Assembly: GCA_947041165.1 (NCBI GenBank)
Contig: CAMRCY010000022.1
Location: forward strand, 1-35,488
From: an uncultured Deferribacteraceae bacterium
GTDB lineage: Bacteria > Chrysiogenota > Deferribacteres > Deferribacterales > Mucispirillaceae
Reading direction: 5' to 3'
DNA length: 35,488 nucleotides
This document shows, piece by piece, positions 1-35,488 of the stretch. The translations under genes and the position numbers were made by a program. A model generated the notes under the pieces. That model searched no databases. It saw only the letters and a program-made list of their open reading frames with translations, and had not been told where the DNA came from. Numbering within the stretch: position 1 is the stretch's first letter; each line of letters begins with the position of its first letter.

Positions 1-153
1 AACCGTAACCTAAATACAATCCATTAAATATAAATTCTAAATAAGTATCTAAACAGATGTGAACATGAGTAGACGTTAACAGTAATTTTAATATAGCTAA
101 CCGTAACCTAAATACAATCCATTAAATATAAATTCTAAATAAGTATCTAAACA
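1..153. repeat. 55-bp perfect direct repeat (two copies)
   Basis: Bases 1-55 and 99-153 are identical, separated by 43 bases of unrelated AT-rich sequence. Each copy begins AACCGTAACCTAAATAC and ends AGTATCTAAACA. The same 11-base start (AACCGTAACCT) recurs once more at 1346-1356. The first copy sits at the window edge, so more copies may lie outside. No gene is visible in 1-376; besides this repeat it holds only a probable terminator for rpoZ. Confidence 0.85.
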
Positions 154-276
154 ACTAAACCTAAATATATATTAACTATCCAACACTACTTTTTCACGTC
201 CACGCATAGACTAAGATCCAAATAGTAACACAACCCATTACTATACAAATAACTGTATCAACCTAAAATTAGTTAT

Positions 277-344
277 AAAAAAATAGATCAAATAATTTTA
301 GAAAATTTTATATATATAAAACTTCTCGTTAATTACTTGATCTA
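277..344 (-). terminator. Probable intrinsic terminator after rpoZ
   Basis: Read on the minus strand, the arm at 337-344 (TTGATCTA on plus) pairs with 284-291 (TAGATCAA), and pairing extends inward through AATTA/TAATT with one mismatch. The hairpin is followed on the minus strand by seven T residues (A run 277-283 on plus). It lies 33 bases beyond the rpoZ stop. The loop is long and AT-rich, which lowers confidence. Confidence 0.55.
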
Positions 345-376
345 TCAATTAATATTTATCTTAAATTAAATTATTA

Positions 377-622
377 CTATTTTTCGTTAGGATTAGGCTG
401 AGCATCAGGCCCGTGCAACTCTTCATGAAAAGCAATTTTGTTATGTATCAGATCTGTCAACGCTCTTGTTGTAACTTTTACCTTAGCTTTTGAAGTTGGG
501 ATATAAGTGTTCTCTCTCGGTGCATTTAACTCTTTAGCTCTTAAACCTGCTAAATGAACTAACTTAAATCTTGATGCAATATTCTTCTGATTAATAACTT
601 TCTCTATATCTAATAAAGGCAT
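377..622 (-). CDS. rpoZ: DNA-directed RNA polymerase omega subunit
   Basis: This 81-residue protein matches the small omega subunit, which binds the C-terminal tail of beta-prime and helps assemble core RNA polymerase. The family pattern is visible: an N-terminal segment with a basic stretch (RFKLVHLAGLRAKEL, about residues 18-32), then a helix-rich segment (VTTRALTDL, about 50-58) that fits the usual omega layout. Length is normal for a short omega. A good ribosome site (GGAGAG) lies about seven bases before the ATG, inside the last codons of gmk. The stop of gmk is only four bases upstream, so the two are almost certainly cotranscribed; gmk-rpoZ is a widespread gene pair. Confidence 0.9.
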   Translation of the reverse strand: MPLLDIEKVINQKNIASRFKLVHLAGLRAKELNAPRENTYIPTSKAKVKVTTRALTDLIHNKIAFHEELHGPDAQPNPNEK

Positions 623-626
623 AATT

Positions 627-1250
627 TCACTCTCCTACGTATTTATATATATCATCATCGTTCATATATTTAATCTTTAAATTCTCTGCTAAATAAACTG
701 CTTCAATTTTGTTGAAAGCATCTTCTAATTTATCGTTTACAACTAAGTAATCGTAATCGCATGCAAAACAAATCTCTTTTTTACCGTTTTCTAACCGTGT
801 ATTAATTTCATCTATAGACTCTTCAGCACGATTAACTAACCTTCTTCTAAGCTCATCAATTTTTGCTACGATAAAAATTTTTATCGTCCTGCCTGCAAAC
901 CTATCCATTATTTGTGAGACCCCTTGAGGATCAATCACAAGAAGAACATCTTTACCTGATTTAATAGAATTTTCTATAAACTTGAACGAAGTACCATACA
1001 AATTTCCGTGTATTGTGGCATATTCTAAGAAATCGCCAGCAGATATCATCTTATTGAACTTATCTGTATCCACAAAAAAGTAATCTCTACCATCAACTTC
1101 AACGCCTCTTATAGCTCTTGTAGTATAAGAAACAGAGTCTTGAATATTAGGATATTTTTCCATAAACATTTTTGCTAAGGTTGTCTTGCCAGCACCACTC
1201 GGAGCTGAAAAAATTAATAGAGTACCGTCTTTCATATTATAACTACTCAC
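627..1250 (-). CDS. gmk: Guanylate kinase
   Basis: Guanylate kinase phosphorylates GMP to GDP using ATP in the cytoplasm. The P-loop SAPSGAGKTT is at residues 15-24, followed by SYTTRAIRGVEVDGRDYFFV (about 41-60), the GMP-binding signature with its Ser/Arg and Tyr residues. At 207 residues the length is normal. The listed start is a GTG at 1250 with a weak AGAAG site upstream; an ATG at 1235 (MKDGTLLIF) would begin where most homologues begin and is a real alternative. It is the first gene of a pair with rpoZ. Upstream lies the 78-bp repeat region, so any promoter must be in or next to that array. Confidence 0.95.
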   Translation of the reverse strand: MSSYNMKDGTLLIFSAPSGAGKTTLAKMFMEKYPNIQDSVSYTTRAIRGVEVDGRDYFFVDTDKFNKMISAGDFLEYATIHGNLYGTSFKFIENSIKSGKDVLLVIDPQGVSQIMDRFAGRTIKIFIVAKIDELRRRLVNRAEESIDEINTRLENGKKEICFACDYDYLVVNDKLEDAFNKIEAVYLAENLKIKYMNDDDIYKYVGE

Positions 1251-1400
1251 AAATTAATCTTCTAGAGTGTGAAACTCCTATATTACAAGATTTTATATAA
1301 AATATCAAGACTTAACTTATCAAACTAATAATTAACAAAATTAAAAACCGTAACCTCTAACATACTTAAGCACTACATATCATAATAGTAACATAGATAC

Positions 1401-1663
1401 TTACAACTAAACGAGCTAAACATATTAACACTTAACCATCTCTACACTTAAAAATCTCAACATCAATCAATATAATACTTGTAACGAAGCGAGCTAAACA
1501 TATTAACACTTAACAATCTCTACACTTATAAATCACAACATCAATCAATATAATACTTGCAACTAAACAAGCTAAATACATTAACACTTAAACACATTCT
1601 ATATTTAGATATCACAATATTAATAAATCAATATTTGTAATTAAACGAGCTAAACACATTAAC
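1401..1663. repeat. 78-bp tandem repeat, about 3.4 copies
   Basis: Copies start at 1401, 1479, 1557 and 1635, each exactly 78 bases apart. Copies 1 and 2 are nearly identical; copy 3 is more diverged and copy 4 is cut short near 1663. Each starts TTRYAAC and contains GAGCTAAACATATTAACAC or a close variant. An older degenerate copy may occupy part of 1323-1400. This fills most of the 439-base gap between gmk and queE; no open frame spans it and I see no hairpin terminator. Confidence 0.85.
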
Positions 1664-1689
1664 TTTAAATCTAGTTGCGAATATTTAAA

Positions 1690-2397
1690 CTATCTAATTG
1701 AAAGAAGTTTATGTGTTTGTGCGATCATACGAATAACTATATCTGTTTTAGAAAATTTTGTGAACAGCTTATCGATAATCTTCTCATCAACCATATTATC
1801 TAACGGTTGAACAATCAACTCTTTGATACCATTCGTCGTGAGTTGTTCAATAAGATAATCTATACTTTTCTCCTCATGTCCGTACGCATCAAACGGAAGT
1901 TTTAGATAAAATGATGAGTGATTAAGCTCACTTAATACATTAAATAGATTTGATAACGCTAATATTGATTCCTTATTATGCATCTTTAAATCGATACTCA
2001 TAATGTCCATATATTCATCTAATATCAACAACTTATCTGGAAGTGAACCATTTGTTTCTAAAAAGAATTTTATATCTTTATTTTGTTTACGAATTTCTTT
2101 AACCATCGTTATTATCAAATCTGATTGTAATGAAGGTTCGCCACCTGTGAAAGATATCGAATGATATAAATCTAAATTAAATTCCGATGTGATGATCTCT
2201 AATAAATTATCAATAGTGATCGGATTGAGATATTTCTTACCATTTATTTCAAAATCTTTTTTATTACTATTATCCGTATCACAATACGAACATGATAAGT
2301 TGCACCCTTCAAACCTTATAAAAAGTTGATATAAACCTATATACAACCCCTCTCCTTGAATTGAAGCGAACACCTCATTTACATATGCCTTTTCCAT
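1690..2397 (-). CDS. queE: 7-carboxy-7-deazaguanine synthase (QueE), radical SAM
   Basis: QueE converts 6-carboxytetrahydropterin to 7-carboxy-7-deazaguanine in the queuosine (preQ0/preQ1) pathway, using S-adenosylmethionine and a 4Fe-4S cluster. The N-terminus has the family opening (VFASIQGEG, about 9-17), and cysteines 32, 36 and 39 form the CX3CX2C radical SAM motif inside GCNLSCSYCDT. A glycine-rich SAM contact (SFTGGEPSLQ) lies near residues 83-92. Length (235) is normal. No other queuosine genes (queD, queC, queF, tgt) are in the window. It lies 138 bases downstream of galE on the same strand; no preQ1 riboswitch was recognised in that gap. Confidence 0.92.
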   Translation of the reverse strand: MEKAYVNEVFASIQGEGLYIGLYQLFIRFEGCNLSCSYCDTDNSNKKDFEINGKKYLNPITIDNLLEIITSEFNLDLYHSISFTGGEPSLQSDLIITMVKEIRKQNKDIKFFLETNGSLPDKLLILDEYMDIMSIDLKMHNKESILALSNLFNVLSELNHSSFYLKLPFDAYGHEEKSIDYLIEQLTTNGIKELIVQPLDNMVDEKIIDKLFTKFSKTDIVIRMIAQTHKLLSIR

Positions 2398-2535
2398 CTT
2401 TTATTCTCTCTCTTAATTTCTATTTATGATTTTGCAATCACTATTTTTATCATTTCCACATACTCTACTATGATTATTAATTTGTATTTATATCTCACAA
2501 GCACGACGACTATCTAGCCTTGATTACCGTTAAAA

Positions 2536-3516
2536 CTATTTATTATTATCAAATTTTGTTTTATGAAACTTCCATGCACTTTCAATTATAGCGTCAACCG
2601 TTTGATACTTCCTTCTCCATCCTAAAACATCTTCTGCTATCTTTGATGATGCGATTAGTGTTGAAGGATCGCCCAGACGACGCTCCCTAACTTCAACAGG
2701 GATTAAAGCCCCCGTTATCTTTCTGCAACTTTCTATTATGTCAAGAATTGAGTACCCTTCTCCACTTCCTAAATTAACTTTTAACGACCCTTTATTGTTC
2801 GATAAATAACGATATGCAAGCAGGTGTGCGATTGCTATATCATACACATGAATATAATCTCTAACACACGTTCCATCAGTTGTATCGTAATCATTGCCGT
2901 TAACAAATATCTTATCACGAAGCCCTAAAGCCACCTCTAATATCAAAGGTATTAAATGCGTTTCTGGATTATGGTTTTCACCAAAATTTCCATATGCGCC
3001 TGATGCGTTAAAATATCTTAATGCAACATGATGAACACCACTAGACAGTTCAACTGATTCTAAAAAACTTTCAACAAATAGTTTAGACATACCGTAAGGA
3101 CTAGTTGGTTTTTTTATATGAATTTCATCTATAGGAATATATTTAGGCTCGCCATACACCGCAGCTGTTGATGAAAAAATAATCTTCTTAACACCTTTCT
3201 CAATAAAATAATTGAAGAACTTAATAGTTTTTGAAAAATTGTTTTCATAATATTTATAAGGTTCAAGAACAGATTCTCCAACCTCTATATATGCAGCGAA
3301 ATGCATGATAGCATCTATCTTCTCTTCATTATAAATTTTTTCAAGTAATGACATATCATCAACATCACCTTCATAAAACTTTATACCACTAGGCAGATAC
3401 TCTTTTTTTGAGCGTGCTAGATTATCTAAAATAATAACCTCTTCACCCTCTTCTTTAAGAATTGATGCAACTGTCGATCCTATATACCCTGCTCCGCCTG
3501 TTAAAAGTATAGACAT
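2536..3516 (-). CDS. galE: UDP-glucose 4-epimerase
   Basis: A short-chain dehydrogenase-type sugar epimerase that interconverts UDP-glucose and UDP-galactose with bound NAD. The Rossmann motif TGGAGYIGS is at residues 6-14, the catalytic Ser/Thr region (FSSTAAVYGEP) follows mid-protein, and the Y-x3-K pair is in SPYGMSK. Late motifs GTCVRDYIHVYD and LRYFNASGA are typical of GalE. I start it at the ATG at 3516 because GAGGT lies just upstream and the protein then begins MSILLTGG as in homologues; an ATG at 3537 would add seven unconserved residues. Product length is 326, normal for GalE. It could supply UDP-galactose for the WbaP-type transferase encoded at 14107-15540. Confidence 0.92.
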   Translation of the reverse strand: MSILLTGGAGYIGSTVASILKEEGEEVIILDNLARSKKEYLPSGIKFYEGDVDDMSLLEKIYNEEKIDAIMHFAAYIEVGESVLEPYKYYENNFSKTIKFFNYFIEKGVKKIIFSSTAAVYGEPKYIPIDEIHIKKPTSPYGMSKLFVESFLESVELSSGVHHVALRYFNASGAYGNFGENHNPETHLIPLILEVALGLRDKIFVNGNDYDTTDGTCVRDYIHVYDIAIAHLLAYRYLSNNKGSLKVNLGSGEGYSILDIIESCRKITGALIPVEVRERRLGDPSTLIASSKIAEDVLGWRRKYQTVDAIIESAWKFHKTKFDNNK

Positions 3517-3624
3517 ATTTACCTCATTGTGGTACAAATTAAAACTAAATAAAAACTACTCAAAATTATATGATGAAATGAAATATAGCATATAACTTAT
3601 TAAATATAAAGGTTGAAAATTATA

Positions 3625-4536
3625 ATGATAGATATACTGTTGGCAACATATAACGCAGATAAATATATTGCACAACAAATTGATTCAATATTAACTCAAA
3701 CATATGAAGATTTTAAAATAATAATATCAGATGATGGGTCAAAAGATAACACCATATCAATAATAAATAAATATATTTCTAAACATTCAGATAAAATAAC
3801 TCTACTACCATTCACTAAAAATCTCGGCGTTAAAGAAAATTTTAACTACCTTTTAAAAAGTTCAAACAGTGAATATATTGCATTCTCTGATCATGATGAT
3901 ATTTGGATTGAAAATAAATTAGAAGTATCTATCAAAAAATTAAAACAGATCGAAAACAATTCACCAGCACTTATCTACTCTGACAAATCTTTAGTTGATG
4001 AAAAAATACACTTGATCTCTCTATCTTCAAATAAAACCGAAAATTTAAAAGCAGACAACTTTAAGTTAAATAAATTATTAGTACAAAACACAGCTTCAGG
4101 TTGTACTATAATGATAAACAAAAAACTAAAAGATATCATAGGTGACATTCCTGATGAAGCCCTAATGCACGATCATTATATTATGCTTATTGCATCAATA
4201 TTTGGCAAGATTGAGTATATCGACAAACCATTAATTCTGTATCGTCAACATGAGAACAATGTTATTGGTGGAAAAAAGTATAACCTTACATATGCTTTTA
4301 ATAAGTTTTTTGAAGGAAGAAAAAAAATCGTTAAAAGATTTAAGCAAAAGATCTATCAATCTAAAAAAATTGAAGACCTTTATGGCGATCAAATTGATAG
4401 TGCAAAATTAGAGATAATAAAAAAATTCAACCTATTAGATAATGTAGGATATTTTAAATTCAGATATATATTAATTAGATATAACTTTTTTCAAGCAGGT
4501 TTATTAAGAAATATCGGTATGTTGATACTTCTATAA
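3625..4536 (+). CDS. Glycosyltransferase family 2 (rhamnosyltransferase-like)
   Basis: A GT-A fold, family 2 glycosyltransferase of about 303 residues, probably adding a sugar to a surface glycan at the inner face of the cytoplasmic membrane. It opens with IDILLATYNADKYI, has SDDGS at 35-39 (nucleotide binding) and a metal-binding SDHDD at 88-92. The DHDDIW form and the later MHDHYIMLIA stretch resemble dTDP-rhamnosyl transferases of the RfbF/RfbN type, which would fit the rhamnose genes next door; the donor cannot be fixed from sequence. I prefer the ATG at 3625 (AAAGG 12 bases upstream) over a TTG at 3613. It is the only plus-strand gene in this cluster, divergent from galE and convergent with rfbD. 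Confidence 0.85.
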   Translation: MIDILLATYNADKYIAQQIDSILTQTYEDFKIIISDDGSKDNTISIINKYISKHSDKITLLPFTKNLGVKENFNYLLKSSNSEYIAFSDHDDIWIENKLEVSIKKLKQIENNSPALIYSDKSLVDEKIHLISLSSNKTENLKADNFKLNKLLVQNTASGCTIMINKKLKDIIGDIPDEALMHDHYIMLIASIFGKIEYIDKPLILYRQHENNVIGGKKYNLTYAFNKFFEGRKKIVKRFKQKIYQSKKIEDLYGDQIDSAKLEIIKKFNLLDNVGYFKFRYILIRYNFFQAGLLRNIGMLILL

Positions 4537-4604
4537 AAGCCCCCTTACCATAAAGTTTTCTATACTATTTAAACCAATCTACAATTATAAATGGAAAGCA
4601 ACAA

Positions 4605-5468
4605 TTACCACTTTTCGATATCAACAAACTCTTTCAACGCATCTTGCCAATTAGGCATAGGATCAAGATTATTTAATCTTAAATTCATCTTATCAAGTTG
4701 TGAATTTTCAGGTCTTTTGGCTGGTGTTGGATACTCTGATGATGCACAAGGTGTAACTTGTTGATCAAAAAACCCTCTAAGCTTAAAAAAGTTAACTGCA
4801 AGATCATACCATGAAGCTGAACCTTCACAAGTTAAATGAAATACACCTTTTAAATCTATATCCAAATCTATAAGTGATTTAAGTTTTCTGCTAACAGCAA
4901 TTGTTGACGTTGGATTGCCTATCTGATCATTAACAACTTTTAATTCACGAACACCTTCAACAGATAATCTATTCATCGTGTGAAGAAATGATGGACCACC
5001 TAAGCCGTATAACCAACTAATTCTTGCAATTATATAATCACTCGAATTCTCTCTTACAAAAACCTCACCTGCATATTTTGATTTGCCATAAACTGATGAT
5101 GGATTAGGAGCGTCATACTCATTATATGGTTTATTAGATATCCCATCAAAAACATAATCAGTAGAAATATATATAATTTTTGCCTTAACAATCTCTGCAA
5201 CCATTGCAACATTTTTACTGCCTAACGCATTTAATTTATATGCAAAATCTGATTCTGTTTCAGCACCATCAACTCTTGTGTATGCGGCTGCATGAATAAT
5301 AATATCTGGATTAATCTCTTTAGTAAATTTTAAAAATCTATCAAAATCAGTTATATCAGTATCATCAATATCGGCTATATATATAGTATAATCACCTTTA
5401 AAATCATCGGTAATCTGACGACCTAACATTCCTCTTCCACCAGTTATCATAATCTTTTTACTACTCAT
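4605..5468 (-). CDS. rfbD: dTDP-4-dehydrorhamnose reductase
   Basis: RmlD/RfbD makes dTDP-L-rhamnose by NAD(P)H reduction of dTDP-4-keto-L-rhamnose, the last step of the pathway. The cofactor motif GGRGMLG lies at 10-16, the STDYVFDG signature at 102-109, and the catalytic Y127-x3-K131 in VYGKSK. Length (287) is typical. The ATG has a GGAGAG ribosome site about seven bases upstream. It is separated from rfbC by the secreted-protein gene at 5671-6723 and has its own likely promoter at 5496-5525, so it may be transcribed separately from the other three rhamnose genes. Confidence 0.95.
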   Translation of the reverse strand: MSSKKIMITGGRGMLGRQITDDFKGDYTIYIADIDDTDITDFDRFLKFTKEINPDIIIHAAAYTRVDGAETESDFAYKLNALGSKNVAMVAEIVKAKIIYISTDYVFDGISNKPYNEYDAPNPSSVYGKSKYAGEVFVRENSSDYIIARISWLYGLGGPSFLHTMNRLSVEGVRELKVVNDQIGNPTSTIAVSRKLKSLIDLDIDLKGVFHLTCEGSASWYDLAVNFFKLRGFFDQQVTPCASSEYPTPAKRPENSQLDKMNLRLNNLDPMPNWQDALKEFVDIEKW

Positions 5469-5495
5469 AAAACACTCTCCACTTACAATATTTAA

Positions 5496-5525
5496 AATCT
5501 ATTATAAAAACCTCTATATTGTCAA
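5496..5525 (-). promoter_or_regulatory. Likely sigma-70-type promoter for rfbD
   Basis: On the minus strand a perfect TTGACA (-35) at 5520-5525 is followed by an 18-base spacer and TAGATT (-10, four of six consensus bases) at 5496-5501. The predicted transcript would start some 20 bases before the rfbD ATG, leaving room for its GGAGAG ribosome site. Confidence 0.45.
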
Positions 5526-5617
5526 GTTTAATTATTTGGATTTTCTTTCTTTGTAACTCATATATTCTATTAAAAATTTTATTAGCACAACTATTATTTT
5601 GAATATTAACTAAACTT

Positions 5618-5667
5618 GTTGATAAACAATTAGAAGAATTCTTCTCTATATTTATCTAATAATCAAC
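5618..5667. repeat. Interrupted inverted repeat between rfbD and the DUF3298-like gene
   Basis: GTTGAT (5618-5623) and ATTAGA (5629-5634) pair with TCTAAT (5655-5660) and ATCAAC (5662-5667). A separate perfect 14-base palindrome, AGAAGAATTCTTCT, sits at 5632-5645. The element begins three bases past the stop of the secreted-protein gene. There is no T run after it on the minus strand, so it is not a clear intrinsic terminator. Confidence 0.4.
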
Positions 5668-5670
5668 ACT

Positions 5671-6723
5671 TTACTTAAATAGGTAGTAAAGTTCTGATTT
5701 TTTGTTCACAAAAGGTTTAAGCTCATCATAAGTGAATGAGATGTGTAGAGGATACCTAAAATTTTGATTCTGAAAAGTTATTCCCGAAGCATTAACATTG
5801 TAAATATATTGTGATTTAAAAAAGTCATACGATTCAAACTCTTCAAAAGAAGAAAAATCGCCATACTGTGTTTCTATTTTTTGCTTCATTAAGATGATAA
5901 ATTTTTCGTCATCTACAGAATAAATTAAATCGTCTATTCTCTCATTTAAGATTTTACCACTATTCAAACTATAAACAAGAGGAGTGTCGTCCATAATTGG
6001 ACGATTTGTAGCTGGAAAAGCCCATAATTTAGAAATAATGGATATAACATTGTTATCAATATATATCAACTCATAGGAAGAATGAACGCCCCACCCGTTA
6101 GACTCGCCATCAACATCTATATTTTTTTTCCAAACTGAATAGTCATCATTATAATCGTATGCTTTCCCAGATGTTTTTTCTAATTCTTTATTGACGTTTT
6201 CAATAGTAGCTATTTTTTTAGAATTAGCTATTTTAAGGATTTCATAACTAACACCGAAAGGAGGATTTTCAGAGTTATAATCAGTATCCTCAAAGGTATA
6301 TTTTACTATTTCTATCTCTTGTATTTTATTTTTTTTATTCGGCTTTACTTCAAAATTAAAACTCTTTTTCCCGTTACTCCAAGTGCCTTTAAACACCATT
6401 TTTTTATTTATCGTCCCTACAAATTCTCCTGTAGAATTATTATCATTATAATAATTACTTGAAAATTCTTTTAAGATAACTTTAGAGTTATTATCTGAAA
6501 CACTCTCTTTTAAATAAACAAAATCTCCGATATTATTATAGTAATACTTACCATCAACTTTCTTCGTACCCTCTTCAATAGTTAGATACATTGTGATAGG
6601 ATATTTATTATCAATAATTCCTTCCAAAATATGGAGAGTTTTTATCGACGTTATTTCAGGGTTAATTTGAGAAAAAAGTTGAGTGCTTAATATTAAAAAT
6701 AATAAAACAAAATATTTTTTCAT
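5671..6723 (-). CDS. Secreted protein with DUF3298/RsiV-like C-terminal region
   Basis: A 350-residue protein of unknown function with a clear signal peptide (charged MKKY, then a hydrophobic core ending near LFSQ at 16-19), so probably periplasmic. Residues about 30-125 contain repeated short G-x-Y/W beta segments (DGKYYYNNIGDF, FKGTWSNGKKSFNFEV). The second half follows the layout of DUF3298 (RsiV-like) domains: WGVHSSYELIYIDNNVISI, a SLNSGKILN segment, and near the end ISFTYDELKPFV. This domain assignment is from pattern memory only. The signal peptide style ending in FSQ is typical of Bacteroidota, and the gene splits an otherwise standard rhamnose operon, which hints at insertion or transfer. 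It follows rfbC by 104 bases. Confidence 0.6.
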   Translation of the reverse strand: MKKYFVLLFLILSTQLFSQINPEITSIKTLHILEGIIDNKYPITMYLTIEEGTKKVDGKYYYNNIGDFVYLKESVSDNNSKVILKEFSSNYYNDNNSTGEFVGTINKKMVFKGTWSNGKKSFNFEVKPNKKNKIQEIEIVKYTFEDTDYNSENPPFGVSYEILKIANSKKIATIENVNKELEKTSGKAYDYNDDYSVWKKNIDVDGESNGWGVHSSYELIYIDNNVISIISKLWAFPATNRPIMDDTPLVYSLNSGKILNERIDDLIYSVDDEKFIILMKQKIETQYGDFSSFEEFESYDFFKSQYIYNVNASGITFQNQNFRYPLHISFTYDELKPFVNKKSELYYLFK

Positions 6724-6827
6724 AGCATGAAACCCCTAATTTAATTTATTTAATAAAACATACTACAAAATGCTTTTAATATGAATTAATATTTCTCTAC
6801 AATGTATCATAATCTGTCTATTATATT

Positions 6828-7376
6828 TTACTCATAAGGAATGATATCTGAAAACTTCGGTAACACACTATCTTTATCAGAAAGAAGTATCTCTTTATGA
6901 TCTATCTTCCAATCAATACCTATTTCTAAATCTGAAAAAATCACTCCACCATCATGAGTTGGAGCATAAATATTATCACACTTATACGCAAATGTTGCAT
7001 AATCTGATAACACTACAAACCCATGTAAAAAACCTCGTGGAACATAAAACTGTCGCTTATTTTCACCTGATAATTCTACCGAGTATGATTTGCCATAAGT
7101 TTTAGAACCCTTTCTAAAATCCACTGCGACATCTAAAACCATTCCTTCAATCACACGAACAAGCTTGCTCTGAGTATATGGTGGTTTCTGATAATGTAAC
7201 CCACGCAATGTACCATATTTTGATCTTGATTCGTTATCTTGAACGAACGTATCTTTGATGCCGTACTCAGCTAGTTTTGCAGTGCTATAACTTTCAAAAA
7301 AATAGCCTCTATCATCGCTGAAAATTTTAGGTTCAATAATTACAAGTCCATCTATGCCTGTTTCAATTATATTCAT
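6828..7376 (-). CDS. rfbC: dTDP-4-dehydrorhamnose 3,5-epimerase
   Basis: RmlC/RfbC epimerises C3 and C5 of dTDP-4-keto-6-deoxyglucose, third step to dTDP-L-rhamnose. The cupin-fold signature is complete: DDRGYFFESY (21-30), TLRGLHYQ with catalytic His61, a substrate-contacting Lys71 in SKLVRV, and LDVAVDFRKGSKTYG (81-95). Further on, FYVPRGFLHGF is the conserved beta-strand and loop. Length 182 is standard. A ribosome site (AAGGTG) lies about seven bases before the ATG. In the operon it comes after rfbA but is separated from it by 505 bases, most of which is the 13/26-bp repeat array; normally these genes are adjacent. Confidence 0.96.
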   Translation of the reverse strand: MNIIETGIDGLVIIEPKIFSDDRGYFFESYSTAKLAEYGIKDTFVQDNESRSKYGTLRGLHYQKPPYTQSKLVRVIEGMVLDVAVDFRKGSKTYGKSYSVELSGENKRQFYVPRGFLHGFVVLSDYATFAYKCDNIYAPTHDGGVIFSDLEIGIDWKIDHKEILLSDKDSVLPKFSDIIPYE

Positions 7377-7511
7377 TCAATACACCTTATATATATTAGG
7401 TTAGTTATTAAGAAATCGCTATTTTCCAATAACATCTATTTCAGAAACTTTATTCTCTTAAATTCTGCGAACCTATGTTTAACAACTTATACTAGATCAA
7501 TCTAATCTATC

Positions 7512-7875
7512 TAGCAACTTAGTCTAGCAACCTGTTCTAACAAATTAGTTTAGCAACCTGTTCTAGTAGCTTAGTCTAGCAACCCGTTCTAGCAACTTAG
7601 TCTAGCAACCTGTTCTAGTAGCTTAGCCTAGCAACCCGTTCTAGTAGCTTAGTCTAGCAACCTGTTCTAGTAACTTAGCCTAGCAACCCGTTCTAGCAAC
7701 TTAGTCTAGCAACCTGTTCTTGTAACTTAGCCTAGCAACCCGTTCTAGTAGCTTAGTCTAGAAACCTGTTCTAGCAACTTAGTCTAGCAACCCGTTCTAG
7801 TAGCTTAGTCTAGCAACCCGTTCTAGTAGCTTAGCCTAGCAACCCGTTCTAGTAGCTTAGTCTAGCAACCTGTTC
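7512..7875. repeat. Alternating 13-bp tandem array (14 x 26 bp) inside the rhamnose operon
   Basis: Exactly 364 bases = 28 units of 13 with no insertion or deletion. Two unit types alternate: A (TAGYARCTTAGYC) and B (TAGCAACCYGTTC), so the true period is 26. Variation is nearly all at a few C/T or A/G positions. Most unit junctions create CTAG, giving CTAG sites every 13 bases. Degenerate units extend a little to each side, and the right end reaches almost to the rfbA stop codon at 7882. No frame stays open usefully because 13 and 26 are not multiples of three. The rest of 7377-7881 shows no gene. Confidence 0.95.
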
Positions 7876-7881
7876 AACAAT

Positions 7882-8745
7882 CTACTTTAGCAACTTATGA
7901 AGGTATTGTCCGTATCCATTTTTTTCAAACAGTTTTGCACGCTCTAAAAGTTGACTCTCACTGATCCATTTATTTTCAAATGCAATCTCTTCCAAACACG
8001 CAACCTTCAAGCCTTGACGGTTTTCAATAGTATTTATAAATTGAGTAGCTTCCATCATACTTTCATGCGTCCCTGTATCAAGCCAAGCGTGTCCACGTCC
8101 TAATCTTTCAACTTTTAATTTTGAACGCTTTAGATACTCTTGATTAACTGACGTAATCTCAAGCTCTCCCCTTGCTGATGGTTTAATATTTTTTGCAATT
8201 TCTATCACATCATTATCATAGAAATATAATCCAGTCACAGCATAATTTGATTTTGCTATTTTTGGTTTCTCCTCAATTGAAACTGCATTAAAACTTTCAT
8301 CAAACTCAACAACTCCGAAACGCTCAGGATCTGATACATAATATCCAAAAACTGTCGCACCCTCTTCTCGTTTAACAGCGTTAGCTAACAACTCTGACAA
8401 TCCGTAACCGTAGAAAATATTATCTCCTAAAACAAGTGCCACATTATCATCTTTTATAAAAGTTTCTCCTATTATAAAAGCCTGTGCTAATCCGTCAGGT
8501 GATGGCTGAACTCTATACTCTATATTAATTCCAAAAGCAGAACCATCACCTAGCGTTCTGATAAATCCTGCTTGATCTTCGGGGGTTGTGATAATCAATA
8601 TATCTCTGATTTTTGCGAGCATTAAAACTGATAACGGATAATAGATCATCGGCTTATCGTAGATCGGAAGCAACTGTTTTGATACACCTAACGTCACTGG
8701 ATGCAACCTTGTTCCAGCTCCACCTGCTAATACTATTCCTTTCAT
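7882..8745 (-). CDS. rfbA: Glucose-1-phosphate thymidylyltransferase
   Basis: RmlA/RfbA joins dTTP and glucose-1-phosphate to form dTDP-glucose, the first and feedback-controlled step of rhamnose synthesis. The nucleotide-binding signature [11 protein letters not shown] is at 8-18, with [15 protein letters not shown] (23-37) following; LGDNIFYG near 107-114 carries the metal-binding Asp, and [11 protein letters not shown] is the late substrate-binding motif. Length 287 is standard for the short form. Its ATG is two bases past the rfbB stop, with a GGGGAT ribosome site inside rfbB, so the two are translationally close-coupled. Confidence 0.97.
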
Positions 8746-8747
8746 AA

Positions 8748-9836
8748 CTATATCCCCAATCGCTCTAATTTATATGAGCCATCTAATATATTTTTACACC
8801 AACTATCTTTGTTCGCGAGATACCACTCGATAGTTTTAACGATCCCTGTTTCAAAAGTTTCTTCTGGTAACCAGTTCAACTCTTTATGGATTTTTTTTGC
8901 ATCAATTGCGTAACGACGATCGTGTCCTGGACGATCTTTAACAAATATAATCTGCTTTTTATACGATTGACCATCTTCACGTTTCTGAGTTTTATCTAAT
9001 ATCTCACATATTTTATGAACAACAGTTATATTCTTCTTCTCGTTATGTCCACCTATATTATATGTTTCACCGATGCGTCCAGCTGTTGCAACTTTATATA
9101 ACGCTCTTGCATGATCATCCACATATAACCAATCTCGTATCTGATCCCCCTCTCCGTAGATAGGCAGATCATTGCCGTTTAATGCTGATAAAATTATAAG
9201 TGGAATTAATTTTTCTGGAAAATGATATGGTCCATAATTGTTTGAACAGTTAGTCACAACAACAGGCACTTTGAAAGTTCTGTTCCACGCACGAACAAGA
9301 TGATCGCTTGATGCCTTACTTGCTGAATATGGAGAGCTTGGAGAGTATTTAGTGTCTTCTGTAAATAATGATTTATCATCCACTAGATCACCGTAAACTT
9401 CATCTGTTGAAACGTGGTGAAATACATATCTTTCACTCGCTCTCTCCTCTTCTGATAGATTGAAATATAGCTTTCTAAAACATTCAAGCAAAGTGTATGT
9501 GCCGATAATATTTGTGTTTATAAAATCTGATGGAGAGTCGATAGATCTATCAACATGGCTCTCTGCTGCAAGGTGTATAATAATATTTGGTTTGAAATCT
9601 GTAAAGATTTTATCTATCACATCTTTATCACAGATATCTGCTTTTTCAAATCCATATCGGTTATTAGTAGAGATAGATTTTAAAGATTCTAAATTGCCTG
9701 CATAAGTTAGTTTATCAACTATTAATATATCATCTTTTTTCTCATTTATAATATACCTAGATAAAGCTGAACCTATAAAACCTGCGCCACCTGTAATTAA
9801 TATCCTATTTGGATTATCATTCAAATTATTCACCAT
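8748..9836 (-). CDS. rfbB: dTDP-glucose 4,6-dehydratase
   Basis: RmlB/RfbB is an NAD-dependent extended SDR that turns dTDP-glucose into the 4-keto-6-deoxy sugar. Starting at the ATG at 9836 the protein has 362 residues; an ATG at 9917 would add 27 hydrophobic residues absent from the family and would start in the putative -35 region. Visible motifs: GGAGFIGS (16-23), the catalytic Thr144-Asp145-Glu146 in STDEVYGD, and Tyr170-x3-Lys174 in [16 protein letters not shown] near the C-terminus is typical. It is the first gene of the rhamnose operon, with a likely promoter just upstream and an AGGT ribosome site nine bases from the ATG. Confidence 0.96.
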
Positions 9837-9880
9837 ATTTAAATACCTAAAAATTATTTTAATATCTATTAGAAAAGACA

Positions 9881-9909
9881 ATTTTATAATAATTTCTAGG
9901 TAATTGCAA
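9881..9909 (-). promoter_or_regulatory. Possible sigma-70-type promoter for rfbB
   Basis: On the minus strand, TTGCAA (9904-9909) is followed by a 17-base spacer and TAAAAT (9881-9886), five of six bases of the -10 consensus. It sits between the yjfB terminator and the rfbB ATG, which is where an operon promoter is expected because the terminator closes off the gene upstream. Confidence 0.45.
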
Positions 9910-9915
9910 GTATAC

Positions 9916-9961
9916 AAAAAAAAAGATATTGAAACGATAGAATTTCTATCATCTCAATATC
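9916..9961 (-). terminator. Intrinsic terminator of yjfB
   Basis: A strong hairpin: outer arms GATATTGA (9925-9932) and TCAATATC (9954-9961), inner arms GATAGAA (9936-9942) and TTCTATC (9944-9950). On the minus strand it is followed directly by nine T residues (A run 9916-9924 on plus). It begins 38 bases after the yjfB stop codon. Confidence 0.85.
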
Positions 9962-9998
9962 AATTTAATAATTACATAAAATATCAAATATTTTTAAA

Positions 9999-10190
9999 CT
10001 AAGCCATTATATCGATTGTTGTACCTTTTTGAGTACCCGCAGAAACAGATGCTCCTGAAGCTTTTGATACTGATGCTGCTGAATCGATAAGTTGTAATAT
10101 CGCTGAACCTTGAAGTTTAACAAAATCTTGTGATTTCTTTGCAACATTTGTTGCATATTGCATCTTTATTGCAGCTGAGCTAACGTCCAT
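9999..10190 (-). CDS. YjfB-family putative motility protein
   Basis: A 63-residue protein resembling the YjfB family (putative motility proteins, known from Bacillus and many flagellated bacteria; molecular role not established). It opens MDVSSAAIKM, has a small-residue-rich amphipathic helix region (KKSQDFVKLQGSAILQLID), and ends with the family tail G-x2-IDI. I start at the ATG at 10190, seven bases after AAAAGGAG; a GTG two codons earlier is less well placed. It stands alone, with an exact sigma-28 promoter at 10215-10241 and a strong terminator at 9916-9961, so it is expressed as a late flagellar gene if the organism has FliA. No signal peptide or membrane segment is seen. Confidence 0.75.
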   Translation of the reverse strand: MDVSSAAIKMQYATNVAKKSQDFVKLQGSAILQLIDSAASVSKASGASVSAGTQKGTTIDIMA

Positions 10191-10214
10191 ATGCACACTC
10201 CTTTTGATAACTAA

Positions 10215-10241
10215 TTATCGGCTATTAAAACAGATACTTTA
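10215..10241 (-). promoter_or_regulatory. Sigma-28 (FliA) class promoter for yjfB
   Basis: Minus strand reads TAAA (10238-10241), a 15-base spacer, then GCCGATAA (10215-10222): an exact match to the known TAAA-N15-GCCGATAA flagellar consensus. The transcript would start a few bases before the AAAAGGAG ribosome site (10198-10205). The adjacent gene is of a motility-associated family, which supports the call independently. Confidence 0.85.
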
Positions 10242-10425
10242 GTTATTAAAATGTGGAACTTAAGTCCATATTAAACAATATAGAATTAATTAAAAATATC
10301 GCAACTCATTAATCATAATCTTTTTAATAAAACACAACTTTCTAATCATATTTAGCCTGCAAACAAAACAACAGCTTTTAAATAATTTAGAGAAATCTAA
10401 GATTAAATTCAAGCTAACGTGCATG

Positions 10426-11979
10426 CTATTTATCGAACTTTAACTCGCCCGCCACAACCATTCGTTTAAGCTCTCTCTTTAAAACTTTACCCGTTGCAGT
10501 AAGTGGTAATGCTTCTAAGACATTTACATATCTAGGATTTTTGAATGTCGCAACACGAGAGCGTATATACTCTTTTATCTCTTTCTCAGTCACAGTTGCA
10601 CCCTCTACCAATTGAGCGTACGCAACAACAACTTCATCTTTATTAGCAGTGGTGATACCGATTACGGCAGCCGCCTCAATTTGAGGGTTTTCTAACATCA
10701 CATCCTCAATCTCACGAGGATAAATATTCATGCCTTTAGATATAATAAGATCTTTCTTTCTATCAACGATAGTTATATAATCCTCTGCATCCATCTTTGC
10801 AAAATCACCAGTGAAAAGCCAACCGTTCTTAATAGCATCATCTGTTGCTTTAGGCATTTTCCAGTAACCTTTCATTACGTTACCACCCTTAATAATCAAC
10901 TCTCCAACTTCACCGAGAGGTAACTCTTTCTCATTTTCATCAATAATCTTACCTTTAACATTAGGTAAAAGTTTTCCAACAGTTGACACTTTATTATTCT
11001 TAAAAGTGTTAAATGATACAAGTGGTGATGCTTCTGATAGTCCGTAACCTTCTAATACAGGAACTCCATATTTTGTCTTAAATGCGTTTAATGTTTCCTC
11101 AGAAATCGGTGCTCCACCTGATATATGTAGCTTTATAGGATAAACAAATTTTATAAACCATTTAGGAAATTTCGCCTTCACCAACGCTTGAAATATTTGA
11201 GGGACACCCAACATTACTCTTGGACGTTTAAAGATTAATATATTCCTAAATCTTTTTGTTCTAAGTTCTGTAACCGACTCTAATAATACTATCGAAGTAC
11301 CTATTGATATCGGATATAAAGTCGATGTTGTAAGTGTGTATGAATGAAATAGAGGTAGAAAAACTAAAAATTTCTCATCTTGTTTTATAGCGATACATTT
11401 ATCTATCGAATCCATATTGCTAATAAAATTGCCGTGACTAATCATAGCTCCTTTAGGAAATCCTGTTGTGCCTGATGTGTATATGAAAAAAGCTAAATCA
11501 TCAAATTCTGCTTCACATAAATATTCATCATCTGAATAACTCACTAACTCTTTATTGATATCTTTTGCCTTAAAAGTATTGTCGCCCCATGTATTAATAG
11601 ATGTAAGTCCTTTACAATGCTCTTTAAAGTATCCGATCATTTCTGCAAATTTTTCTGATGTGATTAATACCTTTGCTTCACTATCATTAATAATATATGC
11701 AATCTCAGAATCTATAAGCATGTGGTTGATAGGAATAACTATCGCACCTGCTTTTAATATAGAAAATATAGAAACTATATACTCAGGAGAGTTCTGCATT
11801 AGGATCGCAACTTTATCACCTTTCTTGATACCTAATCTTTCTAAATATCTTGCAAAACTGTTTGTGGTTTTATCAATTTCTGTGTATGAGTATTTTTTAT
11901 CATTAAAATATATTAGAGGCTTCTTAGATAATATTTTAGCTTGGCTTGTTAACATCAAACCTAAATTTTTAAACTTCAT
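10426..11979 (-). CDS. Acyl-CoA ligase (AMP-forming), long-chain fatty acid type
   Basis: A 517-residue member of the ANL superfamily, which activates a carboxylic acid to acyl-AMP and transfers it to CoA. The P-loop YTSGTTGFPKG is at 167-177, GYGLSEASP (A5 motif) near the middle, TGDFAKMD (A7) and DRKKDLIISKGMNIYPREIE (A8 hinge) follow, and the C-terminal catalytic Lys is in LPLTATGKVLKREL. Chain length preference is not visible. The start has an AAAGGGG ribosome site. It lies 111 bases downstream of bioY on the same strand, so a role in activating a biotin-related acid such as pimelate is conceivable but unproven; general fatty-acid activation is the safer reading. Confidence 0.88.
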   Translation of the reverse strand: MKFKNLGLMLTSQAKILSKKPLIYFNDKKYSYTEIDKTTNSFARYLERLGIKKGDKVAILMQNSPEYIVSIFSILKAGAIVIPINHMLIDSEIAYIINDSEAKVLITSEKFAEMIGYFKEHCKGLTSINTWGDNTFKAKDINKELVSYSDDEYLCEAEFDDLAFFIYTSGTTGFPKGAMISHGNFISNMDSIDKCIAIKQDEKFLVFLPLFHSYTLTTSTLYPISIGTSIVLLESVTELRTKRFRNILIFKRPRVMLGVPQIFQALVKAKFPKWFIKFVYPIKLHISGGAPISEETLNAFKTKYGVPVLEGYGLSEASPLVSFNTFKNNKVSTVGKLLPNVKGKIIDENEKELPLGEVGELIIKGGNVMKGYWKMPKATDDAIKNGWLFTGDFAKMDAEDYITIVDRKKDLIISKGMNIYPREIEDVMLENPQIEAAAVIGITTANKDEVVVAYAQLVEGATVTEKEIKEYIRSRVATFKNPRYVNVLEALPLTATGKVLKRELKRMVVAGELKFDK

Positions 11980-12059
11980 AAATAAACCCCTTTAAACTTT
12001 TTAACTACTATTAACCTTTAATAAGCGTACTTTAACTAAAGGTTGTGTGTCTATCATTA

Positions 12060-12075
12060 TACACGATTTCGTGTA
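12060..12075. promoter_or_regulatory. Perfect 16-bp palindrome between bioY and the acyl-CoA ligase
   Basis: TACACGATTTCGTGTA has seven-base arms and a TT centre. It lies 15 bases after the bioY stop and 80 bases before the ligase ATG. It is more GC-rich than its surroundings, as a repressor operator would be; as RNA it could form a short hairpin, but no T run follows on the minus strand. Confidence 0.4.
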
Positions 12076-12090
12076 AATTAATATTATTTT

Positions 12091-12633
12091 CTACTTAGAT
12101 AAAAATATCCTTTTTATAGCAGGTATTAAAAGGATCGCAATAATCATTTTAACTATATCAGGCAGTATGAACGGTAACACAGATACTTTTAATGCAGTAT
12201 CTAAATCCATAGCCTTATCTTGAATAAAATTTATATTGAAATAGAAATATATAGATCCAAATAAATATATGATACACAACGAAATAAACGCTGATAATAT
12301 GTAGCCATAAATATTGTCTATTCGTTTTGCAACAATCCCTGCTGGTATTACTGCAAATAAATAACCGATTAAAAATCCGAAAGATGGACGTAGGAAATAT
12401 GATATTCCGCCACCTGATGCAAAAATAGGTAAACCAATCAATCCTAAAACTAGATAGATTAAAACACCGTAAAACGATAATCTAGCTCCAAAAACAGCTG
12501 GGATAATAAATATAACAAGTAACTGCAATGTGAATGGTAGATAAGGATTAGGTATACGGATAAACGCAGAAATTGTAATCATCGCCGTGATTAAACCTAT
12601 ATATACTGGATATTTATATCTATCATTTTTCAT
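12091..12633 (-). CDS. bioY: Biotin transporter BioY (S component)
   Basis: BioY is the membrane substrate-binding component of energy-coupling-factor transporters for biotin. This 180-residue protein is nearly all hydrophobic, with about six membrane segments. The family signatures are there: an early FTLQLLVIFIIPAVFGAR stretch, and the biotin-binding loop GGGISYFLRPSFGFLIGY mid-protein. No ATPase or EcfT gene is nearby, so it either shares a general ECF module encoded elsewhere or works alone. GGAGAG precedes the ATG. Upstream (12659-12724) is a fragment matching its own C-terminal coding sequence. I saw no obvious BirA-type operator. Confidence 0.92.
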   Translation of the reverse strand: MKNDRYKYPVYIGLITAMITISAFIRIPNPYLPFTLQLLVIFIIPAVFGARLSFYGVLIYLVLGLIGLPIFASGGGISYFLRPSFGFLIGYLFAVIPAGIVAKRIDNIYGYILSAFISLCIIYLFGSIYFYFNINFIQDKAMDLDTALKVSVLPFILPDIVKMIIAILLIPAIKRIFLSK

Positions 12634-12658
12634 ATAAACTCTCTCCTAAAAATGACAA

Positions 12659-12724
12659 TTATTTCATTTTAAATATTTTTTTAATAACAACGATTAAGAC
12701 AATCGCAACAATAACCTTAAATGA
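12659..12724 (-). pseudogene. Remnant of a second bioY 3' end
   Basis: On the minus strand this stretch reads SFKVIVAIVLIVVIKKIF followed by KMK and a stop codon. The C-terminus of the intact bioY reads KMIIAILLIPAIKRIF followed by LSK and a stop. The two align without gaps, share about 13 of 21 residues, and both stop at the same place; DNA similarity continues across the stretch. A stop codon in frame lies directly upstream, and no more of the gene is visible. It ends 26 bases before the intact bioY start. Most likely a decayed tandem copy; chance similarity of two hydrophobic tails cannot be fully excluded. Confidence 0.55.
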
Positions 12725-12773
12725 TTATTTAAAATTATATACTAATTAATATATTTATAATAAGTAAAATATT

Positions 12774-14102
12774 TTACTCGATCTCTTCACCGAGCAATGA
12801 GTTAGGACGAGCTTCTAAAATTCTAACATTAACAATATCACCCATTTTTAGATCTTTAGTTGAACTAAATGCAACCCCTCTACTCTGCTCTGTTAAGCCA
12901 TGAAACTGACTATCATCTTTGCTTGATCTACCTGAAACCAATATTTCAAACTCTTTGCCGATAAGTTTAGCTAACTTAACCGTAACAATCTCATCTTTTA
13001 ACGCAAACAACTCAGCGAGCCTTCTTGACTTAGTTGCTTTATCTAAATCATCTTTATATGTCGCAGCCTTTGTGCCTGGACGTGATGAGTATTTAAAGGC
13101 AAACACATTATCAAAATCAACATAACGAATTAGATCTAACGATTGTTGAAACTCTTCCTCTGTTTCATCTGGAAAACCTATTATAAAATCTGATGAGAAA
13201 CTGATCTCAGGTATAACAGATCTTGCATAATCTATCTTGCTTTTATAATCCTCTACCGTATAACATCTATTCATCTTCTCTAAAATATTGTTAGATCCTG
13301 ATTGTGCTGGTAGATGAATATATTTGCAAACCTTATCAAGTTTCGCAATCGTATCAACTAAATCTTTATCAAAATCTTTAGGGTGTGATGTGATAAATCT
13401 TATCCTCTCTACACCCTCAATATCATTAACGTAACCTAAAAGCTCTCTAAAACCAACTAAACTGCCATCTGATAATTTGCCTCTATAAGAGTTAACATTT
13501 TGCCCTAGTAACATAATTTCTTTACTGCCACCTGCAATAAGTGCTTTGATCTCATCTGTGATCTCTTTAACTTCTCTTGATACTTCAACACCACGAACAT
13601 ACGGCACTATGCAATATGTACAAAAATTTTCACAACCTTTCATAATCGTAACTTGTGCAGAAATTTTACTTTTACGTTTAAACTTCTCTATCACAAATGT
13701 TTCTGTCATTAATGAAACATCAACAAATCTCTCACCTTCTAACGCTCTATCTATCAACTCATCAAAATTTGCAACAGCATCTGTGCCTATCACAAAATTG
13801 ACTAACGGGAAATCTTTTAATAATTGTTTACCTTGATCTTGTGCAACGCAACCTGTTAAACCGATCACAACATCTCTATCATTTCTTTTAAGATCTTTAG
13901 CTATAACACCTAAATAACTTGCAATCTTGATCTCTGGTTTTGCCCTTACTGAACAGGTGTTTAAAATTATAATCGTTGCTTCACGTGTATCTAATACTTG
14001 ATGATAACCTCTCATCTCTAATGATGATGAAATCCTCTCTGAGTCATACTCATTCATCGCACAACCGAATGTATATATATAATATCCTTTATCTAAATCC
14101 AT
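12774..14102 (-). CDS. miaB: tRNA-2-methylthio-N6-dimethylallyladenosine synthase
   Basis: MiaB is a radical SAM methylthiotransferase acting on A37 of tRNAs reading UNN codons. Counting from the ATG at 14102 (442 residues), the N-terminal auxiliary cluster cysteines are C14, C50 and C85, and the radical SAM triad is C157, C161, C164 in KGCENFCTYCIVPYVRG. A TRAM domain occupies the C-terminal 60 or so residues. The opening YYIYTFGCAMNEYDSE is typical of MiaB rather than RimO or MtaB. A GTG at 14117, overlapping the upstream gene, has better ribosome-site spacing and is an alternative start. It is the last gene of the heptose/sugar-transferase series. Confidence 0.93.
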   Translation of the reverse strand: MDLDKGYYIYTFGCAMNEYDSERISSSLEMRGYHQVLDTREATIIILNTCSVRAKPEIKIASYLGVIAKDLKRNDRDVVIGLTGCVAQDQGKQLLKDFPLVNFVIGTDAVANFDELIDRALEGERFVDVSLMTETFVIEKFKRKSKISAQVTIMKGCENFCTYCIVPYVRGVEVSREVKEITDEIKALIAGGSKEIMLLGQNVNSYRGKLSDGSLVGFRELLGYVNDIEGVERIRFITSHPKDFDKDLVDTIAKLDKVCKYIHLPAQSGSNNILEKMNRCYTVEDYKSKIDYARSVIPEISFSSDFIIGFPDETEEEFQQSLDLIRYVDFDNVFAFKYSSRPGTKAATYKDDLDKATKSRRLAELFALKDEIVTVKLAKLIGKEFEILVSGRSSKDDSQFHGLTEQSRGVAFSSTKDLKMGDIVNVRILEARPNSLLGEEIE

Positions 14103-14106
14103 GTAA

Positions 14107-15540
14107 CTAATATGCACCTTTCCTTTTTATTACTACTGTCGGAGTTAAAAACAGTATCGTTAAATCAAGCCAAACTGACCAGTTTAAAACGTACCATGTA
14201 TCTCTTGAAATTCTATAATCGTAATCTGTATCGCTTCTGCCTGATACCTGCCATAAACCTGTAATCCCAGGTCTTACGCACGTATAATAGGTTGCGAACT
14301 CTTTATAATATTTATCTATCTCTTCTTTAATAACTGGACGAGGACCTACTAAACTCATATCACCAACTATAACATTAATTATCTGTGGCAACTCATCTAG
14401 AGAACTCTTACGTAAAAAATTACCTATCCTTGTAACACGGGGATCGTTCTTTAATTTATACGAACTTTCCCACTCTAAACGAGCATCAGCATCATCTCTT
14501 AAAATAACTTTTAATCGCTCTTTCGCATCTATATACATTGATCTAAATTTTATAACATTAATCACTCGACCGTTTCTGCCTATCCGTGCATGAGTGTAGA
14601 AAGGTTTACCTTTTGATGTCATCATAATCGCTAACGCCATAATCGCAAAAAATGGGATGATAAACGGTAGCGATAAGATACATAAAAAAAGATCAATAGA
14701 GCGTTTTAACACTCTATTTATATAAGATTCAATATTGTTTTTAATCTCCAAATACGACAATTTATTCATAAGCGTTTCAACTGTTACCGCATTTGATAAA
14801 GCTAAACCCTCTGATGACGGAAGAAGTATAATTTTAGATAACGATATATGAAGTCTACCCATGAGTGAAGATAATTTATCGTTATCAACAGATGACTGTA
14901 TAATAATAGCTACAGTTATATTATTCTCTTTTACAATTTGCTCAACATTATCAACTATACCTAAAATATCTTTATCAGAATTATTACCCTCTTTCATCAA
15001 AACTTGTCCTTTGATATTGAGTGCTAGATTTTTCTCTTCATTAAACATTTTTAATATAGTTTGATACTCTGTGCCACCACCGATAATAATTGTGTTATCA
15101 TTAAAACTTCCATCTCTATAGATAACTTTTTTAAATATGTATCTGAACATAATCATCAAAACAACCGAGTATGAAAATATTAACATTACCATTAATCTTG
15201 AAATTTCATCTGTTGATTTTAAAATAGATACAAACGCAAACACAACTATAAATGCTACTATATTAGATTTAAAAACATCTCGTGCTTCCAACCAAAAAGG
15301 CATTTTTTTTACATATAACCCATTAGATATAACCATTAAAATGAGGACTGCAAAAACCCACCATAGATCTAATATGAAATATCCAAAATCAAACTGTAAC
15401 TCTATAATACCAAATATTTTTTCAGCCATTAAACGTGTGAAAAACGCAAGCACTACAGCTGTAACATAGGCACAAAAATCGGTTAAAAAAAGTGAAATAA
15501 TATAACCTATTCGACTATAATTATTTAACGGTTTTTTCAT
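14107..15540 (-). CDS. Undecaprenyl-phosphate sugar phosphotransferase (WbaP-type)
   Basis: A polyprenyl glycosylphosphotransferase that starts glycan assembly by moving a sugar phosphate (galactose in WbaP, glucose in relatives) from its UDP donor to undecaprenyl phosphate. Four N-terminal membrane segments (about residues 10-130) are followed by a cytoplasmic nucleotide-binding-like domain and a membrane-anchored catalytic domain from about 270. That domain has the hallmark motifs ARIGRNGRVINVIKFRSM, SSLDELPQIINVIVGDMSLVG, GPRP, and GITGLWQVSGRS. Length 477 fits the WbaP family. Its ATG overlaps the hldD stop (ATGA). Sugar identity is not certain; galE in the window would fit galactose. Confidence 0.88.
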   Translation of the reverse strand: MKKPLNNYSRIGYIISLFLTDFCAYVTAVVLAFFTRLMAEKIFGIIELQFDFGYFILDLWWVFAVLILMVISNGLYVKKMPFWLEARDVFKSNIVAFIVVFAFVSILKSTDEISRLMVMLIFSYSVVLMIMFRYIFKKVIYRDGSFNDNTIIIGGGTEYQTILKMFNEEKNLALNIKGQVLMKEGNNSDKDILGIVDNVEQIVKENNITVAIIIQSSVDNDKLSSLMGRLHISLSKIILLPSSEGLALSNAVTVETLMNKLSYLEIKNNIESYINRVLKRSIDLFLCILSLPFIIPFFAIMALAIMMTSKGKPFYTHARIGRNGRVINVIKFRSMYIDAKERLKVILRDDADARLEWESSYKLKNDPRVTRIGNFLRKSSLDELPQIINVIVGDMSLVGPRPVIKEEIDKYYKEFATYYTCVRPGITGLWQVSGRSDTDYDYRISRDTWYVLNWSVWLDLTILFLTPTVVIKRKGAY

Positions 15541-16475
15541 AATATATATCCATTACTTTTCTCTAAATTAGCTATATAAGATTTTATCCCATCCTCTAAT
15601 GATGTAAATGGTTTACTATATCCTGTTGCAATAAATTTGCTCATATCAGCTTCTGTAAATTTTTGATACTTACCTTTTAAATCTTCTGGAAACGGAATTG
15701 TTACAATCTTTTTAGAAGTGTGATCGCTCACTACTTTTGCAATATCTAAGAACGAGCGAGCTTTACCTGTGCCTGCATTAAATATCCCTGAATCATCTTT
15801 ATTTAATAGATGTAGGTTCATATCGACAACATCTTTAACATATATAAAATCTCTTAAAAACTCTTTACTACCTTCAAAAACCTCAAGATCATTTCCAGCT
15901 TTTGCTTGATGAAAAAGTTTAAAAACTAGAGATGCCATTCTGCCTTTATGATTTTCTTGCTCACCATAAACATTAAAATATCTAAGTCCTACAACTTGAC
16001 TTGGAACACCTGCATCTAAAACTTTTCTAACATATTGATCGAATAAAAATTTTGAGTAAGCATAAATATTTAACGGATATTCACACTCACTATTTTCTTT
16101 AAATCCATCTGTGCCGTTACCATATGTTGATGCACTTGATGCGTATATGAATTTAACATTATTATCAATCGATGCATCTAATAATTGTTTAGAGTATTCA
16201 TAATTATTTTTCATCATATATCTGCCGTTACTCTCAACAGTATCTGCACATGCTCCCTCATGAAAAACAGCATCAACATTTTCGTTTGATAGAAATGATG
16301 TGAAATCAAAATCTCGTTTATCTACAAAATCTAAAAACTTCAATCTATTTAAGTTAAGATGTTTCTCTGCCTTTTCAAGATTATCAACTACGAGTATGTC
16401 CGATACGCCGTGATCGTTCAAACCCTTGATTATGTTTGATCCTATGAAACCTGCACCACCTGTAACTATTATCAT
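15537..16475 (-). CDS. hldD: ADP-L-glycero-D-manno-heptose 6-epimerase
   Basis: HldD (RfaD/GmhD) converts ADP-D-glycero-D-manno-heptose to the L form, the donor for the LPS inner core. Rossmann motif GGAGFIGS at 6-13, the family-specific VVDNLEKAEKHLNL (29-42), HEGACADTVE (72-81), and catalytic Tyr138-x3-Lys142 in YAYSK. LRYFNVYGE-N-HKGRMAS further on is typical of HldD. Length 312 is normal. GAGGT lies just upstream of the ATG. It comes 56 bases after hldE and overlaps the next gene by four bases, placing the two ADP-heptose enzymes side by side. Confidence 0.95.
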   Translation of the reverse strand: MIIVTGGAGFIGSNIIKGLNDHGVSDILVVDNLEKAEKHLNLNRLKFLDFVDKRDFDFTSFLSNENVDAVFHEGACADTVESNGRYMMKNNYEYSKQLLDASIDNNVKFIYASSASTYGNGTDGFKENSECEYPLNIYAYSKFLFDQYVRKVLDAGVPSQVVGLRYFNVYGEQENHKGRMASLVFKLFHQAKAGNDLEVFEGSKEFLRDFIYVKDVVDMNLHLLNKDDSGIFNAGTGKARSFLDIAKVVSDHTSKKIVTIPFPEDLKGKYQKFTEADMSKFIATGYSKPFTSLEDGIKSYIANLEKSNGYIL

Positions 16476-16531
16476 ATATACCTCTATAAATTATATTATT
16501 ACTCTAAAATTATATTATCTTTTTACGATTA

Positions 16532-17938
16532 TTATTTTGATATTTTATTGATTATATTTGTTGATGAATATCCTTCAACAAAATCTATTAACACAACTTT
16601 TGTTGCATACTCTCTACCAACAACTTCTTCAAGTTTATAATCGCCACCTTTAACTAACACATCTGGCTTGATTGTTTTGATTAACTGAGTTGGTGTTTCA
16701 TCATCAAAAATAATCACATGATCGATAAACGAAAATGCAGATAACAATGTAGCTCTATCTGCTTGATTATTAATAGGTCTATCATTGCCTTTTAAGATTT
16801 TGACAGATTTATCGGAGTTAAGTCCAACTATTAAAATATCACCAACCTCTTTTGAAGCTTGCAGATATTTGACGTGTCCGATATGAAGAATATCGAAACA
16901 ACCATTAGTGAAAACAATCTTCTTACCTCGATCTCTATAGTAAGTCAAAACATCTTCTAAATTCTTTTCAGTAATCATCTTAGAGTGTTCAACAAGATTG
17001 TAACTCTCTTTTAACTCATCAATAGTAACAGGCACAGTATGAGCTTTTCCAACAACTATCCCTGCTGCTCTATTTGCAAGTTCGATCGTTTCTGCGATAT
17101 CATAATTAAGTGCGAATGATACTGCTAATATAGATACAACTGTGTCCCCTGCTCCCGATACATCAAACACTTCTTTTGATTCAGCTTTAAATGTTTTAAC
17201 ATAATCAGATGTTATAACTGTAATTCCTTGATCCGATCTTGTCACAATTAGATACTCTATATCATACTTATCTTTAATTATTCTACCATATTTTAAAACA
17301 TCTTCATCTGTGTTTTTAATAGATATATTTGCAACAACACCAAGCTCTTTTACGTTCGGAGTTACAACTGTTGCCCCTGTGTATTTTGTCCAGTCGCTAC
17401 CTTTAGGATCGATAATAACTGGCTTAGATATCTTTTTTGCCTCAGATATAATAGATGCACATATCTCATCAGTACAAAATCCTTTACCGTAATCAGATAT
17501 AATTATCACATCATTTAACGCAAGATCTTTCTTGATATCTTTTGTGATCTCATCAATTGATGGTTTATCAAGCACTGTGTCATCTTCAAAATCTAATCGT
17601 GCAATCTGCTGTCTTGAACCGATAACTCTTAACTTGCTCGTTGTGTTCTCAAGAAAGTTATATAGTTGATACGATACTTTTATATCATCTAACATTTTTT
17701 TCAAAATCTTACCGTAAGAGTCATCACTTGCAAGTCCTAATAACCTTACATTAGATCCTATATGTGATAAGTTATTTGCAACGTTGCATGCACCACCAAG
17801 TCTGTTTGTGGTATCAGAAATTTTAACAACAGGCACAGGAGCTTCAGGTGATATTCTTGAAACATCGCCTGTATAATAAATATCTAACATCATGTCGCCA
17901 ACAACTAATACATTCACTGTTGAAAAATTTAATTTCAT
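16532..17938 (-). CDS. hldE: Bifunctional heptose 7-phosphate kinase / heptose 1-phosphate adenylyltransferase
   Basis: HldE (RfaE) carries two steps of ADP-heptose synthesis. The N-terminal ribokinase-like domain (about 1-315) has GGACNVANN (48-56) and the catalytic DVSGAGDT (259-266). The C-terminal cytidylyltransferase-like domain (from about 340) has TNGCFDILHIGHVKYL (344-359), the nucleotide-binding HxGH motif, and later VKGGDY. The fused form at 468 residues is the usual length. GmhA and GmhB, the other pathway enzymes, are not in the window. Its ATG overlaps the upstream TPR-protein stop by one base (TAATG), implying translational coupling. Confidence 0.96.
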   Translation of the reverse strand: MKLNFSTVNVLVVGDMMLDIYYTGDVSRISPEAPVPVVKISDTTNRLGGACNVANNLSHIGSNVRLLGLASDDSYGKILKKMLDDIKVSYQLYNFLENTTSKLRVIGSRQQIARLDFEDDTVLDKPSIDEITKDIKKDLALNDVIIISDYGKGFCTDEICASIISEAKKISKPVIIDPKGSDWTKYTGATVVTPNVKELGVVANISIKNTDEDVLKYGRIIKDKYDIEYLIVTRSDQGITVITSDYVKTFKAESKEVFDVSGAGDTVVSILAVSFALNYDIAETIELANRAAGIVVGKAHTVPVTIDELKESYNLVEHSKMITEKNLEDVLTYYRDRGKKIVFTNGCFDILHIGHVKYLQASKEVGDILIVGLNSDKSVKILKGNDRPINNQADRATLLSAFSFIDHVIIFDDETPTQLIKTIKPDVLVKGGDYKLEEVVGREYATKVVLIDFVEGYSSTNIINKISK

Positions 17939-18687
17939 TAATTATTTCCATTTTCTTTTAAAATATTCTTTAATTTATCTAACTGTACATTCGCATCTTT
18001 ATGATCAACGTAATTCTCATCGATCTTAGAGTACCAAAATATAGCGTCCCTTACTAAAAACAGATCTATATTACCCATATTGCTAATAGCTTTTTCGTAC
18101 TGTTTATTTCCTAGTTTATATGCTATATCACTTTTTAACTGTATAACCTCTTTGCTAGGATTGCCTATGTATGTGAATGAGTAGTATGCTTTTTCATACT
18201 CTCCCTCTTTTAAAAAGATGATGCCTTTATCGTAATATCTTAAAGGAGCTTTTTCAATTATTTCTTCAGCCACTTGAACTACCTTTTTTTGTAGCTCCAT
18301 CGCCTCATCATAATTTTCAGCCTTCTCAGATATACCATCTAGACTGATTAATGCTAAGTCAACATATTCAGCAGCAAATACATAATCATCTCTATCAACA
18401 GCACTCAATGCTTTCTCATACGCCTTATAAGCAGTTTTAAGCAATTCTTTATATTGTAAAAGTTGATAAACTGTCGTTTTTAAAGCTAACACTTTTCTAT
18501 TTGTTTTTCGTATATTGTAAGCCTCAACTAACTTGTTGTGTGCTCCTTCAATATCACCATCTTCAAATAAAATAACCGCCTCATCGTATAGCTTAAAATC
18601 CTCTCCGTTAAAGTATCTATATGTAAAATATATAACCGATACTAAAAAGAGTGTTACGACTAATATAAACATTGTTCTACCAAACAT
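17938..18687 (-). CDS. Membrane-anchored TPR-like protein
   Basis: A 249-residue protein with one N-terminal membrane segment (about 6-24, MFILVVTLFLVSVIYFTYR) and a helical remainder. Several segments fit tetratricopeptide spacing: YDEAVILFEDGDIEGAHNKL, AYEKALSAVDRDDYVFAAEY, and YDKGIIFLKEGEYEKAYYSF. TPR domains are protein-binding scaffolds; here it would face the periplasm if the N-terminus is inside. No enzyme motif is seen. A GAGAGAG ribosome site precedes the ATG. The one-base overlap with hldE suggests an envelope-related role, but function is not known. Confidence 0.7.
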   Translation of the reverse strand: MFGRTMFILVVTLFLVSVIYFTYRYFNGEDFKLYDEAVILFEDGDIEGAHNKLVEAYNIRKTNRKVLALKTTVYQLLQYKELLKTAYKAYEKALSAVDRDDYVFAAEYVDLALISLDGISEKAENYDEAMELQKKVVQVAEEIIEKAPLRYYDKGIIFLKEGEYEKAYYSFTYIGNPSKEVIQLKSDIAYKLGNKQYEKAISNMGNIDLFLVRDAIFWYSKIDENYVDHKDANVQLDKLKNILKENGNN

Positions 18688-18713
18688 ATCTCTCTCTCAC
18701 TTAGTTTTAATAT

Positions 18714-18777
18714 TTTAATCAATTTCACATTTACTTAGTTTCTAGTTTACTCAATTTTAAATTTACTTAGTTTTTGA
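18714..18777. repeat. Four degenerate 16-bp tandem units
   Basis: Units start at 18714, 18730, 18746 and 18762, each beginning TTTA and followed by versions of CTTAGTTTCTAG. Similarity is modest and AT-rich, but the spacing is exact. They lie in the 148-base gap between the two TPR-like genes, the only sizeable break in the minus-strand series 12774-22941. Confidence 0.45.
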
Positions 18778-18835
18778 CGATTAACACAGTTACTAAGTTT
18801 GCAAAAAAAAATAATTCAATTTTAACTACTAAAAT

Positions 18836-20131
18836 TTACTTAGCTGTTAATCTCTCTATATACCCTTTAAGGTTTATATCCTCAACACGTTTAAGGTAAT
18901 TTTCATACTCTGCCATATTGTTTTGCTGTGCATACACATAAGCCATGAACGCAAAATCCATCTGATCTATACCTTTACCTGCAAGCGACATTATTAAGTT
19001 ATAATCTTTCTTATCAACAAAATGCTTATAGATAGATAACTTATCTTCACATGTATTAAAGCGTTTAGCTGATGATGTAGTGAATAGATCTTTCTCTATA
19101 AAGTTACCTGTGTATTTACAAACTTCTCGCATATTTTTACTATCAAGCTTATCTATAAATATAGCAAACTTATCTTTATCACCATTCTTAATTAAACATG
19201 CAATAACCGTTTTAACTAATGTATCGTTCTTTTTTGTAAGACACTTCTCAATTAGATCACATTCATACTTAGCACTTATGCGACTACTAGCCTCTATCAT
19301 TCTGCAATACGTTGCTTTAGATAATTTAAAATCAACCTTTATATCCCTATCAAATACAGTTATATACTCTTTATAATTACCAGCGTCCCACGACATATTT
19401 AATGCTAACTCTAAAGACTCTGCTGTTTTATACTCGTTATATAATTTAAAGAACGCATCTTTCATCTTATTTATATAAAAATATTTAGAGTAATAGTTAA
19501 GCACCTCTTCTGATTTTTCAGTATCTGATAAGTTATCATACACTATTAAAACATGCTCTTGAGTATCTTTTATCTTATTAATAAAGAAAAGTAACTCTCT
19601 TGGATCGTAACTTCTTTGAGCAACAGCCTCTGTTAATGGTTTATCAACAACACACTCTGATTTAGTGTATAGCAGTAACCCTGCATTCATATCATCTATT
19701 AAAAACTTTTTAGCAAGCTCGCAATCTGTTTTAAGCAGTAGTGACATTTTATCACTCATAAGCTTCTCTGTGTTAAACCTATAATTCTTGCTATCTTGAA
19801 TTTTTAGTAAAGTATCTTTAGCACTCTCAATATTGCCTTCTGCTTGATAGATCTGATATAATATATATCTTGCAAAATCAGCCTCATCACCTTGTCTGTT
19901 CTTTGAAAGAAAAACTTCAAACGCTATTTTAGTAACATCTGTCAAGCCATCTTCATAAGCCTTTAAGCCAACGAAATAATCCTCATCGTAAAAGGATTCA
20001 GTATCTGATTTGACAATAGACTTATTATCTGATTTAACATCGCCACTCTTAATCTTGATGCTCTGGTTTGAGTATAGATTAGATATAGAACTTACAAAAA
20101 AAACTGTAACAAAAATAATTATTTTAAACAT
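18836..20131 (-). CDS. Secreted helical-repeat (TPR-like) protein
   Basis: A 431-residue protein with a signal peptide (MFKIIIFVTVFFVSSISNLYS), probably periplasmic, and otherwise predicted all-helical. A segment near 80-110 (ADFARYILYQIYQAEGNIES) resembles TPRs of the YbgF/BamD type, but I cannot assign a family. Six or so cysteines are spaced through the middle and C-terminal half, unusual for this window and possibly forming disulphides. Its start overlaps the stop of the FAD/Fe-S oxidoreductase by 13 bases, so the two are cotranscribed. No enzyme motif is seen. Confidence 0.65.
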   Translation of the reverse strand: MFKIIIFVTVFFVSSISNLYSNQSIKIKSGDVKSDNKSIVKSDTESFYDEDYFVGLKAYEDGLTDVTKIAFEVFLSKNRQGDEADFARYILYQIYQAEGNIESAKDTLLKIQDSKNYRFNTEKLMSDKMSLLLKTDCELAKKFLIDDMNAGLLLYTKSECVVDKPLTEAVAQRSYDPRELLFFINKIKDTQEHVLIVYDNLSDTEKSEEVLNYYSKYFYINKMKDAFFKLYNEYKTAESLELALNMSWDAGNYKEYITVFDRDIKVDFKLSKATYCRMIEASSRISAKYECDLIEKCLTKKNDTLVKTVIACLIKNGDKDKFAIFIDKLDSKNMREVCKYTGNFIEKDLFTTSSAKRFNTCEDKLSIYKHFVDKKDYNLIMSLAGKGIDQMDFAFMAYVYAQQNNMAEYENYLKRVEDINLKGYIERLTAK

Positions 20132-22941
20132 TTTTCAATAACCTGTATCGGGTGAATAACTTCCTTATTTCCTAAATGAGTCATCTGCATAGCACAAGTT
20201 GGACAATCTGTTGCTGCATATGAAACACTAGCTTTATTCATTTTATTAATCATACTAGATGCTATATCTAATGATTGTGTGTAATTCTCTTTATATAATC
20301 CCCAACTACCTGCCATTCCACAACAAGAACTGTTTAAATCAGTACTATCAACGCCATCAAGCTTATTAAGCACATCTATAGTTGATGTTGGATTTGGAAG
20401 CAGTTTCATGTGACAAGACATATGGTAAACTAAACCAATGTCATCTCTCTTATCTACTCTATGTAGATTATCAAGATCACCTTTTATTAGATCTGTGATA
20501 TATATGATTTTTGACTTCACTTTATTTATTTCTTCACTATCAATACAGTAGCCCCACTCTTTATATAAAGATAACGCACAAGATGAACAAGATGTAACGA
20601 TATAATCGGCTTGATCTATATATCCACCCCATAACTCAAGATTTTTATTAATCTTACCTCGTGTTTGGTCAACCATACCTTTCGATATATGCGGTATTCC
20701 ACAACATGTTTGTTTCGGTACGATAACTGTATAGCCTAACTTCTTAAGCACGTTTATAGTAGATTCTGTAATCTCTGGCTTAATATACGATGCGTAACAA
20801 CCTGCAAAATATATAACCGTTTTTCCTGAATACATATCTTTATTGTATTGAATATAATTTTTAATAGTTTTCTTACTAAACAGTACCATCTTTCTTTCAT
20901 GTGCTAAACCGATAAAACGCTCCATCAATTTACGAACTATAAGAGGATTTGTCATCTTCGTTATTAGTGAACCAAATCTATGAAACAGTTTACCCATTAA
21001 CTCAAATTTTGTAACTAAATGACTAGTAAGTGAAGCACCATGCTCTCTAAAATATCTAGCTTTAACCTCTAAGGCTAATTTAGGGATATTAACTTTAGAT
21101 GGACACTCTATAGAACAACTGCCACAGTTAATACAATGGTTGATAACATTCATGAACGGCTCATCAAACATAGCCATACTAGGATCTAACCTTCCAGATA
21201 AATAAGCTCTTAATATGTTAGCCTTCGCTTTAGGTGTCGCATTCTCATCTTTAGTTGATTTATATACAGGACACATTCTCGTTGCGTTTGTAATAGTTGT
21301 ACATTTAGAACAACCATGACATAGTTCAGCCTCTTCAATAAAAGTGTTGTCATTCCATATAAGCTCATACACAGAACTCTCTTCAGCTTTATATTCAGCA
21401 CCGTAACGAAGGTCTTTCGCCATCAATGAAACATCATCATTAGTTTTTATATCTGGATTAAATGTTTTGCTCGGATCAAAATTTTCTTTAACTTTAAGAA
21501 AGATATTGTATATAGCCTTATACTGTCTTGGTATATAACAACTTCTTAACCTGCCATCACCATGCTCACCCGATATAGTACCGTTTAACCTACTTACAAG
21601 CTCATATACTTCATCAGCTAATGGTTTTAGTAACGATACATCTGCCCCATCTTTAAGGTTAAGTAACGGACGTGTATGAAGCAATCCTTTTGCAATATGT
21701 CCATAAGATACATAATCAACATTATATTTTGCAAATATCTCTGCTATTCCTTTAAAATATGCTGTAAGAGTTTTCGTAGGAACTGCTGCATCTTCAACTA
21801 ACGCTAATATCTTTTTATCACCTTTTAATTGATATAAAATAGGTACAGCCGATTTGCGTACAGCTGATAGTTGTGCAATCTCTTCTTTATCCACTGCAAA
21901 ATTAATATTTTTAGATAATTTCTTAGCTTTTATTAACTGCATAGATTTTTTAGCTTTTTCAACGACTTCTTTATCTGTATCACCGTCAAACTCAATAAGT
22001 AGAAGGTTATCTATATCTGATGGAATTTTATCTTTTAACTCTGGTCTATAAGTTGAAGCTAACGTTAGAAGGGTTTTATCCATAATCTCTATAGCTGCTG
22101 GATCAAACTCTAATGCTACTTGGCTAGCCTCAGCTGATGATTCTTTATCATTAAAATATCCAACAAGTAGTGACGAGAAAGGTTTCTTCTTTAATATAGA
22201 AAATTTAAGCTGTGTAACAATTCCGAATGTTCCCTCAGCTCCACCAACTAATTTATGAAGAAATAAATGTTCATCTTTTACAGCATCTCTTAGCTCATAC
22301 CCAGAAACATTACACTTTATAGGAGGATAAGATTTATCAATCAACTCTGTGTTTTTAGATATTGATTTATATACCTTTTTAAGTATTTTTGGTAGATCGT
22401 CGATATTCATCTCTGCAACATCTGAAAACCTATGTATTGATCCATCTGATAAAACTATCTCAGCATCCATTATATAATCTGAAGTGTTGCCGTATTTCAC
22501 CGAATACTCACCACCAGCATTAGTAGCATACATTCCACCAAACGTTGCATACTCACCAGATGATGGTGCTGCTGGAAAAAACATACCTGTATTGTTAAGC
22601 GATATCTCTAACTCGCCATGTCTATAACCAGGTTCACAAGTGAAATGATTACCATTTAAATCTAAACTTAATAACCTATTCATATATTTTGTAAAATCTA
22701 TTACAAGTCCACGACCTACTGCCGATCCGCATAATCCCGAACCTGCACCACGTGGGTGAACAGTTATTTTATTTTCAACTGCAAATTTTACAGCTTTTGC
22801 CACATCATAACAATCTTTAGGGTATAAAACAGCTAGAGGCTTAACCATAAAGATAGAGGCATCTGTAGATAGCTCTATCCGTTTAATCTCATCTGTGTAA
22901 AGGTCACCCTTGACGATCTCTCTTAATTTATCAAAATTCAT
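20119..22941 (-). CDS. FAD-linked oxidase with Fe-S (GlcD-GlcF-type) fusion
   Basis: A 940-residue oxidoreductase joining a GlcD-like FAD domain to a GlcF-like iron-sulphur subunit; relatives oxidise D-lactate, glycolate or D-2-hydroxyglutarate and pass electrons to the quinone pool or other carriers. FAD-binding HPRGAGSGLCGSAVG lies near 57-71; GEHGDGRLRS is the oxidase C-domain motif. Two ferredoxin-type clusters follow (CHGCSKC near 540, CINCGSCSIECP near 604), then two CCG domains with CCGIP near 745 and SCCGMAGSWG near 872. The start at 22941 follows AGGT and fits the promoter at 22976-23004; an ATG at 23004 lies inside the -35 box. The substrate is not readable from sequence. It heads the minus-strand series ending with miaB. 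Confidence 0.88.
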   Translation of the reverse strand: MNFDKLREIVKGDLYTDEIKRIELSTDASIFMVKPLAVLYPKDCYDVAKAVKFAVENKITVHPRGAGSGLCGSAVGRGLVIDFTKYMNRLLSLDLNGNHFTCEPGYRHGELEISLNNTGMFFPAAPSSGEYATFGGMYATNAGGEYSVKYGNTSDYIMDAEIVLSDGSIHRFSDVAEMNIDDLPKILKKVYKSISKNTELIDKSYPPIKCNVSGYELRDAVKDEHLFLHKLVGGAEGTFGIVTQLKFSILKKKPFSSLLVGYFNDKESSAEASQVALEFDPAAIEIMDKTLLTLASTYRPELKDKIPSDIDNLLLIEFDGDTDKEVVEKAKKSMQLIKAKKLSKNINFAVDKEEIAQLSAVRKSAVPILYQLKGDKKILALVEDAAVPTKTLTAYFKGIAEIFAKYNVDYVSYGHIAKGLLHTRPLLNLKDGADVSLLKPLADEVYELVSRLNGTISGEHGDGRLRSCYIPRQYKAIYNIFLKVKENFDPSKTFNPDIKTNDDVSLMAKDLRYGAEYKAEESSVYELIWNDNTFIEEAELCHGCSKCTTITNATRMCPVYKSTKDENATPKAKANILRAYLSGRLDPSMAMFDEPFMNVINHCINCGSCSIECPSKVNIPKLALEVKARYFREHGASLTSHLVTKFELMGKLFHRFGSLITKMTNPLIVRKLMERFIGLAHERKMVLFSKKTIKNYIQYNKDMYSGKTVIYFAGCYASYIKPEITESTINVLKKLGYTVIVPKQTCCGIPHISKGMVDQTRGKINKNLELWGGYIDQADYIVTSCSSCALSLYKEWGYCIDSEEINKVKSKIIYITDLIKGDLDNLHRVDKRDDIGLVYHMSCHMKLLPNPTSTIDVLNKLDGVDSTDLNSSCCGMAGSWGLYKENYTQSLDIASSMINKMNKASVSYAATDCPTCAMQMTHLGNKEVIHPIQVIEKCLK

Positions 22942-22975
22942 TATATATCTACCTATTAAATTAAATATTCTTTTT

Positions 22976-23004
22976 ATTCTATAACTATCAACAATAATAA
23001 TCAA
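22976..23004 (-). promoter_or_regulatory. Likely sigma-70-type promoter for the FAD/Fe-S gene
   Basis: On the minus strand TTGATT (22999-23004), a 17-base spacer and TAGAAT (22976-22981, five of six consensus bases). It predicts a leader of about 28 bases before the ATG at 22941, and rules against starting the protein at 23004. Confidence 0.5.
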
Positions 23005-23128
23005 GTACTTTCATCTATTAAAAAGTTCTATAAATCAACAGATAATCAACAACCATTACTATTATTTATATATAGTCGATATATAATTTCTATTTTAATT
23101 TAATTCAAATTAGTTTATCTTAACTATT

Positions 23129-24130
23129 ATGAATAAAAGAATAAATATAGGTTTGACAATAGGTGATCCAGCTGGGATCGGTTATGAAGTCGCATTAAAG
23201 TTTCTTGAGCAGTTATACTATTCAGATATATCAACTATTGATTACGATATTACTCTGTTCTGTCACAGGTTTATATTAGATAAAGCTATCAACGACATTT
23301 TTGATAATAAATACCCTTCTGACTTCAACAGTAAACTTAAAATTGTTGAGCCTGATAACGTAGACCCGTTTGATTTTGAATATGGTGAAAATTCTATTGA
23401 ATGTGGAAACGCTTCAATGCAATATATTAAAAAAGCTGTAGAGTATGCACAGAACGGCTTAATCGATGCAATTGTTACTCTACCAATTAATAAATACTCT
23501 ATATCGCTTGCAGGATATGATTTTGTTGGACATACTGAATATCTAGCTCATCTTACTGGTTGTAAAGATATCTCTATGATGATGATGTCTAACGATTTCA
23601 AAATCGTACTTATAACTACTCACCTACCTTTAAAAGATGTTGCTAAAGCTGTCACTAAACAGAAAATTGTAACAGCTATTCAAAACGCTCACAATACTGG
23701 TAGATTTTTTGGCTTTGATTTTGATACTAATAAACCTAAAATAGCTGTCTGTTCTCTAAACCCTCATGCAGGAGATAGTGGCGCAATCGGTTTTGAAGAG
23801 ATTGATCTTATCAACCCTACTATCGATGAAACTCGTGAAAACGGTATTAATGTGCATGGATCATTCCCTGCTGATACTATCTATACTGATAAAACTTACG
23901 ATTTCTTTATAGCTATGTATCACGATCAAGCACTTATCCCTATTAAACTTAACTCATTTGGTGAAGCTGTGAATGTTACTTTAGGACTTAATATTATAAG
24001 AACATCTGTCGATCACGGGACAGCTTTTAATATTGCAGGTAAAGGAGTTGCATCTATCTCATCACTCATTAAAGCAGTGGATATCGCAAAACTTATGATA
24101 ATGAATAAACAAGTAGATAAAAATAAATGA
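23129..24130 (+). CDS. pdxA: 4-hydroxythreonine-4-phosphate dehydrogenase
   Basis: PdxA oxidises 4-phosphohydroxy-L-threonine in the DXP-dependent pyridoxal phosphate pathway. Family motifs: GLTIGDPAGIGYEV at the N-terminus (8-21), GHTEYLAHLTG mid-protein with the first metal-binding His, SLNPHAGDSG, and MYHDQALIPIK with the C-terminal His. Length 333 is normal. No Shine-Dalgarno sequence is evident before the ATG, and a TATAAT at 23082-23087 lies some 40 bases upstream, so the leader is short. The ATGA overlap with rsmA is typical of this conserved gene pair. Confidence 0.95.
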   Translation: MNKRINIGLTIGDPAGIGYEVALKFLEQLYYSDISTIDYDITLFCHRFILDKAINDIFDNKYPSDFNSKLKIVEPDNVDPFDFEYGENSIECGNASMQYIKKAVEYAQNGLIDAIVTLPINKYSISLAGYDFVGHTEYLAHLTGCKDISMMMMSNDFKIVLITTHLPLKDVAKAVTKQKIVTAIQNAHNTGRFFGFDFDTNKPKIAVCSLNPHAGDSGAIGFEEIDLINPTIDETRENGINVHGSFPADTIYTDKTYDFFIAMYHDQALIPIKLNSFGEAVNVTLGLNIIRTSVDHGTAFNIAGKGVASISSLIKAVDIAKLMIMNKQVDKNK

Positions 24131-24951
24131 TAACAAGAAACTTAATTAAACTCTTTAAAGAAGAGAGCAAACACACTAAAAAATCGTTAGGACAACATTT
24201 TCTAACCAATCAACATATTATAGGACAGATCGTTGCATCTGCTGATATAGATGAAAACTGTAATATTATTGAGATAGGCCCTGGTTGCGGAGTATTAACA
24301 GAACATTTAGTCGACACCCCTGCTCACTTAACTGCTGTTGAAATAGATACTGATCTTACATATTTCCTTATACGTCAATTTGAAGATAAAACAAATTTTG
24401 AGGTTGTCAATGAAGATGCCTCTAAATTAGATTTCAAAACTCTACTTAATAAAGATAGCAGTATCGTCTATGTCGGAAACCTGCCATATAACTTATCTGT
24501 TAGAATATTAACTCAGATAACGCACGATATTGATAGAATTAAATCGGTTGTATTTATGTTTCAAAAAGAGGTTGCAAACAGAATTAATGCTAACCCTAAA
24601 AGTAAAGAGTATTCATCGTTATCTGTTTTTGCATCATACTACTATGATATCTCTAAAGTTCGTGATATCGGTGGTAATAATTTTATGCCAAACACAAAAG
24701 TACAATCAACTGTGCTTAAATTTGTTCCACATAAAACAAGGTTGCTTGAAAACTCTAAAGAAGAAGATTTCTTTAAGTTTATAAATGTTGCTTTCACTCA
24801 AAAACGTAAAACTCTTAAAAATAATCTAAGAGTTATGATGGATATAACAAATATCTTAGATGAACTAGATATAAAACCATCTGTTAGAGCTGAAGAGTTA
24901 TCAATTATAGATTTTGTTAAATTATTCAATAGAATATCATCTGAAAATTAA
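24127..24951 (+). CDS. rsmA: 16S rRNA (adenine1518-N6/adenine1519-N6)-dimethyltransferase
   Basis: RsmA (KsgA) dimethylates two adjacent adenines in helix 45 of 16S rRNA late in small-subunit assembly. The opening KKSLGQHFLTN is the family signature, IGPGCGVLTEHL is the SAM-binding motif I, and VGNLPYNLS is the catalytic NLPY motif. Length 274 is standard. Its ATG overlaps the pdxA stop by four bases. Confidence 0.96.
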   Translation: MITRNLIKLFKEESKHTKKSLGQHFLTNQHIIGQIVASADIDENCNIIEIGPGCGVLTEHLVDTPAHLTAVEIDTDLTYFLIRQFEDKTNFEVVNEDASKLDFKTLLNKDSSIVYVGNLPYNLSVRILTQITHDIDRIKSVVFMFQKEVANRINANPKSKEYSSLSVFASYYYDISKVRDIGGNNFMPNTKVQSTVLKFVPHKTRLLENSKEEDFFKFINVAFTQKRKTLKNNLRVMMDITNILDELDIKPSVRAEELSIIDFVKLFNRISSEN

Positions 24952-25059
24952 TAAATACATAATAATACTATTTAATTATATTATATATGATGTTGCTATT
25001 TTATATAGATATGAGCTATAATACCCTCTTGAAATATCCAGATATATAGAGAAAAGATT

Positions 25060-26208
25060 TTGACTAAGTTTGAAAATAGATTTAAAAATATTGATGAATA
25101 TAAAAGCATGGAGATCGGTTTTAAAAGAATTGACGAAGCTTTATCATTAATAAATTTTGATGAAAAAAAATTAGGCACAATAATACACATAGCTGGCACT
25201 AACGGTAAAGGATCAACTGCAACTTTTTTAAATCAAATTCTATCTAAAAATTATCTAAACACTGCTCTATTCACATCACCTCATATTATGAAAATAACTG
25301 AGCGAATATCTGTGAAAGGTAAAAATATATCAACCATAAAATTCAACTCTCTCTTTGATGAAAATATAGAAATTATCGATAAATGCAACCTTACATATTT
25401 TGAAGCAATCTTCTTTCTTTTTATCGTGCACACAATTAAAAGCAATGTTGACATCACTATATTAGAAACTGGACTAGGTGGAAAACATGATGCAACAAAT
25501 ACATCGTTAATAACTGATAAAATTGCAGTTTTTACATCTTTCTCATTAGATCATACTGAAATTCTTGGAGATAGTGTGTTTGGTATAGTTGATGACAAAC
25601 TATCTATCATTAGAGATTACAGCAAAAACTTTATAGGTATAAACCACGATCAAATCAGAAAACATATTAGATCTCAAACAGATGAAAACAACTTACTTTT
25701 TATAGAAGATAAAGATAGAGATAATAATCTATACCCATTTCCATATAATGAAAATTATGAACTCGCAAATAAAGTAGCCTCATATATATTAGGCGAATAT
25801 CTGCAAACCGATAACACACTTAAACTTCCAGAAGGAAGGCTTGAATATCACGACAATTTTATATTTGATGCAACTCATAATATAGATGGATTAATCAAAT
25901 TGATAAAATCTATTAATAGAGATGAGATCGGATACGTGATTTTTACATTAACATCAAATAGAGATGTTAACGCTTTTTTAAATGTATTAAGAAATATAAG
26001 CGACAATATCATCTTAACAACGATACCTGATCATCCGAGATCAATCGATGAAAAAAAACTAAATGACACTGATTGTAAAAGTTATATCTCTCCGATTGAT
26101 GCCTTAGAGTTTGCTAAAAATAATATAGAAAGTGGTAAACGAATTCTTATCTTAGGATCATTTTTTCTAATAGCTTACTATAAAAAGACTTTCGGTATAA
26201 AATCATGA
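25060..26208 (+). CDS. folC: Folylpolyglutamate synthase / dihydrofolate synthase
   Basis: FolC is a Mur-ligase-type ATP-dependent enzyme that adds glutamate to dihydropteroate and/or folates. P-loop GTNGKGST at 46-53, TSPHI soon after (folate-binding loop), LETGLGGKHDATN and FTSFSLDHTEILG are the family's ligase motifs, and FDATHN begins the C-terminal domain. At 382 residues it is slightly short. The start is a TTG with GAGAAAAG upstream; the first ATG (residue 17) would cut off the conserved N-terminal helix. It follows rsmA by 108 bases and overlaps lptD by four. Whether it does one or both reactions is not decidable here. Confidence 0.92.
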   Translation: MTKFENRFKNIDEYKSMEIGFKRIDEALSLINFDEKKLGTIIHIAGTNGKGSTATFLNQILSKNYLNTALFTSPHIMKITERISVKGKNISTIKFNSLFDENIEIIDKCNLTYFEAIFFLFIVHTIKSNVDITILETGLGGKHDATNTSLITDKIAVFTSFSLDHTEILGDSVFGIVDDKLSIIRDYSKNFIGINHDQIRKHIRSQTDENNLLFIEDKDRDNNLYPFPYNENYELANKVASYILGEYLQTDNTLKLPEGRLEYHDNFIFDATHNIDGLIKLIKSINRDEIGYVIFTLTSNRDVNAFLNVLRNISDNIILTTIPDHPRSIDEKKLNDTDCKSYISPIDALEFAKNNIESGKRILILGSFFLIAYYKKTFGIKS

Positions 26209-28394
26209 TTAATATAATTAAACATTGTAAAAATATATTTACAGTTACTATTATCTTATTAATAACCGCAAATGTTGCACACTCTCTAGATAAAGATGCA
26301 TATAAGTTATCAGCCGATAATGCATCGCTTATTGATAATAATACTTATATGGCAACGGGAGATGTGCTTTTAGAGGCAAACGGTATTACCGTTAAAGCAG
26401 ATTCTGTAAAATATTTTTTAGATAACAGCACGTTAAATGCAACTGGAAATGTTACATTGATATCTGGAACAAAAACAATTAATGCAGATGAGATTACGTA
26501 TAATATAGATAATGATACAGGACGAGCATCTAATGTTACTGGATATCTAGATCCTGATTATTACATATGCGCTAAATCATTTGAACAAACATCGCTTTCA
26601 ACATTTAATCTTGAAGAGGCAAGAATATCTGCTTGTCCTGGAGTTATCCCTGATTGGTCGTTCTACCTATATTCAGGAAAGCTAGATCTTGAGGGATCAG
26701 CTACAGCTAACCATATAACAATGGATATCTTAAACACACCTATATTATACTCTCCAAGATTATCATACCCGATAGCATCTAAAAGAAAAACAGGACTGCT
26801 AATGCCTGGTCTAGGTATATCTAGCACACATGGTACTTTTCTGTTAGCTAAATATTTTATAGCTCCAGATATAAATTATGATTTCACAATAGGACTTAAC
26901 GTATTTACATCAAGTGGAGCACAGCCGTCAGCTGAGTTTAGATACTCGCTTACTGAAAAATCAAACTTTTATGCAGCAGCTGAATGGATACATGATCTCA
27001 CAGATGAAACACAAAATGATGATAGATGGAATTATGTTTTAGTAAACTCATACTCTCCGATTGATGACCTAACAATATCATTAAATGCAAATGAAGCATC
27101 TGATTATTTATATGCAAGAAGTTACAGCACATACTCAATGTCTGAGTATTTTAAAAACAATAAAGAAAATTACTATCATCTTGAGGCTGCGATAAATTAT
27201 TTTTCAAGCTATATTAATGTTAATGTCGAGTATAGTAAAAACACTCAATATAGAGATCAACGTGTTGGTTATCAAAAAAATTATACAGAACTACTGCCAA
27301 CTATATCATTATATAAAACTATTCCAGTGCTACCGTTCCTTGTTCTATCATACGATGTATCTTATGAAAGAGTATCTACTCAAAATAAAGAACTTGGATA
27401 TGATAACACTTTACTATCAAACGATTTAGATAAGTATAATCGCCTCAATACAACATTTGATATTAAAGCACCTATAGATTTAAAGCTTGCTGTTATTACT
27501 CCATCAGTTGAGATCGGATACTCGCTATGGCACAATTATAATAAAGAATTTGATAAAACTCTTGAGAAAAAAGATCTATTAGGTGGTATAAATATTCTTA
27601 ATCCACATATGGCTCAAAGATATTACGCTTCATTTGGATTATCTTCTGCATTTAGAGAGTTATATAGAGAGTATAAATATTTTACACACACAATATTTAA
27701 TACAGTTTCGTTAAACTATCTTCCTGAACTATCACCTAATAATCAAATCATAAATTCTTCATTCGATAACCTTATACCTAATGGTGGTATAACATATAAA
27801 ATGATAAACTATTTTACAGCTAAAACATGGAACCATACAATAACATTATCTCAAGGTTTTGATTTTATTGATGCTCTTGAGTTTACCCCTTTAACAATAA
27901 ATATGATTACAAATGTGAACGATATTTTTATAAATATATTTGATATGGAATTTAGTTATTCAGAGAGCATAAATAAAGGGCACTCAGAGATTATGTTTCT
28001 CTCTAATCAGTTACGCTTCTTTGTTTTAAAATATTTTTATGCCGATACAACTTACGTACATGATAATAGAGTTGATAGTTTTTATAATACTTCAATATCA
28101 GTAAGTGCTGGGTTTAAGATATGGCGTATTGGTGGTAAAGCAAGCGCTACATGGCAAGGTGATAATAAGGACGGATTTAGTAATTTAAAATCAACATCAC
28201 AAGGTGTTGGCTTATCTTATCATGCAGATTGTTGGTCGATAGGTATTGACGTTGTACACGATCTATATACTACTAGTTTCGGATCAGGACAGAATTTAAA
28301 AGATGAGTATACTATATATTTAGCATTCTCTCTTAAAGGACTTATTGATAGTAAATTACAGTTTGATACATCAACTTTCACTCCTGTAAACTAA
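26205..28394 (+). CDS. lptD: LPS assembly protein LptD
   Basis: LptD is the outer-membrane barrel that, with the lipoprotein LptE, inserts lipopolysaccharide into the outer leaflet. A signal peptide (about 1-27) is followed by an OstA/LptA-like jellyroll domain (about 33-130: ATGDVLLEANGITVKADSVK and DEITYNIDNDTGRASNVTG) and then a long beta-barrel region to residue 729, alternating and aromatic-rich. RLSYPIASKRKTGLLMPGLG is the typical join between the domains. Cysteines after the signal peptide are few (C122, C144, C676), so any N-to-C disulphide would use the single C-terminal one, unlike the CC pair of E. coli. LptE is not recognised in the window. Confidence 0.92.
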   Translation: MINIIKHCKNIFTVTIILLITANVAHSLDKDAYKLSADNASLIDNNTYMATGDVLLEANGITVKADSVKYFLDNSTLNATGNVTLISGTKTINADEITYNIDNDTGRASNVTGYLDPDYYICAKSFEQTSLSTFNLEEARISACPGVIPDWSFYLYSGKLDLEGSATANHITMDILNTPILYSPRLSYPIASKRKTGLLMPGLGISSTHGTFLLAKYFIAPDINYDFTIGLNVFTSSGAQPSAEFRYSLTEKSNFYAAAEWIHDLTDETQNDDRWNYVLVNSYSPIDDLTISLNANEASDYLYARSYSTYSMSEYFKNNKENYYHLEAAINYFSSYINVNVEYSKNTQYRDQRVGYQKNYTELLPTISLYKTIPVLPFLVLSYDVSYERVSTQNKELGYDNTLLSNDLDKYNRLNTTFDIKAPIDLKLAVITPSVEIGYSLWHNYNKEFDKTLEKKDLLGGINILNPHMAQRYYASFGLSSAFRELYREYKYFTHTIFNTVSLNYLPELSPNNQIINSSFDNLIPNGGITYKMINYFTAKTWNHTITLSQGFDFIDALEFTPLTINMITNVNDIFINIFDMEFSYSESINKGHSEIMFLSNQLRFFVLKYFYADTTYVHDNRVDSFYNTSISVSAGFKIWRIGGKASATWQGDNKDGFSNLKSTSQGVGLSYHADCWSIGIDVVHDLYTTSFGSGQNLKDEYTIYLAFSLKGLIDSKLQFDTSTFTPVN

Positions 28395-28409
28395 TCATGA
28401 TGACTATCC

Positions 28410-28438
28410 TTGATATTATTATATATTTATATTATAAT
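28410..28438 (+). promoter_or_regulatory. Likely sigma-70-type promoter for the FlgT-like gene
   Basis: TTGATA (28410-28415), a 17-base spacer and a perfect TATAAT (28433-28438) just after the lptD stop. The transcript would begin about a dozen bases before the ATG at 28459. Confidence 0.6.
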
Positions 28439-28458
28439 AGTTTTTAACAGTTTTAGAT

Positions 28459-29526
28459 ATGAGGTGTCGCATTTACAAGTTTTTTTTCATAATGATGATA
28501 GGGATGCTTTTCTGTTCCTCTAATGTTTACTCATTTTCAACAGATGCTACTGGTGTTGCTACTATTAAAAACAGAAATATTAAATTAGCAAAAAAAGATG
28601 CAGTTAATGACGCTCTACTATCTGCAATTAAACAATATTATTACTCTATTGCTCCAGTTGAGAAAATCCAAATACCTGATATCACCAACAAATACTTAAA
28701 ATATGTGAAAAAATTTGTTGTCTTATCAGATAAAGTAGATGAAGATAATAAAAAATATGTAATTAACCTGCAAGTAACGGTTGACACAATAGGACTTAGT
28801 GATGCTTCCGAATACACAAGCCAACAAACCAATTCAGCTGTTTTCTCAATTGAAGGTATCGATTATATGTTAATCAGTAGAGAGGTATCTGAACAAATTA
28901 TTATAGATCAACTTAAACAGCAAAATTTTATACTGTTAGATCAAGATTATTTCGAATATTCAACTCGTGAGGATAATAACAATCTAAACAAAATCCTTAA
29001 AAAGTTTAACGATCATAATGCAAACTTTTATTTCAATCTATCTGCTGAATTAAAATTTGATGAATTTACAAATCCTGATTCTAAATGTGAATTAATTCTA
29101 ACAACATCTGTATATAATAAAGTGTCTGATAAAACAGTGCTAAGAGTTAACACTGATTCTAAACTTGTAGACACTGTGGATTGCGTTACAGACGTGCTTG
29201 CAAAAGGTATGACTAAAACATTAGACTATATTAGAAGTAACGTTGTAAGGCTTGATACTATAGAAAATGTTTCTCATAAACTAAATATTATTATGCTTAA
29301 TTTCACAAATATGGTAACGGTTAACAATCTGCTAAACTCACTTAAAGATAGAAAATATATTAGTGATTTCAATATTAAATCTTTTGCTCAAAAAGAAGTA
29401 ACTATTGAAGTAACTGCTTTTATAAATGAAACTGATATGGTAGAAAGATTGTCACTACTATTAAACAATGGTACAAATATTTACATTGATGATAATGAAA
29501 TTATCGTTAATTTTAATAATAATTAA
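28459..29526 (+). CDS. Periplasmic protein with FlgT-N-like domain
   Basis: A 355-residue secreted protein (hydrophobic segment about 7-24 ending VYSFS). After it, ATGVATIKNRNIKLAKKDAV and NDALLSAIKQYYY, then a FVVLSDKVDEDNKKYVINLQ strand, follow the pattern of the FlgT N-terminal domain, found in Vibrio flagellar H-ring protein FlgT and in other periplasmic proteins. The rest is alpha/beta with no motif I recognise. A flagellar role is only a suggestion. No ribosome site precedes the ATG; GAGGTG lies just inside the frame (28461-28466), six bases from an in-frame ATT at 28471, so the true start is uncertain. Confidence 0.6.
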   Translation: MRCRIYKFFFIMMIGMLFCSSNVYSFSTDATGVATIKNRNIKLAKKDAVNDALLSAIKQYYYSIAPVEKIQIPDITNKYLKYVKKFVVLSDKVDEDNKKYVINLQVTVDTIGLSDASEYTSQQTNSAVFSIEGIDYMLISREVSEQIIIDQLKQQNFILLDQDYFEYSTREDNNNLNKILKKFNDHNANFYFNLSAELKFDEFTNPDSKCELILTTSVYNKVSDKTVLRVNTDSKLVDTVDCVTDVLAKGMTKTLDYIRSNVVRLDTIENVSHKLNIIMLNFTNMVTVNNLLNSLKDRKYISDFNIKSFAQKEVTIEVTAFINETDMVERLSLLLNNGTNIYIDDNEIIVNFNNN

Positions 29527-29543
29527 GTAGTCTAGATAACGTA

Positions 29544-30545
29544 ATGATAAATAAACTTTTAGACTTCCTAAAACCTAAACGCAAAATTCTTATCCAAACT
29601 CATAACAATCCTGATCCAGATTCAATAGCTGCTGCGTTTGGGCTCAAAAATATTATCACAAGATTACAAAACAAACGTGTTACTATCGCATATATGGGGA
29701 TAATAGGCAGGATTGAGAATAGAAAGCTCGTTAAAATATGTAATATAGATATGTACCGTCTTGACTCTCTTAATATATCTAGATACGATTGTATAATCGT
29801 CGTCGATACGCAGATCGGAGCTGGTAATAGTTATCAAATAGGTGATAAAACTCCTGATGCTGTGATAGATCATCATGATCGAATTATGCTTGATAAATCA
29901 ATACCTTTTATCGATATTAGAACCGAGTATGGTGCAACATCAACAATCATCACAGAGTATTATAAACAATTGGGATTAATACCATCACAAAATACAGCGA
30001 TCGCATTATATTACGGTATCAAAACAGATATTTTTGGTGTTGCTAGAAAAAGTATTCAAAAAGATGTTGATATGTTAGGATTTATCTTTCCATCAATTTC
30101 AATAGCTAAATTAAATAAGATAGAAACTCCTGATATGCCTAATTTTTACTTTAGAAATATCGGTAAAGCGATAGATAGATCCGTTATCATTGGAGATCTT
30201 CTCTTCTGTGATCTAGGTACTGTGCGTAACCCTGATTTAATAGCAGAAATGAGTGACTTCCTTTTACGCATGCGTAAAATAACTACAGCATTTATAGTTG
30301 GTAAAATTAAAGATACCTGTTATTTTTCATTGCGATATAAGAAGAATGATATTAAAGTTGGTGTAATGGCGATATCATTAGTTAAAAATATAGGTTACGG
30401 TGGTGGACATATGAAGTCAGCTGGAGGACAAGTTCCTCTTACCGATAAATTAACCTACAAAGAAGCCGTAAAAATACTTAAAAAACGATTGATAGAGAAG
30501 ATTAAAAATGTTGATCCTGAACATTATGAGGAAAAACATATCTAG
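29544..30545 (+). CDS. DHH-family phosphoesterase (NrnA-like)
   Basis: A 333-residue DHH/DHHA1 protein, most like bacterial NrnA enzymes that degrade very short RNA (nanoRNA) or pAp, or cyclic-dinucleotide products. Metal-binding motifs: HNNPDPDS (20-27), IIVVDTQIG, and VIDHHDR, the DHH itself; the DHHA1 substrate domain ends with GYGGGHMKSAGGQV. The substrate cannot be told from sequence. No Shine-Dalgarno is evident before the ATG. It lies 17 bases after the FlgT-like gene and 24 bases before the rubredoxin gene, probably one transcript. Confidence 0.85.
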   Translation: MINKLLDFLKPKRKILIQTHNNPDPDSIAAAFGLKNIITRLQNKRVTIAYMGIIGRIENRKLVKICNIDMYRLDSLNISRYDCIIVVDTQIGAGNSYQIGDKTPDAVIDHHDRIMLDKSIPFIDIRTEYGATSTIITEYYKQLGLIPSQNTAIALYYGIKTDIFGVARKSIQKDVDMLGFIFPSISIAKLNKIETPDMPNFYFRNIGKAIDRSVIIGDLLFCDLGTVRNPDLIAEMSDFLLRMRKITTAFIVGKIKDTCYFSLRYKKNDIKVGVMAISLVKNIGYGGGHMKSAGGQVPLTDKLTYKEAVKILKKRLIEKIKNVDPEHYEEKHI

Positions 30546-30569
30546 TATTAATAAGAGGAGGATATATTT

Positions 30570-30734
30570 ATGAAAAAGTATGTTTGTTTAGTTTGTGCTT
30601 GGGTATACGATGAAGCCAAAGGCGATCCTGATTCAGGAATTGCACCTGGTACTAAGTTTGAAGATATTCCTGATGATTGGGAATGTCCATTATGTAAAGT
30701 TAAAAAAGATCAGTTCAAACTGATTGAAAGTTAA
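30570..30734 (+). CDS. Rubredoxin
   Basis: A 54-residue rubredoxin, a one-iron electron carrier of anaerobes, often serving superoxide reductase or peroxide reduction. The two iron-binding pairs are complete: C6-x2-C9 in [11 protein letters not shown] and C39-x2-C42 in [27 protein letters not shown] between them is canonical. A strong ribosome site, GAGGAGG, lies eight bases before the ATG, suggesting high expression. It ends the pdxA-to-rubredoxin series on the plus strand. Confidence 0.96.
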
Positions 30735-30746
30735 GCATCTAAAACC

Positions 30747-30783
30747 TTAAGATATTAATAACTTAAAAGTTTTGATATCTTAA
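30747..30783 (+). terminator. AT-rich hairpin after rubredoxin
   Basis: TTAAGATAT (30747-30755) pairs perfectly with ATATCTTAA (30775-30783), with a smaller AACTT/AAGTT stem in the loop. It is followed by AATTTTTA. Low GC makes it a weak terminator; a better candidate lies at 30847-30890. Confidence 0.35.
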
Positions 30784-30846
30784 ATTTTTAATTATTTAAG
30801 AAATTGAATGATTAAAAGATTTGAAAATTGTATGTAGATTTATAAT

Positions 30847-30890
30847 AAACAGTAGACGTTGCGATAATCGTACACCTCTGCTGTTTTTTT
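30847..30890 (+). terminator. Intrinsic terminator downstream of rubredoxin
   Basis: AAACAGTAG (30847-30855) pairs with CTGCTGTTT (30878-30886, one G-T pair), with some internal pairing, and is followed by a run of T to 30890. It lies 113 bases past the rubredoxin stop and before the 17/18-bp array. Confidence 0.6.
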
Positions 30891-30942
30891 ATGTATAGAA
30901 ATAATGTTGTGAATTAGTAGAAAGATAATTAAGAAACTTACT

Positions 30943-31347
30943 AACCTGTTCATGCTCGTCAACCGTTCAAACTGACTAACCGTTCAAACTGACTAACCTG
31001 CTCAAACTTGCTAACCGTTCAAACTTACTAACCTGCTCAAACTTGCTAACCGTTCAAACATACTAACCGTTCAAACATACTAACCTGCTCATGCTCGTCA
31101 ACCGTTCAAACTTACTAACCTGTTCAAACTTACTAACCTGTTCAAACTTACTAACCTGTTCAAACTTGCTAACCTGTTCAAACTTACTAACCGTTCAAAC
31201 TTACTAACCTGCTCAAACTTGCTAACCGTTCAAACTTACTAACCTGTTCAAACTTGCTAACCTGCTCAAACTTACTAACCTATTCAAACTTACTAACCTG
31301 CTCAAACTTGCCAACCTGTTCAAACTGACTAACCGTTCAAACTTGCC
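30943..31347. repeat. 17/18-bp tandem array, 23 units
   Basis: Twenty-three head-to-tail units fill exactly 405 bases: 14 of 18 (AACCTGYTCAAACTTRCT) and nine of 17 (AACCGTTCAAACTTACT), differing by loss of the T after AACC. Two units carry the variant end ATGCTCGTC, showing block duplication. A degenerate unit continues to about 31370. The array ends 38 bases from the stop of the minus-strand gene at 31386. There is no gene in 30735-31385; besides this array the region holds the two hairpins listed. Confidence 0.95.
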
Positions 31348-31385
31348 AACCGATACCAACTTCAAGCTTTTAACTCGCCACGAAC

Positions 31386-32579
31386 CTATCTTCTGAAAGT
31401 TTTAATATCAATAACTTCCAGTTGTGGAACTTTCTTCTTCCACTCATAAATATCAACTTCAGCCTCGTACTCGATCTCAGGATCTGCGTTCGGTGATCTA
31501 TCGGCTAGGTTTAATATCGCAAGCGTATGTTTATCATCACTCAACGCTAAGCACTCATAATATGAAAACTCAAACACTTCTAACTCTCTGCATGTGATAT
31601 CCGTTATTACTGCTCTCTGTGTTTCAAGAAACATTATCTTATTACCTGGCAACTCTAAAATCTCTACACACTCATATGTGATAGGCGAAGGTTGATAAGC
31701 TCTAATCTTGTCACCTTCCACCTTATCTCGCAATATAGAGTATTTAAGGGCAGCTTCTTTATCGAATACCATCATACCGTCGATCGTTGAATCTCTATTT
31801 GTTACAGTTGTCCATACCCTGCCACCGATCACAGCGATTGAATATACGTCATATCGTTGTTTATGTGCATTTAACTGCTTAGTGTTTTTATCGTAAACAT
31901 ATATAGTTGTCGATTTATCCCATGTGATCATCGCAATCGCAATTAAATCTTTCTGCTCTGATGCACCAATCTCTATCCAGTTTGGACGATCTTTTGACTC
32001 AAATATCGCAACTAACTCTAAATTATTATCGTAAAGCTCACATCTATCATCTGTCGATATAGATAACAAATAACCTGCTGAAAGATACCAAGAACATGAT
32101 ATATTTTGTATAACATGAATCTCTTCAAGCTCATCTGTAATCATATATTTATGGATACGGTTATGGCGTATAATTATTAAATATAGCTGTGAATTCGCTA
32201 CATAGAAATTAAAATAGTTCATATCATGCTGATAACTTTCTCTAGGTAGAGATTCAATTAGATCAACCTTCTCGCCGTCTGAACGATAGATATCTAACAC
32301 TTCATCCCACTCAGTTGTGTAGTTGGTGAAATAGATATACATATGTCCATTTACATAATGATAATCAACAATATCTTTATGACTACTATCAACAAAAACA
32401 TATTTTTTTGATGTGCCATCGTCCATATTGTAACGATATGCGATGATATCTTCATTGCTATTTTCTAAGATTAGATATGAGTTATCCGTTAGAAGTTTTA
32501 TTCTCTTAAATCCATGTAGATATTTAAAGAAATATGCCTTTAAATTATCGTGCTTTATTGTCTTACTTTTCTCAAACAA
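31386..32579 (-). CDS. Unrecognised protein, probably beta-propeller-like
   Basis: A 397-residue protein that I cannot assign. There is no signal peptide or membrane segment, so it is probably cytoplasmic. It is rich in short alternating strands with recurrent aspartates and aromatic residues (YLILENSNEDIIAYRYNMDD, DKSTTIYVYDKNTKQLNAHK, KIMFLETQRAVITDIT), at spacing of roughly 40-50 residues, as in WD40- or YncE-like propellers. Charged residues are high throughout. Codon use looks like its neighbours. It is divergent from the nitroreductase and has the 17/18-bp array directly beyond its stop codon instead of a terminator. Confidence 0.6.
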   Translation of the reverse strand: MFEKSKTIKHDNLKAYFFKYLHGFKRIKLLTDNSYLILENSNEDIIAYRYNMDDGTSKKYVFVDSSHKDIVDYHYVNGHMYIYFTNYTTEWDEVLDIYRSDGEKVDLIESLPRESYQHDMNYFNFYVANSQLYLIIIRHNRIHKYMITDELEEIHVIQNISCSWYLSAGYLLSISTDDRCELYDNNLELVAIFESKDRPNWIEIGASEQKDLIAIAMITWDKSTTIYVYDKNTKQLNAHKQRYDVYSIAVIGGRVWTTVTNRDSTIDGMMVFDKEAALKYSILRDKVEGDKIRAYQPSPITYECVEILELPGNKIMFLETQRAVITDITCRELEVFEFSYYECLALSDDKHTLAILNLADRSPNADPEIEYEAEVDIYEWKKKVPQLEVIDIKTFRR

Positions 32580-32686
32580 AACAGTTCCTTACTATATATA
32601 GTTGATTGTATAAATTTCAAGTTAATGAATGATCATTTAATCATAATTATAGAAAAAATTCAAGTTAATATATTTATTTGCCATGA

Positions 32687-32727
32687 TTGAAAACTTTTAT
32701 AGACAATTCTATAGATTTATATAGAAT
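32687..32727 (+). promoter_or_regulatory. Promoter with overlapping dyads before the nitroreductase
   Basis: TTGAAA (32687-32692), a 17-base spacer and TATAGA (32710-32715) form a likely promoter. Two dyads overlap the -10: TATAGA-N4-TCTATA, and ATTCTATA (32706-32713) with TATAGAAT (32720-32727) around six bases. The placement suits a repressor that blocks transcription. Confidence 0.45.
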
Positions 32728-32776
32728 GGTCTAGTTCATATAGATGATTTAGATTTTTATATTAATGGAGAGATCA

Positions 32777-33601
32777 ATGTCTTTTTTTGTATTAGATGAG
32801 AATAAGTGTAGACGTGACGGCGTGTGTATGGATGTTTGTCCAACAAAGATAATAAAACAAGAAGTCGGTGAGTTACCATATATCGCTGAAAAATCAGAGG
32901 CGTTTTGTATCGCTTGTGGATTATGTTATGCTTTCTGTCCACATGATGCGTGTTATGTTGAAAGTTTGAATAAAGATGAATTTATTCAGATTGATAAAAA
33001 TTTGAAAATATCAAACGATTCTGCTGTTCAATTTTTGAAATCAAGAAGATCAGTTAGAAAGTTTAAGAATAGATCTCTCGATCAAGAAGATCTTGCAACT
33101 ATTTTAGATACAGCAAGATATGCACCTTCAGCAAAAAATATGCAACCTGTAAGATGGATCGCAGTTAGAGGGTTCGATAAGATGAAAGAACTTGCTGAAC
33201 TGATGTATACATATTATGACTCTTTAGCAAGAAATAAAGATTTTTCAAAAGATGAAAGACTTCATGCGAAATTAATTTCATCAGCGTATAAATCAGGCAA
33301 CGATGTGTTTTTTAGAGGTGCACCAGATTTAATTGTTGCAGTTCTCCCTAAAGATTATAAATGGGCTCAAGATGGCGCTATCGCACTTACGTATATAGAA
33401 CTTGCAGCATCAGGTATAGGTGCAGGTTGTTGTTGGGCAGGATATTTTACAACTGCTGTAAATAACGATGAAAATATTAAAAAGTTCGTAGGACTTGCAG
33501 ATAGTGAAATTGTTATCGGTGGACAGATGATCGGATATCCAGTCTATAGAGCTAAAAATATCCCATCAAGAAAAAAATTAGATGTAAACTATATTGAATA
33601 A
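32777..33601 (+). CDS. Ferredoxin-nitroreductase fusion
   Basis: A 274-residue protein with an N-terminal two-cluster ferredoxin (C11, C17, C21 and C44, C47, C50, C54, in CRRDGVCMDVCP and CIACGLCYAFCP) and a C-terminal FMN-dependent nitroreductase domain opening with FLKSRRSVRKFKNR and RYAPSAKNMQP. Such fusions pass electrons from reduced iron-sulphur carriers to FMN to reduce nitro-compounds, quinones or unknown substrates. The ATG at 32777 has GGAG six bases upstream; the ATG at 32765 overlaps that site and is less likely. The likely regulated promoter fits a stress- or substrate-inducible enzyme. Confidence 0.88.
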   Translation: MSFFVLDENKCRRDGVCMDVCPTKIIKQEVGELPYIAEKSEAFCIACGLCYAFCPHDACYVESLNKDEFIQIDKNLKISNDSAVQFLKSRRSVRKFKNRSLDQEDLATILDTARYAPSAKNMQPVRWIAVRGFDKMKELAELMYTYYDSLARNKDFSKDERLHAKLISSAYKSGNDVFFRGAPDLIVAVLPKDYKWAQDGAIALTYIELAASGIGAGCCWAGYFTTAVNNDENIKKFVGLADSEIVIGGQMIGYPVYRAKNIPSRKKLDVNYIE

Positions 33602-33603
33602 CT

Positions 33604-33642
33604 TTTTAGTCAATAGTTTTAGTCGATAGTTTTTAGTAGCTG
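33604..33642. repeat. 13-bp tandem units after the nitroreductase
   Basis: TTTTAGTCAATAG (33604-33616), TTTTAGTCGATAG (33617-33629) and a diverged third unit TTTTTAGTAGCTG. The following GTAGCTTAG resembles the A unit of the array at 7512-7875 (TAGTAGCTTAGTC). Confidence 0.5.
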
Positions 33643-33712
33643 TGTAGCTTAGATAAATTTTGAAAGTTACGCAGTTAGATTTTAAAATATGAATAATAGT
33701 AGAGAATATTAT

Positions 33713-33777
33713 TATCACAATATATTTATCATAGAGCCTATATCACGATATATTTATCATAGAACCTATATCACAAC
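33713..33777. repeat. 28-bp tandem repeat, about 2.3 copies
   Basis: Copies start at 33713, 33741 and 33769 (third partial). The first two differ at two positions. They lie directly upstream of the ribosome site of the LRR lipoprotein gene. Confidence 0.7.
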
Positions 33778-33798
33778 ATTTAATCGGAGATTTATTTT

Positions 33799-35208
33799 AT
33801 GAAATTTCACACGTTAAAATCATTTATGTTACTACTTCTGTCTGTAATGATTTTCACAGCGTGTGCTAATAAGAAAACTAACGGAGGCGATACACCATCA
33901 ACTCCTCCAATTCCTAGCTGTACAATGACAGGCACAGCTATTAAATGCACAAACATTTTAGTAGATGATGATGTTGACTTTATTAATACTCATAAAGCAA
34001 CTATCACATCACTTGATTTAACAGCGACACCAAATATGATAACACAGAAACAGTTAGAGAATATCACATCAACAGATTTCCCTCTGTTAGATAATCTATC
34101 TATATCGAACAATCAGTCCCTAACAAGCTTAAACCTAGCGAAATTTCCTACTCTTACAAAACTAAGTGCAATATATATAAATAATATTACTGGGTTTAAT
34201 GATATTAAAAAAAATCTCACAACTATAGAGGTATCTATAGAAAGTGGAATACCTCTTACCGATATAACTAATTTAACCGACAAAACCAAAGTAACTACAT
34301 TGGCGTTATATTTGTATACAGATACATCACTTGATATATCCGAATTTACGAACCTGACGGAGCTTACGTTAACTAATCTAAGTGGATTAACAGGACTTGA
34401 TCTATCTGCACTCACGAACCTTACAACACTTAAGGTAGATGGTCTAAATCAACTAACAACACTTACTCTACCAACTAAACTCACGAACCTTACGAAGCTT
34501 ACGTTAATTAATCTAAGTGGATTAACAGGACTTGATATATCTAAATTCACGAACCTTACGAAGCTTCAGGTATATGATCTAGCCAAATTAACAACACTTG
34601 ATCTGTCGGCACTCACGAACCTTACGTACCTTTATGTAAGTTGGCTTGGTAGCGTATCAACACTTGATCTAGCGAAACTCACGAACCTTACGAACCTTAC
34701 GGTATGGGGTCTAGGTATAACAACACTTGATCTATCTGCACTCACGAACCTTACGAACCTTAGGGTACGTGATCTAGGTATACAAACACTTGATATATCT
34801 GCACTCAAGAAACTTACAACACTTAATGTATATGATCTAGCCAAATTAACAACACTTACTCTACCAACTAATGCACCGAACCTTACGAGCCTTAATCTAG
34901 TTCATCTAGCTGTATTACAAAAACTTGATCTATCTAAACTCACGAACCTTACGTACCTTGATTTATGGAATCTAGGTATAGCAACACTTGATCTATCTAA
35001 ATTCACTGCTAGTTTAACAACTTTAGATTTAAATATGAACACTGCCCTTAATCAATTAAATCTAGGAACTAAACCATTTGTAAATAAATTAACCGTAACA
35101 GGATTTGGAAATTCAGCGTTGGACAGTATTAATACAATCACTCACCCTACCAGTAAAATAAAGATAACTTTAAAATCTCCAGATATTAATTATCCTCCTA
35201 AACCGTAA
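33799..35208 (+). CDS. Leucine-rich-repeat lipoprotein
   Basis: A 469-residue surface or periplasmic lipoprotein of unknown partner. Signal peptide MKFHTLKSFMLLLLSVMIF is followed by lipobox FTAC, giving a lipidated Cys22, then a Gly/Pro/Thr/Ser linker. From about residue 70 it is leucine-rich repeats of 21-23 residues with the frame L-T-x-L-D-L-S-x-L-T-N-L-T-x-L; about ten strong copies span 180-410. The DNA frame is very uniform (CTCACGAACCTTACG recurs many times), whereas the four or so residues following each (KVDG, QVYD, YVSW, TVWG, RVRD) vary. GGAG precedes the ATG. Repeat uniformity suggests recent expansion or gene conversion. A partial paralogue begins at 35420. Confidence 0.85.
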   Translation: MKFHTLKSFMLLLLSVMIFTACANKKTNGGDTPSTPPIPSCTMTGTAIKCTNILVDDDVDFINTHKATITSLDLTATPNMITQKQLENITSTDFPLLDNLSISNNQSLTSLNLAKFPTLTKLSAIYINNITGFNDIKKNLTTIEVSIESGIPLTDITNLTDKTKVTTLALYLYTDTSLDISEFTNLTELTLTNLSGLTGLDLSALTNLTTLKVDGLNQLTTLTLPTKLTNLTKLTLINLSGLTGLDISKFTNLTKLQVYDLAKLTTLDLSALTNLTYLYVSWLGSVSTLDLAKLTNLTNLTVWGLGITTLDLSALTNLTNLRVRDLGIQTLDISALKKLTTLNVYDLAKLTTLTLPTNAPNLTSLNLVHLAVLQKLDLSKLTNLTYLDLWNLGIATLDLSKFTASLTTLDLNMNTALNQLNLGTKPFVNKLTVTGFGNSALDSINTITHPTSKIKITLKSPDINYPPKP

Positions 35209-35230
35209 TATTTTTTTTAACCTATATACC

Positions 35231-35260
35231 GAACGCTCTGAAAATGGGCGTTCTTTTTTT
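35231..35260 (+). terminator. Intrinsic terminator after the LRR lipoprotein
   Basis: GAACGCTC (35231-35238) pairs with GGGCGTTC (35246-35253, one G-T pair) around a seven-base loop, followed by seven T residues. It lies 22 bases past the stop codon. Confidence 0.9.
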
Positions 35261-35419
35261 ATCTACTTTTTCATATAATTTTTATATTTTCTTTATATAT
35301 TTTTATACGATTAATGATATAATAAATATGACATTATATGAGTTATAATTTTAGTAGAGATATGTTTGTGGCAGATATATTTTGCGATATTTAGCGATAT
35401 TTAATTGGAGAATTATTTT

Positions 35420-35488
35420 ATGAAATTTCACAAGTTAAAATCATTTATGTTACTACTTCTGTCTGTAATGATTTTCACAGCGTGTGCT
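35420..35488 (+). CDS. 5' end of a second LRR-type lipoprotein (truncated by window)
   Basis: The last 69 bases encode MKFHKLKSFMLLLLSVMIF followed by TACA, the same lipoprotein signal peptide as the gene at 33799. The two differ by a single base in 69 (Thr5 to Lys). The ribosome site region (TTAATTGGAGA-TTATTTT versus TTAATCGGAGA-TTATTTT) is also conserved. The rest lies outside the window, so it is not known whether it too carries leucine-rich repeats. It starts 211 bases after the stop of the first copy and beyond that copy's terminator, so it must have its own promoter. Confidence 0.85.
   Translation, partial: MKFHKLKSFMLLLLSVMIFTACA

Follow-up and report, generated by a model that had tools for sequence, protein, structure and literature searches.

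Why should two adjacent lipoprotein genes begin with almost identical leaders when the DNA further upstream of each is different, and does this likeness point to a larger family of genes that recombine? The question is raised by the right end of the window, i.e. the whole stretch of 35,488 nucleotides analysed here, which is one whole contig (C22) of a 2.14-Mb draft genome (G000) and ends inside the second of the two genes. The G+C content of the window is 31.1%, the same value as is given for M. schaedleri in the consulted part of PMC12887300. The features of the locus are as follows.

32765–33601, plus strand: left flank, an ORF with ferredoxin-type Cys motifs that we take to be nitroreductase-like, conserved and syntenic in genome G003
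33713–33776, plus strand: 28-bp direct repeat in 2.3 copies upstream of gene 1 (repeat search)
33774–33798, plus strand: ribosome-site region of gene 1 (comparison with genes 2 and 4)
33799–35208, plus strand: gene 1, encoding an LRR putative lipoprotein of 469 residues (ORF, translation, Pfam)
33799–33867, plus strand: leader of gene 1, a lipoprotein-type signal peptide ending in ..MIFTAC-A, with Cys as residue 22 (by eye)
33813–34322, plus strand: 510-bp stretch putatively common to gene 2 (55-base contig-end matches, assembly-graph reasoning)
33919–34340, plus strand: N-terminal cap, which contains a Cys pair (residues 41 and 50), together with the initial repeats, which are irregular (translation, alignment, model)
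34348–35006, plus strand: LRR array with units of about 21–23 residues (63–69 bp; repeat analysis, model strands)
35209–35419, plus strand: spacer separating gene 1 from gene 2, with 88% identity to the one that separates gene 2 from gene 3
35231–35253, plus strand: terminator-like hairpin after gene 1, of the same version as after gene 2 (position after the stop codon, sharing)
35420–35488, plus strand: leader of gene 2, where the contig stops, with 68 of 69 bases as in gene 1 (comparison, 55-mer count)

The prediction that the two leaders differ by one base in 69 was borne out (33799–33867 against 35420–35488), the single difference being C/A at base 14, which changes Thr5 to Lys. A search of the genome for the 55-mer from base 15 onward, as had been suggested, found two copies, both in the window; this count remained two with three mismatches allowed and was zero for a reversed-pattern control, so the likeness of the leaders is not due to chance. 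The ribosome-site regions are alike as well (21 of the 25 bases directly before the ATG), and that of gene 1 is closer still to the corresponding region of gene 4 (25/25). Further upstream the DNA of the two genes does differ, with 43 matches in the 100 bases before the ATG in an ungapped comparison. This observation can be refined, as the DNA upstream of gene 2 has a relative of its own: the 211-bp spacer in front of it has 88% identity to that between genes 2 and 3 (179 identical columns out of 203 aligned, with 22 gap columns).

Each of genes 1–4 has its own terminator-like hairpin, one version being shared by genes 1 and 2 and another by genes 3 and 4. The hairpin counts barely exceed those in shuffled sequence (1 versus 0.5, and 5 versus 2.0), and the assignment therefore rests on the position after the stop codon and on the sharing of versions. 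Promoter-like matches were fewer than expected from shuffled sequence (6 versus 10.8, and 17 versus 28.6), and hence no promoter is claimed. The 28-bp direct repeat is possibly regulatory or length-variable. The ORF on the left flank had no match in NCBIfam.

How gene 2 continues can be read from the ends of two contigs. The last 55 bases of C22 equal positions 33813–33867 of the window, the first 55 bases of contig C18 equal positions 34268–34322, and both matches stop at exactly 55 bases; judging from the behaviour of assembly graphs, such ends fit a k=55 assembler that stopped at an impassable repeat. This argument applies to G000 only, as the contig ends examined in genomes G001 and G002 share no exact repeat of at least 15 bases with the other loci compared from their own genomes. 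C18 starts inside an LRR gene, with an open frame from base 3 that is the frame expected from gene 1. The sister genome G003 has a nitroreductase-like gene, LRR genes, and thioredoxin with further genes, in this order, on one 72-kb contig. Because of the 55-base contig ends and this synteny, C18 most likely continues the contig of the window, in which case gene 2 most likely encodes about 603 residues. Gene 2 would then match gene 1 over about 510 bp (33813–34322), a stretch that appears to have been merged in the assembly, possibly with the loss of small differences.

The suspicion that the two genes belong to a multigene family extending beyond the window proved correct. Genes 2–4 lie on C18, where gene 3 (1083 residues from its ATG) and gene 4 (672 residues) follow gene 2, while gene 5 (723 residues) was found on contig C34. 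Further copies thus exist, and the second gene, as reconstructed through C18, would be a paralogue of the first. All five genes have a lipoprotein-type leader, the Cys pair is present in all four genes with an assembled cap (genes 1, 3, 4 and 5), and an LRR array and a similar C-terminal part are found in the four complete genes and in the assembled part of gene 2. Beside gene 5 on C34 there is a lipoprotein-like ORF of more than 1112 residues (locus L010, 4664–7999) with tandem repeats of about 114 residues (by eye) and no Pfam family above cut-off, and a GLUG-motif protein also adjoins this region.

The original prediction also took likeness at the 5' end to be a property of the family, and this is true only for genes 1 and 2. 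While the leader dS of this pair is 0, that among genes 1, 3 and 4 is 0.34–0.46 (about 0.45 for pairs 1/3 and 1/4, 0.34 for 3/4). Along the alignment of genes 1, 3 and 4, the linker after the leader (columns 23–60) has a dS of 0.47–0.58 in the three pairs, the cap (columns 60–110) only 0–0.07, columns 110–160 have 0.13–0.22, and the start of the repeats (column 160 onward) 0.27–0.36. The closest pair over the C-terminal 90 codons is 1/2, with a dS of 0.077 and 91% DNA identity, against 0.17–0.29 for the other pairs of genes 1–4. Gene 5 is far from the others in every segment (dS from about 0.85 to saturation). From this segmental pattern it follows that the 5' end as a whole is not the conserved part; both the degree of likeness and the closest partner vary by segment.

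Genes 1 and 2 share exact blocks of 43–73 bp at offsets of 0, +6, +333 and +402 bp, showing that their repeat arrays have been rearranged relative to each other. Exact blocks of at least 40 bp are absent from pairs 1/3, 2/3 and 2/4, and pairs 1/4 and 3/4 have one each (41 and 71 bp, respectively), both in the cap; shifted array blocks are therefore seen only for pair 1/2. Break-point (maxchi) tests gave low permutation values for each of the pairs 1/3, 1/4 and 3/4 (0 to 0.003, 300 shuffles), although uneven constraint could also produce such values, and the longest identical run was significant in one of these three pairs (0.066, 0.068 and 0.0015). The recent recombination that had been proposed is nevertheless well supported, namely by the putative 510-bp tract common to genes 1 and 2, by the mosaic of spacers and terminators, and by a leader deletion shared by two genes in G003 (see below).

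What kind of proteins are encoded? The gene 1 product scores above the Pfam cut-offs for LRR_EndoS (50.6 bits, cut-off 27.9) and LRR_4 (39.6 bits, cut-off 27), and LRR_EndoS was also above cut-off in all five further proteins scanned. A structure predicted from the single sequence (pLDDT 74.6, pTM 0.75) is a solenoid with one strand per unit and strands about 22 residues apart. The signal sequence ..LSVMIFTAC|A, with Cys at residue 22, was located by eye and is presumably a lipobox, judged against the usual consensus. The proteins are probably lipid-anchored, and their most likely location would be the outer membrane, with exposure at the surface.

The repeat analysis covered 111 units from eight genes or gene parts, spacings outside 20–24 residues being left out. 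In a position profile of 32 units of exactly 22 residues from genes 1–4, the most variable positions are 6, 8, 10, 11, 13, 14 and 16, while positions 4, 5, 7 and 18 are near-fixed. In the model, the strand at residues 210–214 corresponds to positions 6–10 of the unit starting at residue 205, so that variable and conserved residues alternate along the strand. The variation from unit to unit would accordingly fall on the exposed face of the predicted strand. A repertoire of ligand-binding proteins or adhesins is the most likely candidate role, although the shared LRR fold points to no particular binding partner.

The distribution of the family was examined in a sample of 50 genomes from the phylum, probably Deferribacterota; 39 of them have a completeness of 90% or more and a contamination of 5% or less. 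The N-terminal 212 residues have a match in all four sampled members of the genus, whereas the other 46 genomes, some of which are incomplete, have none. With the whole protein as query, 5 of the 30 nearer genomes had a match, the fifth being weak (2e-8) and from another taxonomic family. A scan of named genomes, a set that may omit the genome of the window or near ones, gave five loci with 29–40% identity (two in Clostridia, and one each in Bacillota, Planctomycetales and Cuspidothrix).

Within the genus, the number of genes between the conserved flanks varies, from four in G000 (one of them reconstructed in part) to two long genes and a truncated one in G003. Both long tandem genes of G003 (contig C7, locus L050, 7934–9600) are without most of the signal peptide owing to the same deletion, around which their DNA is near-identical before it diverges, and their frames are open. 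The third copy is truncated (L050, 11807–12520, compared with L052, 2178–3899): when set beside G001, it lacks the 3' portion as far as the thioredoxin side. Among the LRR copies found in G003, none was seen to have an intact lipoprotein leader, and this loss could represent decay. G001 has a second array of three LRR genes at another place. The corresponding region of G000 (contig C2, locus L075, 12187–12808) is a 0.6-kb spacer without LRR genes that keeps, among the matches listed, two pieces resembling DNA between or beside the three genes of G001, which is consistent with a loss of this second array from G000 by deletion. A BLASTN comparison of the second G001 locus with a stretch of G003 contig C20 revealed no common LRR region other than two short hits among the matches listed. 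This same stretch of C20 (locus L057) carries, at about 3828–4484, the remnant of a decayed LRR gene with several in-frame stops.

The strongest result is that near-identical alleles of the locus occur in different species, with dS of about 0.01–0.04 in the locus versus 0.4–1.0 for genes on the same contigs. Gene 4 and its counterpart in G002 differ by one repeat unit and have a dN of 0.048 and a dS of 0.032 over 494 codons, while on the same contigs of these two genomes three genes that we take to encode thioredoxin, a TIGR02757-like protein and a radical-SAM protein have a dS of 0.42–0.53 and a dN of 0.03–0.06. Similarly, G001 and G003 have a dS of 0.026 (337 codons) and 0.009 (153 codons) in two LRR stretches versus 0.79–0.99 in two flanking genes. 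When set against the lowest flank dS, the counts of synonymous differences have a binomial P of at most 1.4e-29, with sites taken as independent. The near-identity of G000 and G002 is not general, as two other places that were compared, including gene 5 (89%), are 75–89% identical among the matches listed.

The edges of these stretches can be followed in windows of 100 columns. Between G000 and G002, 14 of 21 windows from the LRR gene to the end of the downstream spacer are at least 96% identical (range 85–100%), versus none of 19 from the end of thioredoxin on (62–95%), where the next spacer has 62–83%. For G001 and G003, 18 of 25 LRR windows reach at least 98%, versus none of 24 flank windows (flank range 67–96%), and here the edge is less sharp, the identity dropping over the final portion of the third gene (0.95, 0.92, 0.78, 0.45). 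In their flanking genes, G001 and G003 do not pair as closest relatives, so that tree and locus disagree. Among the matches listed, the 5' part of the first gene in G001 corresponds to the first gene of G003 (98% over 464 bp), and its 3' part to the second and third genes of G003 (94.7% over 1.9 kb), a pattern such as unequal crossing-over would give.

The ratio dN/dS in the LRR alleles is near or slightly above 1, and roughly at least ten times that in the flanks. It does not exceed 1 significantly (gene 4, P = 0.07; the G001/G003 stretches, P = 0.11 and 0.17), and selection for diversity is therefore not proven. Among the C-terminal pairs, two of six had P below 0.05, uncorrected. A test for positive selection at the exposed LRR positions between orthologues was not significant (P = 0.34).

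Taken as a whole, we think it probable that this locus is a recombining tandem array of LRR lipoprotein genes, in which conversion, shuffling of the repeat arrays and exchange between species all take part. The window would hold the left part of an array of at least four such genes, reaching from the nitroreductase-like gene to thioredoxin. Gene conversion or unequal crossing-over would account for the likeness of genes 1 and 2 between the beginning of the leader and roughly codon 175; within the repeat arrays, units would have been gained, lost and shifted; and stretches of the locus may have been exchanged between species of the genus. An account with fewer events is that genes 1 and 2 arose by a recent tandem duplication of a whole gene, without conversion, and that only the array of this young pair was rearranged. 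The lowest C-terminal dS of the four genes, the common terminator version and the shifted exact blocks of this pair all agree with it. However, the stretch from the leader to codon 175, apparently merged in the assembly, is far more alike than the C-terminal part (91%), and the spacer upstream of gene 2 groups with that of gene 3 (88%) rather than with the sequence preceding gene 1 (53%), so that at least some uneven recombination after the duplication is needed; duplication by itself we regard as unlikely, while taking it seriously. Conservation of the leader through constraint on the signal peptide, a view to which the recognisable leader type in gene 5 and in the G001 genes lends itself, was rejected as very improbable: the 23 leader codons of pair 1/2 are free of synonymous differences, while pairs 1/3 and 1/4 have a dS of about 0.45, and constraint alone does not hold synonymous sites identical in a single pair.

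An artefact of assembly or strain mixture, by which collapsed or chimeric contigs would account for both the second leader and the near-identity between species, also has to be weighed, as the genomes are drafts, probably of metagenomic origin. In G000, G001 and G002 these genes are interrupted by contig breaks; the ends of C22 and C18 coincide with 55-base repeats, as would be expected of a k=55 assembler; and of the four alleles that make up the cross-species pairs, two are situated at the end of a contig (C29 and C93). We nevertheless hold such an artefact to be improbable: both leaders are on one contig with different DNA upstream, the G003 locus lies within its 72-kb contig with both flanks syntenic, the contig ends examined in G001 and G002 share no exact repeat of at least 15 bases with the other loci compared from their genomes, and the alleles of different species are 95–98% alike and not identical, one pair differing by a whole repeat unit. 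Chimeric assembly as the source of the near-identity between species is hereby partly, not fully, countered. It might also be supposed that the locus serves antigenic variation, with leaderless copies as silent donors for an expressed copy, in line with the long tandem genes of G003, which are open in frame without most of their signal peptide, and with the recent date of recombination. In G000, however, the leader is complete wherever the start of a copy can be seen, and a terminator-like hairpin follows each of genes 1–4, giving no sign of a single expression site, and the loss of leaders in one genome may be decay, the third G003 copy being truncated; silent cassettes are thus quite improbable. 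The reading as a recombining array that exchanges between species can be extended to a genus-wide pool of modular LRR binding proteins, in which caps and leaders would act as recombination handles, modules would be shuffled, variation would fall on the concave face, and alleles would pass between species through homologous recombination, the remainder of the genome staying diverged. Lamprey variable lymphocyte receptors follow a comparable modular logic. The extension can be put forward tentatively, although we think it doubtful.

In comparison with known systems, the internalins of Listeria (InlJ, InlA, InlF) are exported LRR proteins, as is proposed here. They are the best sequence matches in the PDB (4fmz, 2e-16; 3bz5, 1e-15), 3bz5 is also the best Foldseek match, and InlJ is a structural match among many other LRR proteins (Z 25.6, rmsd 4.6, 361 residues aligned). 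LPXTG is the C-terminal cell-wall anchor of class 1 internalins. The present proteins differ in being putative lipoproteins from a genome with an LptD-like protein, in the absence of a C-terminal LPXTG (gene 1 ends in ..SPDINYPPKP), and in NCBIfam scores far below the internalin cut-offs (InlJ 42.5 of 1700 bits, InlA 22.2 of 1600 bits). BspA-type LRR proteins are surface proteins of host-associated bacteria, from which the family also differs: LRR_5 (PF13306) scores below cut-off in gene 3 (22.0, cut-off 27.7) and is not among the gene 1 matches up to E 0.1. Three Leptospira proteins, LIC11098, LIC12759 and LIC10831, have the highest structural similarity among the solved bacterial LRR proteins listed (Z 28.2, 27.5 and 26.3; rmsd 3.6, 3.7 and 2.6; 365, 367 and 321 residues, respectively), Z differences under 1 counting as ties, with 23–27% identity to gene 1 in the structural alignments.

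The PFam54 proteins of Borrelia form an unrelated family without LRRs. Their genes likewise form a head-to-tail tandem array of lipoprotein genes, variable in number and with conserved end genes, which evolved by duplication, loss, pseudogene formation and some transfer between species, and which is plasmid-borne, unlike the present one (consulted part of PMC11389397). The same behaviour is seen here in the variable gene number between the flanks and in the recombination between copies and species, as read from draft assemblies to which the artefact discussed above applies. Internalins show the same kind of evolution, to judge from the title of a 2006 paper cited in the consulted part of PMC3556495, while for the Leptospira LRR proteins the consulted part of PMC11674859 has no converting array. 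The kind of evolution is thus already known; the signal of exchange between species is unusually clear. No description of the family was found in the literature searched (titles and the beginnings of abstracts, with subscription papers mostly outside it). The consulted part of PMC5285517 names ankyrin and TPR repeats, its single mention of leucine referring to an amino-acid transporter, and neither "leucine" nor "LRR" occurs in the main text of PMC12887300.

The bacterium of the window probably belongs to a genus of Mucispirillaceae other than Mucispirillum, relatives of which inhabit vertebrate guts, and is probably gut-dwelling itself. If this placement is right, the family is a direct candidate for a role in adhesion, in recognising the host, or in escaping immunity or phages. 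Among the genomes sampled, the repertoire is confined to one genus of the phylum (4/4 versus 0/46 genomes), and there was little on recognition of host surfaces by Mucispirillum relatives in the consulted parts of the literature. Swapped LRR alleles between diverged flanks would be a clear natural example of exchange of a surface locus between species, and the locus also illustrates how short-read assemblies break at recombining repeat genes. Elsewhere in the window, positions 4605–15540 on the minus strand hold a cluster with rmlD, a dTDP-glucose dehydratase and a WbaP-type sugar transferase, which likely makes a surface polysaccharide. The LptD-like protein is encoded at positions 26205–28394; its score of 88.8 bits is below the family cut-off, and its presence suggests an outer membrane with LPS.
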